Source: a virus. From it: a stretch of DNA of 54,161 bases. The translations under genes were made by a program, and so were the position numbers. Of the stretch, positions 1-54,161 are shown one piece after another (the stretch's first letter is position 1; each line of letters opens with the position of its first letter). The stretch is taken from positions 1-54,161 of the IMG/VR virus record IMGVR_UViG_3300043446_003900; one strand, 5' to 3'. A model generated the notes under the pieces. That model was not told the origin of the DNA. It did not search any database and was given only the letters and a program-made list of their open reading frames with translations.

Positions 1-1795
1 GTAATCCTTGATTACCTTGTAATCCTTGAGTACCTTGATGTCCTTGAAGACCTTGATTACCTTGAGTACCTTGAGTACCTTGTAATCCTTGAGTACCTTG
101 ATGTCCTTGAAGACCTTGAGTACCTTGAAGACCTTGAGTACCTTGATTACCTTGCAATCCTTGAAGACCTTGAGTGCCTTGTAATCCTTGAGTTCCTTGA
201 TTACTTAAACCTTGAGTACCTTGTAATCCTTGAGTACCTTGATGTCCTTGAAGACCTTGATTACCTTGAGTACCTTGAGTACCTTGTAATCCTTGAGTAC
301 CTTGAAGACCTTGATTACCTTGAAGTCCTTGAGTACCTTGAGTACCTTGAAGTCCTTGATTACCTTGAAGTCCTTGAGTGCCTTGTAATCCTTGAGTGCC
401 TTGTAATCCTTGAGTTCCTTGATTACTTAAACCTTGAGTACCTTGATGTCCTTGAAGACCTTGATTACCTTGAGTACCTTGAGTACCTTGTAATCCTTGA
501 GTACCTTGTAATCCTTGAGTACCTTGTAATCCTTGATTACCTTGAGTACCTTGAGTACCTTGTAATCCTTGAAGACCTTGAGTGCCTTGAAGACCTTGAG
601 TTCCTTGATTACTTAAACCTTGAGTACCTTGTAATCCTTGATTACCTTGTAATCCTTGAGTACCTTGAAGACCTTGATTACCTTGAAGTCCTTGAGTACC
701 TTGAGTACCTTGAAGTCCTTGATTACCTTGAAGTCCTTGATTTCCTTGAACGCCTTGATTACTTAAACCTTGTAATCCTTGATTACCTTGAGTACCTTGA
801 GTACCTTGTAATCCTTGAAGACCTTGAACGCCTTGATTACTTAAACCTTGTAATCCTTGATTACCTTGAGTACCTTGAGTACCTTGTAATCCTTGAAGAC
901 CTTGAGTGCCTTGAAGACCTTGAAGACCTTGAGTACCTTGACTACCCAAAGAAGAAAATACCTGCCAAGTACCAGTTCCACCTTCATCTTCATAAATTAT
1001 ATCTAAAATAGTATTTGAAATATCAATAACTAAATCTTCAGAATAACCCTCAATAGTGCTTCCATTTCTATCTAATGTTAGATTATTTACAAACCAATTT
1101 CCACCATCAGCTATTCTTACTATTGCTCCAGGTGGAGGACTAAGTGGTAACTTTAAGGTAAAAGATCCAGAAGTTGTATCCGCTATTACTTGACTACCAT
1201 CTACTAATAAATCATTATTATTTAAAATAGTTTTTCTTACCCAAGAAGATGGTTGTCCACCTATTCCCTGTGTTCCTTGAACACCTTGAAGACCTTGAAG
1301 ACCTTGAGCACCTTGATTACTTAAACCTTGAAGACCTTGAGCACCCTGATCTCCCTCAGTTCCAGTTCCTCCTACAAATCCTTGAAGTCCTTGAGAACCT
1401 TGATTACCTTGAACACCTTGAAGACCTTGAGCACCTTGATTACTTAAACCTTGAAGACCTTGAGCACCCTGATCTCCCTCAGTTCCAGTTCCTCCTGCAA
1501 ATCCTTGAAGACCTTGGTTCCCCTGAAGTCCTTGTGATCCTTGGAGACCTTTTAAATCAATTCCAGAACCTTCTTCAGAAATGGGCAACCAATATCTTTT
1601 TCCAACATGCCCATCAACAGCAGCCAAGATAAAAGTTTGACCAACTGGTTTTGGATTTACAGTAGTAGATGCAATACCAACTTTAGGATCACCTAAATCT
1701 GGTTCTGCTTGTTCTAATGATAAAAACTCATATCTATCAGAAGTTATTCCAGTTTGATCAAATCTTCTTACTCTACCAGAATTATATTTTACCAT
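1..1795 (-). CDS. Collagen-like virion fibre protein, C-terminus beyond left edge
   Basis: The ATG at 1795 opens a frame with no stop before the window edge, so about 598 N-terminal codons are visible. Residues 1-75 form a non-repetitive head (starts MVKYNSGRVRRF) that probably anchors it to the virion. A short collagen-like stretch of G-L-Q and G-A-Q triplets follows, holding a near-repeated block with GGTGTEGDQ. Residues about 180-284 form a globular domain with ADTTSGSFTLKLP and NNLTLDRNGSTIEG, a type common in phage tail fibres. Collagen-like G-T-Q/G-L-Q/G-N-Q triplets with GLSNQ interruptions then run off the window. No SD is obvious and the gene lies 10 bp after its upstream neighbour, so it is likely co-transcribed. 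Fibre role is inferred from family resemblance and context. Confidence 0.85.
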   Translation of the reverse strand, partial: MVKYNSGRVRRFDQTGITSDRYEFLSLEQAEPDLGDPKVGIASTTVNPKPVGQTFILAAVDGHVGKRYWLPISEEGSGIDLKGLQGSQGLQGNQGLQGFAGGTGTEGDQGAQGLQGLSNQGAQGLQGVQGNQGSQGLQGFVGGTGTEGDQGAQGLQGLSNQGAQGLQGLQGVQGTQGIGGQPSSWVRKTILNNNDLLVDGSQVIADTTSGSFTLKLPLSPPPGAIVRIADGGNWFVNNLTLDRNGSTIEGYSEDLVIDISNTILDIIYEDEGGTGTWQVFSSLGSQGTQGLQGLQGTQGLQGLQGTQGTQGNQGLQGLSNQGVQGLQGLQGTQGTQGNQGLQGLSNQGVQGNQGLQGNQGLQGTQGTQGLQGNQGLQGTQGLQGNQGLQGTQGLSNQGTQGLQGTQGLQGLQGTQGTQGNQGLQGTQGLQGTQGLQGTQGTQGNQGLQGHQGTQGLSNQGTQGLQGTQGLQGTQGLQGNQGLQGTQGTQGLQGNQGLQGTQGLQGTQGTQGNQGLQGHQGTQGLQGTQGLSNQGTQGLQGTQGLQGLQGNQGTQGLQGTQGLQGHQGTQGLQGTQGTQGNQGLQGHQGTQGLQGNQGL

Positions 1796-1805
1796 TTTAT
1801 CTTTA

Positions 1806-2153
1806 TCACTGTTTTGCAGTTTCTAAAACACTTAATACTAAAGTTAAGGCATTATTTTCACTTGCTTGAACTTTAAAAATATCATTAGTTTCTAAAACAA
1901 GTCTGCCGTCAGAAACTATATTATAACCGTCTTTTGGTGGTATTGGAACCTGAGCACTTAAACTAATATCACTTGGAGACTCTGAAGTTCTAGAATGATA
2001 TGCAGTTACTGATACAATACCCGAAGAAGTATTTGATACTTGAGATAAAATAATAATCGATGCTACTCCAGCAGGGCATGTATATATTCCAGTATTGGTG
2101 GTTGTTACATTATACCTTATTGTTCTAAATTTATTAAGTGCAACTACTGCCAT
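1806..2153 (-). CDS. Small virion protein, stand-alone fibre C-terminal-type domain
   Basis: This is a 115-residue protein with no collagen repeats, sandwiched between two collagen-like fibre genes. Its pattern (GIYTCPAGVASIIILSQVSN, then PIPPKDGYNIV, then LVLETNDIFKVQASENN) resembles the two roughly 90-residue units at the C-terminus of the collagen-like fibre at the right end of the window (PIPTGASVELL, then MVLNPSDRIAMRATD). By eye it is the same predicted beta-sandwich encoded as a separate protein. It begins one base after the stop of the gene upstream. A role as a fibre tip, cap or minor structural protein is inferred from context; no enzymatic motif is visible. Confidence 0.7.
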   Translation of the reverse strand: MAVVALNKFRTIRYNVTTTNTGIYTCPAGVASIIILSQVSNTSSGIVSVTAYHSRTSESPSDISLSAQVPIPPKDGYNIVSDGRLVLETNDIFKVQASENNALTLVLSVLETAKQ

Positions 2154-2154
2154 T

Positions 2155-5100
2155 TTATATTCCTAATGCAATAATTAGAGGTGTTACTGTATTTAACAAA
2201 CTTTGATTGAACGCTCTTCCACTAATAGTACCAGTGATTTGATTTATTGTTACATCTGGACCTATTCTGAAATTTCCAGATTGATTAGTACCGGTAAATA
2301 CAATTTTACCACCATTTAGCATTACAAATTCGGAATTTAGATCAGTTACTCCACCTAAAGAAGGTTTTGCAGTATTAATATTAGTTCCACTACCAACCCA
2401 TTCTAAAGAAATTGTGGTTGCAAGTTGCAGACTTAATCTGGAAAAATAAACAGTCGTTCCTGCACTCACTGTATTATTTAGATTTTGTTGTAAAATTACT
2501 GTCGAAATACCAGAAACTGGTAATGTCGCACTTTCTATTCCATAATAAATTGGATACATAGTTGTCGTAAGTGCTAATCCAACTCCACCATTATGATTAA
2601 TAGTATATCCAGGATTTGTTAAATATTGGGATCCTGTACTGTTAACATCTATTGAGGTAATTGTTCCAGAATCTGAGACATTTACAGAAACTTCCGCAGT
2701 TACTCCGTTTTGTCCCGTTGGATCTGAAAGAGTAATTACGGGAGGATTTGTTTGGGAATATCCAGATCCACCGTTTGTTACTATAGCAGTTTGAACTTGA
2801 TAATATAATTTATCAAAGTATATTGCTTGCCCATCATAAGGACGATTTGTTCCTAATCCAGAAATTACAATTGTATCCGGATTATTTCCAGCAAAATCTA
2901 CTTCATTTACAACAGCACCAGTGTAGCGATAAATTGATCTTGATTCTGCATCACCAACTCCATTAGAAACTAATCCTCTGTTACCAAAAGAAGAATTAGA
3001 GTTTGTAATATCACACTGCCCACCACCAGAAGTCCAATGTCCGATATCATTACAAATTGTAAAAATTGAAACTAATTGAGCATATGCTCCATTGGTAATA
3101 GAAACTCCAATACCACCTTGATTGTATTGTGTATATGAATCTACTGACATTGTACCAGTTACACCAATATCATTTTGATCTCCAGGTTCTGCATGGAATC
3201 CATCAACTTTCATTCCAATACTCTTTGGAATAAAATTAGTACAATTCCTTACATAAGGACCTTGTGTGATCGGACCAACACCTGGAGAATATGTATTTCC
3301 TCCAATTTTTGTTGAAGACCAGTTATTATTAGATTGCCCATCATAATCATAAGGATATGATGTATTAATTCCAGATCCACTTAAACCATTTTTAATAATT
3401 GTAGTTACTACACCAACACAACTTGAAACGGCAGAAAGAACATTGGAACAATTTCCAATACTATAATTTGTTGCACCATCAGGTTGCATACTCAAATCTT
3501 TTACTTGTGTAAAGATATTTTGATAGGTGGAAGTTCCATTTTTTGTCCAAGATACGTTATTAATACAAGAATGTGCAATACCTATTGCATATTTTAAAGT
3601 ATCAATTGTTGCATCTTTTACGGAATAACCATTAGTGTCAGTTCCAGTAATATGAAGAAGAGTTGCACCATTATAATATGATTTTCCAGCACCAACACAT
3701 TTTGAGTTTCCTCCACGAGTAATATCAAAACATACTGCTTTTAAAATATCTTTAATATCATCTTTACAATCATTCGGATTTCCTGTTGGAATTACAAATG
3801 CTGGAGTTTTATAATCTGTACTTGTTAAATAACCAACTGCTTCTGATGCAATGAAATCAAGATTCATACGAATCATTCTTGCACCATCAAAAAATCTATC
3901 TGATGATACTCCCGCCAATGGTTGGAAAGCAACAACTGATGCACCATTTGTAGAATCTGGTCCAACAAAACTTAGGTCTGTAAGATGGCATCCATTATTT
4001 ACTTGGAATAAATCCAATCCAGAGTTTTGTGGAGTAATCATACAATTTCTGAGTTCTGTTCCTTCAACAGAAACTGTTTTTTGTAAAATTATTGGATTGT
4101 CTTCAACATATACTCCTGGAAAAACTTTAATGGTATCACCAGAACTTGCAATTCCTGCTGCATTTTTAATTGTCCTCTTTGGATAGTTTTCTGCTAGTCC
4201 AGTATTACTATCATTTCCATTTTGAGAAACATAAATTGTTTTTCCAACTGGTTTGTATGAAGTTATTGTGACTTTACCTTTACCATTTGTAGGATCAAGA
4301 TCAATACCAATTCCAGAAACTAATTGAGTTACAATTCCAACTAATGTAGATCCGTCACCCAAATAATTTGTTGCTGTTGTAGTTCCAACAACTGTTAATG
4401 ATGTATTTGTATATGGTTGAGAAGTTCCTATACCCAAACTTCCGGAAGAAGGTATAAAAGTTAATTTTTCAGAAGAAACTTTTATTGAAGAAATTCCTGA
4501 TGGAATATTTTTTGCAGTGCTAAGTCCAACAAATAAAATATTATTGTCTATATTATCATCACTTATTTTTATATCTGCACCTTCTCCCTTTAATCCTTGA
4601 AGACCTTGAGTACCTTGTAATCCTTGATTCCCTTGAGTACCTTGTAATCCTTGAAGACCTTGATTGCCTTGAAGACCTTGTGTTCCCTGAAGACCTTGTA
4701 ATCCTTGAGTTCCTTGATTACTTAAACCTTGAGTACCTTGTAATCCTTGATTACCTTGTAATCCTTGAGTACCTTGATGTCCTTGAAGACCTTGATTACC
4801 TTGAGTACCTTGAGTACCTTGTAATCCTTGAGTACCTTGATGTCCTTGAAGACCTTGAGTACCTTGTAATCCTTGATTCCCTTGAGTACCTTGTAATCCT
4901 TGAAGACCTTGAGTGCCTTGAAGACCTTGAGTGCCTTGAAGACCTTGATTACCTTGTAATCCTTGAGTACCTTGATGTCCTTGAAGACCTTGAGTGCCTT
5001 GAAGACCTTGAGTGCCTTGAAGACCTTGAGTTCCTTGAAGACCTTGAGTACCTTGATGTCCTTGAAGACCTTGATTACCTTGAAGACCTTGAGTGCCTTG

Positions 5101-6342
5101 AAGACCTTGAGTGCCTTGAAGACCTTGAGTGCCTTGAAGACCTTGAGTGCCTTGAAGACCTTGAAGACCTTGAGTGCCTTGAAGACCTTGAGTGCCTTGA
5201 AGACCTTGAAGACCTTGAGTGCCTTGAAGACCTTGATTACCTTGAGTACCTTGTAATCCTTGATTACCTTGTAATCCTTGATTACCTTGTAATCCTTGAT
5301 TACCTTGTAATCCTTGATTACCTTGTAATCCTTGATTACCTTGAGTACCTTGTAATCCTTGAGTACCTTGATGTCCTTGAAGACCTTGAGTACCTTGTAA
5401 TCCTTGATTACCTTGTAATCCTTGAGTACCTTGAAGACCTTGATTTCCCTGAAGACCTTGAAGACCTTGATTACCTTGAAGTCCTTGAGTACCTTGAGTG
5501 CCTTGAAGACCTTGATTACCTTGAGTACCTTGAGTACCTTGTAATCCTTGAAGACCTTGAGTACCTTGAAGTCCTTGAGTACCTTGAAAATTACTTAGAG
5601 TACCTTGTAATCCTTGATTACCTTGCAATCCTTGTGTTCCTTGTCGACCTTGATTACCTTGAAGACCTTGATTTCCTTGTAATCCTTGATTGCCTTGCAA
5701 TCCTTGTGTTCCTTGTCGACCTTGATTACCTTGTAATCCTTGAGTACCTTGAAGACCTTGATTACCTTGAAGTCCTTGAGTACCTTGAGTACCTTGTAAT
5801 CCTTGAGTACCTTGTAATCCTTGAGTACCTTGATGTCCTTGAAGACCTTGAGTTCCTTGAAGACCTTGAGTTCCTTGAGTACCTTGAAAATTACTTAGAG
5901 TACCTTGTAATCCTTGAAGTCCTTGAAGACCTTGCAATCCTTGTGTTCCTTGTCGACCTTGATTACCTTGAGTTCCTTGAAAATTACTTAAAGGTCCTTG
6001 AGTTCCTTGAAGACCTTGCAATCCTTGTGTTCCTTGTCGACCTTGATTACCTTGAGTTCCTTGAAAATTACTTAAAGGTCCTTGAGTTCCTTGAAAATTA
6101 CTTAAAGGTCCTTGAGTTCCTTGAAGTCCTTGAAGACCACCTCCACCTCCACCACCACCAGAAAAAAGAGCACCATTTTGATAGAGATCACCTGAAAAAT
6201 TAATATCTCCTACAACATCTAAATTATATCTAGGAAGTGTAGAACCAATACCAACAGATCCACCAACACTAATTGTATTGACTTCTAAGTCATTAATTTC
6301 CTCAGGTGGTCTATCTGTATAATAGATTCTAATTCTGGTCAT
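2155..6342 (-). CDS. Giant collagen-like fibre with beta-helix-like C-terminal region
   Basis: This 1395-residue protein has three parts. Residues 1-60 are a non-repetitive head with [10 protein letters not shown] and [18 protein letters not shown], a phrase typical of phage fibre bases. After a poly-Gly hinge (61-69), residues about 69-584 are nearly uninterrupted collagen-like triplets, mostly [12 protein letters not shown] and G-R-Q, broken by GxLSNFQ and GLSNQ units. Residues about 590-1395 are non-repetitive. [15 protein letters not shown] starts a stretch resembling right-handed beta-helix (pectate-lyase-like) proteins, including [16 protein letters not shown]. It overlaps the upstream gene by ATGA. 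Proline is almost absent from the triplets. It is probably a trimeric fibre or whisker; the receptor is unknown. The long open frames on the opposite strand here are repeat artefacts. Confidence 0.88.
4590..6140. repeat. 9-bp periodic collagen-coding repeat
   Basis: Units such as CCTTGAAGA and CCTTGTAAT alternate for 1.5 kb with 9-bp period. Each encodes one G-x-Q triplet on the minus strand. Similar tracts lie at 1-945, 1260-1550, 52420-52867 and 53425-54161. Confidence 0.9.
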
Positions 6343-7235
6343 TTATTGTTTCTCCTGTCGTAATTCCATCCTGCAAGAGAATATTCTCTATTATCTCCTG
6401 GGTAATCTGCTGGTGTTTTACCTTCATATTCAACAATTAATTTTTCACCAAGCCTATCTGCCCATACTTGATAATAGCAATTTACAGTAGTTCCATTTCC
6501 AGATTTAATTCTTATTCTTTTTCCCCATTCAATTGATTCTACAATTAAATCTTGACTATGCCCAATTTGTGTCAAATTAACGCTGATAGTTTCTGGATCA
6601 ATTAAACCATTCCAATAGTCTGGGAGTTCGATAATATTTTTTCCTTCTAATTTACCTCTAATATAAACAGCAGATTCTGGACCTTCTACACAAATATGCC
6701 TTAACCTATGATTTGGTTTGTTTGGATGTGAAATATCAAATCCTTTTTTACTATTAATTGCTGATGCCACATCTTGCCCAATTCCATCAATAAAAAGAGT
6801 TCCACTTATTGCACATATTGTACTATTAATAGCAGTCGTTGGAGCAGTAAATTCATTTGATCCTTTAGCAGTAATTGAATTATCTCCACCAGAAGAAACA
6901 CAAAAAGAAGCACCAAGAAAATCATTACTAGAACATATTGAAGTAAAGCTTGTACCATCACATAAAGTTTCTCCAGTAAAAACTGAAGATCCTACTACAT
7001 TTAATAATCCAAAAGTATCTGATATTCCATATACTGTCAAACTAACTGGAGCAGTAATCCCTGGTTTTATAGTTACTGAGGAAAAATCCATTGAATTGTG
7101 CCCCATTCCAAAATAAGCCTGATATATACTTGCTGTTCCAGGTTGTCTAAAAATTTGAGGTAGTTCAAGTGCGGTTCCAAAAATACCATGAATAATATCT
7201 AATAAACCTGCGCCTGCTCCATCTGAAGATGCCAT
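6339..7235 (-). CDS. Virion/fibre protein with cyanophage fibre C-terminal domain
   Basis: This 298-residue protein has a small Gly/Ala-rich head and a hydrophobic-amphipathic N-terminus (LLDIIHGIFGTALELPQIF). Its middle is rich in Ser/Thr/Gly beta repeats around Cys residues (SLCDGTSFTSICSSNDFLG-like). The last ~130 residues contain GFDISHPNKPNHRLRHICVE, AVYIRGKLEGKNIIELPDYW and ETISVNLTQIG. As I recall, that domain recurs at the ends of cyanophage fibre proteins next to, or in place of, intramolecular chaperone (S74-like) regions. No catalytic Ser/Lys pair of S74 can be identified with confidence. A good SD (GGAG) precedes the ATG at 7235. Its stop overlaps the start of the giant collagen-like gene by 4 bp, so the two are translationally coupled. 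Confidence 0.7.
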   Translation of the reverse strand: MASSDGAGAGLLDIIHGIFGTALELPQIFRQPGTASIYQAYFGMGHNSMDFSSVTIKPGITAPVSLTVYGISDTFGLLNVVGSSVFTGETLCDGTSFTSICSSNDFLGASFCVSSGGDNSITAKGSNEFTAPTTAINSTICAISGTLFIDGIGQDVASAINSKKGFDISHPNKPNHRLRHICVEGPESAVYIRGKLEGKNIIELPDYWNGLIDPETISVNLTQIGHSQDLIVESIEWGKRIRIKSGNGTTVNCYYQVWADRLGEKLIVEYEGKTPADYPGDNREYSLAGWNYDRRNNK

Positions 7236-7246
7236 ATAATTTCTCC

Positions 7247-7831
7247 TTACTTACATGAATTAGATAGTCCTTGCAATATTGATCCCCAATTTCCAGCAAG
7301 GACACTAGAAATTAAACTTCCAGTAGAAGCAACTCCACCGTCAACCACTTTACCTGCATTTTTTATAAAAGCTGGTGACGATATTGTGACTCCACCTTCA
7401 CCATGAATGCAAACATTTTTACCTCCAGCTAATTTTATTTGATCACCAGTGGTAAGTATTATTTGACCATTTGCAGAAGCTAAAATATTACCAGATCCAG
7501 ACGGGCCGCTTGTCTCTATGTAAATATTTTTTGCTTTTAATCTAATGCTTCCGTTTTCGGCAATTAATGCAATATCTCCATTTTTTGCACAAATAGATCG
7601 TGCTATTCCACCATTTTCTTCAGGATCTGTTTGATGTCCACAAGTCTCATAATTACTACGCATTATATGTTCAACTTTATTTCCACTTTTACCATATACT
7701 ATTTGACAGTCAGTTGATGTGATAATACTTAAATCTCGTCCATCATCCCCAGATTCTGGAGCTATGGGTCCACAATGTATAAAACAATGCGAGTTATTTG
7801 CAATAGTATAGTCTGGGGCTGACTGTGGCAT
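7247..7831 (-). CDS. Tail-tip beta-helix (spike) protein, gp5 C-terminal/VgrG-like
   Basis: The start is set at the ATG at 7831, giving 194 residues; a TTG 15 bases upstream would extend the frame but lies inside the previous gene. The ATG shares one base with that gene's stop (TAATG). From about residue 75 on, short repeats of polar, Gly-rich strands appear: AKNGDIALIAENGSIRLKAK, then NILASANGQIILTTGDQIKL, then KNVCIHGEGGVTISS. This is the signature of a triple-stranded beta-helix as in T4 gp5 or VgrG needles. The N-terminus has several Cys and His (NNSHCFIHCGP). In T4 this needle is the C-terminal part of gp5; here the OB-fold part is a separate gene at 11745-12236. The role as the membrane-piercing spike is inferred. 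Confidence 0.6.
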   Translation of the reverse strand: MPQSAPDYTIANNSHCFIHCGPIAPESGDDGRDLSIITSTDCQIVYGKSGNKVEHIMRSNYETCGHQTDPEENGGIARSICAKNGDIALIAENGSIRLKAKNIYIETSGPSGSGNILASANGQIILTTGDQIKLAGGKNVCIHGEGGVTISSPAFIKNAGKVVDGGVASTGSLISSVLAGNWGSILQGLSNSCK

Positions 7832-10800
7832 TATCTGGAAACGCAATCTATGATTCGTACAAGTTTAGCGGGGTCAATTGATTTTAAATTGTTTTCTTTC
7901 AAAAATTGATCCAATGGAATAAAATCCAAATTTACTCTAAATTTAGCGCCTAAACCTTCTCTGTTATTTATTTCTATTTCTGGAACTCTTGTAAATCCGT
8001 AACCAGGATTTATAACATTAACTGCAACTATTGACCCATTTGGACTAATCACTGGAGTTAATATGGATCCTCCACCAGCAGTTATTGTAGTATTTGGTGG
8101 ATAATTGTTTCCAGGATTTATTGGAGTAACGGTGTTAATAACAGCAACAGCAGGAGTTCCAATAGAAGTATCATTTATAGTTATTGATACACTACTAACC
8201 ACGTAGTCTGGTTTCAATAAATCTTTTTTTATTTTTACATAAAATTCTTCCTGTCTTTCAGTAGTTAAATCTGCTGAAATAATCTTACTGAATGTACCTA
8301 CATTATTACTAATAACAAAATTTCCTGTTAAAGAATTATCAGTAAAATCAGAAGCTGTTACAGATCCAAATAAACCAATTATTTCATAAAAATAACTTCC
8401 ATTATCTGCAGGATCACTAACTTTAACCTCAAAATCTATAATATCACCTTCACTAACAACTGTTTTGCTTGGAGTACAAATAAATTTTCCAGGAGATGGC
8501 AAAATTTGAACTGGTGGAAGTTGACTTAAAGAAGTATCAGTTATAGTTATTCCTCCACTAGTTGCAACAAGTGCAGGAACATTTGGAATTCTTTTTATTA
8601 AAACATTAAATTGTTCGGATACTTCTGTTAAGGCATCTTTAGATATAGTTTTACTAAATGTTCCACTATTGTTTCCCGGAGAAATATTATTGATAGTAAA
8701 AGATCCAGTTAAAGTATTATCAGTAAAATCAGAATCTGTTACAGATCCAAATAATGAGATTATTTCATAATAAAAAATTCCAACATCTGCAGGATCTGTA
8801 CTTGTTACTGTAAAGTTTACAGTATCACCTTCATTAGGAAAAAATGTACTTGGTACACAATTAAATGCACCTGCAATCGGTGCTGGTGGTGCTGGTGGTG
8901 CTGGTGCTGGTGGTGCTGGTGCTGGTGGTGCTGGTGGTGGTGCTGGTAAGGGACTTACACTTATACTAACTTTTTGATTAGTTGTTTTGGGTCCAGAAGA
9001 ATATGGATTATTTGCTGTTAATTCATATTCAATAGTAGCATTTCCTGAACTGGGGAATGGAATATCTACAGGCATTACAAAACTTAATGATCCATCTGCA
9101 GGAATACTTGTATATCCAGTGAGAGGATTTTTAAAACCAGTTGCAGATAAAGAACAATCAATTGCATCTGTAGTATCCCAATCAAGTTTAACAATTTGAC
9201 CAACCGTAACATTTGTTGGATTTGCAGTGAAATTATTAATAGTTGGGGTATTTGTATTAATAACTGGTGGTGATGTAGGTATGAGAGATCCTTTTACTGG
9301 ATCATTTACTGTAAGAATAAAATCTTTTGTAACTATTTGTGGAGCTGAATTTTGTTCATTTTTAACAGCGGTAATAGTATAAGTAACAGTTGTTTGTTTT
9401 TTTCCGCTAGGAAAGGTTGGATTAACAAGGACACTTGCCGATCCAATTAATGGAATATTATTAAATCCAGAAACATTTAAAGAGGCAGACGTAGCATTCA
9501 CAATTGACCAATTCAATGTAATTGTATTATTGGTATCTACTGGATTTGGAGATCCAGTAAAAATTTGGATTACTGGAGATCCTGAAGTTGCAGTTGCAGT
9601 TGCTGAACTGTAATTATTTCCCGGATTTATTACATTAATATTACAAATAGATTTTCCTTTTTTCTTAGGAGGTAGAGATTTTTTTGAATTTGGTGAAGTT
9701 GTAAATCTTTCAAAAAATCCATGACTGGTAGAAAGAATATAATCATTCCAATCATCACCACCATTTTCAACAACTATAGATGTGTTTGGTAAAGATCCAC
9801 TAGTTAATATTTTATTAACTTTTTCATTTCCAATATATAATGCTCCAGATCCAGAAGATACTGAAAGAGGTCCATAAATTTTTCCAGGAACTAAATTAAC
9901 TAATCGTTGTACTTTATTTCCTGAAAATCCTGGACCAGTCAAAGTTTCATTTTTTGTTTTTGAAACTGGTAAATTTACAGCATATCCAGTTTCACTTCCT
10001 GTTGTGGTGAATAGAACATTTATTGGAGCAGTACTTGTAGTAGTTGTCGGTGCTGTAGGTGGGGTAACATATGACGCAAAAAATCCTTCATTTGTTGAAA
10101 TAACATAATCATTCCAATCATCACCACCATTTTCAACAACTATAGATGTGTTTGGTAAAGATCCACTATTATTAACTCCAGAAACAACTTGATCCCCAAC
10201 ATACAATGTTCCTGGATCACCTGTTTTAACAATTGGACCATAAACTTCACCAGATTTTAAATTCATAGATATTTGTACTGGAACATTATTTGTTGAAGGA
10301 TATGGAAGAGGTGGAATTTTAGCTCCACTAATAGTAGTTCCAGGAATATTAACAGAGTATATGAATGCTGCTTCTTTAGTTAAAGTAAATGTTACGACAA
10401 CTGTTCCTGCAGAATCAATTGGAGTTGCAGAAGTTAAATCTAAATAAATTCCCGGACCATTCCATCCAGTAACTGCTGTTGAATTTGTAGAATTTATTAA
10501 ATTTAAGTAAACGCCAGGACCATTATACCCTACAATTTTCTTGGATTTTTTTGAAGATGAAGGTTTTGGACACAATACTGCTAATGCACTAGCATTAATT
10601 CCACAACCACCAGGATCAACTATAGAGACAAAAGGAGGAGAAGTATAATCAGATCCTCCATTTAATAAATTGACACCAATAACTTCGCCAATTTGATTAA
10701 CTACCGCATTTGCTGCTGCCCCAGAACCACCACCACCAAATATAACTACTTGAGGTATTCCACATTTAAATACTCCCGTATAACAATCTCCAGGGGACTG

Positions 10801-11739
10801 AGAAGTATTACTATTTGGACCAAAAAATTCTGCTAACCAATCTTCTGCTTTTGTCTGTTGAGCATCAACAAAACCAGAAGCAGAAGCAGTAAAATTTTGA
10901 AAATTAGCAATTGCACTTGGCTCTGGTCCACCCCAAATAGATGCTTTAAAATTTTTTACTTCCGGGCATTCTGGACGGGCACAGAAAAATGCTTCATAAC
11001 CAAGAATTTGATCAATAATTCCATTTACTTGCCCTACAATGTTGATTACTCCACCCAGAACATCTCCAAGTTGATTTAAAAATGGTTGAATAGACTCTTC
11101 TATTTCTAATGAAAGTCTATTCATCATAGCATTTAAATAATTTTGAACCGCACATAGTGGAGTTTGTATAATTTGACCAACTAAAGAATATAAAAAATCT
11201 CCGGCAAAATCAACTAACCCATCAATAATATCATCAAATGAACATGCGAGTTGCTCTATCAATGTTTGTAAAACACCTTCTTTGATTTGCTTGGTTCTGG
11301 GAGTTAAAAAAGATTCTAACGCTTTATCAATTAACTCCCTAATTTTATTTAATATCCAATTTCTAATTCTCTGAATTAAAGTTTTTAAAATAGATGCAAT
11401 TGCTTCAGATACTTTTGTTATTTCTCCTGCAATATTTTGAATCATATTAATTGATCCAACAATATAAACATTACTATATTGTTGTATACCTCTCAATAAA
11501 GTAAAAAAGTTATTTAATGTTACGCTAAGATCACCTAATATACCTTCACCACAAGGATCTCCTAGATTCCAAGAATAATTAGATAAAAGTTTAAAATTTT
11601 CATATGAAGATGTTGCAAAATAATGTTGGGTTTTGCCATAAAAAGTATCATTTATTTTCACATTATAATCAATTCCACTTAAATCTTTCCAATAATTCGG
11701 AAGATCAGAATTATACGCATTTGGAATTAACTCTGCCAT
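7831..11739 (-). CDS. Large multidomain virion protein with Calx-beta-like domains
   Basis: This 1302-residue protein is unlike any T4 protein I know but sits between gp5 OB-fold and the spike. Residues 1-260 are largely helical and hydrophobic. Residues about 430-680 hold two copies of a domain ending in GSLPNTSIVVENGGDDWNDY, partly encoded by identical DNA. Ig-like stretches follow (about 720-920). A Pro/Ala linker at about 930-953 leads to two Calx-beta-like domains (about 957-1050 and 1082-1180), each with a YYEII/FYEII-LFGSV core and a DNxLTGxFxI strand. Repeats of the form NPGNNY/GGSDYTSPP occur at residues around 350, 700 and 1200. It starts 5 bp after gp5. It is presumably a baseplate-associated or tail-tip adhesion protein; no catalytic motif is seen. 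Confidence 0.7.
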   Translation of the reverse strand: MAELIPNAYNSDLPNYWKDLSGIDYNVKINDTFYGKTQHYFATSSYENFKLLSNYSWNLGDPCGEGILGDLSVTLNNFFTLLRGIQQYSNVYIVGSINMIQNIAGEITKVSEAIASILKTLIQRIRNWILNKIRELIDKALESFLTPRTKQIKEGVLQTLIEQLACSFDDIIDGLVDFAGDFLYSLVGQIIQTPLCAVQNYLNAMMNRLSLEIEESIQPFLNQLGDVLGGVINIVGQVNGIIDQILGYEAFFCARPECPEVKNFKASIWGGPEPSAIANFQNFTASASGFVDAQQTKAEDWLAEFFGPNSNTSQSPGDCYTGVFKCGIPQVVIFGGGGSGAAANAVVNQIGEVIGVNLLNGGSDYTSPPFVSIVDPGGCGINASALAVLCPKPSSSKKSKKIVGYNGPGVYLNLINSTNSTAVTGWNGPGIYLDLTSATPIDSAGTVVVTFTLTKEAAFIYSVNIPGTTISGAKIPPLPYPSTNNVPVQISMNLKSGEVYGPIVKTGDPGTLYVGDQVVSGVNNSGSLPNTSIVVENGGDDWNDYVISTNEGFFASYVTPPTAPTTTTSTAPINVLFTTTGSETGYAVNLPVSKTKNETLTGPGFSGNKVQRLVNLVPGKIYGPLSVSSGSGALYIGNEKVNKILTSGSLPNTSIVVENGGDDWNDYILSTSHGFFERFTTSPNSKKSLPPKKKGKSICNINVINPGNNYSSATATATSGSPVIQIFTGSPNPVDTNNTITLNWSIVNATSASLNVSGFNNIPLIGSASVLVNPTFPSGKKQTTVTYTITAVKNEQNSAPQIVTKDFILTVNDPVKGSLIPTSPPVINTNTPTINNFTANPTNVTVGQIVKLDWDTTDAIDCSLSATGFKNPLTGYTSIPADGSLSFVMPVDIPFPSSGNATIEYELTANNPYSSGPKTTNQKVSISVSPLPAPPPAPPAPAPPAPAPPAPPAPIAGAFNCVPSTFFPNEGDTVNFTVTSTDPADVGIFYYEIISLFGSVTDSDFTDNTLTGSFTINNISPGNNSGTFSKTISKDALTEVSEQFNVLIKRIPNVPALVATSGGITITDTSLSQLPPVQILPSPGKFICTPSKTVVSEGDIIDFEVKVSDPADNGSYFYEIIGLFGSVTASDFTDNSLTGNFVISNNVGTFSKIISADLTTERQEEFYVKIKKDLLKPDYVVSSVSITINDTSIGTPAVAVINTVTPINPGNNYPPNTTITAGGGSILTPVISPNGSIVAVNVINPGYGFTRVPEIEINNREGLGAKFRVNLDFIPLDQFLKENNLKSIDPAKLVRIIDCVSR
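9739..9802. repeat. 64-bp direct repeat, copy A
   Basis: Identical to 10105-10168. Both lie in the duplicated domains of the 1302-residue virion protein. Confidence 0.85.
10105..10168. repeat. 64-bp direct repeat, copy B
   Basis: Identical to 9739-9802; encodes the NTSIVVENGGDDWNDY segment of the first duplicated domain. Confidence 0.85.
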
Positions 11740-11744
11740 ATTTT

Positions 11745-12236
11745 TTAATCTCTACCAGGAAATAAGTTTTCGGAAGGAACTGTTGGTTTTTCGGAAGGTC
11801 CTTGTCCAGAAGATAATTGATATGGTTGTGCAGTTATTGTACCCCAATAATTTAAAGTTGTTTTAAATTCTGTACTTTTTTGAGATTTTTGATCTGATAA
11901 CGTGCATTCATACCCAGGATTAGATCTACCAATTACTCCAAGAATTAAAGGTCTTTCACAGTCATCATCTAAAAATATTCCCATTACCCATTCACCACCT
12001 ATAATAGCTGTTGATCCTTTATTTAGTGTTCCTTGAGAAGAAGGTTTTAAAATAATTGCCCAAGGCAAGTCCTCATCAGCAAGAATATTACCTTCTTTTG
12101 GATGATATCCAACTATCCTAACCTGAACCCTATCACCCCACATAATAGAATCTGTTTTATTATCCGTTTGTCCTAGTGGAACTTGTCCTACCCACCATTT
12201 TGGTGAATTTTTACCAAAAAACCCTGGTTTAAACAT
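11745..12236 (-). CDS. 5: gp5-like baseplate hub OB-fold subunit, no lysozyme domain
   Basis: This 163-residue protein matches the N-terminal OB-fold of T4 gp5. It has WWVGQVP near the start, a GDRVQVRIVGYHP strand, DLPWAIILKPSSQG and GEWVMGIFLDDDCERPLILG, a typical gp5/VgrG-type OB core. T4 gp5 is 575 residues and continues into a lysozyme domain and a beta-helix; both are absent here. A separate beta-helix protein lies at 7247-7831, and cell-wall hydrolase-like domains lie in the protein at 13551-16139. It is packed between a gp27-like candidate and the 1302-residue virion protein with 5-bp gaps, consistent with a hub operon. The OB-fold assignment is strong; the hub position is inferred from T4. 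Confidence 0.82.
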   Translation of the reverse strand: MFKPGFFGKNSPKWWVGQVPLGQTDNKTDSIMWGDRVQVRIVGYHPKEGNILADEDLPWAIILKPSSQGTLNKGSTAIIGGEWVMGIFLDDDCERPLILGVIGRSNPGYECTLSDQKSQKSTEFKTTLNYWGTITAQPYQLSSGQGPSEKPTVPSENLFPGRD

Positions 12237-12241
12237 TATTT

Positions 12242-13549
12242 CTATATTTTTCCTCCACTTGTATATATTCCATAAGTATCACGAATCAAAGTAAGAGAAG
12301 TAAAAGATCTTTCAGAATTAAATTCATGGCACAAATGAAGAATTAAATATTTTCCACTTTGAGATTCATCTATTGATCCAGAATTTTTACTACTTGCTGT
12401 TATTTTTTCAAATTCGCAAGTAATCACATTCCCTGCTCTTAATTTTGGATTACATGGAATAATAATATTTAAAACTTGACTTATCAAAAGATTATATCTC
12501 ATTGAAGAAACCGCAAGATATTGGCGAGGATCATTATTAAGATTTAAACTTAATCCCTTTTCCATATTACCAGTATCTAAAATAAAATTATGTGTTCTGG
12601 TAAAAACACTTTTATCTGAGTTTGGATATAAATCAGATGAATATTCTTGATCTCCTCCAAGAACTTTTATTTTAGATCCTTTTATATTCGTAAAAATTTC
12701 TTCATACTTTCCAGTTGAAAGATCTAAGAATACATTTTTAGATCTTAAACCTCCAGATCTAAGTAAATCAAGAAGATTTTGATCCTTCACAAATTCTGGT
12801 GGAGTTAAAATTCTATAATCATTATTATCATTATCTATACTTGAATTTGCAACATTATAATATTGATAAGTTTCTACCGAAGGGGAAGATACTAAACTAT
12901 CTACTGATTTATAATTAAAACCATCCTGGGTCTCCCAAAAAAAATATCCTGCAGTTCCATTTACAGGTATAGATTTTGGACATAATGATAATATAAGATC
13001 AAATGGTCTTTTTCCATTTCCAGGAAATGCAGCAGAATTTTGTGTGGGTTCTACTTCCATTATTTTATTGGAAGGTATCTTTAAATCATTAGAAAGTATT
13101 TGAGATACTGATTTTGATATATTATTATAATACTTAGAGTAAATGTTTGCATTTTCATTATTAACAGCATATTTTGAAATTAAATTTAAAGCAACAACTT
13201 GTTTAGTAGATTCTTGAGATGGAGAAGGTTTAGAATTAACTATAAGAGGATATGAAGTAAAATCTAAATTTCCAAGTTTACTTTCAATTTTAAATGAAAC
13301 TTCTTCATCACCACTTCCTCTTATTGGCAGTGAAGATACTATGGTTCCATATCTTTCTTGAATGTCCTGTGCTTTTTCCGCTTGTATTGCATTTCCAGAA
13401 TCTACAAAAACTATTTTTGCTGTTATATGTGGAGAAAACAAACTTTCATAATAACTAAAATTAACAGTTCTGCCTTCTAAAGAAACTTCTTTTCCTTTCT
13501 TACGAACTGTAATCTCTGAATATTTGGAAGATTTTGCAGCGTTTAACAT
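12242..13549 (-). CDS. Baseplate hub protein, gp27-like candidate
   Basis: This 435-residue protein opens with a beta-rich segment (EITVRKKGKEVSLEGRTVNF, then SPHITAKIVFVD) in the style of tail-hub proteins. It continues through a middle with an AGYFFWETQDGFNYKSVDSL motif, which resembles the second tube-like domain of gp27/gpD-type hubs. The C-terminus (LRAGNVITCEFEKI, then GKYLILHLCHEFNSERSFTS) resembles the second barrel of such hubs, where a late-control-D-like strand pair ends the fold. It is directly upstream of gp5 OB-fold, the partner of gp27 in T4. Sequence similarity to T4 gp27 itself cannot be shown by eye, so the name is a hypothesis from order and fold impression. Confidence 0.55.
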   Translation of the reverse strand: MLNAAKSSKYSEITVRKKGKEVSLEGRTVNFSYYESLFSPHITAKIVFVDSGNAIQAEKAQDIQERYGTIVSSLPIRGSGDEEVSFKIESKLGNLDFTSYPLIVNSKPSPSQESTKQVVALNLISKYAVNNENANIYSKYYNNISKSVSQILSNDLKIPSNKIMEVEPTQNSAAFPGNGKRPFDLILSLCPKSIPVNGTAGYFFWETQDGFNYKSVDSLVSSPSVETYQYYNVANSSIDNDNNDYRILTPPEFVKDQNLLDLLRSGGLRSKNVFLDLSTGKYEEIFTNIKGSKIKVLGGDQEYSSDLYPNSDKSVFTRTHNFILDTGNMEKGLSLNLNNDPRQYLAVSSMRYNLLISQVLNIIIPCNPKLRAGNVITCEFEKITASSKNSGSIDESQSGKYLILHLCHEFNSERSFTSLTLIRDTYGIYTSGGKI

Positions 13550-13550
13550 T

Positions 13551-16139
13551 TTATACTAAACCTCGTACTATTATAGATTGTTGATTATTTACTACTTCTT
13601 TTGAAGAATATGTAGATCTTTGTTTAACTGGGAATGGTATAGGAACTGGTGGTCCTGAAGTAATAATTGGTTGTTGTGCAATAATAATTGTTTGTTCAAA
13701 TTCCTCTTGATCAAATTGTAAATTATTTTTGACCAACTTATTAGGTTCAATTAAATTTGAAGCACTAGAAATTTGATTGCTTTGACTTTTTACCCTCTCA
13801 AGTCGTTTGTAAAATTCATCTTTTGTTATTCTATCTCCATTTTCATCATAATACTTATCTTCAGGCAATCCAATAACATTTCTACCTTTTTCATAAGTTC
13901 CAACTCCAGGTATTTTAACTTTTTCTCCACTTCCAGGTTTAGAATTAATTACTGTTTTTAATCTATCTAAATTTTCTTGTTTGATTACAGGATCAATTTT
14001 TGGTTTAACATCTGGTTTTTCAATTTGAGAAAGAGGTGTTGATTTTGATCCTTCAGTTAAATGTCCAACAAATCCTTTTGTTCCTAATAGTTGCGCCCTA
14101 TATCCAAATCCATCAGGATGATATTTAACTGGACCAACAGGAATGGGAATATCAGTAGCACCTAATGCAACAATGTCAATTCCACCCCAGGAACTTTCCA
14201 TTGATCTTGATATATGAGCATTTTGTTCTGCAAGAATAAGATTTTGTATTTGACTATCAGTTAATCTTTCTCTAGAAGGATCATAAATTCTGTTAACATC
14301 AAGATTACTCAACACAAATCTTGTTTTTCTGGCAATTAAAGCTTTTACAACTCTAAAAGCGGCTCTTCTAGAATCAACTAATCCTTGATTAGATTGTTTA
14401 CCAACATATGCTAGAGTTTTAGGATCTAATAATTCCATAGGTCCAATATGCATATGAGGTCCTGTAGATCTTCCTGTACTTCCTTGAAAAGCTGTATTTT
14501 TACCCTTTAATTCCGTTGGAGTATATGGAGTAATTACCTCACCTTCAATAATAGTAGGGACATTTGCTGGTTTTAATTTACCTTTTCTAAATTCTTCAAT
14601 TTGAGCACCTTTTGGTTCAAATCCAAAAATGTGACCATTCCTTGTTACTTCAGTATCATCTGCTAGTTGATTATATGATTTGTTTTCTGTTGAAGTTGAT
14701 CTAAAACTATCCCTTGGACCAATAAAAGTTTTTGCTGATGATTGCTTACTGGGGTCTAAAATTGCTGCCGCCGATACATCCAATTGTTGTGGAGTTTTTC
14801 CATTCTTTTTAACAAAAGCAACAGCACTTTCTCTGTCCACAATTTTTCCCCAAGCAGATGGTCCACCATATCTCATAACTGGAGTATATTGTGAAGGTGC
14901 CAATAATGCGGATCTTATGCTTCCACCAGTCTTCCAAGGATCTCCTGGAGCACCAACACGATTATAAGTTACTTGAGCAACATCAGCATATCCTTGTTGA
15001 TTTATACCTTCATATAGAGCAACAGTTGATAATAACCAAAAGTCAGAACTATCACTTTTTACTACTTCACCTTCAAGAGGTATTTCATTACCTTCTTTTC
15101 CACCACCACCCCCACCACCTTTTTTATTATCACCCATCAATGACTTCAAATTTTTAAAATTTTCAATTAATTTTTCAAAGAGATTATTATTATTTTCTTG
15201 AATTTTTATATCAGTAAATTTTGCCACAGTATTTGACTTATACTTATCAAAAGATTCTGCTGATTTTATTGCTTTTCTTCCACTTGGAGTTCCGCCGGGT
15301 TTAGCAAAAGTTCTTGTGTTAATAGATTTTTTATTGGATTCAGTATTAGGTACTTTTTGTACCGTTCCACCTTTTGCAAAAGATTGTATTGGAATTGATG
15401 GAGGAGCTAATGGTGAAGGTAACGCTGGTGCTGGGGTTGGAGATCTTGGTCCAGAATTATACCTATTAATATTTTCTTTTCCGCGCTTAATAACTTCCTT
15501 AACTGAACTGCCTTTTTTTAAAGCTGCCATTCCACCACCAGATTTAAAAGAAGAATAATCTGGATTATTTACTGTTGGTGGGGGAGGACCAATAATTACA
15601 TTTCCAATTACTCCTAATAAATTATTTTCTATACCAGTAAGAAGTGAATCAATATTATTAATTAAGTCTTCTATGTCCTTTCTTTGCTTCGGAGTATTTT
15701 CATAAACAGAATCACTTATCATTTTAACAACATCAATAAGAGACTTTAATCCATTTCCAACGTTTTTAATAGTTTCTTTTATACCGTTTATAATCCATGG
15801 ATTTTTACCAAAAAATTCTTGAAGACCTTTAATAATTTTAGGAAGTTGATTAATCAATAATCCCATCAAAACAAGAGCAAAAAATTCTTTAATTTTATCA
15901 AAAATGCTCATAGGTGTGCTAATAAGTCTAGATTTTACAAACTCAATTGCTCTACTTATTTTAGATGGAGGTTTTTCTATACTCTGCTCTTTATCTGATC
16001 TTTTTTGATTTATAAATTGATTTCTAACAAAAGAATTTTCATCTGACCTAATCTTCTTTAATCTTTTATTGTTAGAAACTAAAGCACTTTGTATATTAGT
16101 AGAATTTAACTTTAATCTTTTTATTTGTTTTAAATCCAT
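13551..16139 (-). CDS. Tail/baseplate protein with SleB-like cell-wall hydrolase domain
   Basis: This is an 862-residue protein. Residues 1-75 are charged and likely coiled coil. Residues about 76-120 are a hydrophobic module (SIFDKIKEFFALVLMGLLIN) shared with the gene upstream. Low-complexity Pro/Ser stretches and an AKGGTV segment follow. At about residue 369 a SleB/CwlJ-type domain begins: ALYEG with the candidate catalytic Glu, ADVAQVTYNRV, then SIRSALLAPSQYTPV, ending near GHIFGFEPKG (about 505). Near residue 562 is STGPHMHIGP, which resembles the last metal-binding motif of M23 (LytM) endopeptidases, but I cannot see the other M23 ligands. It therefore probably carries the tail-associated peptidoglycan-cleaving activity that is missing from gp5. 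It starts 3 bp after its upstream neighbour. Confidence 0.72.
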   Translation of the reverse strand: MDLKQIKRLKLNSTNIQSALVSNNKRLKKIRSDENSFVRNQFINQKRSDKEQSIEKPPSKISRAIEFVKSRLISTPMSIFDKIKEFFALVLMGLLINQLPKIIKGLQEFFGKNPWIINGIKETIKNVGNGLKSLIDVVKMISDSVYENTPKQRKDIEDLINNIDSLLTGIENNLLGVIGNVIIGPPPPTVNNPDYSSFKSGGGMAALKKGSSVKEVIKRGKENINRYNSGPRSPTPAPALPSPLAPPSIPIQSFAKGGTVQKVPNTESNKKSINTRTFAKPGGTPSGRKAIKSAESFDKYKSNTVAKFTDIKIQENNNNLFEKLIENFKNLKSLMGDNKKGGGGGGGKEGNEIPLEGEVVKSDSSDFWLLSTVALYEGINQQGYADVAQVTYNRVGAPGDPWKTGGSIRSALLAPSQYTPVMRYGGPSAWGKIVDRESAVAFVKKNGKTPQQLDVSAAAILDPSKQSSAKTFIGPRDSFRSTSTENKSYNQLADDTEVTRNGHIFGFEPKGAQIEEFRKGKLKPANVPTIIEGEVITPYTPTELKGKNTAFQGSTGRSTGPHMHIGPMELLDPKTLAYVGKQSNQGLVDSRRAAFRVVKALIARKTRFVLSNLDVNRIYDPSRERLTDSQIQNLILAEQNAHISRSMESSWGGIDIVALGATDIPIPVGPVKYHPDGFGYRAQLLGTKGFVGHLTEGSKSTPLSQIEKPDVKPKIDPVIKQENLDRLKTVINSKPGSGEKVKIPGVGTYEKGRNVIGLPEDKYYDENGDRITKDEFYKRLERVKSQSNQISSASNLIEPNKLVKNNLQFDQEEFEQTIIIAQQPIITSGPPVPIPFPVKQRSTYSSKEVVNNQQSIIVRGLV

Positions 16140-16142
16140 ATT

Positions 16143-18371
16143 TTATACACCTATCATACCAAGATCGTATGGTGTTGAGAATATATAAGGATTACCAAGA
16201 TCAAAAGAAGGTATTGCAGGAACTTGTGTTAAAGATCCATTAGAAAATTCTGGAATTTTTACATTATTAGCATTTGATGCCAAATTAATCGGTGGAATTT
16301 GATAAGGTATAATATTTGTTCTTCTAGTTGGTTTAAAGTTTTTAACAGGTATTTCTTTTTGTTTTGGTACGACATATTGACTTATTGTTTTTTCTACATT
16401 AAAAATTGATTGAGATTGTGATTTCCAAGAATCTACTGGAAGTGTTAATGGATTCTGTGGTAATTTTATTTCTGGTTGAGTATTTGGGGTGGGTTGAGGA
16501 GAAAAGGGGCGTGAACCAGGAATAGTATCACCAGGTTTATAAGGTTGTCCTGTAGGTTGTCCTGTGGGTGGTGGTGTTGTTGTAGGTTGTCCTGTAGGTT
16601 GTCCTGTAGGTTGTGTTGTAGGTTGTCCTGTAGGTTGTGTTGTAGGTTGTGTTGTAGGTTGTGTTGTAGGTTGTCCTGTAGGTTGTGTTGTAGGTTGTCC
16701 TGTAGGTTGTGTTGTAGGTTGTGTTGTAGGTTGTGTTGTAGGTTGTTGTTGTTCTGGAGTAGAATATCTTCCATATCCACCAGTTTCTTGAAATGTTCCA
16801 AATGCACTTTTTGGAATATTTTTTAATTTCTCTTTTCTAATTAATCCATTCAATTCTTTATTAAATTGATCTAATAATCTTCCAAATCTTTCAGAAGTTG
16901 AAAGTTGTCTAAAATTATTCTTTTCTTGCAAATCAACTGATTCTTTAAATGTCATCCATAATTTTCCAGCATGATCATTAATATCTTTTAATAATGGTCT
17001 GAAAAGCATTGCTGCAGATGATCGTATAACTTCTTCATTAGGAGCAAGCATAGCGGGAACACTATCAACATTTCCAGATCCAGGTCCACCAACTGTTCCC
17101 CCAGAAGAAAAAGTAGGAAGAAGAGAGCAAGTATCACACTTTTTACTACTATTTTCTTTAAATTGAATTGGTGTCTTTGGAATTGTTCCACCTTCCGCAG
17201 CATGTTGAACTCCAGGTTTATAATTTGGAATATAATCATTAAATCCAGGTGATTTTTGAGATACACCAATAGGTTCAAAAGACTTTCGAATTTCAACAAG
17301 TGCCGAAAAAATTGCAAACCACACAGCAGGATCTTGCCACCAGGGTTTTTGTTGTTGTGTAGGTGTTGTTGGAAATAGTGGTTGTGGTTGTGGTTGTTGT
17401 GGTCGTTGTGGTTGTTGTGGTCGTTGTGTTTGTGGTGGATTTACTGGTTTTACTGGTGGTGCTGGTACTACTGGAGGTATTGTTACTGGAGGTGTTACTG
17501 TTGGTGGGATGCCAGGTTGCTCAGGAAGCATTGACCTGATTGTATTCGCAAGAATTCCAGTAGCGATCAATTTTTTAATAACTTCAATAGCAAATTCAGG
17601 CGCTGTTTTTAAACAATTTAATATAGCTTTACAGTCAATTCCCCCAGCACCAGAAGTTTTTGCTTTTCTGAGATTATCCCACCCACCTTTTAATAAATCA
17701 ACACCTTTCCGTAATCCATTTACAATCCTATAAACTTTATATAAAAATCCTAATAATTTACCAAGGACTAAAATACGAACAATCCATCTCCAATGTTCAG
17801 CAATAAAACTAAAAAACTTTCCTACTTTTTCACGATTTTCTGGAACTTCTAACCATTTCCATGCACTGTTTACAAGAATTCCAGTTAAAAGAATACTAAA
17901 AAATTGAAGTATTTTATCAAAAATAGATTTAGCAGGTTCAGTTACTTTACTAAAAGCTTGTCCAATTTTTTCATTAATTTTATTGGATGATTCAATAGAT
18001 TTTTCTTTTGCGGATATTTTTTGTTTTTGAACAGATAATTTTGAATTTGCTAAAGTTTGTTTTTTTTCTGTTATTCTATTAGCAAAGTCAAGAGAAAGTT
18101 GTTTTTGTATTTCAACTAAAATTCTATTAGTTTCTACAAGAGTAGAATTTATAATTTTATCATTTTTAGTTGACTGATTTACCTGTGTCTTCAGTAAATC
18201 AGTCTCTTGTGTAAGATTTTTTTGTTTTGGTTGGAAAAAATTAAAACTAGATGTTTTAAATTTTTGATTTATTATTTCCGGAATGCTAGAAAAAACAGAG
18301 GAAGAAAAAGATCTCTTCCCTATTTTAGGTACTGATGGCGATTTAAAAAATGGTTGTTCTCCTAATGCCAC
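16143..18371 (-). CDS. Tape-measure/hub-like tail protein with PTTQ repeats
   Basis: This 742-residue protein starts with GTG at 18371, abutting the stop of the small gene upstream. Residues 30-140 are predicted coiled coil (many Lys, Gln, Ser). Hydrophobic segments follow at about 151-175 ([20 protein letters not shown]), 190-225 and 265-285. A Pro/Gln-rich linker precedes a segment with [10 protein letters not shown] and [20 protein letters not shown] (about 426-444), typical of C-terminal parts of tape-measure proteins. Residues about 541-610 are tandem PTTQ/PTGQ repeats. In T4 the position after gp26-gp51 holds gp27-gp28-gp29, with gp29 the tape measure. Length regulation of the tail is inferred from these features and from order, not from direct homology. 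Confidence 0.6.
16545..16750. repeat. Tandem repeats encoding PTTQ/PTGQ
   Basis: A 12-bp unit recurs many times as GTTGTAGGTTGT or CCTGTAGGTTGT on the plus strand. It encodes the low-complexity tract of the tape-measure-like protein and is liable to change length by slippage. Confidence 0.85.
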
Positions 18372-18539
18372 TTACTGCCTCTGTTTTGCGTTTTCTTCCT
18401 CAATATATTGTTGTAAAAGAGATACATAAACTTCTCTTTCCCAGGGAATCATATTATCAAGTTCAGTCAAAGAATATTTATGATGCTGCATTAAAGAAAA
18501 ATTAATTTTGTAATATGCCTCAAGACTAGTATGAGACAT
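18372..18539 (-). CDS. 51: Small gp51-like baseplate hub assembly protein
   Basis: This is a 55-residue gene between gp26-like and the tape-measure-like gene. It begins with ATG at 18539, two bases after the gp26-like stop, and its TAA directly abuts the GTG of the next gene. The protein starts MSHTSLEAYYKINFSL and contains the conserved-looking block NMIPWEREVYVSLLQQYIEE near its end. An aromatic 'PWER' followed by an amphipathic helix is typical of small phage tail-assembly chaperones. In T4 gene 51 (hub assembly catalyst) directly follows gene 26, so position supports the name. The protein is far shorter than T4 gp51, so it could also be an unrelated assembly chaperone. Confidence 0.65.
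   Translation of the reverse strand: MSHTSLEAYYKINFSLMQHHKYSLTELDNMIPWEREVYVSLLQQYIEEENAKQRQ
18490..18539 (-). other. Start region of the gp51-like gene
   Basis: ATG at 18539 follows the gp26-like stop by two bases (TAG-TA-ATG). No strong SD; translation is probably coupled to gp26. Confidence 0.4.
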
Positions 18540-18541
18540 TA

Positions 18542-19264
18542 CTAACTGAAAAAACTTGCTAGTCCCTCCAATACAATTTCATTATCCTTTTTAGTTTTTG
18601 GATTTTTAACAACTACAGTATGAGTTAGTTTTGGCATAGACGTAAAGAAAGACTCAATTTCTTTAAATTGTTTTGTATTCATTTGTTCAATAAATTCCAC
18701 TAATTCTTGTTTGGTGCAATCTGATGCAGACCAACAATCCTCTGGAGTATATACCATATCAATACATGAAACTATCATATTTAAAGATTTATCAACATCA
18801 ACATTAGTTTGCTGAAATTCAAAATTATTTTCAACAAATTGTTCCAATGAAGGATATTTCATTTTCATAGATAAATTATCATCAATTTTAATGATGTTAG
18901 AATGATTTTTTTCTTTATGAACTTTAATGGTATCTAAATTAATTTCAGTGGATACTTGAGTTTCCCCATCATCTGGGCAAGTTACATTAACTTCTATTTT
19001 TTCGCCAATAGATTTTGCCCTGATATTTAAAAATAGATATTCAATATCAAAAGTAGCAAGTTCTGATATATTTACACCTTTTGTTTGAATACATTCACTT
19101 AATATTTGAACAATAGAATCTGTGATTGATTTCATATCTTCAGACTCTAATGCCATAATTAATATTTTTTCTTCTCTCACTAAAAATGGACGATATTTAA
19201 TTTTTTTACCAGTAGACGGAATTTCTAATTCATAAGTTGGTGTAGTAATTTTCGGTAAAGGCAT
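18542..19264 (-). CDS. 26: gp26-like baseplate hub subunit (T4 baseplate family)
   Basis: This 240-residue protein begins MPLPKITTPTYELEIPSTGK and has KYRPFLVREEKILIMALES, a segment typical of the T4_baseplate family (T4 gp26). It continues with a domain reading VNVTCPDDGETQVSTEINL. T4 gp26 is 208 residues, so the size is in range. In T4 gp26 is needed for hub assembly, perhaps as a chaperone. The gene follows the gp54-like gene with a 30-bp gap. A CATAAATA late-promoter-like box sits 28 bp upstream of the start, inside the end of the gp54-like gene, so it may be transcribed separately as well as by read-through. Confidence 0.8.
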   Translation of the reverse strand: MPLPKITTPTYELEIPSTGKKIKYRPFLVREEKILIMALESEDMKSITDSIVQILSECIQTKGVNISELATFDIEYLFLNIRAKSIGEKIEVNVTCPDDGETQVSTEINLDTIKVHKEKNHSNIIKIDDNLSMKMKYPSLEQFVENNFEFQQTNVDVDKSLNMIVSCIDMVYTPEDCWSASDCTKQELVEFIEQMNTKQFKEIESFFTSMPKLTHTVVVKNPKTKKDNEIVLEGLASFFS

Positions 19265-19291
19265 AATTCCCTAATACAATTCAGTTATGAT

Positions 19292-19298
19292 TATTTAT
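19292..19298 (-). promoter_or_regulatory. ATAAATA late-promoter-like box
   Basis: Minus-strand ATAAATA, preceded by C, at 19298-19292, 28 bp upstream of the gp26-like start and overlapping the end of the gp54-like gene. Confidence 0.5.
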
Positions 19299-20125
19299 GG
19301 GTTTTTATAATACTTATCATACGTTGCTTGGCTAACAGTCTTTCTAACTATTTCTCCATCTATTAAAATGTCGACTGTATAAGTACCATCAGAGTTCCAA
19401 ATAGCTCCTTTAACATCGGCTCTTTGGGAAAATTCTCTAAACAAACGATAACGATCATAATTCATAGTAACAGTAACTTTCATAACTTCTGCTTCTCCAT
19501 ATGAAATTGGAATAGAAGCAATAGATTTTGGAAAAGCATTAATTAATTGATATGTTATATTAGTTGTTCCCTCAATGTCCCAATTGTTTTCAAACTTTTT
19601 AATGTAAATTCCATCTTGATTTTTATAAAGTTTTGGATAATTAAATCTTCTATAATATGGTCCAATGTTATTATCATATAAACTTGGTTCATCGGGAACA
19701 GGATCTGATGGAATTAATTTTTTACTATTTCCACCAGAAATATAATCCATCCAGGATTCAAAAAAAGCTAAAATATGATAATTATCATCAACATAAAAAC
19801 TAAAATCAATGTCTGTATTAATTCTAGTATGGGCAAATTCTTGTGAAACTCCCATAAAATTATCCTTTACTTCCGCAGTTGCATAAGTAGATGCTGGAAG
19901 ATTTGCATCACAACACAATAAAGATAATTTTTTTCTAAAAACACTATCCCAATTAATACCATAATACAAAGTATTATTTTTAAGATGATCTAAAAATGGT
20001 GTTGTAGGTCCAGCAGTTCCCCAAGCAGATTCTATAAAAACTTGAAATTTATTAGATCTCGCAAGACTACCAAATTGTTCCCTAGCACTAAGCATTGAAA
20101 GAGAACTAATTGCCGGAATTGGCAT
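19295..20125 (-). CDS. 54: gp54-like baseplate-tail tube initiator
   Basis: This is a 276-residue protein. The N-terminus (SAREQFGSLARSNKFQVFIE) and the block DANLPASTYATAEVKDNFMG followed by FAHTRINTDIDFSFYVDDNY match the pattern of tail-tube-fold proteins: an early strand, a loop naming the preferred angle of subunits, then a strand pair. The end has FPKSIASIPISYGEAEVMKV and VTMNYDRYRLF, typical of the tube-fold core. T4 gp54 (320 residues) starts tail tube polymerisation on the baseplate. It is the first gene of the minus-strand tail operon, with a CTAAATA late box 32 bp upstream. It could instead be another tube-like protein (gp19-like), but the position next to gp48 genes favours gp54. 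Confidence 0.7.
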   Translation of the reverse strand: MPIPAISSLSMLSAREQFGSLARSNKFQVFIESAWGTAGPTTPFLDHLKNNTLYYGINWDSVFRKKLSLLCCDANLPASTYATAEVKDNFMGVSQEFAHTRINTDIDFSFYVDDNYHILAFFESWMDYISGGNSKKLIPSDPVPDEPSLYDNNIGPYYRRFNYPKLYKNQDGIYIKKFENNWDIEGTTNITYQLINAFPKSIASIPISYGEAEVMKVTVTMNYDRYRLFREFSQRADVKGAIWNSDGTYTVDILIDGEIVRKTVSQATYDKYYKNP

Positions 20126-20127
20126 TT

Positions 20128-20134
20128 CTAAATA
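20128..20134 (+). promoter_or_regulatory. CTAAATA late-promoter-like box, plus strand
   Basis: CTAAATA at 20128-20134, 30 bp upstream of gp4. Part of a symmetrical divergent pair with the minus box at 20157-20163. Confidence 0.6.
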
Positions 20135-20156
20135 CCTAATATTAGACTATTAATGT

Positions 20157-20163
20157 TATTTAG
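20157..20163 (-). promoter_or_regulatory. CTAAATA late-promoter-like box, minus strand
   Basis: Minus-strand CTAAATA (20163-20157), 32 bp upstream of the gp54-like gene, mirror image of the plus-strand box in the same 38-bp gap. Confidence 0.6.
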
Positions 20164-20601
20164 ATGTCATATAAAGGAAAATATAAACCTTCATATCCCC
20201 AAAAATACAAAGGTGATTCAACAAATATCATATACAGATCTTTGTGGGAAAGAAAATTCATGGTTTATTGTGATTTAAATGAAAATGTCTTAGAATGGTC
20301 TAATGAAGAAATGTTTGTTTGGTATAGATCTCCTATAGACAATAAACCTCATAGATATTTTCCAGACTTTTTAATCAAAGTCAAAGAGGAAACTGGAGCA
20401 ACCAAAAAATATATGATTGAAATTAAACCAAAAAAACAAATGACACCTCCACCAAAACCAAAGAGACAAACAAAGTCTTATATGTATGAAGCATATGAAT
20501 ATGCCAAAAATCAAGCAAAATGGGAAGCAGCAAAAGAATGGTGTGCTGATCGTGGATATGAATTTAAAGTTTTCACAGAAAATGAACTAGGTATTAAATA
20601 A
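20164..20601 (+). CDS. 4: gp4 head completion protein (PD-(D/E)XK nuclease-like)
   Basis: This 145-residue protein is a close match to T4 gp4 in character: YRSLWERKFMVYCD near the start, RYFPDFLI at 64-71 and KYMIEIKPKKQ at 82-92. The residues E29, D68, E86 and K88 form a PD-(D/E)XK (TnsA-like) nuclease constellation. In T4, gp4 is one of the head-completion proteins (with gp50/65) and the fold is that of an endonuclease that may trim DNA ends before tail joining. The ATG at 20164 is 30 bp downstream of a plus-strand CTAAATA box. Its stop overlaps the next start by one base (TAATG), which suggests translational coupling. Confidence 0.85.
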   Translation: MSYKGKYKPSYPQKYKGDSTNIIYRSLWERKFMVYCDLNENVLEWSNEEMFVWYRSPIDNKPHRYFPDFLIKVKEETGATKKYMIEIKPKKQMTPPPKPKRQTKSYMYEAYEYAKNQAKWEAAKEWCADRGYEFKVFTENELGIK

Positions 20602-21011
20602 TGCCAAGAAAAACTTTAAAAGAAAGACAACAAAAACAAAGTGTCACAGACACTAATGATAATGTCAATAGAATTAGATCAGTAATTGATAGATTAGTTG
20701 GTAACGAAGATCCTGATGATATAATGTTAGAATTGATAGAAGTTTTAAAAGAATCTCCAAAAATTCCTTCAATTGGAAAATTTTACATTTTTGTTTATAA
20801 TCCGAAAACACCAAATATACAATATGACCAAAATCCTTTTGTTGCAATAACAGATGTTTTTTCTTGGGGATTTCGAGGTATTAATTTTCATTGGGGAAAA
20901 GTACGTCAATATACTTGGGATGAAATACCGGGAAGCATTTACGAAGTTTATTCTTCAGAAATAAAAGATCTTGAGGAATTACCATTTAAAAAAATAAGAC
21001 TAAATAATTAA
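20601..21011 (+). CDS. Conserved cyanophage hypothetical between gp4 and gp48
   Basis: This is a 136-residue protein. The first 30 residues are basic and polar (MPRKTLKERQQKQ), the rest compact with FYIFVYNPKTPNIQYDQNPF and WGFRGINFHWGKVRQYTWDE. It contains no transmembrane segment or catalytic motif that I recognise. Proteins of this character recur at this position in cyanomyophages, between the head-completion and tail-tube-cap genes, as I recall. Being co-transcribed with gp4, gp48 and gp53 it is most likely a structural or assembly factor expressed late. Confidence 0.75.
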   Translation: MPRKTLKERQQKQSVTDTNDNVNRIRSVIDRLVGNEDPDDIMLELIEVLKESPKIPSIGKFYIFVYNPKTPNIQYDQNPFVAITDVFSWGFRGINFHWGKVRQYTWDEIPGSIYEVYSSEIKDLEELPFKKIRLNN

Positions 21012-21021
21012 AAAAAGGATA

Positions 21022-21975
21022 ATGGCTACTGTACTAAGATATCCTTACGAAGCGATAACAGAAACAACAGATTATTTACAAGTTACAATTAAAAAGTATA
21101 AAGCTGGAGGTCTACCAGTACCTACAACAACTTTACCAAGTAGAAGTATATCATCTGTTGCTAATGTTGGAACCACTGCTTCATCTGTAGCAGAATTGGG
21201 TGACGATGGTATTATTTTATTACCTATGCCTTCAAATATTAGCGATTCTAATTCCGTTGGGTATGGTGAAGATTCAATGAATTCTTATGCAGGAATGGCA
21301 ATTGGTAATGTAACAACAGCTATAAAAATCCAAACTCCAGAAGCTGCTCAAAATTATCTAACAAAAACCTTTGGGCAGGGTGGACTTTTGAACAAGATTA
21401 TTGATGATAATGACGCGAAATTAGCAATTAACAGATATTTTGCCTCTCAAGCGGTAAATGTTTTTAGTGCAAACGTAACTCCAGATCAACTTTTAGCGAG
21501 ATCAACAGGAAGAATGTTTAATCCAAATATGGAGTTACTTTTTAATAACGTAACTTTGAGGTCTTTTAGATTTTCTTTTAAAATGACTCCAAGAGATGAA
21601 AATGAATCTCTTCAAATAAAATCTATCGTAAGATCTTTTAAAAGAAATATGGCACCAAAAGTTTATCAAAATGCTGCATTTTTAGAAACTCCAAATATTT
21701 TTGAGCTTACTTATAGAAAAGGAAATCAAAACCACCCATTCTTAAATAAATTTAAACAGTGTGCCTTAACAGACATGATTGTAAATTATACTGGTGAAAA
21801 TGTTTATGCAACTTATGCAGATGGGACACCAATATCTTTAGTTATGGATCTAACATTTAAAGAACTTCAACCAATTTATGATAGTGATTATGATAAAGAT
21901 GATAAAGGAACTAAATTTTCTGGATCAGATTTAGAATACAAGAGAACTGGTGGAACAGAGGGAGTAGGATACTAA
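21022..21975 (+). CDS. 48: gp48 baseplate tail tube cap
   Basis: This 317-residue protein has the features of cyanophage gp48: MATVLRYPYEAI at the start, a Ser/Val-rich region (30-75), then FNPNMELLFNNVTLRSFRFS with MTPRDENES and a later FKRNMAPKVYQN. These belong to the tail-tube-fold core that caps the baseplate and nucleates the tube. T4 gp48 is 364 residues. The ATG is preceded by AAAAAAGGATA, a reasonable SD. It lies 10 bp after the hypothetical gene and 1 bp before gp53, in the plus-strand operon that starts with gp4. Confidence 0.82.
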   Translation: MATVLRYPYEAITETTDYLQVTIKKYKAGGLPVPTTTLPSRSISSVANVGTTASSVAELGDDGIILLPMPSNISDSNSVGYGEDSMNSYAGMAIGNVTTAIKIQTPEAAQNYLTKTFGQGGLLNKIIDDNDAKLAINRYFASQAVNVFSANVTPDQLLARSTGRMFNPNMELLFNNVTLRSFRFSFKMTPRDENESLQIKSIVRSFKRNMAPKVYQNAAFLETPNIFELTYRKGNQNHPFLNKFKQCALTDMIVNYTGENVYATYADGTPISLVMDLTFKELQPIYDSDYDKDDKGTKFSGSDLEYKRTGGTEGVGY

Positions 21976-21976
21976 T

Positions 21977-22678
21977 ATGGGATACTTTAGAGAACTACCA
22001 GATCTAGAATATCTTTCTCCACTATCTGATAGAAATTCTTCTTCAGAATATATTACTGTTAAAAATATATTTAAAAGAGTTAAATTAAGAGAAGATATTC
22101 AGGGATATCTTACATTATTTAATAAGTATGTTATTAAAGATGGAGATCGTCCAGATAATGTTGCTGAAGAGTTATATGGAGATCCAACTTTAGATTGGGT
22201 AGTTTTAATTAGCTCGAGAATTATTAATGTTCGGAATCAATGGCCACTATCCGATAAAGATATTTTCTTATACTCGGAGAAAATATACGAAGATTCTTTA
22301 AATCAACCTAGATTTTATGAAACAAAAGAAGTAAAAGATTCTAAAGGAAGATTAATTTTACCTGAAGGATTAATAGTAGATAAAAATTTTAAATCTCCAC
22401 GTCCAGAAACAGATAATGAACCAAATACTTCTTATGTGAAATTTTATGATAGTGGATTAAAACTAACAATAACAAAATATAATATTGTTAATTCAGTTAC
22501 AAATTACGAATACGAAACTAGAAAGAACGACAAAAAAAGAACAATAAACGTTCTAAAAAGAGGATATTTACAACAATTCTTAAATGATAGTAGAAAAATA
22601 ATGCTATATTCTGAATCTACACAATATTTAAACGACAAATTAAAACGGGGAGATAATATTAGAGTTAAATCACCATAA
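21977..22678 (+). CDS. 53: gp53 baseplate wedge protein with LysM-like motif
   Basis: This 233-residue protein shows a LysM-like block at residues about 54-85 (DGDRPDNVAEELYGDPTLDW then VVLISSRIIN) that is the hallmark of the T4 gp53 family. T4 gp53 (196 residues) joins neighbouring wedges around the hub. The N-terminus MGYFRELPDLEYLSPL is also typical of the family. It is the last gene of the plus-strand operon, and its 3' end overlaps the end of the minus-strand Mom-like gene by 9 bp, a tail-to-tail convergence. No intrinsic terminator is visible between the two. Confidence 0.85.
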   Translation: MGYFRELPDLEYLSPLSDRNSSSEYITVKNIFKRVKLREDIQGYLTLFNKYVIKDGDRPDNVAEELYGDPTLDWVVLISSRIINVRNQWPLSDKDIFLYSEKIYEDSLNQPRFYETKEVKDSKGRLILPEGLIVDKNFKSPRPETDNEPNTSYVKFYDSGLKLTITKYNIVNSVTNYEYETRKNDKKRTINVLKRGYLQQFLNDSRKIMLYSESTQYLNDKLKRGDNIRVKSP

Positions 22679-23257
22679 GAGTTTTAAATTTTTATCAAAC
22701 ATCATTACATATCGGTGCTTTCGGGAGCGTTCTTTCCATTCTCCTGCAGCACCTTTAATTTTGCCTCTAGAGTGTTTAGTTCCGTCTGCATAGTAGAAAT
22801 CTTTCTTCGCATCTGTAAGTCCGCAATATTTAAAGTTACAAGCCCTATAGATTGTGCCAGAATGAAAATCACTATCAGCGTAAGAGATGATTGCTTTAAC
22901 TTCAGTATCCTTCCGTAACTGTCTAATCGTTCTTGAAACGAACCAAGAAGTGATATTATGTTCATCAGATTGTGTGTCTGGGTGGATGCAGAGACGTGAA
23001 AGTTCAAATAATCCTTGCTGTTCATTTCTTTCTAATCCAAAAGCACCTTTTGCGATTTCTGGAACTGGCAGACCTGTAAAAATACAAACTCCTAGAAGAC
23101 CACCAACATTTAAAGGACTGAAATCATTCTTTTTGAAAAGTCCGTAATTGTATCCAGACTTAAATCCTTTTGAAATGTCTTTTAAATAGTGATATTCTAG
23201 GAGTACTTCTTCTGCCTGTTTTTTAGAAATCCTCTCAATATAATAGTCGGACTTCAT
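22670..23257 (-). CDS. Mom-like / GNAT-fold protein, possible DNA modification
   Basis: This 195-residue protein has YHYLK (22-26), GGLLGVCIFTGLPVPEIAKG (52-71), LFELSRLCIHPD (83-94) and YADSDFHSGTIYRACNFKY (126-144). This order resembles the Mom family (phage Mu Mom makes N6-carbamoylmethyl-adenine in DNA) and other GNAT-like phage proteins: an early HY motif, a 'GV.(I/V)(F)G.PP' turn, an ELSRL strand and a 'YAD...H.G..Y.A..F' core. Mom needs an unusual cofactor pathway and iron, so function cannot be concluded. It ends tail-to-tail with gp53 and is followed upstream by an FkbM methyltransferase 3 bp away. The alternative is an ordinary N-acetyltransferase acting on a protein. Confidence 0.6.
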   Translation of the reverse strand: MKSDYYIERISKKQAEEVLLEYHYLKDISKGFKSGYNYGLFKKNDFSPLNVGGLLGVCIFTGLPVPEIAKGAFGLERNEQQGLFELSRLCIHPDTQSDEHNITSWFVSRTIRQLRKDTEVKAIISYADSDFHSGTIYRACNFKYCGLTDAKKDFYYADGTKHSRGKIKGAAGEWKERSRKHRYVMMFDKNLKLLW

Positions 23258-23260
23258 AAA

Positions 23261-23914
23261 TTAATTTAATTTCCATAAAGATTCACCATCGATAGTTAAA
23301 AATTGTTCATAATCAAAGGATCTTAAAAAACTAGAAATCTTTTGAAAACAAGGTATGTTATCATCTAATTCAGATAACCCATGCTCAAACTGAATAAAAC
23401 AAATTTTTTTCTCTTTGAGAAGTTTTTCTGCACCACAGAGTATTTTAAATTCTGATCCTTCAGTATCAATTTTCAAATAATCAATTTTTTCTAATTTTAA
23501 ATCATCAAATATAGTATCTAATTTTTTACATTGAATCTGTTTAATTTTAATATTTTCATCGTTCTTAAAATCATTTCTAAAATAGATACTAGACAAAACG
23601 TGCCTATCTCCTGGACAAAAGAAAGTTTCAACACAATCTTTATCTGATACACCTATTTTTAATAATTCTACTCTAGAATCATCTTTCCATTTAGTTTCAT
23701 ATGCTTGCCAGTGTAATGGTTCTATGCCGATACATTTTCCATCAGGATATTCTTCTAAAAAAAGAGCAGTAAAGTCATCATTCCAACCATAAACTAATGG
23801 TGCATAATTCATTTCAATAATTGGATTAATATTGCAACCTATATCTATTACTGTGGGATTTTTGCCCAAGTATGATGTAGAAGAACGTATAAGATTTTTA
23901 TGAATTGAACTCAT
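23261..23914 (-). CDS. FkbM-family SAM-dependent methyltransferase
   Basis: This is a 217-residue protein with a class I methyltransferase core. VIDIGCNIN at 22-30 is the SAM-binding motif I, and IDYLKIDTEGSEFKIL at about 143-158 is the FkbM family's signature near motif IV. FkbM enzymes O-methylate sugars or small molecules, and phages often carry them near glycosyltransferases. Here it is separated from the main glycan operon by the replication genes and may share a transcript with the Mom-like gene. A hairpin terminator at 23937-23952 separates it from gp32 upstream. Its substrate is unknown. Confidence 0.8.
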   Translation of the reverse strand: MSSIHKNLIRSSTSYLGKNPTVIDIGCNINPIIEMNYAPLVYGWNDDFTALFLEEYPDGKCIGIEPLHWQAYETKWKDDSRVELLKIGVSDKDCVETFFCPGDRHVLSSIYFRNDFKNDENIKIKQIQCKKLDTIFDDLKLEKIDYLKIDTEGSEFKILCGAEKLLKEKKICFIQFEHGLSELDDNIPCFQKISSFLRSFDYEQFLTIDGESLWKLN

Positions 23915-23936
23915 AAGTTTAAAAATTAATTAAAAA

Positions 23937-23952
23937 GGGAGGAATTCCTCCC
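23937..23952 (-). terminator. Intrinsic terminator downstream of gp32
   Basis: On the minus strand a GGGAGG stem, AATT loop and CCTCCC stem are followed by TTTTT. It lies about 16 bp beyond the gp32 stop, so it probably ends the gp32 transcript and isolates the FkbM and Mom-like genes. Confidence 0.85.
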
Positions 23953-23967
23953 AGTATTATAAATTTA

Positions 23968-24888
23968 TCAATCGTCAGATGCTAATTTTGCAAAGTAGGA
24001 CAAGGCATCATCATCTTCATCTTCTTCAACCGTAGCACGACGGGTGGGTTTGAGGGAAGACAGTTCTTCACGAAGATCCTCAGTTAGTTCACGAGTTGAA
24101 CCACGAGTGTACTCTTCTTCATTTTCAACTTCTTCATCCATACGCTTAGATGCTTTTCCAAGAACAGAATCAAGACGCTTCTTCAGTTCTTCATAAGTCT
24201 TGAACTCACTAGGAGACATGAATTCTGCAAGAGAATACTGCTTTTTCCAGATTGCTTCCAGAGCATCATCATCATTCAGAAGAGCACCAGCAGCAGCAAA
24301 CTCACTAGAATCATAGTTACGATAACCAGCGACGTTCTTTGCTTTCAGTTTGAAATTAGCACCAGTCCAGAAATCAAAAGGATCAATTGCTTGCTCATCT
24401 TCAAATTCAGGTTGCATTGCTTCGGTAAGTTTATCAAAAATTTTCTTACCATACTTGAAGAGAAAGACTTTACCTTCGTTCTCGGGATTGGCAGGATCTT
24501 TTACCACATAAATGTTGGAAACATAAGTCAGTTTGCGCTTCTGCTTACGTGCGACTTCTTTACCAGCATCTGTGCCGTTGTTCCAGAGACCAGAGTTGTG
24601 CTCACACACAGGACACTTCTGATTAATTGATGTAAGACAGTTATCAATCAACCAACCACCAGGACCTTGGAAAGCATGAGAATATACTTTCACAAAAGGA
24701 AGATCTTCTCCTTCGGGGGCGGGAAGAAAACGAATAACAGCATAACCATTACCAGATTTGTCGCAGTCAAGTTTCCATACGCGGTCATCGGTGGAACCAC
24801 TGGAAGTATTCATTTTTTCTACTTCTTTCACCAGTTTTTCGGTGAGAGAACCAAGTTTGGATTGTTTTTTAAGATCGGCAAATGCCAT
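23968..24888 (-). CDS. 32: gp32 single-stranded DNA-binding protein
   Basis: This 306-residue protein has all gp32 hallmarks. A basic N-terminal region (DLKKQSKLGSLTEKLVKEVE) suits cooperative binding. The OB-fold core contains the zinc ligands H71, C84, C92 and C95 (T4: H64, C77, C87, C90). An acidic C-terminal tail (EEDEDDDALSYFAKLASDD, cut to its last 19 residues here) recruits partners in T4. It coats single-stranded DNA during replication, recombination and repair. It has its own sigma70-like promoter (24931-24959) and an SD (GAGGT) 8 bp before the ATG. A terminator follows. Base composition is higher in GC than the neighbouring hypothetical genes, as expected for a highly expressed gene. 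Confidence 0.95.
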   Translation of the reverse strand: MAFADLKKQSKLGSLTEKLVKEVEKMNTSSGSTDDRVWKLDCDKSGNGYAVIRFLPAPEGEDLPFVKVYSHAFQGPGGWLIDNCLTSINQKCPVCEHNSGLWNNGTDAGKEVARKQKRKLTYVSNIYVVKDPANPENEGKVFLFKYGKKIFDKLTEAMQPEFEDEQAIDPFDFWTGANFKLKAKNVAGYRNYDSSEFAAAGALLNDDDALEAIWKKQYSLAEFMSPSEFKTYEELKKRLDSVLGKASKRMDEEVENEEEYTRGSTRELTEDLREELSSLKPTRRATVEEDEDDDALSYFAKLASDD

Positions 24889-24930
24889 TTGGATACCTCG
24901 GATAAATTGGATTTGGGGGATTACTCGGAT

Positions 24931-24959
24931 AGTATAACAGGATTCGGAGGATCAGTCAA
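24931..24959 (-). promoter_or_regulatory. Sigma70-like promoter of gp32
   Basis: On the minus strand, TTGACT (24959-24954) and TATACT (24936-24931) are separated by 17 bp, a near-consensus pair. It lies about 43 bp upstream of the gp32 start and its -35 box overlaps the stop of the DUF1825 gene. Confidence 0.75.
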
Positions 24960-25281
24960 GATATTTTTTGAGAGATTCAATCGTTTTTGTCATACTAGTG
25001 AATAAAATTTGCATATCAGTTTCTGGGGAAAAACCCATAAGTGCAACTGATTTGCGAAGGTTCTCTTTCATTTCAACCGCTTGTGGGTCGTCTGAGAGAG
25101 ATAACCTAGTATACATTACTCTTTGCTTTTCTAGCAAGAGTTCTAGTTTTTCAATGTGTTCCAGTTTTTCTTCACGGGACATTATGCCGAAAGTAAGAAT
25201 ACTTCCGTATATTTGTTCTTGGAGTTCATTAATTTCTTTTAGTTCATCTTGAATAATATCAGAATCAAAAAAACTACTCAT
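24952..25281 (-). CDS. DUF1825-family protein
   Basis: The start is set at the ATG at 25281 (109 residues, MSSFFDSDIIQDELKEINEL); a TTG upstream would only add a non-conserved leader. The sequence matches my memory of DUF1825, a short, mostly helical protein found in cyanobacteria and their phages. It has FFDS(D/E)I near the start, a middle LEHIEKLELLLEKQRVMYTR, and the end MGFSPETDMQILFTSMTKTI. It overlaps the gp59 gene by 8 bp. Its function is unknown; the shared presence with cyanobacteria suggests interaction with a host protein or host acquisition. Confidence 0.8.
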   Translation of the reverse strand: MSSFFDSDIIQDELKEINELQEQIYGSILTFGIMSREEKLEHIEKLELLLEKQRVMYTRLSLSDDPQAVEMKENLRKSVALMGFSPETDMQILFTSMTKTIESLKKYLD

Positions 25282-25870
25282 TGATAATGTCCCGTAAAAT
25301 TCTTTTATACTGGAATACGTCAATATTTATGAACGGCATATATTTTTTGATTTTTAAACTTACTGTTTCCCATACAGGATCGACAAGTTTTTTATCAAAA
25401 TCTTTTGAAAAATGGAATATTTTTTCGTATATTGTTAAAGTTTCTAGCGATAGTTGCCCGCTTAGAAACTTTTTGAGAACTAGTGGATGTCCTTTGGAAC
25501 AGTTCAAGACATCCTCTAATTTGATCTCTGAGAACAATTCGTTGCTTTGTTCTTTGAACAAGTAAGTCAAACTCTGTTGGCGTTTTTTCCACTCTAAATA
25601 AACTTGCTCTCCGCCATTTATTAAAGAACCGATCCATAAATTGCCAGGTGTGTCTGCTGCTACAAAGTTTGATACTAGAAAATCAACGACTTCTTTATCA
25701 TTATACTTTCTCGATGTTTTCTCGAAGAAATATTTATCCCGGCGACGATTAAAGGATGTGATACTGGCACGAGTCTTCGCACCATATTTAAAGAAGTCGT
25801 ATTTTGGATTTGTGAAATGATTTTTAAGTGACAAATAATGTTGATAAGTTTCAAAAGGAGTCACAATCAT
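25274..25870 (-). CDS. 59: gp59 loader of the replicative helicase
   Basis: This 198-residue protein begins MIVTPFETYQHYLSLKNHFT and continues KYDFFKYGAKTRASITSFNR, which is the recognisable start of gp59. T4 gp59 (217 residues) places gp41 helicase on gp32-covered forks. The rest is helical and basic (FNRRRDKYFFEKTSRKYND). It overlaps gp33 by ATGA and DUF1825 by 8 bp, as expected in a tight replication operon near gp32. Confidence 0.85.
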   Translation of the reverse strand: MIVTPFETYQHYLSLKNHFTNPKYDFFKYGAKTRASITSFNRRRDKYFFEKTSRKYNDKEVVDFLVSNFVAADTPGNLWIGSLINGGEQVYLEWKKRQQSLTYLFKEQSNELFSEIKLEDVLNCSKGHPLVLKKFLSGQLSLETLTIYEKIFHFSKDFDKKLVDPVWETVSLKIKKYMPFINIDVFQYKRILRDIINE

Positions 25871-26127
25871 AAAGGCAATTTAGCACGCGATGTTTTTTTC
25901 ATAAAATTGAGACGTGTTGCGTCCCACTTTAACCTTTCTTTCAAAGGTTTTGAAATAAGTTTAGTTACCGATTCTACCTCAAGTGCATTAATTTCACAAT
26001 AGTGGCAAATTGCATCAATGTAATTTAAATTTTCAGTTGCTACAATGTGCTCTATTTCTAAAGCAAATTTAGATGGTGTAAGAAATTTATTTTCTATAAC
26101 TTGTTCTAATTCTTTATTTGGTTCCAT
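25867..26127 (-). CDS. 33: gp33 late transcription coactivator
   Basis: The start is taken as the ATG at 26127 (86 residues, MEPNKELEQVIENKFLTPSK), preceded by GGAAC; the longer frame lies in the upstream gene. It carries the cyanophage gp33 core TPSKFALEIEHIVATE, then YIDAICHYCE and VTKLISKPLKERLKWDATRL. T4 gp33 bridges RNA polymerase beta flap and the sliding clamp for late transcription; the C-terminal hydrophobic residues would hold the clamp-binding contact. It overlaps its upstream neighbour by 14 bp and gp59 by 4 bp. The sigma factor gp55 is not in this window. Confidence 0.8.
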   Translation of the reverse strand: MEPNKELEQVIENKFLTPSKFALEIEHIVATENLNYIDAICHYCEINALEVESVTKLISKPLKERLKWDATRLNFMKKTSRAKLPL

Positions 26128-26794
26128 AGAGTTCCAGTTTATCTCTAACAAACTTTCTAATATATTGGGTAAGAAGTTTGATGTATTTTGATTTGTCTCT
26201 TTCTTCATAAACGACGCATTCTCCATTTTCGCAGGCCATAATAATTACAAGCTTTTTGACTGAAATACCAGTCAATTCGTACAACATACAACCATATGCC
26301 ATACATTGAACAAAATAGTGTTCAATCCACTCTCGTGGTTTTGGTTTTTTAGAAGTCTTAAAGTCAATTATTGCTAACTCGCCGTTATATTCAGCGATAC
26401 AATCAACTGTTCCAGCAATACCTAGTTGCTTACTATATAGGGACCCTTCAAGGGCGTAAATATTATTTATACGATTCAGGTCTGTTTTCGCAATTTTAAA
26501 GAGAAAATCTGAGATTGGTTGAACTTCTGGAAGACTCTCATTTTTGAGATGATGTTCAACGAGTGTGTGCATATCCGTTCCACGACTTGTTGCCGCTTTT
26601 GTGATGCGATCTGCTTCACCATCTCCAACTTTTTTACGCCATTTAACAAAAATTTCTTTATTAAAATGACTGGTCACAGAAGTAATTGAGACCAGTCGAA
26701 GGAGTTCTTCTTCGTCTGGAACTGAATAATAACGAACACCATCTATAGTCTCCCTTTCTAGTTTAGGAAGATTCAATTCAACGTGATCAAACAT
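26114..26794 (-). CDS. PD-(D/E)XK exonuclease (MGME1/RecB-like)
   Basis: This 226-residue protein carries the RecB-type nuclease motifs: GTDMHTLVEHHL (a conserved His in motif 0), GIAGTVDCIAEYNGELAIID (motif II Asp and strand), then FKTSKKPKPREW (motif III Lys), and a later HYFVQCMAYGCML (Gln/Tyr motif). The pattern is like the MGME1/Cas4-type exonucleases found in many cyanophages, which likely process DNA ends during replication or host-DNA breakdown. It starts with TAATG overlapping the phoH stop. The exact substrate polarity cannot be read from sequence. Confidence 0.82.
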   Translation of the reverse strand: MFDHVELNLPKLERETIDGVRYYSVPDEEELLRLVSITSVTSHFNKEIFVKWRKKVGDGEADRITKAATSRGTDMHTLVEHHLKNESLPEVQPISDFLFKIAKTDLNRINNIYALEGSLYSKQLGIAGTVDCIAEYNGELAIIDFKTSKKPKPREWIEHYFVQCMAYGCMLYELTGISVKKLVIIMACENGECVVYEERDKSKYIKLLTQYIRKFVRDKLELYGTK

Positions 26795-27552
26795 TAAAAA
26801 CCTGCTTCCATTTTTGCAATAATGTACTCCTTAACAAGTCCAGAACGAACAATATCGTCTACACCAAACTCAATTATATCAAATGATGGCATTTTACGCA
26901 ATATATTCATAAAATCTACAATTCCATTTCTTTCATTTGTTTTTTGCAAATCTGACTGTGAAGCATCTCCACAAAAACAAATTCTAGAATTTTCACCAAC
27001 ACGAGTGATAATAGAATCCAACTCATGAAAATTAAGATTTTGAAATTCGTCAACAATTACAATTGCATTGTCAAGGGTTGTACCACGAAGAAATGATGTA
27101 CTCCAAAATCTAATGCTTTCTTGAGATTTAAGATTACCATAAAGCATTTCAAAATCAGCATCACTAGGCATCTGAAACATATACTTTACCATATTCTTAT
27201 ACGGAATTTGGTAAATATCTGCTTTATCATCATGAGTTCCTGGAAGAAAACCAATTTCTCTTGTAGCAACTAGTGAACGAACAATATAAACCTTTTCATA
27301 TGGAGTTCTTTCATCAAGAACATCGCATAAAGCATTGTAAAGAGTTATAAAAGTTTTTCCTGTTCCTGCACAACCATAAGCAACTAAATGTTTTCCACTA
27401 TCATAAGATTGAAAAAGTTTTTTTTGATTGTCCGTAAGAGGATCAATATCAACCAAAAAGTCTGCACTAATTGGTTTCCTTCTCTTCATTTGTTTTGCAG
27501 TCAAACCAACTCCAATAGGTTGGTCGTTGTTGCCTCTTTTTCTTCTTGCCAT
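26794..27552 (-). CDS. phoH: PhoH-like ATPase
   Basis: This 252-residue protein contains a Walker A GCAGTGKT at 60-67 and a Walker B AIVIVDEFQNL at 163-173. Later motifs (SRICFCGDASQSDLQKT) fit the PhoH family. PhoH proteins are common in marine phages and named for phosphate starvation in E. coli, but their role in phage infection is not settled; RNA helicase or nuclease-associated work is suggested for relatives. The N-terminal 30 residues are basic. It is co-transcribed with the exonuclease and the 82-residue gene upstream (1-bp spacing). No Pho box was identified. Confidence 0.92.
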   Translation of the reverse strand: MARRKRGNNDQPIGVGLTAKQMKRRKPISADFLVDIDPLTDNQKKLFQSYDSGKHLVAYGCAGTGKTFITLYNALCDVLDERTPYEKVYIVRSLVATREIGFLPGTHDDKADIYQIPYKNMVKYMFQMPSDADFEMLYGNLKSQESIRFWSTSFLRGTTLDNAIVIVDEFQNLNFHELDSIITRVGENSRICFCGDASQSDLQKTNERNGIVDFMNILRKMPSFDIIEFGVDDIVRSGLVKEYIIAKMEAGF

Positions 27553-27553
27553 A

Positions 27554-27802
27554 CTAGATCTTCTTTACTTTTGAACCAGGCATTTTGGCGGCACGACCTA
27601 ATACGTCGTTCCAACCAGGATTTTTTGAAATCAGTTTATTTTGCCAATCACCAACTTCTCCCGGAGAGGGACAAGTTGATGGATCAGACCAATCACGTAT
27701 CCATTCAGGATTATCTGTTTTCCACTGGTCCCAGTCGTGGATACTCATTTCCACTTCTTTCTGTTCACCAGTTTGAGTATTGACTACAGGATATACAGGC
27801 AT
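27554..27802 (-). CDS. Small conserved cyanophage protein upstream of phoH
   Basis: This 82-residue protein reads MPVYPVVNTQTGEQKEVEMS, then WKTDNPEWIRDW and PGWNDVLGRAAKMPGSKVKK. It lacks Cys pairs, so it is not a FmdB zinc ribbon despite its FmdB-like start. Similar proteins occur beside phoH in cyanomyophages as I recall. An AATAAATA late-like box lies about 24 bp upstream, overlapping the thyX stop. Its function is unknown. Confidence 0.72.
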   Translation of the reverse strand: MPVYPVVNTQTGEQKEVEMSIHDWDQWKTDNPEWIRDWSDPSTCPSPGEVGDWQNKLISKNPGWNDVLGRAAKMPGSKVKKI

Positions 27803-27825
27803 AAAGTTATGAATTCAAGATAATT

Positions 27826-27832
27826 TATTTAT
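27826..27832 (-). promoter_or_regulatory. ATAAATA late-promoter-like box
   Basis: Minus-strand ATAAATA (27832-27826) resembles the T4 late consensus TATAAATA and lies 24 bp upstream of the 82-residue gene. It overlaps the thyX stop codon. AT-rich context makes chance occurrence possible. Confidence 0.4.
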
Positions 27833-28584
27833 TATGGACTTAAACGTGCTCTATGAAGGCGTTTTTCTTCATAATATTTCCAAACATTTGGAGACCATTT
27901 TTGGAGATGAGGAACAAACTGCTCACATAGTGCTTGAATTTCTAGTTGAGCATCCATTTTTGCTCGCAAGTCCATAATATGAAGAACAGAACGAAGGTTA
28001 AAAGAAACCACAAAGTTCTGACGAATTGCTTGTGCAAGATAATCCCTAATGTGCTCTTCACACATTCCTTTTTCGTATTTTGCTGCATAACGCTTACAAC
28101 CCTCTACGATCCAGTTTAACTCATCTTGATAATCTTCTTCTGTCCAATCATATTTTTTACCATAACGATTGGTGTAAAATCCGGCAGGACGAACATAGAA
28201 CACATCTTCTGGTTTTAATTCTCCACTAGCGACTTTAATTACTCTCTTACCAGTATAACGCTGCGATTGCACATCAAAACTTACACCCACTCTGTGGGTT
28301 CTTGCTTGCATTGCAACATTATGCACATACCCTGACACCGAAAAAGTAATTGAGGGGTGTTCTAGAGGACCCCAGTGCCCTTTCTCATTACTCAAAAGAC
28401 GTTCTACAACCCACTCACCACATTCACTTGGTTTAGGAATTTGTTGGTTATGAATAGGAGTTTCTGAGTAATCACATTTTCCTGCCTGATAAATGACTTG
28501 TTCTGGAAGAGCATAACATTGAAGCATTACTACTTCAAGATTTTTATCTAGTTCCAGAAGGTCTTTTGCTTTAATAGGTTTCAT
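27832..28584 (-). CDS. thyX: ThyX flavin-dependent thymidylate synthase
   Basis: The ATG at 28584 is chosen, with GGAAAAA just upstream; the earlier TTG lies within the same overlap. The 250-residue protein matches ThyX, converting dUMP to dTMP with methylene-tetrahydrofolate, FAD and NADPH. The ThyX motif is at residues 95-109 (RTHRVGVSFDVQSQR), a variant of the common RHRxxSxxxxSxR form. GHWGPLEHPSITFSVSG (69-85) and FNLRSVLHIMDLR (near 195) are further conserved blocks. It provides thymidylate for phage DNA. It overlaps the small gene upstream by 14 bp. Confidence 0.93.
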   Translation of the reverse strand: MKPIKAKDLLELDKNLEVVMLQCYALPEQVIYQAGKCDYSETPIHNQQIPKPSECGEWVVERLLSNEKGHWGPLEHPSITFSVSGYVHNVAMQARTHRVGVSFDVQSQRYTGKRVIKVASGELKPEDVFYVRPAGFYTNRYGKKYDWTEEDYQDELNWIVEGCKRYAAKYEKGMCEEHIRDYLAQAIRQNFVVSFNLRSVLHIMDLRAKMDAQLEIQALCEQFVPHLQKWSPNVWKYYEEKRLHRARLSP

Positions 28585-28753
28585 TTTTTCCAAATCCTTT
28601 TGATGTTTGTGCTTCTAGTTCGTTTATTTGCTCTTTTACTGCACGGAGTTGTGCCTTCATTTCTTGAATTTTATCAGCATTATAAAGATGATCTTGTTTA
28701 ATTAATCTTTCAAGAAGTTTTACAAGTTGTTTTGCTCTTGATGTATCAGTCAT
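28571..28753 (-). CDS. Small coiled-coil cyanophage protein
   Basis: This 60-residue protein is almost entirely a predicted amphipathic helix (AKQLVKLLERLIKQ, then EMKAQLRAVKEQINELEAQ), likely a coiled coil. It overlaps thyX by 14 bp and the next upstream gene by 8 bp, which supports real translation. No function can be assigned. Confidence 0.6.
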   Translation of the reverse strand: MTDTSRAKQLVKLLERLIKQDHLYNADKIQEMKAQLRAVKEQINELEAQTSKGFGKNETY

Positions 28754-28913
28754 CTAAATCAGAATCCTCAAAGATTTCGTCGTAATCTAAAATTGGTCTT
28801 TTTCTTACCTCTGGATTAGTATAAGCAGGAATATCAGAATAAACTTCTGCTTTTAGTGAGTCTACAAGCAACTCCAAATTACGAACAATAAGTTTTAATT
28901 TGTCTTTATCCAT
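28746..28913 (-). CDS. Small acidic cyanophage protein, 55 residues
   Basis: The frame starts ATG at 28913 and ends TGA at 28746, overlapping the next gene by 8 bp. The protein begins MDKDKLKLIVRNLELLVDSL and ends with the acidic stretch DYDEIFEDSDLDD. It has an N-terminal helix followed by YTNPEVRKRPILD. It belongs to a chain of overlapping genes leading to thyX, which supports its reality. No function is recognisable. Confidence 0.62.
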   Translation of the reverse strand: MDKDKLKLIVRNLELLVDSLKAEVYSDIPAYTNPEVRKRPILDYDEIFEDSDLDD

Positions 28914-28942
28914 AAGATATTATTCTCTCTGATCATTTTACA

Positions 28943-28972
28943 CAAAAAAAGGGGGGAAGTCAATCCCCCCTT
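28943..28972 (-). terminator. Intrinsic terminator
   Basis: On the minus strand AAGGGGGG, an 8-base loop and CCCCCCTT are followed by a T run to about 28943. It ends transcripts from the 58-residue gene upstream and separates them from the thyX group. Confidence 0.85.
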
Positions 28973-28976
28973 CACA

Positions 28977-29153
28977 TTACAAATGAGTTAACATATCCCT
29001 ACAGATTCTTTTGCAATTTTGTTGATCATCATCACACTCTATTAAACAATTGAGATAATCATTCATTAATTCATGTTGGTCTATAAAATCATCCACCTTA
29101 TTTTCAAGATTTTTCCAAGCAGCCAATTGATTGTAAGAAATTAAGTTGTGCAT
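28977..29153 (-). CDS. Small Cys-containing cyanophage protein, 58 residues
   Basis: The start is the ATG at 29153, with GGAGG and a 7-base spacer immediately upstream; a TTG further up is not needed. The protein (MHNLISYNQLAAWKNLENKV, then FIDQHELMNDYLNC) has three cysteines near the end (YLNCLIECDDDQQNCKRICR, four Cys in all), perhaps a metal site or disulfides. A terminator follows within 5 bp of the stop. No function is recognised. Confidence 0.6.
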   Translation of the reverse strand: MHNLISYNQLAAWKNLENKVDDFIDQHELMNDYLNCLIECDDDQQNCKRICRDMLTHL

Positions 29154-29202
29154 AATAACCTCCATGCACAAAGAACATCATAATAAAGGAGTTTTCGTTC
29201 AT
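29104..29202 (-). CDS. Possible overlapping 32-residue leader ORF
   Basis: The ATG at 29202 has a strong SD (GAGGTGAT) and opens a 32-residue frame (MNENSFIMMFFVHGGYYAQL at its start) that contains the SD of the 58-residue gene and ends inside it in another reading frame. Such an arrangement could couple or tune translation of the following gene, or be a small hydrophobic peptide gene. With no comparison available it may equally be chance; the SD is the main support. Confidence 0.3.
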   Translation of the reverse strand: MNENSFIMMFFVHGGYYAQLNFLQSIGCLEKS

Positions 29203-29342
29203 TTGTATCACCTCATATATTCTACTACTATCTAGTAATTTTTATGAGAAAATTCACACTTTTGCAACAAAAATTTATGCCTATGAGGTTATACCTATAA
29301 AAATAGTGTCAAGACCGCTCCATCTTACACTGTTATTATTTT

Positions 29343-30116
29343 TTAAGGTCTTGGAGTTCCGTATACATTAGGACCCAATCTGACTACTGGTTTAACACCG
29401 CTGGCTCTATCAGGTGTAAGTCTTTCATTTTTAAATTGAGTTTCAAGACCTCTCATTGTTTTATAGTCTTGCGCTGCTTGTGCTCTGACTGCTGGATTAG
29501 GAGAATTTTGTGCAAGTTCACTCGCTTTCTGTACAGATCCAGGATATGGATTATTTCTGTCGTCAGTATATCCTCTGGCAATCAAACTAGGAGTTGTTGG
29601 TTGAGGAGTTGCTCTTCCAGGAGTTCCAGAAAGAGAACTTTCTGGTTTTATTTTAACAACTGTTGGTTGTGTTCTTTCTGGTGGATTTGGTTTAGTGGGT
29701 TCTGGTTTAGTGGGTTCTGGTTTAGTGGGTTCTGGTTTAGATGCTGGTTTTGCAGCACCACCACCACTTACATTAGCACTTAAGGATCCAACAGCACCTT
29801 GTCTAATAGATGAGGTGCTTGTGTCGGCATTTGGAATTCTATAAGGAACTCCTTTCCATTCTTTATCTCCACCACCACTTTGTGTATTAGAAATAGAAGC
29901 ACTGATTCCTTTATTGATTTTATCACCTTGCCCAGAAACAGTTCCTCCACCAAGAGAACCTGATACAGAAGACTGAGTTCCTTGAGCACTTTTTCCTTGT
30001 ATAGATCCAGTTACAGCAGTAGAACTACCAATAGGAGCGCCAAAAGTTTTTCTAAAACCAAGAGTTGCTCCAGTTACTTGTTCCAATACAGATATAAATT
30101 CGTTATAAGTTCTCAT
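29343..30116 (-). CDS. Low-complexity virion-type protein with TKPEP repeats
   Basis: The start is the ATG at 30116 (MRTYNEFISVLEQVTGATLG); the earlier TTG lies inside the terminator hairpin and is rejected. The 257-residue protein has Gly/Ser-rich stretches (GKSAQGTQSSVSGSLGGGTV), then tandem PEPTK repeats (about residues 128-142), then a Pro-rich C-terminus ending in NVYGTPRP. An N-terminus of the form MRTxxEFI is common in small cyanophage structural or internal virion proteins, as I recall. A CTAAATA late box sits 20 bp upstream, just after a terminator, so it is probably expressed late and separately from the early genes around it. Confidence 0.62.
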   Translation of the reverse strand: MRTYNEFISVLEQVTGATLGFRKTFGAPIGSSTAVTGSIQGKSAQGTQSSVSGSLGGGTVSGQGDKINKGISASISNTQSGGGDKEWKGVPYRIPNADTSTSSIRQGAVGSLSANVSGGGAAKPASKPEPTKPEPTKPEPTKPNPPERTQPTVVKIKPESSLSGTPGRATPQPTTPSLIARGYTDDRNNPYPGSVQKASELAQNSPNPAVRAQAAQDYKTMRGLETQFKNERLTPDRASGVKPVVRLGPNVYGTPRP

Positions 30117-30135
30117 TCTTCTTGACCTTTTTATA

Positions 30136-30142
30136 TATTTAG
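30136..30142 (-). promoter_or_regulatory. CTAAATA late-promoter-like box
   Basis: Minus-strand CTAAATA at 30142-30136, 20 bp upstream of the virion-type gene at 30116 and just downstream of an intrinsic terminator. The terminator-then-late-box order supports a real promoter. Confidence 0.55.
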
Positions 30143-30146
30143 TAAA

Positions 30147-30170
30147 AAAGGAGGGAATCAACCCTCCTTT
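30147..30170 (-). terminator. Intrinsic terminator
   Basis: On the minus strand AAAGGAGGG, loop TTGATT and CCCTCCTTT continue into a T run. It lies just after the 33-residue gene and would end the transcript begun at the promoter near 30760. Confidence 0.85.
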
Positions 30171-30173
30171 ATA

Positions 30174-30275
30174 TCAAGCAACTTGAGGTTGCTTCGCCAT
30201 ATTCAATTGTGCAATATAAAGAAGTTTTTCCTTCTTATCTTTTTTCTTAAGATAACGAACGAAGTAAGTATTCAT
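30174..30275 (-). CDS. Small basic peptide, 33 residues
   Basis: The ATG at 30275 is preceded by an excellent SD (GGAGGGG) and overlaps the stop of the gene upstream (ATGA). The peptide is MNTYFVRYLKKKDKKEKLLY plus a short tail ending in QPQVA. It is strongly basic in its middle. A terminator follows. The SD, coupling and terminator support real translation; function is unknown. Confidence 0.6.
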   Translation of the reverse strand: MNTYFVRYLKKKDKKEKLLYIAQLNMAKQPQVA

Positions 30276-30409
30276 TTGTGCCCCTCCTTTACAAACTTAA
30301 CACCACGATAGGTTTCGTTGTATTGTTGAGGTTGTTGCATCATTTGCTGTTGATATGCGATACGCTTTTCCGTATCATATTCAACGCCACGATATACGAC
30401 TTTAGACAT
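30272..30409 (-). CDS. DUF4278-like small protein, 45 residues
   Basis: The ATG at 30409 has GGAG upstream. The protein contains two YRGV units: VVYRGVEYDTEKR near the N-terminus and ETYRGVKFVKEG at the C-terminus, joined by a Gln-rich middle (YQQQMMQQPQQY). YRGVxY is the signature of DUF4278, a short family in cyanobacteria and cyanophages. The stop overlaps the next start. It is preceded by a GC-rich leader with repeats. Function unknown. Confidence 0.65.
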   Translation of the reverse strand: MSKVVYRGVEYDTEKRIAYQQQMMQQPQQYNETYRGVKFVKEGHK

Positions 30410-30440
30410 TAGGTTTTCTCCTTAGTTTTTGAGGTTAAAG

Positions 30441-30530
30441 AGCGTTCCTTCAGTCGGCTTTTGCGTTCGCTATTTGCGAATAGCGAATGAACGATCCGTT
30501 CCGAGTCGGCTTACTTCCGTCCTATTCAGT
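30441..30530 (-). promoter_or_regulatory. GC-rich structured leader with duplicated motif
   Basis: About 45 of 90 bases are G or C, well above the surroundings. A perfect 9-bp stem (30466-30474 with 30479-30487) closes a 4-base loop and extends with CGTTC/GAACG pairing outside it. On the minus strand AAGCCGACT followed by GGAACG occurs twice, once on each side of the hairpin. No open frame with a start codon fits it. It precedes the DUF4278-like gene, so a structured 5' leader or small RNA is possible. Confidence 0.45.
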
Positions 30531-30531
30531 T

Positions 30532-30738
30532 TTAGCACTTGATTTTCATAACATCCTTTCGGAGTTCTAATAGCAATCGGTCTTCTCTTCTTTGATCTAC
30601 TACATCGTCGTTTTTAACGATGTCCATTAGTTCCCACGCTGCGTCACAACTTATTGTCACTTGATTGGATTTGGAAAATTGTGGCGTAGAAATAGAAAGA
30701 AGTGGAACCCATGCCAAGAGCAAAAGTGCCTTAGTCAT
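30532..30738 (-). CDS. Small secreted-type cyanophage protein
   Basis: This 68-residue protein has a hydrophobic N-terminus (MTKALLLLAWVPLLSIST) that looks like a signal peptide, followed by a short polar domain with two Cys (one in TISCDAAWELMD, one at the C-terminus IKC), possibly a disulfide. It is directly downstream of a strong promoter and is the first gene of a small early transcript. Export to the periplasm or thylakoid lumen is inferred. Confidence 0.65.
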   Translation of the reverse strand: MTKALLLLAWVPLLSISTPQFSKSNQVTISCDAAWELMDIVKNDDVVDQRREDRLLLELRKDVMKIKC

Positions 30739-30758
30739 AGGATGAACGTTAGAGGATT

Positions 30759-30788
30759 ATTATACCTCTAGTTACAATATATAGTCAA
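30759..30788 (-). promoter_or_regulatory. Sigma70-like promoter of small-gene operon
   Basis: Minus-strand TTGACT (30788-30783) and TATAAT (30764-30759), 18-bp spacing. It would drive the secreted-type protein, the GC-rich leader, the DUF4278-like gene and the 33-residue gene, ending at the terminator near 30150. Confidence 0.75.
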
Positions 30789-30919
30789 GTTTGTATATTT
30801 AGATACATTTTAGTATCATTATTATACTAAAGAGCGAAAAAAATTTTAAAATCTTCACGAGGAAAAATTTACCGGAAAATTTTTTACCCTATCTGGGAAA
30901 ATAAAATCCAATTTTGGTT
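30789..30919. other. AT-rich non-coding gap between speD and small genes
   Basis: No credible gene is seen. A short hairpin (TAGTAT, 7-base loop, ATACTA; 30811-30829) lies upstream of the promoter, and its minus strand contains a second TATAAT-like box without a good -35. Confidence 0.5.
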
Positions 30920-31246
30920 TTAACGTTCAATATAACTTAAGGTATGATTGGATGCATAAAGTTGATTAATAATCATATCACATCCAATTTTTGGATTACA
31001 GTCGCCACAAGTATAAACATCCACAGCTGCCTTACCTTCCTCAGGCCATGTATGAATACTAATATGACTCTCTGATAACAAACAGATTACAGTAACTCCT
31101 TGTGGTTCAAACTTCTTTGAAATAGTCTGAATTACATTGGCCCCGCTTGCAACTGCTGCGTTTTCTAATAAGTCTATAAGACATCTCTCGTCGTCCAAAA
31201 GAACAAACGAGCATCCATACAAGTTAAGTAGATAATGCTTTCCCAT
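30920..31246 (-). CDS. speD: SpeD S-adenosylmethionine decarboxylase
   Basis: This 108-residue protein is a small class 1B S-adenosylmethionine decarboxylase. LLSESHISIHTWPE spans 56-69. The processing site is between E59 and S60; S60 becomes the pyruvoyl group. H65 and C80 match the catalytic His and Cys of the Thermotoga enzyme. The reaction supplies decarboxylated SAM for spermidine synthesis. Such genes are frequent in cyanophages, where polyamines may help DNA packing or host stress tolerance. It ends in an AT-rich gap. It may be co-transcribed with the genes upstream, which are 21 bp away. Confidence 0.92.
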   Translation of the reverse strand: MGKHYLLNLYGCSFVLLDDERCLIDLLENAAVASGANVIQTISKKFEPQGVTVICLLSESHISIHTWPEEGKAAVDVYTCGDCNPKIGCDMIINQLYASNHTLSYIER

Positions 31247-31267
31247 TTATATCAATAAAAAAATAAT

Positions 31268-31627
31268 TTATTTTCTTTTTTTTCTATCTGGTATTTTATA
31301 TCCCCAGAGTTTTGGATTAGTTCTTCCATATCCAAAATCAATTTTTTGAATTGTTCCAGGACCAAATTTATCATAATAAAGATCAAAAATTCTAGATCTA
31401 GTTCCTCTACACAAGTCCATATGAACTTCTTCACCTACCTGATACCAAATTAGATATGCATCGTTAGGCCAAGAAGAATCTTTTACTTGATCAAGAGATC
31501 CATTTTCAACTAAAATTTGGCAACCATATCTAGGAGGAAGAACTTCCTTTTCTTCTTTTGTCCATTCAGTCATGTCCTCCTCCTTTTCCTGAGACCTTTG
31601 AGTTGCATTACGAAGTTTACTACTCAT
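31268..31627 (-). CDS. Conserved cyanophage hypothetical
   Basis: The start is set at the ATG at 31627 (119 residues), which overlaps the previous stop by ATGA. A second ATG 18 codons on (MTEWTKEEKEVLPPRYGCQI) could be the true start. The protein continues with DAYLIWYQVGEEVHMDLCRG, TRSRIFDLYYDKFGPG and IDFGYGRTNPKLWGYK, and a basic tail. It has two Cys and no recognised motif. Similar proteins occur in cyanomyophages next to the DUF6433-like gene, as I recall. Confidence 0.65.
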   Translation of the reverse strand: MSSKLRNATQRSQEKEEDMTEWTKEEKEVLPPRYGCQILVENGSLDQVKDSSWPNDAYLIWYQVGEEVHMDLCRGTRSRIFDLYYDKFGPGTIQKIDFGYGRTNPKLWGYKIPDRKKRK

Positions 31628-32220
31628 ACACGATTTCCCCACTTAATATCAGGATAAGCCTGAGAAACAATTTCTTTTGTAATTTTATATTTTGTTTCCA
31701 ATTTTTTATCTTTAATTAGACAAACAATTTCCGCTTCGAGTGGATGAAGTCCTTCAAGAATATTAATAAACATAGTTTCTCTACGAATGGAACTTAATCC
31801 ATCATTACCACCTTTAATAAAATTATAGAACATTTTATATTCTTTTCTGATTGAAGATCTACCCTGATCCTGAGATCCAAGGGAGTTAGTTCCAATCTCG
31901 CCCATTTTTCCAACAGCATCACTAATTTTTCCAGACAAAGTTCCACTAAATGAATTTTGTTCTTTTGTACTTGCATAAGGAACTTCACCTTCTGGGAGAA
32001 GTGAAATTATAGATTCATCAAAATTCCAAATAAAAATAGCCTTTAAAGAAGGATCTTCATATTTTTTTAGAAATTCTATCTTTTTTGCATTTGATCTCTG
32101 TTTAGAAACAAGAGATAAAACTTCAAATGCAAAAGGATTAGATGGTAAATTCTCCGATTCTTGAGTTGTTGTCTTTGTTGTTTTGGAAGATGTAGTTATA
32201 GTATTACTCTTCTTCGCCAT
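31624..32220 (-). CDS. DUF6433-like cyanophage protein
   Basis: The start is the ATG at 32220 (MAKKSNTITTSSKTTKTTTQ). This 198-residue protein has a Thr/Ser/Lys-rich N-terminal 30 residues, then EVLSLVSKQRSNAKKIEFLK, then FIWNFDESIISLLPEGEVPY. This order (a helix ending in 'K..KI..LK.Y', then an acidic 'FD.S(I)..LP.G.VPY' loop) matches my memory of the DUF6433 family of cyanophages. The C-terminal half is helical (MFINILEGLHPLEAEIVCLI). It overlaps its upstream gene by 17 bp. Function is unknown. Confidence 0.68.
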   Translation of the reverse strand: MAKKSNTITTSSKTTKTTTQESENLPSNPFAFEVLSLVSKQRSNAKKIEFLKKYEDPSLKAIFIWNFDESIISLLPEGEVPYASTKEQNSFSGTLSGKISDAVGKMGEIGTNSLGSQDQGRSSIRKEYKMFYNFIKGGNDGLSSIRRETMFINILEGLHPLEAEIVCLIKDKKLETKYKITKEIVSQAYPDIKWGNRV

Positions 32221-32434
32221 TGAATTCTTCGTCATTGTCATAATAGTTCTCAAAATTAAATGCAATTACCTCATCTGGAATTAAATTTCCTTGATTATCA
32301 AACATTTCGGGGTGAGGTCTTGGAATTTCCCGATAGTTCATCATATATTCTCTAGCAACCCATCCACCTATAAGTCCCACTATAAAAAATAAAACGGTTA
32401 AAAATGAACCGAATACTAGACTAACTGCTAACAT
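32204..32434 (-). CDS. Single-pass membrane protein, conserved in cyanophages
   Basis: This 76-residue protein has one transmembrane segment at about residues 3-26 (AVSLVFGSFLTVLFFIVGLI), then YMMNYREIPRPHPEMFDNQG, and an acidic tail (YYDNDEEFNGEEE). CGAGGT precedes the ATG. It overlaps the DUF6433-like gene. The acidic tail is likely cytoplasmic; function unknown. Confidence 0.7.
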   Translation of the reverse strand: MLAVSLVFGSFLTVLFFIVGLIGGWVAREYMMNYREIPRPHPEMFDNQGNLIPDEVIAFNFENYYDNDEEFNGEEE

Positions 32435-32631
32435 TTTTTTTACCTCGGGAAACTACTTTTCTTTTCCTGGATTTGAAGGAAAATTCAAAATAAATGGTTA
32501 CTTCCCGATTTAGAAAGCAAACCATCTTTTCAAAGATGATATGAAACGGTTGAGTTTGCTTTCTTTTACCTCCATTAAGAATAAATTCAACACCACGATT
32601 TCTGTGGTTTTCTTTTTTATTTAGGTCATGA
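32435..32631 (-). other. Gap with possible DUF4278 relic and tiny ORFs
   Basis: One minus frame reads NHRNRGVEFILNGGKRKQT and resembles the YRGV unit of the 30272-30409 gene, but it has no ATG; only a TTG inside the glutaredoxin gene could start it (32672). Another frame has ATG at 32575 for 21 residues (MEVKESKLNRFISSLKRWFAF minus its last). A CTAAATA box lies at 32618-32624 and a CATCTTT/AAAGATG hairpin at 32523-32538. A decayed gene or a long leader of the membrane-protein gene is the likeliest reading. Confidence 0.35.
32618..32624 (-). promoter_or_regulatory. CTAAATA late-promoter-like box
   Basis: Minus-strand CTAAATA (32624-32618), 43 bp before a tiny ORF and about 184 bp before the membrane-protein gene. 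The distance makes assignment uncertain. Confidence 0.35.
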
Positions 32632-32868
32632 TTAAATGATTTGCTGTTCCTTGAGGAATTTGATTGTGTCAACTGATCCTCCTATTTTTATATCATTACA
32701 AATAACTTGTGGAAATGTAGATCCTTCTCCAAATTCTGCATAAAATTGTTCTTTATTAAACTCCTTATCAAGAGTATAAGTAACGTATTTTTGATTTGTC
32801 AATTCTAACACGTTTTTGACTTTATCGCAATATGGACATCCTGGTTTTGAGTAAACTGTAAAATTCAT
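32632..32868 (-). CDS. Glutaredoxin
   Basis: This 78-residue protein is a compact glutaredoxin (NrdC/GrxC type). The active site CPYC is at 11-14, the cis-Pro loop TFPQV at 51-55 and the GG glutathione-binding turn at 63-64. It would reduce disulfides, for example of phage ribonucleotide reductase, using host glutathione. It is the first gene of the group leading to speD; the gene upstream is a glycosyltransferase 26 bp away. Confidence 0.93.
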   Translation of the reverse strand: MNFTVYSKPGCPYCDKVKNVLELTNQKYVTYTLDKEFNKEQFYAEFGEGSTFPQVICNDIKIGGSVDTIKFLKEQQII

Positions 32869-32894
32869 AATTGAAATGTGTAATTTTTATATAG

Positions 32895-33653
32895 TTAAAA
32901 TCCCAAATACTTTCTACGAACAAAGTTTAAATCATATGAATTATTAGAAATTGAAATGTTTGGATTATTAAATGGAAATTTATATGGTTGACTAATCAAC
33001 CAAGGAGAGTCATCAACATTTGGATTATAACCCCATTTATCACAAATATAATATTGATTACTTTCATTGGAGTAAAAAAGTCTTTTTTCTAAAGTTAACT
33101 CAGTTCTCCAAGTATGACTTCCCATTTTATTAAATTTTTCATGTTTTTTTTCAGTATAATTAATATCAATTTTTTTATTTAAAAGTTTATAGTAGTAATC
33201 AACATCTTCACAATAGGCTGGATAATAATTTTCATCAAACAACCCACACTCTTGAATAACATTGTCTTTAATTGTAAATAATTCCCAATTTTTTTCAGCA
33301 GACTGTAAAAATTTATTGTTGGGATCTATCATTTTCTCATAAATTTCCATAAGAAGTCCATTAGGAAAAGTAATATCATGATTACATATAATCCAGTATG
33401 GACACATTAAGTAGCATTTAATAATTAAGTTCCATGATGCTGCACAACCAATATTTGAAGGTAAATGACTGACTCTTACCCTGTTTATATATTTGTAACT
33501 TTTTTTACAAATTATATCAAGACTTTCATTTATTTGATTTCTACCATTGTTATTAACAATAAAAACTTCATTTACTGGATAATCAATACTTTGTATTAAA
33601 TTTTCTAATAAATCAACACCATTAACAATTGGTATTCCAATAACTGGTATCAT
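32895..33653 (-). CDS. GT2-family glycosyltransferase
   Basis: This 252-residue GT-A enzyme has MIPVIGIPIVNGVDLLENLI, VNEVFIVNNNGRNQ, then the metal-binding region IICNHDITFPNG (N91-H92-D93, a variant of DxD) and GLFDENYYPAYCEDVDYYYK, a signature of rhamnosyltransferase-like GT2 proteins. The last 60 residues are Asn-rich. It overlaps the GT2-GT25-TPR gene by ATGA and ends the glycan operon. The sugar and acceptor are not known. Confidence 0.78.
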   Translation of the reverse strand: MIPVIGIPIVNGVDLLENLIQSIDYPVNEVFIVNNNGRNQINESLDIICKKSYKYINRVRVSHLPSNIGCAASWNLIIKCYLMCPYWIICNHDITFPNGLLMEIYEKMIDPNNKFLQSAEKNWELFTIKDNVIQECGLFDENYYPAYCEDVDYYYKLLNKKIDINYTEKKHEKFNKMGSHTWRTELTLEKRLFYSNESNQYYICDKWGYNPNVDDSPWLISQPYKFPFNNPNISISNNSYDLNFVRRKYLGF

Positions 33654-35779
33654 ATCTCAACACCCATCTTAGCAAGATTATTGATCAAAATATCCTTATC
33701 TTTTTCAGAAACTGTATATTCTTTTAAAATATTTAAAAGTAAAGATCTAGATTCTTCAACTTTACCCCACCACCATCCAGAAACACCCTTTGCAAATAAA
33801 ATTCCCTGTTTACCAGGATATTCAACATCGGTTTTTAATGGTGGAAGATTAAAATCACAATGAATTAATGCAAGTTCGGCAGTTGAATAACAATCTTGCC
33901 ACCACTCACGCTTTTGAGCAAATCTTGCCAGTAAGAAATATGCTTCTGGGCGACTTGGTAAAAACATTTGTGCTTGCCATAATAATGATCTTGCACTACC
34001 GTCTCTTGTACCTTGTTTATCATAACAATAAGATGCACGAATTAATGCCTCATATGCAAGAGTAGGATCAGAGTTTGTTGCTCTTTCAGCGCACCTTAGA
34101 AAATATGAGAGAGCTGGGGCAGTGTGTCCTTGATTTTCATACCAAACTCCAAGATTAAAATTATGATCTGGATTTTCTGTATCTAAAGAATATGCTTCTA
34201 AAAGATTTTCAAGTTCTGTTTTTTCAGTAAAAGAACTAATTTTGTTTTTAGATTTCCAATATTCTAATACAGATTTACTTGCATGATAATGATTTCTTTT
34301 TTGTCCGACATTAACGTCATTATCTTGTTCTTTTGTAAATGTAGATTCTAATTCAACTTCTTCTACAAAAAGAGGAACAGTATAACATTTACCCAAAGTA
34401 GTAAATAATATATTTTCAATTAAAGGCATCACATTAGAATTAGGTATCTCTAAAAAGTAAACATCACCTTTAATATAAGTGTCTATTATTTTTTTAGCAT
34501 AATCCCTTGTTATGATATAGGCGGTAGCACTCCAATCGTCCCAATATCTTTCTCTTACTTTAAAGTTCCCAAAGTCTTCCCGAATAGTAACCAACTGAAC
34601 AACATCCCAATCATTAGGGAGATTTTTTATAAATTCTTCCCAAGTAAAGTCCCAGTATTGAACTGTCTCTAAACTAAGATCATCCTCACAAAAAAATGCA
34701 TATTCGTCTTCAGTTTCATCATACCATTTTTTAATTGCTTTCAAATGAGAAACACAACAACCTGCAGTGCCAGAATTTAATTGGAAAAGATATTTTCCGA
34801 CAACAGTATCATTAGATTCTGAAAATCTTTTTGAAACAATTGGTTCAATTTTTATTCCATAATTTAAAAACTGATCATTAATATTTTTTTGCCTATCCTT
34901 ACTTTCCTCAAGTGTCATAAAATATGCTTTTGGAAACCCTTTTAAATTATTAAATTTATCATTCTCTTCGTTTGATGCAATATAAAATTGATTATTAATT
35001 TTATTAACGGTCCATTCAATATCAGATTTAAAATAATAATGTTTAATCTCAGATAAAGATTTTTGTCGGTTTATTTCAATATGCTGTTGAGCCATAACAT
35101 ATTCGGTCTGCCAATCAAGTTCTTCTCCATTATAATAAGAAGCCAACATATTACGAACATTCATTTCCAAATTTTTATCGGTATGATAAGCTTCAAAATT
35201 TTCTAATCTTTTTTTATCGGAATGAGGAATATGAATAATTTTATGATTATTTTCAATTTTTTGTTTTCTCAATCCCAAAAGTTCTAAACGATGAGTTAAT
35301 TCATCATCTTCATAAGCATAGTATTTAATATGTACATCATTATAACCACCAACTTTTATGTAATTTTCTCTTGTGACATATAAAAGTCCTCTTAAATATT
35401 TAAAGTATGGACTTGAATTAATTTCAATTTGCTCATAATCATTTTGACCACACAAAAATGATTGATCATCAATTTTATAATGTTCAAAAAAATTATAATA
35501 AGGATTCAAAATATAATCAGTATCAACTTTAAGAATATATTTTCCAGTTGCAATATTTGCAGCAAGGTTTAAAGGTTGAGGTTGATTAAAATATTCTTTA
35601 TTTGGGACACTTATAATTTTAATTCTTTGATCCCATTCCGTTAATTCTTCAAGAGATTCATCAGAACTCCAATCAACAATAATAATCTCTGTTATTTCTT
35701 TAAATAACAACCAAGAAGAAAGAGAAATTTTGAGAGGTGCATTTCTATTTTTACATGCACAAATTAATGAAACAGTCAT
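33650..35779 (-). CDS. GT2-GT25-TPR fusion protein
   Basis: With the ATG at 35779 (in ATGA overlap with the gene upstream) the protein has 709 residues. Residues 1-210 are a GT2 domain (SLICACKNRNAPLKISLSSW, DTD at 86-88, YYAYEDDELTHRLELLG). Residues about 283-465 are a GT25 domain: PKAYFMTLEESKDRQ, GTAGCCVSHLKAIKKW (338-352) and FFCEDDL (EDD 365-367). GT25 holds LPS galactosyltransferases and animal collagen galactosyltransferases. Residues about 500-709 form TPR-like helices (NFNLGVWYENQGHTAPALSY, then YEALIRASYCYDKQG). It could attach two sugars to a repetitive protein or glycan; the TPR part may bind the acceptor. Confidence 0.82.
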   Translation of the reverse strand: MTVSLICACKNRNAPLKISLSSWLLFKEITEIIIVDWSSDESLEELTEWDQRIKIISVPNKEYFNQPQPLNLAANIATGKYILKVDTDYILNPYYNFFEHYKIDDQSFLCGQNDYEQIEINSSPYFKYLRGLLYVTRENYIKVGGYNDVHIKYYAYEDDELTHRLELLGLRKQKIENNHKIIHIPHSDKKRLENFEAYHTDKNLEMNVRNMLASYYNGEELDWQTEYVMAQQHIEINRQKSLSEIKHYYFKSDIEWTVNKINNQFYIASNEENDKFNNLKGFPKAYFMTLEESKDRQKNINDQFLNYGIKIEPIVSKRFSESNDTVVGKYLFQLNSGTAGCCVSHLKAIKKWYDETEDEYAFFCEDDLSLETVQYWDFTWEEFIKNLPNDWDVVQLVTIREDFGNFKVRERYWDDWSATAYIITRDYAKKIIDTYIKGDVYFLEIPNSNVMPLIENILFTTLGKCYTVPLFVEEVELESTFTKEQDNDVNVGQKRNHYHASKSVLEYWKSKNKISSFTEKTELENLLEAYSLDTENPDHNFNLGVWYENQGHTAPALSYFLRCAERATNSDPTLAYEALIRASYCYDKQGTRDGSARSLLWQAQMFLPSRPEAYFLLARFAQKREWWQDCYSTAELALIHCDFNLPPLKTDVEYPGKQGILFAKGVSGWWWGKVEESRSLLLNILKEYTVSEKDKDILINNLAKMGVEI

Positions 35780-36627
35780 ATTAAAATCCATTCGTCAGGA
35801 CAAACATCTTTAGATTCCCAAATAGTACCATCTTTATATGGGTTCCAAGTAAGTTGAGATATTTCATGCCACTCTTTTGTATCATGAATATAATTATTAT
35901 ACCACTTTTTTGGTGCTATAACTTTATTACTATCTGCTAACCAGGCACCCCACCAAGCAAAAGTACTATTTGAAACTATATGATATTTACACATGCTCAT
36001 CAAACACAAATCTACAAATTGATTTGGAGCACTCGAAAAAGAAAATCTAGATCCAAAAAAAATATTTTGTTTTTTACAGTATTCTATATCATCAGAAACA
36101 ATCAAAACTGGTATTCTTTTATCAAAACAAGACAAAGATTTTTTATAATATTCCAAATCAATTGGTTTCATAATACTATGATCTTTGTTATCAGATACTC
36201 TGATATGTAAAGACATAACTTCATTATTACAAAATAAACTATCAAATAACTCTCTAGACTTTTCAAAAATATCTTTTTTGAAAGTATAATGCTTTTTAAT
36301 TTCTTCTTTTATATGTAAAAAATATTTTTCAGATTGAAAAAATCCAAGAATATCCTTATTAGGTGGACACTCATTAAAAAATTTTTGATCAAAAATATGC
36401 AAATCGGGAGATATTCTTTCAAAAGGTGACCATTCTGTTATTTTTTCTTGAAAATTATCAAGTTCAAAACAATCATAAAGATGAATATGATTTATAGTGT
36501 TTGGAGGAAGGACATAATCATAACCATGATGCTTTGATATTCCTAAAAATGCAGCATATTGAAACATCTGGTTTCCAAGTCTACCTAAATGCCCAAGATA
36601 ATTATAACTTAAAATTTTCTGTTCCAT
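35776..36627 (-). CDS. GT11 alpha-1,2-fucosyltransferase-like protein
   Basis: This 283-residue protein has the GT11 motifs: GRLGNQMFQYAAF (15-27), HIRVSD with H141 and R143 for GDP-fucose binding, and SNSTFAWWGAWL (219-230). GT11 enzymes transfer fucose from GDP-fucose in alpha-1,2 linkage, mostly to galactose. The family match is strong, though no donor-synthesis gene (GDP-fucose) is in the window, so it would use the host pool. It overlaps the gene upstream by 26 bp and the fusion gene by 4 bp. Confidence 0.9.
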   Translation of the reverse strand: MEQKILSYNYLGHLGRLGNQMFQYAAFLGISKHHGYDYVLPPNTINHIHLYDCFELDNFQEKITEWSPFERISPDLHIFDQKFFNECPPNKDILGFFQSEKYFLHIKEEIKKHYTFKKDIFEKSRELFDSLFCNNEVMSLHIRVSDNKDHSIMKPIDLEYYKKSLSCFDKRIPVLIVSDDIEYCKKQNIFFGSRFSFSSAPNQFVDLCLMSMCKYHIVSNSTFAWWGAWLADSNKVIAPKKWYNNYIHDTKEWHEISQLTWNPYKDGTIWESKDVCPDEWILI

Positions 36628-37504
36628 TTAATTGCCCCAATTCATTAAATTGAAATATATTATTTGAATTTCCTCGGTATAAAATAGAAAATAAAGCACC
36701 ATTACCAGTATGTAACACTAAGTATTTTGATTGAGAAATAATACGAATTGCTGCTTCAAGATTTTGTGACAGTGCAATTGGATCAATTACTGTTGTACTA
36801 TCTTCAAAAAAATTCATCCAACGATTAGGAATTGATTCCATTTTTACGGTATCATTACCTGTTTTAGTTGTAGTCGGTATTTCTTTAAAATAAAATGCTT
36901 TATCTCCAAATTCATTCAAAAAATAATCTAATACTTGTTTCTGATCTGTTTGAATTAATATTCTATAATCTGGATTTTTAGACAAAATATTTTTAGCAAC
37001 TTCTGCATATTTTTTTGGTTCTGCAATTGAAACCTCAGTAAATTTATCAGTTCCCCTATAAAAAATAGAAATTGTTTTTTCTAGATCTATATGATAATTA
37101 TATTTTAAATTATCAATTATGCTAAGAATTCTTTCACTAGGTAAAAAATATTTGTTAATAATTTGATTATATTCAAAAAATGGTAAAGTATTAATTACAT
37201 TATTAGATGTTTCATTTGCACTGACTCTATAAAGATTTTTCCAAATAGGAAGTTCTTGATCAGGATTTAACTTATAAAAAAATGGATAAATGTCTTGTTT
37301 TGGATTCAATTTATAGTTTTTAAATCCATGCTCAAAACTAATATTATCCGGAGAAATACCATGAGATAATAAAGTCAATATTGCAGAAAATGTTTGATGA
37401 ACATTTGAATAAAATCCAGAATTCCACAAGCATTCCAATTTATTTTCATAAATTCCTAGCATTTCAACATAGCAATTAATATATCTACAATTATACAATA
37501 ACAT
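36602..37504 (-). CDS. Glycosyltransferase-like protein, fucosyltransferase-type motifs
   Basis: This 300-residue protein contains SIFYRGTDKF at 146-155, YRILIQTDQKQVLDYF at about 180-195 and YLVLHTGNGALFSI at 261-274. A basic-acidic 'YRGTDK' followed by an 'IxTD' strand and a 'HTGNGA' turn resembles GDP-fucose-dependent GT-B enzymes (NodZ/GT23-like and GT11-like), though no full match is recognised. It starts one base after the GT2 stop and overlaps the GT11 gene by 26 bp. Treat the specificity as a hypothesis. Confidence 0.6.
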   Translation of the reverse strand: MLLYNCRYINCYVEMLGIYENKLECLWNSGFYSNVHQTFSAILTLLSHGISPDNISFEHGFKNYKLNPKQDIYPFFYKLNPDQELPIWKNLYRVSANETSNNVINTLPFFEYNQIINKYFLPSERILSIIDNLKYNYHIDLEKTISIFYRGTDKFTEVSIAEPKKYAEVAKNILSKNPDYRILIQTDQKQVLDYFLNEFGDKAFYFKEIPTTTKTGNDTVKMESIPNRWMNFFEDSTTVIDPIALSQNLEAAIRIISQSKYLVLHTGNGALFSILYRGNSNNIFQFNELGQLNGTENFKL

Positions 37505-37505
37505 A

Positions 37506-38246
37506 TTATTCTTGTAAATATTTTTTCATCCAAACATCAGTTATATGCATACTTTCATATAAGTTTTCAATATAAACACTATCATCTCGTTTTCTATGAT
37601 AATACTCAAAATCATCAACAACTTTATAATTATTACCACCCTTTAACCAATAATAAGAAAAAGCAATCACGTCAGCAGCAAATACTTCCGAATAATCAGA
37701 AAAAAATTCTTTTTGAGTACGAATATATTCATGTTTGTTGACAATAAAATTTCCCCCATTTAGTATCATACAAATAGGATCAGTAATATTTACACCAGTT
37801 TTAACTAAATTTTTAACAAAATCAAAATTTATTTTATCAAACATATTATATTTGACATCTGTTCCAAAAGGAAATACTTTTGAAATTTTTGGAAAATATA
37901 AATTTTTTGGATCATAATCTAGTTTTTTTATTACATTTAATGTAGATATTTCAAAATAATTATCACTGTCTAAAAGATAAATCCAATCATTTTTACAGTT
38001 TTCAATTGTTCTATACTTATTTCTATACGGTCCAAAATTATTTTTATTATGAATTACTTTAATCTTATTTGAATTATTAAGACTAGAAATTATTTTATAA
38101 ACATTTAAAATATGAGTTTGTTTCGAATTATCATCGCAAATAATTATTTCGTCAATGAAATCACTATGTAAAGCAATTTTTACAGCATCAAATATGTATT
38201 GAGAGGAATTAAAAAAAGGTATTCCTAAAGAAATTTTATCAATCAT
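37506..38246 (-). CDS. GT2-family glycosyltransferase
   Basis: This 246-residue protein is a GT2 enzyme: ISLGIPFFNSSQYIFDAVKI at the start, IIICDDNSKQ at 34-43, KIKVIHNKNNFGPYRNKY, and the metal-binding DSD at 93-95 (IYLLDSDNYFEI). GT2 members add one sugar to a lipid-linked or protein-linked acceptor. The start overlaps the GH130-like gene by ATGA, so both are co-translated. Substrate unknown. Confidence 0.85.
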   Translation of the reverse strand: MIDKISLGIPFFNSSQYIFDAVKIALHSDFIDEIIICDDNSKQTHILNVYKIISSLNNSNKIKVIHNKNNFGPYRNKYRTIENCKNDWIYLLDSDNYFEISTLNVIKKLDYDPKNLYFPKISKVFPFGTDVKYNMFDKINFDFVKNLVKTGVNITDPICMILNGGNFIVNKHEYIRTQKEFFSDYSEVFAADVIAFSYYWLKGGNNYKVVDDFEYYHRKRDDSVYIENLYESMHITDVWMKKYLQE

Positions 38247-39226
38247 TCTTCAAAAATATAACGGTTAACAAAGTCCTTATTAACTCTTAAAACATAAGCA
38301 GCATTGTCTTGAAATCCAAAAGTGATCAAATAATCATTACCATATTCACACATACCAACAGCAAATTCAATCTCCGCTTCCAAGAAAGAAAATCTCCTCG
38401 AAACTTTTACAATATTCCAATCTTTATCCCAAACAATAAAACGATGTCGGTATGTTCCATCTTTTCTACCTGCAGGACTTTTAAACAAAAATGTTTCATG
38501 ATTAAGTGCCAACCTATACTCACCAAATGGAATTACTTGAGATCCACCCCGAAGATCAATACACCCCAAATCTTTCCAATCTTTTACCTTAATCTGAGTT
38601 GTTTGTCCATTGTGAATATCATATTTAACAACTTCAGTACCATTTGTCCACTTTACAAAGTGGTACGGCAAATCGAGAATTGGCATCCAATTCTTTTCAC
38701 AATAAGAATTATTATCACCTGGTGTTGGAATGCGATGTTGATTCAATTCCTTGACTTGCCCATCAATAATTTCAATTTCGCATAATTCCATTCTTCCAGT
38801 ACCAATGGTGTCAAGATCTCTTCTTACACCACAAGTATAAAGTTTTCCTTCCCACCTAAAAATACGAGCGTCTTCAAGACCAACAAACTCCCAAAGTTCT
38901 TTATCAGGATGTTTAGAAGTATCAATATGAGTATGCCATTTGAGTCTCATATTTTCATCAAGTTCACCAATTACATTCCAAGTACGAAGACGTAAATCAT
39001 TTTCGGGATGAATATAAACTAATGGACCCCAGTGATGCTCAAATATTTTTTTCTCAGAATGATAAAGAGTATAATTGATGTTTCTAAGATTTACAATAAG
39101 TCTACCATTATCATTGTAAATGGAAGGATTTGTAATTGCAGGTCCCTTTAAATCTGTTGAAGGAATAATTAAAGGATGAATAGATCCTCCATTTTCCAAT
39201 GCAAGTTTTACAAAATTTTCACTCAT
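38243..39226 (-). CDS. GH130-like / five-bladed propeller carbohydrate protein
   Basis: This 327-residue protein has GLEDARIFRWEGKLY (116-130), EKNWMP (177-182), LRGGSQVIPF (225-234) and EIEFAVGM (285-292). These blocks resemble GH130-type enzymes (mannoside phosphorylases and mannosidases), which have an 'EDPRI' blade and a late 'G(M)...' blade, and proteins that accompany glycosyltransferases in phages. It could cleave, phosphorolyse or only bind a glycan. The ATG at 39226 is 34 bp below a CTAAATA late box, and it heads the glycan operon down to 32895. Confidence 0.6.
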   Translation of the reverse strand: MSENFVKLALENGGSIHPLIIPSTDLKGPAITNPSIYNDNGRLIVNLRNINYTLYHSEKKIFEHHWGPLVYIHPENDLRLRTWNVIGELDENMRLKWHTHIDTSKHPDKELWEFVGLEDARIFRWEGKLYTCGVRRDLDTIGTGRMELCEIEIIDGQVKELNQHRIPTPGDNNSYCEKNWMPILDLPYHFVKWTNGTEVVKYDIHNGQTTQIKVKDWKDLGCIDLRGGSQVIPFGEYRLALNHETFLFKSPAGRKDGTYRHRFIVWDKDWNIVKVSRRFSFLEAEIEFAVGMCEYGNDYLITFGFQDNAAYVLRVNKDFVNRYIFEE

Positions 39227-39259
39227 AAATAATTTTTAACCACAAGAATAAGTTCAAAA

Positions 39260-39266
39260 TATTTAG
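39260..39266 (-). promoter_or_regulatory. CTAAATA late-promoter-like box of the glycan operon
   Basis: Minus-strand CTAAATA (39266-39260) in a 119-bp gap, 34 bp upstream of the GH130-like gene. It would drive the whole glycosyltransferase operon as late genes. Confidence 0.55.
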
Positions 39267-39345
39267 TTTTAATATTATAGCACAAAAAATTCACTATCCG
39301 AAATATTGAGAAATAATTTTAAATGTATTCTTTGTCTGCCTCACA

Positions 39346-39744
39346 TTATAAACTATGAAGTGCCTGAGTTGCTTCCTGAAGTTTTAATTGTCCTTCAGAC
39401 TTTTTTTGTGCTGCTAAAGTTTCATCACCCTCCTGTCTTATAATTTGTGATTCACCAAATAATGATTGTGCTTCAAAATAAGGAACGGCAACACTATTAT
39501 ACTCTGCTTCGGTTAAAACCTGAACACTATTTTTTCCACAAGGACTTGCAATAGTTGATACTGATGTGCTATCAGGAAGTTCTGCAAGGCAAACTTCAAC
39601 TCCATCAACATCAGTTAACCAAACTTTTACATCCAGTCCTAGATACTCTTTCCAAGGATGTCTTTTATATTTTACAGAACAAGGTTCTTCACAACAAAAT
39701 GTATTGCGTTCATCGTCAACATAATAGTGTTTAATATATTGCAT
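39346..39744 (-). CDS. Conserved phage hypothetical, virion-associated by context
   Basis: This 132-residue protein has MQYIKHYYVDDERNTFCCEE, four or five Cys near the N-terminus and middle (CCEEPCSVKYK, VEVCLAEL, ASPCGKN), then a Gln/Ala-rich helix (ETLAAQKKSEGQLKLQEA). CATAAATA sits 22 bp upstream, inside the end of the oxygenase gene. Similar small proteins accompany cyanophage fibre genes, as I recall. No catalytic motif is recognised. Confidence 0.55.
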   Translation of the reverse strand: MQYIKHYYVDDERNTFCCEEPCSVKYKRHPWKEYLGLDVKVWLTDVDGVEVCLAELPDSTSVSTIASPCGKNSVQVLTEAEYNSVAVPYFEAQSLFGESQIIRQEGDETLAAQKKSEGQLKLQEATQALHSL

Positions 39745-39760
39745 GTTTAATTCTACAGTT

Positions 39761-40426
39761 TCAATTATTTATGGGAATCCCATATTTTTGTGATAGTTCA
39801 AGATTTTGTTCTTCCATTGTTTGGAATCCTTTTACTTGTGCCCAACAAACGATACTGTATCGTTTTCCTTTTGTAACTGGTTCAACGCCGTGTTTATAAT
39901 GACGATTTGATGGAAAACAAATTAACATTCCTGGTTCTGGACGAATACGAATTTTAAGATCAGGAAATATAAAATCACCACCCTCAAAATCATCATTCAA
40001 ATAAAACACCATTGAAAGATCACGATCAGTAGATTTCTTCCAAATCAATTCTCCCTTTGGTGTTTGCCATAAGGATTCTCCGTCAAGATGAGGACAATAA
40101 TGACCTCCAACACTATAAGAAAGTATTTGTGGAACTTCACTTTGACTGATTTGAACACCATAAAATGGATTAATAATTTCTCTTACAGTATCTTTAAATA
40201 AATCTACAATTTTGGGAAACAATGGACCCATTTCAACATGTTGAGTATCTCTCACATTCTTATCTACTCTCCATTGTTTTGTTCCAGTCTCATTTGACTT
40301 TTGTGGATCAAATACAGATAAATCAGTTTTTTGAGATGTTTCAATATGATGACGGATTTCTCTTAATCCAGTTTCATTAATAATATTTGGTCTTATCAGA
40401 ATATAAGATAAAGGATTATCAATCAT
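39761..40426 (-). CDS. 2OG-Fe(II) oxygenase, prolyl-4-hydroxylase type
   Basis: This 221-residue protein has an intact jelly-roll active site: HxD at H113/D115 (HLDGES), distal H179 (HYKHGVEPV) and the 2-oxoglutarate-binding R189 (KGKRYSIV), with FEGGDFIFP (148-156) between. It should hydroxylate a protein or small molecule using iron and 2-oxoglutarate. Family members include prolyl hydroxylases, but the collagen-like fibres in this window have almost no proline in their triplets, so another substrate is likelier. It begins 25 bp after a propeller gene, behind the shared element at 40427-40447, and is followed by a late box. Confidence 0.88.
   Translation of the reverse strand: MIDNPLSYILIRPNIINETGLREIRHHIETSQKTDLSVFDPQKSNETGTKQWRVDKNVRDTQHVEMGPLFPKIVDLFKDTVREIINPFYGVQISQSEVPQILSYSVGGHYCPHLDGESLWQTPKGELIWKKSTDRDLSMVFYLNDDFEGGDFIFPDLKIRIRPEPGMLICFPSNRHYKHGVEPVTKGKRYSIVCWAQVKGFQTMEEQNLELSQKYGIPINN
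39766..39772 (-). promoter_or_regulatory. ATAAATA late-promoter-like box
   Basis: Minus-strand CATAAATA, core 39772-39766, 22 bp upstream of the 132-residue gene and inside the end of the 2OG oxygenase gene. Confidence 0.45.
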
Positions 40427-40447
40427 AAAGTTTTAATTATTATAACA
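40427..40447 (-). promoter_or_regulatory. Repeated intergenic element, extended -10-like
   Basis: Minus-strand TGTTATAATAATTAAAA lies between the propeller stop and the oxygenase start. The same element stands at 46173-46196 and 49673-49696. TGTTATAAT fits an extended -10 box (TGnTATAAT), about 13 bp before the ATG here. Confidence 0.45.
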
Positions 40448-40451
40448 TATA

Positions 40452-42461
40452 TTATACTATATTTGTAACAATTTTCTTCACTGGAAATGCGCCACTTGAT
40501 GCGGCAAGGTTATCACGAGCAGTACTTAAAACAGCACTGGGATTGATAGTCGTAATATCTGTTGAATAAGTTAATTTATCCACAGTTGATAATCGTGTAG
40601 GACCAGGAGTAGCACCACCACCAAAATATCCTGCCGTTGAGGATCCTGTTGCGGCATTACCAAAACGAGCAGCACTTAAAATAGCACCGGGAATAGCAGC
40701 AGTTGTATCAGTTGAATAAGTTAACTTATCCATTTTTGATGTTAATGGAAGACCACCACCAAAGTATCCTGCTGTTAAAGATCCTGTTGCACCACAACGA
40801 TAAGTACTAGCAGTTAAATTAGCACCAGGAGTGAATGCAGTTGTATCGGTTGAATAAGTTAATTTATCCATTCTGCTTTGTACCCCAGGAACTCTACCAC
40901 CACCAAAGTACCCCACTAGTCCGTTTCCTGTTGCCGCAAGATAAAAAGAACCAATACTTAAATTAGCACCAGGAGTATAAGCAGTTGTATCAGACGCATA
41001 AGTTAATTTATCCATTCTTGAATGGAATGTTGCTGCTGGTTGAAGACCAGCACCAAAATATCCTGCTGTTGAGGATCCTGTTGCAGCAGAACCATAACGA
41101 ATAGTACTTAAATTAGCGCCAGGAGTATATGCAGTTGTATCGGATGAATAAGTTAACTTATCCATTGTTGATACTACACTGCCAGTAGTACCACCACCAA
41201 AATATCCTGCTGTTGAGTTTCCTGTTGCGGCAATAGAGTCACGAGCAGAACTTAAAATAGCACCGGGAATAGCAGCAGTTGTATCGGTTGAATAAGTTAA
41301 CTTATCCATTGTTGATACTACACTACCAGTAGTGCCACCACCAAAATATCCTACATTTGAAGTGACACTATCAAGAACTTGTGAAGTTGTTGAAGTTGAT
41401 GTTGGGTTTGGTTGTGCTCCCAAACTTCCAGTACCAAAATTAACTGACAGTGTTGCTGCAGCAGGTACTCCATTTGCTCTGGCACTTGATGCAGCAAAAC
41501 TATTACGAACAGCACTTAAATTGGCACCAGGAGTATATGCAGTTGTATCGGTTGAATAAGTTAACTTATCCATTCTTGATACAGCTGCAGGAACATTATC
41601 AGTACCACCACCAAAGTATCCTGCCGTTGAAGATCCTGTTGCGGTAAGATATCGACGACCAGCAGTTAAGTTAGCACTAGAAGGAAGATTGGAAGTAATT
41701 TCCGTTGAATAAACTAATTTTGCAACTTCACTTGCTACAGTTCCACCACCAACAAAACCACCACCAAAATATCCTGCTGTTGTATTTCCTGTTGCACCAG
41801 CAACCTGACGACTACTAGGTAAATTAGCACTAGGGATGGCAGAAGTTGTATCGGATGAATAAGTCAACTTATCTACTCTTGTATAATAAGTACCAGAAAA
41901 ATCACCACCGCCAACAAAGTATCCTGCTGTTGAGGATCCTGTTGCCATCAACCTTTGACGAGCAATACTTAAATTAGCACCAGGAGTATATGCTGTAGTA
42001 TCAGTTGAATAAGTTAATTTATCCATTATTGTTGTATTAGTAGCACCGCCACCAAAATATCCTACTGCTACAGATCCTGTTGCACCCATAAAAGTACGAG
42101 CAGAACTTAAATTAGCACCAGGAGCAGCAGCAGTTGTATCGGTTGAATAAGTTAACTTATCCGTTGTTGATCCAGCAGAACCACCACTAAAGTATCCTGC
42201 TGTCGGAGATCCTGTTGCACCATGAGAATCACGATTAGAACTTAAATTAGCACCAGGAGTATAAGCAGTTGTATCAGTTGAATAAGTGACCTTATCCATT
42301 CGTGAATATGCTGCAATACCACCACCAAAATAACCTGTGTTTGGTGAAGTTCCCACAGGTGAAGGTAAAACCCAAACATCATTAAGATTTACCCACTCAT
42401 CAGATAATGATATATCTACGATGTCTATTAATGCAAATACACCCCGAGTGTCAGTGGCCAT
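40452..42461 (-). CDS. Double six-bladed kelch-like propeller protein, copy 1
   Basis: This 669-residue protein has a short head (MATDTRGVFALIDIV, then WVNLNDVW) and 12 units of about 48 residues, each starting GYFGGG or a variant and continuing (S/M)xMDKLTYSTDTT, PGANLS and ATGSSTA. Six units run from residue 43, a Ser/Pro/Thr linker follows, then six more from about 370. The GG after an aromatic resembles kelch blades. Some blades differ (GYFSGG, GYFVGG, GYFGAG). The C-terminus is KKIVTNIV. It overlaps the oxygenase-like gene by 11 bp. Adhesin or fibre-tip role is inferred from repetition and neighbours; family known in cyanophages only as hypothetical or fibre-like, as I recall. Confidence 0.8.
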   Translation of the reverse strand: MATDTRGVFALIDIVDISLSDEWVNLNDVWVLPSPVGTSPNTGYFGGGIAAYSRMDKVTYSTDTTAYTPGANLSSNRDSHGATGSPTAGYFSGGSAGSTTDKLTYSTDTTAAAPGANLSSARTFMGATGSVAVGYFGGGATNTTIMDKLTYSTDTTAYTPGANLSIARQRLMATGSSTAGYFVGGGDFSGTYYTRVDKLTYSSDTTSAIPSANLPSSRQVAGATGNTTAGYFGGGFVGGGTVASEVAKLVYSTEITSNLPSSANLTAGRRYLTATGSSTAGYFGGGTDNVPAAVSRMDKLTYSTDTTAYTPGANLSAVRNSFAASSARANGVPAAATLSVNFGTGSLGAQPNPTSTSTTSQVLDSVTSNVGYFGGGTTGSVVSTMDKLTYSTDTTAAIPGAILSSARDSIAATGNSTAGYFGGGTTGSVVSTMDKLTYSSDTTAYTPGANLSTIRYGSAATGSSTAGYFGAGLQPAATFHSRMDKLTYASDTTAYTPGANLSIGSFYLAATGNGLVGYFGGGRVPGVQSRMDKLTYSTDTTAFTPGANLTASTYRCGATGSLTAGYFGGGLPLTSKMDKLTYSTDTTAAIPGAILSAARFGNAATGSSTAGYFGGGATPGPTRLSTVDKLTYSTDITTINPSAVLSTARDNLAASSGAFPVKKIVTNIV

Positions 42462-42981
42462 TCTTTAATATTATTTTTTGATACAGCATAGAAGTATTTA
42501 GATCTTGCCCAAATCCTTTACCATAAGAATGCCAACGATTTGCACGAAATAAAATCATACGATTATACTTTGCGGAAATACTTCCATACTCCTTCCATAA
42601 GTCGGGATTGTTTGCAAAAATATTCAACAAATTATTTTCTTGAAGATTATATTTAACCTTTTCTTCTTCTGTTGGAAATGTTTCAAGTCCAGTGACACGA
42701 TGGGAATAAAACTTCATTCCAAATTCACCAAAGGAAACCAATGGTAAAGATAGATAAATTACAACAATCCAATCAGCAAGTAAGTGAGCACACACAGAAG
42801 TATTTTGGTTCTCACTCAACACTTCATTCGTTGCACTGATAATTTCTATTTTATTACCAACAATGTTACTCAACTTATCATAAGTCTCATTGGTAATGAC
42901 ACACTGGTTTTCAAAAAAACCTTTATGATATTGGTGTGGAATATCATAAAGGTTATCTACAATGACAATAGACTGGTTCAT
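42451..42981 (-). CDS. 2OG-oxygenase-fold protein, apparently inactive (DUF6445-like)
   Basis: This 176-residue protein parallels the enzyme at 49058-49672: IVIVDNLYDIPH at the start and YNRMILFRANRWHSYGKGFG (139-158) near the end. The metal triad is not intact as read: the HxD is replaced by H66-L-L-A-D70 (CAHLLADWIVVIYLS), H151 remains, and the residue in place of the 2-oxoglutarate-binding Arg is M165. It may be an inactive binding protein or act on an unusual substrate. It overlaps the next gene by 11 bp and the previous by 4 bp. Confidence 0.6.
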   Translation of the reverse strand: MNQSIVIVDNLYDIPHQYHKGFFENQCVITNETYDKLSNIVGNKIEIISATNEVLSENQNTSVCAHLLADWIVVIYLSLPLVSFGEFGMKFYSHRVTGLETFPTEEEKVKYNLQENNLLNIFANNPDLWKEYGSISAKYNRMILFRANRWHSYGKGFGQDLNTSMLYQKIILKNGH

Positions 42982-43835
42982 TGTGCTATATTATTACCTT
43001 CAATTTGTTTGTTTTCTACACCAGGTGAAATTGCTGCACCATAACCAAGATCCTTCCCAGAAACTTTTTCATATCCCTTCATTACCTTGCTTTGAAGATC
43101 TGCAATAAACTCTTGTCTTCCTTGTGGATCAAGAAGTTTATTCATAGGTAGATAACCTTCGCTGAATTGATTTTTCTCATCCACAATAGGAGGTGCAGAT
43201 GCTTGACGCATTGCAGTAATATTTGCACCAGAAATACCAGTTTGTGCTGAAAGAAGATCATCAAGTGCCTGCTGGGCAAGACGAGTATCCCAATAGTTTT
43301 CATTCTCTTTCAGGAACTGTTCTCTGGAAGGAGGAGTACCACCATTTCTTTCAACCAGTTTATTCAACATCTTATCCAGATGTTCCATTTGATGCATACG
43401 ATCACGAATTTCTAATTCTGAATTTTTCAGATAATGCATCAGTTCAAGTTCTTCAAGATCATACCAACAGAGTTTCTTATGACCACCACCAGGTCCACCA
43501 ATTTCCCACATAATTGGTTGAGTTTTATCTTTATCATGCCACTTATATTCAAATTCACGAACTCGTTCTTTCATTTCAATGAGTTTGAACATATAACCAG
43601 ATGCCATTCCACGTCGCTCTTTGAGAATATGTTCAAAGGTCACTGAAATGTTATGAGTGTTCATACCAATGAACTTCTCAATCTGGAAGTTAGTTCTTCC
43701 TTGTGCTAGTTCCTTGTCACTTTCTTCCCAAGTAAATACATTTTGGGATGCTAATTTTAAAAAAGTGTCGTCATTAACTGCTTGCTCAGCATTAATTGGA
43801 TTATAAGAAAGCGCAGAAGAGTTGTCAGTAGTCAT
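42978..43835 (-). CDS. Conserved cyanophage hypothetical, 285 residues
   Basis: This protein is rich in charged helices: FTWEESDKELAQGRTNFQIE, then FIGMNTHNISVTFEHILKER, then KHDKDKTQPIMWEIGGPGG-like text with HKKLCWYDLEELELMHYLKN. GTPPSREQFLKENENYWD follows and a Gly/Asn-rich end. No catalytic motif is seen; a virion or assembly factor is likely by context. An exact TATAAATA box lies about 73 bp upstream and a good SD (GAGGATAGT) precedes the ATG; the leader holds a hairpin. It overlaps the oxygenase-like gene by ATGA. Confidence 0.6.
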   Translation of the reverse strand: MTTDNSSALSYNPINAEQAVNDDTFLKLASQNVFTWEESDKELAQGRTNFQIEKFIGMNTHNISVTFEHILKERRGMASGYMFKLIEMKERVREFEYKWHDKDKTQPIMWEIGGPGGGHKKLCWYDLEELELMHYLKNSELEIRDRMHQMEHLDKMLNKLVERNGGTPPSREQFLKENENYWDTRLAQQALDDLLSAQTGISGANITAMRQASAPPIVDEKNQFSEGYLPMNKLLDPQGRQEFIADLQSKVMKGYEKVSGKDLGYGAAISPGVENKQIEGNNIAQ

Positions 43836-43867
43836 ACTATCCTCATTAATTTTGTAAGTCGTTTGGT

Positions 43868-43895
43868 CTAATTATATGTTCAAAAACATAATTAG
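43868..43895 (-). other. Imperfect hairpin in the leader of the 285-residue gene
   Basis: An inverted repeat (CTAATTAT with ATAATTAG) closes a loop in the 5' leader. It lacks a T run, so it is not an intrinsic terminator; a role in mRNA stability or translation is possible. Confidence 0.4.
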
Positions 43896-43907
43896 AAATT
43901 ATAAAAG

Positions 43908-43915
43908 TATTTATA
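43908..43915 (-). promoter_or_regulatory. Exact T4-type late promoter box TATAAATA
   Basis: Minus-strand TATAAATA (43915-43908), the T4 late consensus, directly after the stop of the GT4-FkbM gene and 73 bp upstream of the 285-residue gene. Confidence 0.65.
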
Positions 43916-45514
43916 TTATACTCCAAAACCTTTATTGCGATTTTGATTAATTGCAAAGAAAGTTCCAGAAGATAATCCTTGTTCTTCTGATCCTGAATTT
44001 TGTGTTACCTTTTCAATTTTAAATCCATTAAATTTCAAATATTTAAAAAGCATTTCTTCATTATAGGATGTCATACCAATATGATATTCACCGACAATTT
44101 TTTCAACCTTATGAAGTAACTTTGAATTCATTAGAATTTCATATTCAGATCCTTCTACATCTAGTTTGAGTAACTTAACTTTTTGAAACTTGAACAGAAT
44201 ATCATCCAAAGAAATTGTTTCCACTTGAATAGGAACAAATTGTCCTTCTTCAAAATGAGTTTTATAGAATGAATTTAGACCAGTGTTTGGTTTATTTGGT
44301 AGGGTATAAAACTCCAAATACTCATTAGAAGTTTTCCATACAGCAAGATTATATGCAGCAAAGTGCTTATAGTTTGAGAGATTAGATCTCATCAATGAAT
44401 AATTATTTGGTTCTGCTTCATATGCAAATACATTTTTACAACCTTTGTCCATACAAAGTTTGCTGAAATATCCTGCGTGTCCACCAATATCAATCACTAC
44501 ATCGTGCTCATTAAAGGTATCAACTTCATAGGAATTTTCAACATAAACTTCATTAAAGATCCAATCGTCCATTGTTTGAGGACGGAAAGAAACTGAATGA
44601 GTTGTAGAACCAGTTAAAGTTTCAATTGTATTTTTCCACATTTCAGAAACTCGTTTCCAGTTATATCGTTCTGAAACATAATCTGAAATGAGTTTAGAAA
44701 CTTCGTGATAATATTTTTGTTCCTTATCATAATATTCCAATGCCATACAACAAGCATTGACAAAATTAATCAAAAAGTTATCTGTAACTTTCCAACCTTT
44801 GGATGTATTCTCACCTTCAATCGGAACAACAGTAGCATTCTTTTCACCAGCAACTTCTGCAAGTGCTCCAATGTTGGTAATGATTGGATATGCACCACAC
44901 TTCATTGCTTCTGTCATTGCAACACAAAATGTTTCTTCCCAGATATTTGGATGAATAAAGAATGCAGATTCCTGATAGTGTTTGACTAATTCTTCACGAT
45001 CAACAGCAGGAGAATACTCAACATTTTTCATTGTTTTTAAATGATCATAAAGTTGAAGATATGGATCATTTGAAGGCCCATACAAAGACATTGAAGAAAA
45101 GATTTTAAACTTTGTATCTGGATGAACCTGATGAATCATAGGAATAATTCTTGCCAGAACTTCAAGACCCTTATAAGGAATTGAAGTGAAAATCATCGTC
45201 TTTGTTTTCTGATTTGAATAGGTAAACATTTCAGCAATTCCTGTTGGAATCACTGTGATCTTATGTTCTGGAACATTATGATACTTCATAAATTGTTCCT
45301 TGTTCCATTGAGAAGGAGAAACAATATGATGGAGAATATGATGATCAAAGTTTAAAAAGAATTGCTGATCATATGCATGTTGTGCCCAGAGAATTTTATA
45401 CTCGTGATTAGACTTTTTAATTTCTTCTGGTAAATGATGAACAAAAACATTATCTGGAATTTTATAATGTTCTTCCAGATAAAAATAAGAAGATTCCGTT
45501 GCTCCAGATTTCAT
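43916..45514 (-). CDS. GT4 glycosyltransferase-FkbM methyltransferase fusion
   Basis: This 532-residue protein has a GT-B/GT4 half (residues about 40-300): ILWAQHAYDQQFFLNFDHHI, then the nucleotide-sugar EETFCVAMTEAMKCG (193-207, E-x7-E). A FkbM half follows (about 335-520): VVIDIGGHAGYFSKLC (339-354, SAM motif I) and KLLKLDVEGSEYEI (about 443-456). It would add a hexose and O-methylate it or a neighbour. Each half matches separately encoded enzymes elsewhere in phages, so fusion is notable. AAGGATAGT is its SD; 4 bp separate it from the next GT. Acceptor unknown. Confidence 0.85.
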   Translation of the reverse strand: MKSGATESSYFYLEEHYKIPDNVFVHHLPEEIKKSNHEYKILWAQHAYDQQFFLNFDHHILHHIVSPSQWNKEQFMKYHNVPEHKITVIPTGIAEMFTYSNQKTKTMIFTSIPYKGLEVLARIIPMIHQVHPDTKFKIFSSMSLYGPSNDPYLQLYDHLKTMKNVEYSPAVDREELVKHYQESAFFIHPNIWEETFCVAMTEAMKCGAYPIITNIGALAEVAGEKNATVVPIEGENTSKGWKVTDNFLINFVNACCMALEYYDKEQKYYHEVSKLISDYVSERYNWKRVSEMWKNTIETLTGSTTHSVSFRPQTMDDWIFNEVYVENSYEVDTFNEHDVVIDIGGHAGYFSKLCMDKGCKNVFAYEAEPNNYSLMRSNLSNYKHFAAYNLAVWKTSNEYLEFYTLPNKPNTGLNSFYKTHFEEGQFVPIQVETISLDDILFKFQKVKLLKLDVEGSEYEILMNSKLLHKVEKIVGEYHIGMTSYNEEMLFKYLKFNGFKIEKVTQNSGSEEQGLSSGTFFAINQNRNKGFGV

Positions 45515-45518
45515 AATA

Positions 45519-46172
45519 CTATCCTTGATAAATGTGATAACCAGTATGATTTAAACGAATTGTTGTGTCTAACCAAATATCATAACCGACTTGTTGTGCT
45601 CTATGAAAAAAACTTTTGTCTTCTGACATAAATGAATTTTGAGTTTTATGTTCCGCAAAGTAATGATAAGAATTATTCATTTCAGCATCTGTATGAGGAG
45701 TATCTGAATGATAATCGGATGGAATATATTTTAGACCTGGATATTGTTTTGTAATGTCAAGAAAAACTTGACGATGAATAAGAACAAATCCCATTCCGTT
45801 ACCATTAATTTTTACAAGATCTCCTTGTCGTTGCTCTGGTTGAATAACTTCTACACAATATCGTTCTGGGATTATCTTCATCGGATAAGCACCAGAAACG
45901 ATTGGAAGTTGATATGATAGTAATTTTATCACATCTTGTGGATTAAATCCAATATCACTGTCCAAAAAGAAAAGATAGTCGTGCTCCGTATTATTGATGA
46001 AAAAACTTGCGATCTTTGATCTTGCCTGACTGATCAAAGAAGAATTTGTCAGCGTTAAAAGTCCGTGATCTATATTTGCACGAACTAATGCTTTTCCTAA
46101 ATTGAAAAGTCCAAGTGTTGTTTTCTCACTCACTATTCCCCCACTACACGGGAGACCAATCATTATACTCAT
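45519..46172 (-). CDS. GT-A-fold glycosyltransferase
   Basis: This 217-residue protein has a GT-A core: SIMIGLPCSGGIVSEKTTLG, then LFFLDSDIGFNPQDV with the DSD metal motif at 71-73, and HTDAEMNNSYHYFAEHKT. It is smaller than typical GT2 enzymes. It starts 28 bp after a propeller gene, behind the repeated element at 46173-46196. An in-frame ATG four codons later is a possible alternative start. The sugar added is unknown. Confidence 0.75.
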   Translation of the reverse strand: MSIMIGLPCSGGIVSEKTTLGLFNLGKALVRANIDHGLLTLTNSSLISQARSKIASFFINNTEHDYLFFLDSDIGFNPQDVIKLLSYQLPIVSGAYPMKIIPERYCVEVIQPEQRQGDLVKINGNGMGFVLIHRQVFLDITKQYPGLKYIPSDYHSDTPHTDAEMNNSYHYFAEHKTQNSFMSEDKSFFHRAQQVGYDIWLDTTIRLNHTGYHIYQG

Positions 46173-46196
46173 ATAAAGTTTTTAATTATTATAACA
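46173..46196 (-). promoter_or_regulatory. Repeated intergenic element, extended -10-like
   Basis: Minus-strand TGTTATAATAATTAAAAA, 16 bp before the ATG of the GT-A gene and just after the propeller copy 2 stop. Same element as at 40427 and 49673. Confidence 0.5.
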
Positions 46197-46200
46197 CAAA

Positions 46201-48231
46201 TCATACGTTATTTGGAGCTGGAGTTGAATAAGTTGGTTGTGGAAGTGCATTTGCTCTAGCACTTGATGCGGCAGGACGACTGCGATTAGAACTTAAATTA
46301 GCACCTGGAGTGTAAACAGTTGTATCAGTTGAATAAGTTAATTTATCCATTCTTGATACTGGACCGGGACCACCGCCACCAAAATATCCTGCTGTTGAAG
46401 AACCTGTTGCAGCAAGAGAAGAACGATTAGAACTTAAATTGGCACTAGGAGCGTAGGCGGTTGTATCAGTTGAATAAGTCAATTTATCCATTCTTGAATA
46501 AAAAGTAAGCGGAGAAGGAAAAATACCACCTCCAAAGTATCCATGAGTTGAGTTCCCTGTTGCACCAGGATCGTAACGAGCAGCACTTAAATTAGCACCA
46601 GGAGTATATACGGTTGTATCAGTTGAATAAGTTAATTTATCCATTGTTGATACCACGCTAGGACCAGGGGAACCACCACCAAAGTACCCTGAAGTAGAAT
46701 TACCTGTTGATGCAGAAGAAGCACGAGAAGAACTTAAATTAGCACCAGGAGTATATACGGTTGTATCGGTTGAATAAGTTAACTTATCCATTGTTGAAAA
46801 GAAAATACCTCCTCCGAAATATCCCGCAGTGGAATTTCCTGTTGCTGTAACATTACGGGCAGAGCTTAAATTAGCACCAGGAGTAGCAGCAGTTGTATCA
46901 GACGCATAAGTCAATTTATCCATTGTTGAATATGAGTTAACACCTCCACCAAATCCGCCACCAAAATACCCTGCTGTTGAGGATCCTGTTGCACCAAGAC
47001 CATTGCGGGAAATACTTAATGCAGCGGCAGGAATTACTGTTGTCGTATCGGTTGAATAAGTTAACTTATCCATTGTTGAAGAATAACTAGGAATCTCACC
47101 ACCACCAAAGTATCCTGTGTTTGGTGTTGGTACTGATGCAAGTGAAGTTACTGATGTTGGTGTTGCTGCTGGTGGTGTCCCTGGTGTTCCGTCACTAAAT
47201 CTTACTGCTGGTGATGCTGGTGCTGGAAATAATTCAGGTAGTGCATTTGCTCTTGCGCTTGATGCTGCAAGACTATAACGAGAAGCACTTAAGTTAGCAC
47301 CAGGAGTATAAACAATTGTATCAGTTGCATAAGTCAATTTATCCATTCTTGATGCTGGAGCTGGACCGATACCACCACCAAAGTATCCATTAGTAGAAGA
47401 ACCTGTTGCAGCAAGAGCACGACGAGCAAGACTTAAATTAGTACCAGGAACTGATACTGTCGTATCAGTTGAATAAGTTAATTTACTGATTAAAGATAAA
47501 TTAGCGGCAGGAGAAAAACCACCACCAAAATATCCATTAGTTGAGTTTCCTGTTGCAGCAAGATTACTACGAGAAGGACTTAAATTAGCACCAGGAGTAT
47601 ATGCAGTTGTATCGGTTGAATAAGTTAACTTATCCATTGTTGATTTGTAGGCAGGACCAGGAATACCACCACCACCAAAGTATCCTGCTGTTGAATTACC
47701 TGTTGCAGCAAGATAAGCACGAGCATCACTTAAATTAGCACCAGGAGTATAAACGGTTGTATCGGTTGAATAAGTTAACTTATCCATTGTGGTTACAGTT
47801 ATACCACCACCAAAATATCCTGCATTTGAGTTTCCTGTTGCAGTAAGAACCAGGCGAGCAGCACTTAAGTTAGCACCAGGAGTTGCTGCTGTTGTATCAG
47901 ATGAATAAGTGACCTTATCCATTGTAGATGTTGATGAAGGAGTACCTCCACCACCAAAGTATCCTGCTGTTGAATTACCTGTTGCAGCATGAGCATAACG
48001 AACAATACTTAAATTAGCACCAGGAGTGAATACTGTTGTATCAGTTGAATAAGTTAATTTATCCATTCTTGATACTACAGGAGTAGTGCCACCACCAAAG
48101 TATCCAGTATTTGGTGTATATCCAGCAGGGGATGGAGAAATCCAAACATCATTGAGGTTTACCCATTCATCAAATATTTCTTTTTCTGTGATTTTTTCTA
48201 GACTAAAAACTCCCCGTGTATTAACTGCCAT
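46201..48231 (-). CDS. Double six-bladed kelch-like propeller protein, copy 2
   Basis: This 676-residue protein follows the same plan: head MAVNTRGVFSLEKI and WVNLNDVW, six GYFGGG blades, a Pro/Ser/Ala linker (LPELFPAPASPAVRFSDGTP), six more blades, and end PNNV. The last blade's DNA (46259-46338) is identical over 80 bp to blade 6 of copy 3. Individual blades differ mainly in loops after GYFGGG (for example IGPAPAS, FSPAANLSL), which would be the variable surface. It starts 3 bp after the sulfotransferase stop. A CTAAATA-like sequence at 48285-48291 is too far inside a gene to call. Confidence 0.8.
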   Translation of the reverse strand: MAVNTRGVFSLEKITEKEIFDEWVNLNDVWISPSPAGYTPNTGYFGGGTTPVVSRMDKLTYSTDTTVFTPGANLSIVRYAHAATGNSTAGYFGGGGTPSSTSTMDKVTYSSDTTAATPGANLSAARLVLTATGNSNAGYFGGGITVTTMDKLTYSTDTTVYTPGANLSDARAYLAATGNSTAGYFGGGGIPGPAYKSTMDKLTYSTDTTAYTPGANLSPSRSNLAATGNSTNGYFGGGFSPAANLSLISKLTYSTDTTVSVPGTNLSLARRALAATGSSTNGYFGGGIGPAPASRMDKLTYATDTIVYTPGANLSASRYSLAASSARANALPELFPAPASPAVRFSDGTPGTPPAATPTSVTSLASVPTPNTGYFGGGEIPSYSSTMDKLTYSTDTTTVIPAAALSISRNGLGATGSSTAGYFGGGFGGGVNSYSTMDKLTYASDTTAATPGANLSSARNVTATGNSTAGYFGGGIFFSTMDKLTYSTDTTVYTPGANLSSSRASSASTGNSTSGYFGGGSPGPSVVSTMDKLTYSTDTTVYTPGANLSAARYDPGATGNSTHGYFGGGIFPSPLTFYSRMDKLTYSTDTTAYAPSANLSSNRSSLAATGSSTAGYFGGGGPGPVSRMDKLTYSTDTTVYTPGANLSSNRSRPAASSARANALPQPTYSTPAPNNV
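46259..46338. repeat. 80-bp identity with 50734-50813 (propeller blades)
   Basis: Exact 80-bp match between the last blade of propeller copy 2 and blade 6 of copy 3. Flanking sequence diverges, as expected for recombination or gene conversion between paralogues. Confidence 0.8.
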
Positions 48232-48234
48232 CTT

Positions 48235-49056
48235 TTAAAAGTACTTATGATTAGAATACTTCCAGTATTCAAGGTTCGTATACCTATTTAGAATATAGGA
48301 ACTCAATATATCCTCTGGGTTCTTTGATTTCTTTTCAATTTTCTTCCGAACATGATGCATATCTTTAAGATACCATTGATCATCAATTTCTCTATGGGTG
48401 TTCTCAATTCTATCAAAGTTATGAGAATAAGAATCAATCTCTAAAAAGTCATAAATCTTCTTTAAGGTCTCATTTGGATTTGAGATTAGATCATCATACT
48501 CAACCATATGTAAGTATTTCTTATCATCACCACGAATAAATGCTTGTGATTGTGCCCAAAGTGCTTGCTCTACAATTCCATCTTTACTCATTAAATAGTC
48601 ACATCGGTTATCATCAGTAATTGATAAACCATTTTCAATCAAATACTGATCCACAAAAGACACTTGATCATTATTGCGTCTTATCATTGTAATAAAGGAT
48701 GTTAGTATCTCTGTTATATTTCTTACTGGGCAAATAATTTTTGGAATTGGAGTAATAAAAGTCTTAATCATTTCAATATTATTACTCCAAGCACGACAAT
48801 GATCAATAATGATTGGTTTTTCTACATCAAAATAATAGTCATCAATGATACTTGAGATCACTTTATGTGCCGACTTTGGTTTTGGATATCCAAGGTATTG
48901 TTCACTATCAACAAAATATTGATTATTATAATGTGTCAATTCTAAAACAGGGCTGACTGGTTCGGTATGAAGTTGTGGATTTTGATTGAGAATACTTTTC
49001 AATAATGTGCTACCAGATCGTGGAAGACCTGCCATAAAATAATAAGTCTTATTCAT
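48235..49056 (-). CDS. Sulfotransferase
   Basis: This 273-residue protein is a PAPS-dependent sulfotransferase. The 5'-phosphosulfate loop GLPRSGSTLL is at 10-19, and the 3'-phosphate loop lies near R112 and S120 (ICPVRNITEILTSF). A His or other base in FVDQYLIEN-like positions cannot be fixed. It would sulfate a sugar hydroxyl or a tyrosine. In context next to glycosyltransferases and a propeller gene, sulfating fibre or host glycans is an inference. It lies 1 bp after the DUF6445-like enzyme. Confidence 0.85.
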   Translation of the reverse strand: MNKTYYFMAGLPRSGSTLLKSILNQNPQLHTEPVSPVLELTHYNNQYFVDSEQYLGYPKPKSAHKVISSIIDDYYFDVEKPIIIDHCRAWSNNIEMIKTFITPIPKIICPVRNITEILTSFITMIRRNNDQVSFVDQYLIENGLSITDDNRCDYLMSKDGIVEQALWAQSQAFIRGDDKKYLHMVEYDDLISNPNETLKKIYDFLEIDSYSHNFDRIENTHREIDDQWYLKDMHHVRKKIEKKSKNPEDILSSYILNRYTNLEYWKYSNHKYF

Positions 49057-49057
49057 A

Positions 49058-49672
49058 TCACCACTCTATTGGATTAAAAAAGAATAATTGAACCAATCTA
49101 CCATTTTCTAATGTAGTTCCAAAATTATAATTATGAGAATGCCAAAGTCTAGCATTAAAAATCACTAGACGATTATACTTCATTGGTGAGAGAAAGTATC
49201 GTGTCCATTTTGAACGATCCAATCCTTCACCATAAACTGTAGTCCACCACGCTTCTTTGGGAACAGAATATCCAAAATGATTTGCCTCAGGTTGATTTGA
49301 AGGGCAAAACTCCATTTGGGTTTTATTATGTATCCAGAACGATGTACCACCCTCATCAATTACTTGTTCTGGTGTATTTAAATAACAAACTGCTCCCCAT
49401 TCCCAACAAGGATCTACATGAACATCTTGACGGAATGTGTCTGTTTCTAACGATAATCTAAAATATCCATTGGGTTGTGATGGTGTTAACTTAGATTGTA
49501 AAATATTTTCAAACTTTTGATGTAGTTCTTCAGGGTAATATCCAACTTCTGTGTTCTTTCCCGGATAAGTATATTCATCATAAGGTTCTGGATATTCTTG
49601 TTGAAGTGCAAATTGACGAACTTCATCTGGATTTGAATGGAAATCGTCAATGACAATAATATTGCGATTCAT
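49058..49672 (-). CDS. 2OG-Fe(II) oxygenase, DUF6445-like, intact triad
   Basis: This 204-residue protein begins NIIVIDDFHSNPDEVRQFAL, typical of DUF6445-type dioxygenases. The HxD is H85-V-D87 (RQDVHVDP), a later His is at H178 or H180 (LWHSHNYNFG), and R192 suits 2-oxoglutarate binding. The loop DEGGTSFWIHNKT holds the substrate. It should hydroxylate a protein or glycan. The paralogue at 42451 has lost part of this triad. It starts 28 bp after propeller copy 3, behind the repeated element. Confidence 0.75.
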   Translation of the reverse strand: MNRNIIVIDDFHSNPDEVRQFALQQEYPEPYDEYTYPGKNTEVGYYPEELHQKFENILQSKLTPSQPNGYFRLSLETDTFRQDVHVDPCWEWGAVCYLNTPEQVIDEGGTSFWIHNKTQMEFCPSNQPEANHFGYSVPKEAWWTTVYGEGLDRSKWTRYFLSPMKYNRLVIFNARLWHSHNYNFGTTLENGRLVQLFFFNPIEW

Positions 49673-49696
49673 ATAAGGTTTTTAATTATTATAACA
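49673..49696 (-). promoter_or_regulatory. Repeated intergenic element, extended -10-like
   Basis: Minus-strand TGTTATAATAATTAAAAA, 16 bp before the DUF6445-like gene and after propeller copy 3. Identical in its core and spacing to the element at 46173. Confidence 0.5.
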
Positions 49697-49700
49697 CTAA

Positions 49701-51695
49701 TTATACGATATTTGGTATTTGTCCTGAATAAGTTGGTTGTGGAAGTGCATTTGCTCTGGCACTTGATGCAGCAAGATTACTACGAGTAGCACTTAAATTA
49801 GCACCAGGAGTATATGCTGTTGTATCAGATGAATAAGTGACCTTATCCATTCTCCAGTCTGGTCCAGGATCACCACCACCAAAGTACCCTGCTGTTGAAT
49901 TACCTGTTGCACCAAGACGAAGACGAGCAACACTCAAACTTGCGCTAGAAGGAAGAGCAGAAGTTGTATCAGTTGAATAAGTCAACTTATCCATTGTTGA
50001 TATTGCTCCTGGAGCCCAACCACCACCAAAATATCCTGCTGTTGAAGAACCTGTTGCAGCAAGTTGATTGCGAGCAAGACTTAAATTAGCACCAGGAGTT
50101 GTCGCTGTTGTATCGGTTGAATAAGTGACCTTATTCATTGTTGATACTGAAGATCCTGTACCAGGATAACCACCACCAAAATATCCTGCTGTTGAAGATC
50201 CTGTTGCAGCAAGAATATAACGAACGGCACTTAAATTAGCACCAGGAGTGAATGCTGTTGTATCTGTTGAATATGTTAACTTATCCATTGTTGATACCGG
50301 TGCAGGACTACCACCACCAAAGTATCCTGCTGTTGAAGAACCTGTTGCAGCAAGATAACCACGAGCAGCACTTAAATTAGCACCAGGAGTTGCTGCTGTT
50401 GTATCAGATGAATAAGTGACCTTATCCATTGTTGAGACATAACCAGGATTCTTATTACCACCACCAAAGTACCCCGCTGTTGAAGAACCTGTTGCACCAG
50501 GACCGTTACGACCAGCACTTAAATTAGCACCAGGAGTTGCTGATGTTGTATCGGTTGAATAAGTTAACTTATCCATTGTTGATGTATTACCCCCACCACC
50601 AAAGTATCCTGTGTTTGGAGATGGCAATGTTCCTGGTGATGTTGTTGGAGTTGGTGTTGCTGCTGGTGGTGTCCCTGGCATTCCGTTACTAAATCTAGTA
50701 TTGTAAGTTGGTTGTGGAAATGCATTTCCTCTTGCACTTGATGCGGCAGGACGACTGCGATTAGAACTTAAATTAGCACCTGGAGTGTAAACAGTTGTAT
50801 CAGTTGAATAAGTCAACTTATCCATTGTTGATACCGGTCCAGGAATACCACCACCAAAGTATCCTGCCGTTGAGGATCCTGTTGCGGCAAGAAAATAACG
50901 AGCAGAAGTTAAATTAGCACCAGGAGTATATGCAGTTGTATCAGACGCATAAGTTAATTTATCCATTCTTGTTGTAGTACTCCAGCCACCACCAAAGTAT
51001 CCAAAGTTAGAATTTCCTGTTGCACCACAACCATAACGGGCAGAACTTAAATTAGCACCAGGAGTATATGCAGTTGTATCAGTTGAATAAGTCAACTTAT
51101 CCATTCTTGATACCGGTCCAGGAGCACCGCCACCAAAATACCCTGAAGTAGAATTACCTGTTGCAGCAAAAGAAGAACGATTAGAACTTAAATTGGCACT
51201 AGGAGTTGCTGCTGTTGTATCAGATGAATAAGTGACCTTATCCATTGTTGAGACATAAGAAGGAGAAGGAGTATTTCCACCACCAAAATATCCTGCTGTT
51301 AAGGATCCTGTTGCTCCAAGACGATAACGACTAGCACTTAAATTAGCACCAGGAGTGAATGCTGTTGTATCTGTCGAATAAGTAACCTTATCCATTCTTG
51401 ATGCTGCACTACCAGTAGTGCCACCACCAAAGTATCCTGCTGTTGAGTTTCCTGTTGCAGTAATAGAAGAACGAGCAGCACTTAAGTTAGCACCAGGAGT
51501 AAATGCTGTCGTATCTGATGAATAAGTCAACTTATCCATTGTTGATACTACACTACCAGTAGTGCCACCACCAAAGTATCCAGTATTTGGGGTTGGATTA
51601 TTACCAATCCACACATCATTCAAATCTACCCATCCACCTCTTGCATTTATTTTATTAACTAACCGTATAGAAAAAACACCTCTTGTATCTGCCAT
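49701..51695 (-). CDS. Double six-bladed kelch-like propeller protein, copy 3
   Basis: The start is the ATG at 51695 (664 residues, MADTRGVFSIRLV), matching the heads of the two other copies; an earlier ATG only adds 13 residues within the fibre gene. It has WVDLNDVW, six GYFGGG blades, a linker (FPQPTYNTRFSNGMPGTPPA), six more blades and end PNIV. Blade 6 (50734-50813) shares 80 identical bp with the last blade of copy 2, and the stretch near 51531 is identical to one in copy 1. It starts one base after the collagen-like fibre stop. Adhesin role inferred. Confidence 0.8.
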   Translation of the reverse strand: MADTRGVFSIRLVNKINARGGWVDLNDVWIGNNPTPNTGYFGGGTTGSVVSTMDKLTYSSDTTAFTPGANLSAARSSITATGNSTAGYFGGGTTGSAASRMDKVTYSTDTTAFTPGANLSASRYRLGATGSLTAGYFGGGNTPSPSYVSTMDKVTYSSDTTAATPSANLSSNRSSFAATGNSTSGYFGGGAPGPVSRMDKLTYSTDTTAYTPGANLSSARYGCGATGNSNFGYFGGGWSTTTRMDKLTYASDTTAYTPGANLTSARYFLAATGSSTAGYFGGGIPGPVSTMDKLTYSTDTTVYTPGANLSSNRSRPAASSARGNAFPQPTYNTRFSNGMPGTPPAATPTPTTSPGTLPSPNTGYFGGGGNTSTMDKLTYSTDTTSATPGANLSAGRNGPGATGSSTAGYFGGGNKNPGYVSTMDKVTYSSDTTAATPGANLSAARGYLAATGSSTAGYFGGGSPAPVSTMDKLTYSTDTTAFTPGANLSAVRYILAATGSSTAGYFGGGYPGTGSSVSTMNKVTYSTDTTATTPGANLSLARNQLAATGSSTAGYFGGGWAPGAISTMDKLTYSTDTTSALPSSASLSVARLRLGATGNSTAGYFGGGDPGPDWRMDKVTYSSDTTAYTPGANLSATRSNLAASSARANALPQPTYSGQIPNIV
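50734..50813. repeat. 80-bp identity with 46259-46338 (propeller blades)
   Basis: Partner of the repeat at 46259-46338, located at the end of the first propeller of copy 3. Confidence 0.8.
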
Positions 51696-51696
51696 A

Positions 51697-54161
51697 TTAT
51701 GTTGAAAGTTTAATTCCTGATATTTGAACATCAATTGTTGATGTTTGATCCAAAGTTACTTGTATTGAATTATTTGCATAAATTGATTTTGGATTATCTA
51801 ATATCTCAACACTTCCATATTTTGGAACAATCAAATCATCTATAAGATATGTGGTACTTAATCCGGTAGTTACAGCTATAGATACTGGATATCCTCCACT
51901 ATCAGTACGATTTACTAAACGAATAGATTGAATAACTGATCCCGTAGTTGTTGTTGTATAAATTGTAGTTGGACTTGTTGATGCAATTGAAACTGAACCT
52001 ACTCCAACTCCAAAATAGTTTGTATTCGTTGATTGTTCATAAGAAATGTATACTTGTACTCCAGTATCAGTTCCATCTCTATTATAATCAGTTGCTCTCA
52101 TTGCAATTCTATCAGATGGATTTAAAACCATCGGTTGTTTCAACAATTCAACCGAAGCACCAGTCGGAATTGGAATATTATATGCAAAATAACTTCTTTC
52201 GCCAGTACTATTAATATCAAAAGCACCGATGACATTTACTTCGGTATTTCCAATCGCTATATTTGAAGCATTAATAGAATGAATAATATATCTCTTGTCA
52301 GCAGTTGAAGGAAGTGTAAGAACGGTTGATCCAATAGCAATCAATGTTGCAGAAACACTACTTGTAATTCCAATATTAAATCCTCCTCCTCCTCCGCCGC
52401 TGCCGCCAGATCCTGATGCTCCCTGCAATCCTTGCAGACTACCTCCTTGTAGACCTTGAAGACCTTGAACACCCTGATTACTTAAACCTTGAAGTCCTTG
52501 AGCACCTTGAATACCTTGAGAACCTTGATTACTTAAACCTTGTAATCCCTGCAATCCTTGATTACCTTGAGTTCCTTGATTACCTTGTAATCCTTGAGTA
52601 CCTTGTAATCCTTGAGTACCTTGTAATCCTTGAGTACCTTGATGTCCTTGAAGACCTTGAGTACCTTGAGTACCTTGATTACCTTGTAATCCTTGAGTAC
52701 CTTGTAATCCTTGAGTACCTTGAGTACCTTGATCTCCCTGAAGTCCTTGAGTACCTTGAGTACCTTGAATTCCTTGAGTTCCCTGTAAACCTTGAGTACC
52801 TTGTAATCCCTGTAAACCTTGATTACCTTGAGTACCTTGAGTTCCCTGTAATCCTTGTAATCCTGCTGCATAAGGATCCGTCCAACTTACGCCAGCACCA
52901 GTGGAAATAAGAATAGATCCAGAAGATCCTAAGCTGTCATAACGATCATAAAGACCGCCATCAAGTGCCATATTTCCACCAACTGCCAGAACTGTTCCAG
53001 CAGACATATGAGTAGAACCAATTCCAACACCATAATTAAACATCCAAGCATCAGTACCAAGTCCACCCCAAGTTCCTTGCTTAACCCACATAATTTGCTT
53101 GTAGGTTTCTGGAAGTGGATCAGAAGATGATTTTATAGAAACTAATGGAGAACCTTCTGTAGATGCAATAGCAATACCACCGTGATTTGCAGTATCATCA
53201 TTTGGGTTAGTAGTTGTTGAATATCCAAGAATTATGTCTCTATCTTCAACTCTAAGTTCAGTAGCGTTAATATAGACTGATGTACCACCAATTGTTAGAT
53301 TGTTTGTAACATTTAAATCATAAACATTTAATAAAGTTCCATCAAATGTGAAATTATCAGATCCAGTTGGATTATTAGATCCATCCTTATAAACAACTTG
53401 ATAAGCAGAACCTGCTACAGGACCTGTTTGACCTTGGATTCCTTGTAAACCTTGAGTACCTTGTGTTCCTTGTGTTCCTTGAAGACCTTGAATTCCCTGA
53501 AGTCCCTGATGACCTTGTAAACCTTGAGTACCTTGCACCCCTTGGGTTCCCTGAAGACCTTGTGCTCCTTGAACACCTTGATCACCTTGAAGACCTTGAA
53601 GACCTTGAAGACCTTGAAGACCTTGAGTTCCTTGAGTACCCTGAGCACCTTGAAGTCCTTGAGTACCTTGTAAACCTTGAGTACCTTGAATTCCCTGAGT
53701 ACCTTGAGTACCCTGATCGCCTTGAGCGCCTTGAAGACCCTGAGTACCTTGATTACTTAAACCTTGAAGTCCTTGAAGTCCTTGAGAACCTTGATTACTT
53801 AAACCTTGAAGTCCTTGAAGTCCTTGAGATCCTTGATTACCTTGAAGACCCTGAGTACCTTGAGTACCCTGATCGCCTTGAGCGCCTTGAGTACCTTGAT
53901 TACTTAAACCTTGAAGTCCTTGAAGTCCTTGAGATCCTTGATTACCTTGAAGACCCTGAGTACCTTGATTACTTAAACCTTGAAGTCCTTGAAGTCCTTG
54001 AGATCCTTGATTACCTTGAAGACCCTGAGTACCTTGAGTACCCTGATCGCCTTGAGCGCCTTGAGTACCTTGATTACTTAAACCTTGAAGTCCTTGAGTA
54101 CCTTGAGAACCTTGTAATCCTTGAGTTCCTTGAACACCTTGATTACCTTGAAGTCCTTGAG
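51697..54161 (-). CDS. Collagen-like fibre protein, N-terminus beyond right edge
   Basis: About 821 C-terminal codons are visible; the GTG at 53538 is inside the collagen frame and is not the start. From the right edge to about 53425 run G-x-Q triplets with GLSNQ interruptions and two near-repeated blocks. A globular region (53424-52868) has FTFDGTLLNVYDLNVTNN and GGIAIASTEG, a domain shared with other cyanophage fibres, and a second collagen-like tract (52867-52420) ends in a poly-Gly hinge. The last 240 residues contain two similar beta-units (PIPTGASVEL, and VPKYGSVEIL). It is the upstream member of the same fibre family as the genes at 1-6342. No SD or head is visible. Confidence 0.85.
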   Translation of the reverse strand, partial: QGLQGNQGVQGTQGLQGSQGTQGLQGLSNQGTQGAQGDQGTQGTQGLQGNQGSQGLQGLQGLSNQGTQGLQGNQGSQGLQGLQGLSNQGTQGAQGDQGTQGTQGLQGNQGSQGLQGLQGLSNQGSQGLQGLQGLSNQGTQGLQGAQGDQGTQGTQGIQGTQGLQGTQGLQGAQGTQGTQGLQGLQGLQGLQGDQGVQGAQGLQGTQGVQGTQGLQGHQGLQGIQGLQGTQGTQGTQGLQGIQGQTGPVAGSAYQVVYKDGSNNPTGSDNFTFDGTLLNVYDLNVTNNLTIGGTSVYINATELRVEDRDIILGYSTTTNPNDDTANHGGIAIASTEGSPLVSIKSSSDPLPETYKQIMWVKQGTWGGLGTDAWMFNYGVGIGSTHMSAGTVLAVGGNMALDGGLYDRYDSLGSSGSILISTGAGVSWTDPYAAGLQGLQGTQGTQGNQGLQGLQGTQGLQGTQGIQGTQGTQGLQGDQGTQGTQGLQGTQGLQGNQGTQGTQGLQGHQGTQGLQGTQGLQGTQGLQGNQGTQGNQGLQGLQGLSNQGSQGIQGAQGLQGLSNQGVQGLQGLQGGSLQGLQGASGSGGSGGGGGGFNIGITSSVSATLIAIGSTVLTLPSTADKRYIIHSINASNIAIGNTEVNVIGAFDINSTGERSYFAYNIPIPTGASVELLKQPMVLNPSDRIAMRATDYNRDGTDTGVQVYISYEQSTNTNYFGVGVGSVSIASTSPTTIYTTTTTGSVIQSIRLVNRTDSGGYPVSIAVTTGLSTTYLIDDLIVPKYGSVEILDNPKSIYANNSIQVTLDQTSTIDVQISGIKLST

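Follow-up and report, generated by a model that had tools for sequence, protein, structure and literature searches.

The closest described structures are the kelch rings of Keap1, KLHL3, KLHL12 and the designed SAKe6 proteins, each built from six four-stranded blades that carry a GG doublet and a conserved Tyr, and each closed by a C-terminal strand. In kelch proteins the b-c and d-a loops share one face, and it is there that Keap1 and the KLHL proteins hold their targets. Kelch or kelch-like folds also occur in tailed phages, in some cases within virions. CBB_552 was found in a phage virion by mass spectrometry, and CBB_550 and CBB_554 are likewise kelch proteins (PMC5259590); P-HM2 encodes a kelch-repeat protein (PMC3037559), BcepSaruman has a kelch-motif protein, and PhiPA3, Noxifer and Phabio have virion proteins of this kind. 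As far as the available parts of these accounts go, none of the proteins forms an array of 12-36 blades within a syntenic cassette that holds up to three paralogues, and hypervariability is not reported. Also close to the present locus are proteins of Synechococcus phage S-SKS1 (Llyrvirus; e.g., SWZG_00289-00291) and PHROG_19111, which belong to the same family, as judged by the blades, the N-terminal head and the adjoining sulfotransferase, but are annotated only as hypothetical or of unknown function.

A preliminary description of the locus held that arrays of this kind were not described. Because phage kelch proteins, one of them detected in a virion, were already on record, that statement was partly wrong. 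It stands insofar as no account of tandem 12-36-blade arrays with hypervariable loops appears in the available parts of those sources, and no description of hypervariable kelch or other propeller proteins in phages was found in a literature search that took in few subscription papers.

Three kelch-array genes within a tail-fibre cassette

The window, meaning the whole 54,161-nt stretch of the cyanophage-type virus IMGVR_UViG_3300043446_003900 that was analysed, contains three minus-strand ORFs that each encode 12 GYFGGG-type units (pattern GYF[GSV][GA]G), 36 in total. In all three proteins the units lie 45-51 aa apart except for one wider interval, of 85-91 aa, that follows unit 6; this bears out the initial observation of a 6+6 split at a Ser/Pro linker. 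Protein A (669 aa; 40452-42461, on the minus strand like every feature below) comprises ring 1, with blades 1-6 (41472-42344; module residues 40-330), and ring 2, with blades 7-12 (40482-41360; residues 368-660). Protein B (676 aa; 46201-48231) is organized in the same way, with ring 1 at 47239-48114 (residues 40-331) and ring 2 at 46240-47124 (residues 370-664). Protein C (49701-51695) has 664 aa when read from the ATG of MADTRGVF, although the mechanically called ORF opens earlier, with a TTG at 51734; its ring 1 spans 50715-51590 (residues 49-340 of the TTG-started ORF) and its ring 2 spans 49740-50618. PHROG_19111, a group of unknown function, matches all three proteins at E-values from 1e-76 to 1e-131 (1.3e-76 for A, 8.6e-131 for B). 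These matches, along with the six-fold blade counts of most complete related ORFs (103 of 113), indicate that the 12-unit pattern is not due to chance.

Each array is preceded by the same short head, M-A-x-TRGVF followed by WV(N/D)LNDVW, which was correctly recognized at the outset in all three ORFs. In C it reads MADTRGVFS...WVDLNDVW (51591-51695), and its counterparts lie at 42345-42461 in A and 48115-48231 in B. The head could possibly be an attachment segment. It matches no known attachment domain, and S-SKS1 gave the sole match among other annotated phages.

C begins one base after the stop codon of a collagen-like tail-fibre gene lying directly upstream (51697-53538), and the C-terminal domain of this fibre is shared with the fibre that, in the single-cell genome AG-345-L05, likewise lies upstream of the kelch genes. 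Between C and B are genes for a DUF6445 protein (49058-49672) and a sulfotransferase (48235-49056). Between B and A are a putative glycosyltransferase (45519-46172; phrog_1574, which has no assigned function, with a weaker match to a glycosyltransferase family), a glycosyltransferase plus FkbM methyltransferase (43916-45514), a conserved 285-aa protein of unknown function (42978-43835) and a second DUF6445 protein (42451-42981). A 2OG-Fe(II) oxygenase gene (39761-40426) follows A.

This context bears on where the arrays would act. Conceivably, they are intracellular binders that, like poxvirus kelch proteins, engage diverse proteins of the host or of competitors and so serve, for instance, to evade defences or to exclude other phages. 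Peptides are the usual ligands of kelch rings, an arms race with host proteins would also fit hypervariability, and some phage kelch genes, such as that of BcepSaruman, lie away from tail genes. However, the kelch genes here are interleaved in one cassette of tail-fibre and glycan-enzyme genes, with C almost abutting the fibre gene; the order of the cassette is kept in AG-345-L05; and a lectin-type domain (Laminin_G_3) is inserted between rings in one relative. An intracellular role is accordingly regarded as improbable, and an adhesin function is a plausible reading of the tail-fibre operon context.

A predicted closed kelch ring with a degenerate signature

AlphaFold2, supplied with one half-protein from the window (ring 2 of C) and 146 related modules, predicts a closed ring of six four-stranded blades, 24 strands in all (pLDDT 96.1, pTM 0.93; one of the six rings in the window). 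The predicted ring is closed at its terminus in the manner of kelch proteins, with strand a of blade 1 supplied by residues 282-286. Foldseek aligns the model with Keap1, KLHL3, KLHL12 and designed SAKe rings at a TM-score of about 0.85 and E-values of 1e-17 to 1e-19. Full-length B, modelled with 30 relatives, gave no usable model (pLDDT 39.6), probably through misregistration of the repeats. At the level of profiles, the family matches KLHL12 (E 3.8e-7), B matches the designed SAKe6 protein SAKe6FR (E 2.7e-6), and relatives match the Pfam kelch models PF24681, Kelch_3 and Kelch_4, up to 7e-27; a Pfam search with A, B and C themselves returned no match. Scattered matches among relatives to FAM183, SpdB and coproporphyrinogen oxidase were set aside as chance hits of repetitive sequence. 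The preliminary description had proposed folded, closed six-bladed kelch-like propellers and would have abandoned the idea had no such ring been predicted; for the one half modelled, the ring closes, and with the Foldseek and KLHL12 matches the predicted fold is strongly supported.

In the blades a hydrophobic stretch leads into a GG doublet, and the period of 45-51 residues lies within the range of about 44-56 residues typical of kelch repeats. Column 23, which corresponds to the conserved kelch Tyr, is Tyr or Phe in 99% of family blades. The Trp expected seven residues later (column 30) is absent, as had been noticed from the start: the position is mostly Tyr, Ala or Phe in the window; across the family, 67% of blades have Ala there, with Thr, Val and others making up the remainder. 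Because this part of the kelch signature fails, it is on fold and profile that the proteins are called kelch-type, and their signature is regarded as degenerate. They are not of the galactose oxidase type, which is a seven-bladed ring with a copper/Tyr-Cys site, since they have six blades from which Cys is almost absent. Compared with Keap1, the KLHL proteins and SAKe6, the phage family lacks BTB and BACK domains, has the Trp replaced, strings one to six rings in tandem, and has blades that within one genome are alike in frame but unlike in loops. The BcepSaruman protein aligns, at 33% identity, with no more than a part of B.

Whole rings are the units of variation in length

At least 503 stretches encoding relatives were found among the IMG/VR matches listed. 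The blade number is 6, 12, 18, 24, 30 or 36 in the 103 six-fold ORFs, and linkers stand after every sixth blade. The initial claim of exactly two propellers thus applies to A, B and C, but not to the family, whose members have one to six rings. Bacterial and archaeal genomes yielded no relative when scanned with a few short patterns, and the small number of patterns makes this weak evidence.

Two hypervariable sites on one face

Nearly all variation within the blades falls at two sites: one is the b-c loop, the other a pair of residues in the d-a loop. Columns 10, 11, 14, 15, 41 and 42 reach an entropy of about 3 bits, and those of the frame mostly stay below 1 bit. In the model of C ring 2, columns 10-15 fall between strands b and c and columns 41-42 between d and a, which would place both sites on a single face; on the opposite face, the strand connections a-b and c-d are conserved. 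The earlier suggestion that the loops after GYFGGG vary on one face is supported by the entropy and the modelled strands, and is extended by the second hypervariable site on that face, the two residues after an Arg, which had been missed. Distinct loop combinations occur in 1366 of 1391 family blades.

Variable loops need not bind anything, and the rings could be rigid spacers or decorations of a virion appendage, with loops that drift because they are unconstrained. Repeat number does shift by whole rings, as in a length ruler, and Pro, Gly, Ser and Thr abound in the b-c loop (loop A) of family blades, a feature of unconstrained loops. Such a role does not readily explain why only one face varies, nor why 68% of residues at columns 41-42 are Tyr, Ser, Gly, Arg or Asn, unlike the composition of the frame. 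Moreover, positions 1 and 2 of loop codons differ at 0.65-0.74, as against 0.25 for frame fourfold sites of the same blades, a ratio above what relaxed constraint alone should give. A purely structural role therefore seems rather unlikely.

Loss of positional similarity and its possible engine

Among eight freshwater relatives, the sulfotransferase is 90-99% identical and the kelch frame 76% identical, but loop identity is 18% at the same position and 16% at different positions, so that positional similarity of the loops is lost. In three pairs compared, DNA identity is about 92-97% for the interleaved genes and 75-82% for the kelch genes; fourfold-site divergence is 0.185 in kelch frames and 0.174 in neighbour genes.

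Scrambling of this kind might reflect misassembly of repetitive genes in metagenomes, as short-read assembly can join the wrong repeats; the S-SKS1 ORFs look interrupted in the deposited record, and one ring in L023 has four blades. This explanation is very unlikely, given that the same complete arrays turn up in more than one metagenome record (L062/L068, L072/L073/L087 and L017/L022), that L031-L033 are 99-100% alike, that blade counts stay multiples of six, that loops are unique rather than permuted, and that the family is found both in the genome of an isolate, S-SKS1, and in that of a single cell, AG-345-L05.

Exact runs of 40 or more bases are shared by 11 blade pairs in this phage (2.2 in shuffles) and by 37 in L010 (7.5 in shuffles); in L060 the excess is weak (7 versus 3.4) and within the shuffled maximum. 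Close relatives have only 2 of 137 loop sequences in common, so intact loops are not seen to be passed around within a small common pool; either the loops undergo mutation as well, or the pool they are drawn from must be very large. Recombination among blades would be consistent with the excess of shared tracts.

A diversity-generating retroelement (DGR) would be another source of such variation, if encoded outside the fragments seen. Variation here extends over 12-36 blades and includes changes in loop length, which DGRs do not usually produce, and a search of 16 records, mostly fragments and reaching 222 kb in length, found no reverse transcriptase. Phages are known to obtain hypervariable receptor-binding proteins by way of DGRs, and these proteins (C-type lectin targets, tentaclins) likewise combine a fixed scaffold with a hypervariable surface, but on a C-type lectin rather than a kelch fold (PMC10743442). 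The involvement of a DGR here appears remote.

Proposed role and implications

Overall, it seems probable (roughly 60%) that the kelch arrays are tail-associated, fast-diversifying adhesins. Each gene would produce a short conserved head and, behind it, closed six-bladed propellers strung together by Ser/Pro linkers, with two variable sites per blade presented on one face of the ring by an almost constant scaffold. The proteins would be carried on the virion, perhaps in the tail fibre or baseplate region, and their variable faces would recognise molecules on the host cell, among which glycans or surface proteins are the likeliest. These faces might be renewed rapidly by recombination among the many near-identical blades together with selection on the loops, and without a reverse transcriptase. 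A broader proposal is more tentative and falls somewhat short of an even chance: that these are widespread repertoire proteins of aquatic phages, with a hypervariable face on each ring and several dozen blades per phage, in which recombination of homogenised frames, without a retroelement, leaves close relatives with wholly different surfaces.

The role can be tested now, as the family is present in an isolate, Synechococcus phage S-SKS1, whose host is Synechococcus WH7803. The rings resemble engineered SAKe kelch scaffolds, so that on the proposed reading a large natural collection of single-face variants would already exist. If the proposed reading is correct, aquatic (cyanophage-type) viruses change dozens of binding loops on a constant scaffold in a modular, retroelement-free manner, and this could explain differences in host range among closely related phages.

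Six-bladed rings in the kelch arrays

The window encodes three kelch-array ORFs, A (40452-42461), B (46201-48231) and C (49701-51695), all on the minus strand. Each contains 12 blades divided 6+6 by a long gap after blade six, as the preliminary description had proposed. Its claim of exactly two propellers per protein holds in the window phage and fails across the family, where the ring number changes. Among complete ORFs recovered from IMG/VR loci with a blade HMM, 103 of 113 have 6, 12, 18, 24, 30 or 36 blades, spaced 48.5 ± 2.5 residues apart inside rings versus a mean of 69.7 over ring borders. The earlier argument for folding from a constant blade count is thus strengthened, as rings per protein vary and blades per ring hardly do. 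The ten exceptions include interrupted or truncated ORFs, blades probably too weak for the HMM to detect, and a related record with a four-blade ring (L023). The kelch ORFs of the isolate S-SKS1 (HQ633071.1; L011 and L014) appear interrupted, with blade counts of 9 and 3 and one ORF split across the ends of the record; sequencing errors in the repeats may be the cause. In the AG-345-L05 record (L012), a Laminin_G_3 domain lies at the linker separating the kelch rings of one protein (L012:15902-18652), and the two edges of this insert are similar to the motifs RFSDG and PPAATPT in the window linkers. In the freshwater group, one type of kelch paralogue (L060:13545-15782) carries an additional N-terminal segment of roughly 110 aa ahead of its rings.

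The second ring of C, modelled by AlphaFold2 with 146 related modules (pLDDT 96.1, pTM 0.93), is predicted to form the closed six-bladed, kelch-like propeller anticipated earlier; the remaining five window rings sit in the same module alignment. The model has 24 strands, the last of which (282-286) completes blade 1, the usual kelch closure. Foldseek matches this model to designed SAKe6 rings (E 1.2e-19), to KLHL3, Keap1 and KLHL12 (TM 0.83-0.86) and, among viral models, to proteins of S-SKS1 and BcepSaruman, virion proteins of Noxifer, Phabio and PhiPA3, and CBB kelch proteins. The model of a cyanophage S-RIM12 "sericin 1-like protein" (BFVD A0A1D7SRT6) is also a propeller similar to these rings.

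The blade pattern comprises GYFGGG, a variable loop, STMDKLTYSTDTTAYTPGANLSxxR, a variable pair and LAATGSSTA. Judged by residue order, the blade is a kelch repeat: GG ends strand b, Tyr lies in c, the former Trp position in d, and Arg precedes a. The family profile aligns residue by residue, in identical order, with KLHL12 and SAKe6. The kelch Trp itself is lost, which probably explains why a Pfam search of the window proteins gave no match; relatives match PF24681 (15 of 31 members), Kelch_3 and Kelch_4.

A hypervariable face

In the window phage, entropy reaches ~3 bits at columns 10, 11, 14 and 15 of the blade alignment (the loop after GYFGGG) and at 41-42 (after Arg), with a lesser peak at 38-39 and low values elsewhere; four further genomes display the same pattern. 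The C ring 2 model assigns both stretches to strand connections, b-c for the loop and d-a for columns 41-42. An up-and-down blade turns this pair of connections to one face of the ring and the other pair, a-b and c-d, to the opposite face, so that the predicted geometry agrees with the earlier placement of the variable loops on a single face. Both variable loops occur in distinct combinations in 1366 of 1391 family blades, and columns 41-42 are composed of Tyr (21%), Ser (14%), Gly (14%), Arg (10%) and Asn (9%). Several Nrf2-holding residues of Keap1 come after the repeat Arg, like column 41. The Nrf2-binding set in Keap1 includes Ser363, Arg415, Ser508, Ser555 and Ser602 (PMC12266349).

Turnover of the blades

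Compared with one another, the blades of the window phage (taken from the twin record L009) are 79% identical in their frames and 17% in their loops; against ten other genomes the values are 45-76% and 14-18%. Fourfold sites of the frames differ by 0.25 within the phage versus 0.58 expected for unrelated sites, so the frames are young or homogenised. Among eight freshwater relatives, sulfotransferases are 90-99% identical and kelch frames 76%, and loop identity is 18% at the same position versus 16% at different positions. In three freshwater pairs, DNA identity is about 92-97% for genes between the kelch genes and 75-82% for the kelch genes. At fourfold sites, kelch frames diverge by 0.185 between same-position blades and by 0.194 between blades at different positions, versus 0.174 in neighbouring genes; positional blade ancestry has been erased over the time in which the neighbours accumulated changes at fourfold sites of about 0.17 per site. 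The pair L063 and L064 is intermediate: in two genes, 44-48% of loop residues still agree between blades at matching positions, and in one protein one ring is retained and the other replaced. Metagenome assembly could in principle scramble loops artefactually, but identical kelch arrays occur in separate metagenome records, and this explanation is very improbable.

No reverse transcriptase was found in 16 records. Exact aligned between-blade runs of at least 40 bases number 11 in the window phage versus 2.2 in codon shuffles; the excess recurs in five related records (L010, L049, L053, L062 and L074) and is weak in L060. Window blades A7, A8 and C1 have the loop TTGSVV in common and carry three different d-a pairs. 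Recombination among blades and among kelch genes, expectable from T4-like replication, would fit the shared tracts and the TTGSVV reuse. Relatives seldom have a loop in common (2 of 137 loop sequences), so recombination would need to be accompanied by selected mutation or by a loop pool of very large size.

The kelch cassette and its likely role

The cassette runs in the order fibre, kelch, DUF6445, sulfotransferase, kelch, glycosyltransferases, DUF6445, kelch, 2OG oxygenase, an order repeated in the AG-345-L05 ORF list. The ATG of C (51695, minus strand) lies one base past the stop codon of the collagen-like fibre gene. By ORF coordinates, cassette genes are spaced 1-28 bases apart or overlap slightly, apart from 80 bases at 43835-43916, and the cassette is therefore likely one transcript. 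The window fibre (51697-53538) and its AG-345-L05 counterpart (L012:474-5633) have a common C-terminal domain (54% identity over 238 aa), and on sequence comparison differ by a shaft swap. The shafts are wholly different, collagen-like and of GNxNIAIG-type repeats, respectively, and the domain-bearing ends immediately precede the kelch genes. A second collagen-like fibre protein, very long at 1395 aa (2155-6342), matches many tail-fibre PHROGs. Further glycosyltransferase genes adjoin the cassette within 32895-39226, where three ORFs (36602-39226) had no match in a PHROG search.

The fold, phage kelch proteins and hypervariable phage receptor-binding proteins diversified by diversity-generating retroelements are already known. 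The preliminary description's "not described" accordingly fails for phage kelch proteins. For the combination of tandem rings in six-blade multiples, one-face hypervariability and apparently retroelement-free turnover between close relatives, no description was found in the open-access literature. Baseplate genes place the window phage nearest to AG-345-L05 (Kyanoviridae) and to cyanophages including S-SM2 and P-SSM2; S-SKS1, whose host is Synechococcus WH7803, carries this kelch family. A kelch protein has been described in a phage virion (PMC5259590). Beside the kelch genes lie a 2OG-Fe(II) oxygenase (39761-40426) and two DUF6445 proteins (42451-42981 and 49058-49672), accompanied by the sulfotransferase and glycosyltransferases; the Pro/Ser-rich linkers or the collagen-like fibre could be targets for modification by these proteins. 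The window kelch arrays are putative virion-borne adhesins, perhaps modified by the adjoining cassette enzymes.

Follow-up and report, generated by a model that had tools for sequence, protein, structure and literature searches.

The window analysed here is a 54,161-nucleotide stretch of virus DNA (IMG/VR record IMGVR_UViG_3300043446_003900) that encodes three propeller genes whose blades share long identical tracts, and the question raised by this locus is whether sequence moves from blade to blade and, if so, by which route. The propeller genes c1 (40452-42461, 669 aa), c2 (46201-48231, 676 aa) and c3 (49701-51695) lie on the minus strand, as do all features located below; the c3 reading frame extends upstream to a TTG at 51734, and its likely ATG start gives 51695. 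Each gene has 12 blades, so that the 36 blades counted in the initial annotation were recovered, and each encodes two six-bladed Kelch propellers. Propeller A, linker included, spans about 41352-42335 in c1, 47116-48105 in c2 and 50610-51581 in c3, and propeller B spans 40452-41351, 46201-47115 and 49701-50609, respectively.

Between c2 and c3 lies a gene (48235-49056, phrog_27463) that served as a syntenic anchor and that we take to be sulfotransferase-like from its PRSGSTLL motif; a second basis for this label is the position of the annotated counterpart in Synechococcus phage S-SKS1. It is followed, on the side of c3, by a gene (49058-49672) that we read as 2OG-Fe(II)-oxygenase-like against the label of its top PHROG (phrog_1644, minor coat protein). 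Another 2OG-Fe(II) oxygenase gene (39761-40426, phrog_61) is located downstream of c1. The window also encodes tail tube, baseplate hub and tail proteins, and the baseplate-hub protein shares 61-67% identity with those of marine T4-like phages in its ten best matches. The propeller genes thus seem to belong to a T4-like marine phage and to lie in its tail and host-recognition region, and a DNA search of cultured phages with positions 40000-54161 gave no match. The region resembles the host recognition cluster known in pelagimyophages and cyanomyophages, which passages of PMC7029224 describe as a structural region that is hypervariable and carries fibres, glycosyltransferases and collagen repeats; in the main text of that paper, a term search returned neither kelch nor propeller.

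In the AlphaFold2 model of c2, the second unit had six blades and a pLDDT of about 90 or more, and the first had poorer values (10-residue means of about 43-84). The best Foldseek matches were six-bladed Kelch structures (E about 1e-18, target-normalised TM about 0.9), and a profile search matched Kelch chains in the PDB, including the designed SAKe6FR at 1e-14. No Pfam family was matched by the propeller proteins of the window; among 36 family members, PF24681 was found in 18 and PF13415 in 17. The fold is that of KLHL12, KEAP1 and designed SAKe6, from which the phage proteins differ by identities of about 15-21% in structural alignments, by their tandem propellers and by blades that are nearly uniform within a genome. 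Kelch-like relatives in sequence or fold also occur in S-SKS1, Burkholderia phage BcepSaruman and PhiPA3-type jumbo phages, and those of jumbo phages such as PhiPA3 are predicted virion proteins. As in the window, the Kelch-like genes of S-SKS1 adjoin a gene annotated as a sulfotransferase; its propeller ORFs are fragmented in the deposited record. Proteins of the family carry one to six propellers in tandem. We collected 180 distinct propeller ORFs with at least six blades, of which 35 run off their contig and 145 are complete. The blade count is divisible by six in 105 of the 112 complete genes with evenly spaced blades, a figure that excludes the other 33, which are unevenly spaced and reach a multiple of six in just two cases; in our own reading, the profile, built from the window, mostly overlooked blades in them.

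The 80-bp match reported in the initial annotation is real, with all 80 bases identical between 46259-46338 (c2 blade 12, the sixth of propeller B) and 50734-50813 (c3 blade 6, the sixth of propeller A). It had been described as joining non-equivalent positions, which is correct in gene order; both blades are, however, the sixth and closing blade of their unit, and both are followed by AASSARANALPQPTY or a similar linker. The match lies within a tract of about 97% identity (46230-46359, partner 50705-50834), beyond which the same diagonal is about 80% identical from 46360 to 46499 and unrelated farther out. From this profile, the close tract takes in the greater part of one blade and the beginning of the linker. 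The proposed stretch of about 45 identical bases between c1 and c3 proved to be an exact match of 47 (41299-41345 in c1 blade 7, the first of propeller B, and 51529-51575 in c3 blade 1), so that it connects two first blades. Further exact matches include 58 bases between c3 blades 8 (50385-50442) and 3 (51201-51258), 51 bases between c1 blade 6 (41524-41574) and c2 blade 4 (47588-47638), and a 48-base run between c2 blade 2 and c3 blade 3, all at non-equivalent positions, as well as 56 bases between c2 blade 2 (47870-47925) and c3 blade 8 (50377-50432). As a null, we aligned the 36 blades and shuffled their codons column by column, 1000 times under each of two schemes. A run of at least 80 bases arose in none of the free shuffles and in one of those that kept the amino acids, and the 11 observed runs of at least 40 bases compare with null means of 1.0 and 2.35, respectively. 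The 47-base run is unremarkable on its own, because the longest run in a shuffle averages 41 or 47 bases under the null. In the PHI test on all sites, the observed value was reached in 5, 2 and 0 of 500 permutations with windows of 3, 5 and 10; at third positions alone the signal was weak (26, 92 and 184 of 500), which counts against exchange.

We then compared blades across genomes. Of 549 blades, 286 had their nearest neighbour in the genome they came from, where 38 were expected, and genome labels required 61 changes on the blade tree as against 135 after shuffling (0 of 200 shuffles as low). Neither position nor gene left such a signal: positions 1-5 took 113 changes versus 115 shuffled (58 of 200), and gene labels within a genome gave none in five of five genomes. 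Grouping of every blade with its positional counterpart, the pattern that the initial annotation had set against shuffling, is therefore absent. The tree hinted that blades at position 6 might form an exchange pool of their own (22 changes versus 35), an idea that we dropped since the within-genome signal was gone when only the first 35 residues per blade were used (32 changes versus 35.5 overall, 6 of 300). The position-6 signal is located in the linker-adjacent end of the blade. In the syntenic test, 258 of 277 blades had a higher mean identity to blades of the second gene in their genome than to those of the ortholog elsewhere, and 129 of 277 were closer to the former by best match; the corresponding figures for the window were 24 and 19 of 24. 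Such sharing of blade sequence by two syntenic genes within a genome reads as concerted evolution. Exceptions exist, as same-genome nearest neighbours are almost absent in three of 16 genomes (1/36 blades in L015, 2/18 in L026 and 3/27 in L013) and L013 also fails the syntenic test on average (12/27). For the pair L019/L051, the closer blade was in the own genome for 21 of 36 blades.

Close relatives pointed to a second route. In the pair L133/L135, 36 of 54 blades are less than 0.90 identical although the flanks are 96.9% identical, and propellers are also replaced among phages whose flanks are 97% identical. The replaced propellers of L133 are the distal ones, and blades 1-4 of unit 3 in its gene 2 are collinear with blades of phage L077, one being 97% identical over 110 bases. 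These cases, together with the hypervariable host-recognition clusters known from pelagimyophages in passages of PMC7029224, would suit a reading in which shared and replaced blades come mainly from exchange between phages and not from within the genome. We regard this as unlikely, as it leaves unexplained why blades are more alike within a genome, across genes, than they are to those of other phages. The proposal that blades move by intragenomic recombination or conversion thus stood in that sequence moves among the three genes, and has to be widened by inter-phage exchange. Variation within populations, also expected there, was hardly seen in the blades of near-identical contigs, among which the pair L092/L094 offered one candidate recent conversion; its changed tract is not matched in full by any one donor blade. 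Nor was the suggestion that collagen genes vary likewise supported, as no length change was found in any of them. The only nearby difference in repeat number among near-identical relatives, about 576 bases (eight 72-base units) between L016 and L028, lies in a fibre-type repeat gene, not in a collagen gene.

Slightly less probable than exchange between phages is that the arrays were repeatedly rebuilt by amplifying one or a few blades through unequal crossing over, with no conversion between standing blades. Blade amplification is an accepted origin of propellers, according to parts of PMC3797127, and it would likewise yield grouping by genome without a position or gene signal. Against it stand blade counts that remain multiples of six (105/112), shared tracts smaller than a blade with unlike flanks, and replacement within a conserved architecture in L133/L135 and L092/L094. 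It is quite improbable that propellers or genes were merely duplicated recently in each lineage and diverged with no later exchange. Such duplication would account for the likeness within genomes, and the number of propellers does vary among genes; but eight genomes have a propeller gene on either side of the sulfotransferase gene, so that these genes are probably older than the divergence of the genomes, and even so their blades group by genome, and copying of whole propellers would have retained a position signal, which positions 1-5 lack. Merging of paralogous blades from short reads has a very low probability: repeats break assemblies (as stated in part of PMC9238414) and the window and its relatives are contigs of metagenome-derived virus records, but contig IMGVR_UViG_3300046804_004958 is identical to the window over about 15.7 kb apart from its extreme end, the 80-base match should be shorter than the usual read, the genome-level patterns repeat in many contigs, and blades are much alike in the cultured S-SKS1 too. 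A search with the 47-base pattern for further isolates of this phage returned only one contig, which was already known. Chance combined with codon bias and protein constraint can hardly be the answer, strong and column-specific as codon conservation is in the blades, given how seldom the shuffles gave 80 bases and that they gave about 1-2 runs of at least 40 instead of 11.

Blade variation is concentrated in two loops, B-C and D-A, on one face of the propeller. Within the window, pN/pS was 1.42 in the B-C loop, 2.04 in the D-A loop and 0.27 in the C-D turn. We dropped values above 1 as proof of selection, since control draws also exceed 1 (1.21 for independent draws of genome codons and 2.76 for draws from the loop's own codons), and our statement on the loops is limited to hypervariability and an unusually constant third base. 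The third base is T in 163 of 179 loop codons, while first and second bases are near-saturated. Adenine mutagenesis of AAY codons by a diversity-generating retroelement can produce this look; its involvement has next to no likelihood, as no reverse transcriptase (PF00078) was found in the window's own record or in 12 related records (up to 222 kb, some of them fragments) and the frozen third base is not the same in every genome. The loop pattern fits the earlier idea that blade exchange varies a putative binding surface; from the gene neighbourhood, we infer that the propeller proteins are receptor-binding or virion-surface proteins.

Taking these results together, we consider it probable that the Kelch blades of one genome form a concertedly evolving pool, copied by conversion or recombination, in putative recognition proteins. 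The sequences themselves show that the blades of one genome evolve in concert as one pool, that tracts of blade size and smaller are common to different genes and positions with the six-blade propeller conserved, that closing-blade ends and linkers stay in place, and that replacement of propellers and reassortment of blades set related phages apart, which supports blade exchange at the evolutionary scale. Copying would proceed by blade-to-blade gene conversion or by double-crossover (template-switching) homologous recombination, because single out-of-register crossovers would yield five- or seven-bladed units, and these are seldom or never seen, presumably owing to selection against them. Entire propellers may in addition be gained, lost or swapped between phages, and on one face of the disc the copying would reassort the B-C and D-A loops, which are hypervariable. 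With about even confidence, we extend this to marine T4-like phages in general: the Kelch blades of several fibre-type genes would be one pool recombining genome-wide, with silent bases homogenised and loop codons hypervariable, only propellers of exactly six blades would survive, and discs would be reassembled from parts of the phage itself and of related phages.

The closest analogue appears to be WD40 shuffling in the hnwd genes (het-d, het-e and het-r) of Podospora anserina, whose repeats, according to passages of PMC1805685 and PMC2873952, undergo concerted evolution both inside a locus and from one locus to another, group by species over ortholog, carry their variable residues on one face and have a role in recognition. 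The phage propeller repeats likewise show concerted evolution at both levels, have variable residues on one face and group by genome rather than ortholog (except in L013, L015 and L026), and exchange between loci is supported by the absent gene signal in five of five genomes and by the syntenic test. They differ in being Kelch instead of WD40 repeats, in a phage protein instead of a fungal NLR, in blade numbers that are held to multiples of six, and in lacking grouping by gene, whereas hnwd repeats, in those passages, tend to cluster by gene of origin. The hnwd family proper combines HET and NACHT domains with WD40, and the window proteins are without any Pfam match; the phage propellers would work like hnwd repeats and are not members of that family. 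Literature searches turned up no published account of blades being exchanged in phage Kelch-like proteins.

Phages have to alter their recognition surfaces continually, and the routes known for this include point mutation, allele swapping and retroelement mutagenesis. If our reading is true, an interchangeable pool of blades, kept working by the closed six-blade ring, would be a further route, in parallel with fungal non-self recognition genes. Blade mosaics arising from ordinary homologous recombination would then be observable in a cultured phage such as S-SKS1, and blade copying could keep altering the putative host-recognition surface.

Each of the three propeller genes of the window (c1, 40452-42461; c2, 46201-48231; c3, 49701-51695; all on the minus strand) encodes 12 blades, arranged as two sixes, propellers A and B, with a linker between them. 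An AlphaFold2 model of c2, built on a 36-sequence alignment, had a mean pLDDT of 74 and a pTM of 0.50, with pLDDT values of about 90 or more in the second unit, and Foldseek placed KLHL12, KLHL17, and designed Kelch proteins with six blades at the top of its ranking. Profile searches matched SAKe6FR at 1e-14 and KLHL12 at 2e-8; a Pfam Kelch model was matched by 18 of 36 family members, and no Pfam Kelch model matched the propeller proteins of the window. The blade count was divisible by six in 105 of 112 evenly spaced complete genes, a set that omits 33 unevenly spaced and 35 cut genes, with 12 blades in 47 genes, 6 in 27, 18 in 18, 24 in 6, 30 in 6, and 36 in one; the seven exceptions had 22, 22, 11, 11, 29, 17, and 10 blades. 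Homologous Kelch arrays occur in cultured cyanophage S-SKS1 (HQ633071.1) at about 201-208 kb and at the record start, where they adjoin an annotated sulfotransferase and their ORFs are fragmented in the deposited record.

Blades were pooled within genomes. Among 549 blades from 16 genomes, the nearest neighbor came from the same genome in 286 cases (38 expected) and from the equal in-propeller position in 125 (90.7 expected). When 227 blades from five genomes were placed on a tree, 61 changes sufficed for the genome label versus 135 after shuffling (0 of 200 shuffles), while no clustering by gene was found within any of the five (window, 18 versus 17.3 changes), nor any by positions 1-5 (113 versus 115.3 changes, reached in 58 of 200 shuffles). 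A position-6 signal within genomes vanished when only the first 35 residues of each blade were used. Flanking genes of the window and a related phage, L014, shared 76-83% nucleotide identity, and blade identity was 0.72 between these genomes and 0.75 and 0.81 within them.

Recent duplication by itself could be argued to have made blades alike within genomes. Eight genomes carry propeller genes at both flanks of the sulfotransferase-like gene (48235-49056 in the window), and there mean identity favored the other gene of the same genome over the same gene of other genomes for 258 of 277 blades (24/24 in the window), as did the best match for 129 (19/24 in the window). In this set the genome label required 73 changes versus 190.5 after shuffling. 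The label for the side of the anchor gene required 80, versus 86.2 with within-genome shuffling (16 of 200). One phage (L013) is an exception. These results speak against recent duplication alone.

Pooling was also visible as exact matches. The 80-base identity between 46259-46338 and 50734-50813 reported in the initial annotation was confirmed. When codons were shuffled 1000 times within columns of the 36-blade alignment, a run of at least 80 bases was reached in 0/1000 free shuffles and in 1/1000 with amino acids kept, and 11 runs of at least 40 bases were observed against null means of 1.0 and 2.35, respectively. The surrounding tract of ~97% identity spans roughly 46230-46359. Blades 1-6 of c2 propeller B and c3 propeller A were identical at 0.73, 0.70, 0.81, 0.82, 0.78, and 0.92, so the sixth alone stands out. 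The match of about 45 bases noted between c1 and c3 is real and extends over 47 bases (41299-41345 and 51529-51575), although its length alone lies within the null. A 35-base AT-rich repeat (86-89% identity) at the 3' end of each of the three propeller genes (40431-40465, 46180-46214, and 49680-49714) may serve them as a common regulatory element or provide homology for recombination.

Between related phages, propellers were replaced. Masked flanks of contigs L133 and L135 were 96.9% identical over 12,170 bases, and in one gene propellers 1-2 were 99-100% identical, except for a single blade where the L135 ORF is interrupted, whereas the last three were replaced (best matches 0.74-0.85; final blade, 0.91). 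The best match was below 0.90 for 36/54 blades in L133/L135, 21/24 in L048/L050, 30/36 in L047/L048, 7/7 in L100/L127, 54/54 in L117/L135, and 16/36 in L019/L051, in comparisons whose flanks were partly short (1.7-3.9 kb) and whose flank identity refers to the alignable flank only. Blades of L077 were collinear with blades 1-4 of unit 3 in L133 gene 2. In L135, two ORFs of 6 and 24 blades (L135:5246-6150 onwards) take the place of a single L133 gene with 30 blades, which may reflect a genuine split or a sequencing error.

Across six pairs of near-identical contigs, 207 of 208 blades matched at 0.95 or higher, the remaining one lying at a contig end, and all 36 window blades agreed with those of its twin contig. 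One blade of 18 differed in a near-identical trio, by five substitutions in 54 bases. All five states in L094 also occur in blade 5 of unit 3 of the same gene, with which the changed blade has a 25-base run in common, and a 54-base run is common with blade 6 of unit 2; no single donor blade accounting for the tract was found. The difference is a candidate conversion, and may also be an assembly error. Near-identical L016 and L028 differ by one base in their propeller genes and by ~576 bases, or eight 72-base units, in a fiber-type gene with 24-residue repeats (L016:4931-9343).

In a four-stranded antiparallel blade, the B-C and D-A loops lie on one common face. The highest amino-acid entropies were 2.29 bits for the B-C loop and 2.17 bits for the variable D-A loop segment; the C-D and A-B turns had 0.46 and 1.63 bits, respectively. 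Nucleotide entropy in the D-A loop of the window was 1.68, 1.54, and 0.50 at codon positions 1, 2, and 3, against 1.39 predicted for position 3 by redrawing codons from other window genes; the third base was T in 163 of 179 codons, with the first two near saturation (36 blades; columns 38, 39, and 41-43). Which third base is frozen varies by genome among relatives. This pattern fits amino-acid change over homogenized silent sites, pN/pS being no proof of selection. No reverse transcriptase was found in the window's own record or the related records searched.

Conversion-like recombination among blades would account for their pooling, and selection would keep the six-blade rings closed. Exchange among the collagen-like GXY genes (1-6342 and 51697-54159) is also possible because they have exact repeats of up to 71 bases in common across ~47 kb of the window. 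Nothing relevant on blade exchange in phage Kelch or propeller proteins was found among the open-licence PMC papers listed; the comparison literature comprised papers on hnwd, the WD40-repeat genes of Podospora anserina, PMC3797127, PMC7029224, PMC9238414, and PMC3037559. Interleaved with the propeller and collagen-like genes are 2OG-Fe(II)-oxygenase-like genes (39761-40426, 42451-42981, and 49058-49672), the sulfotransferase-like gene, and a glycosyltransferase (43916-45514), which suggests that virion surface proteins are modified. The hub protein of the window is 61-67% identical to those of marine T4-like phages (best ten matches). Because tail tube, baseplate hub, tail protein, and glycosyltransferase genes form the neighborhood, and by analogy, we infer a putative role for the propeller proteins in host recognition.
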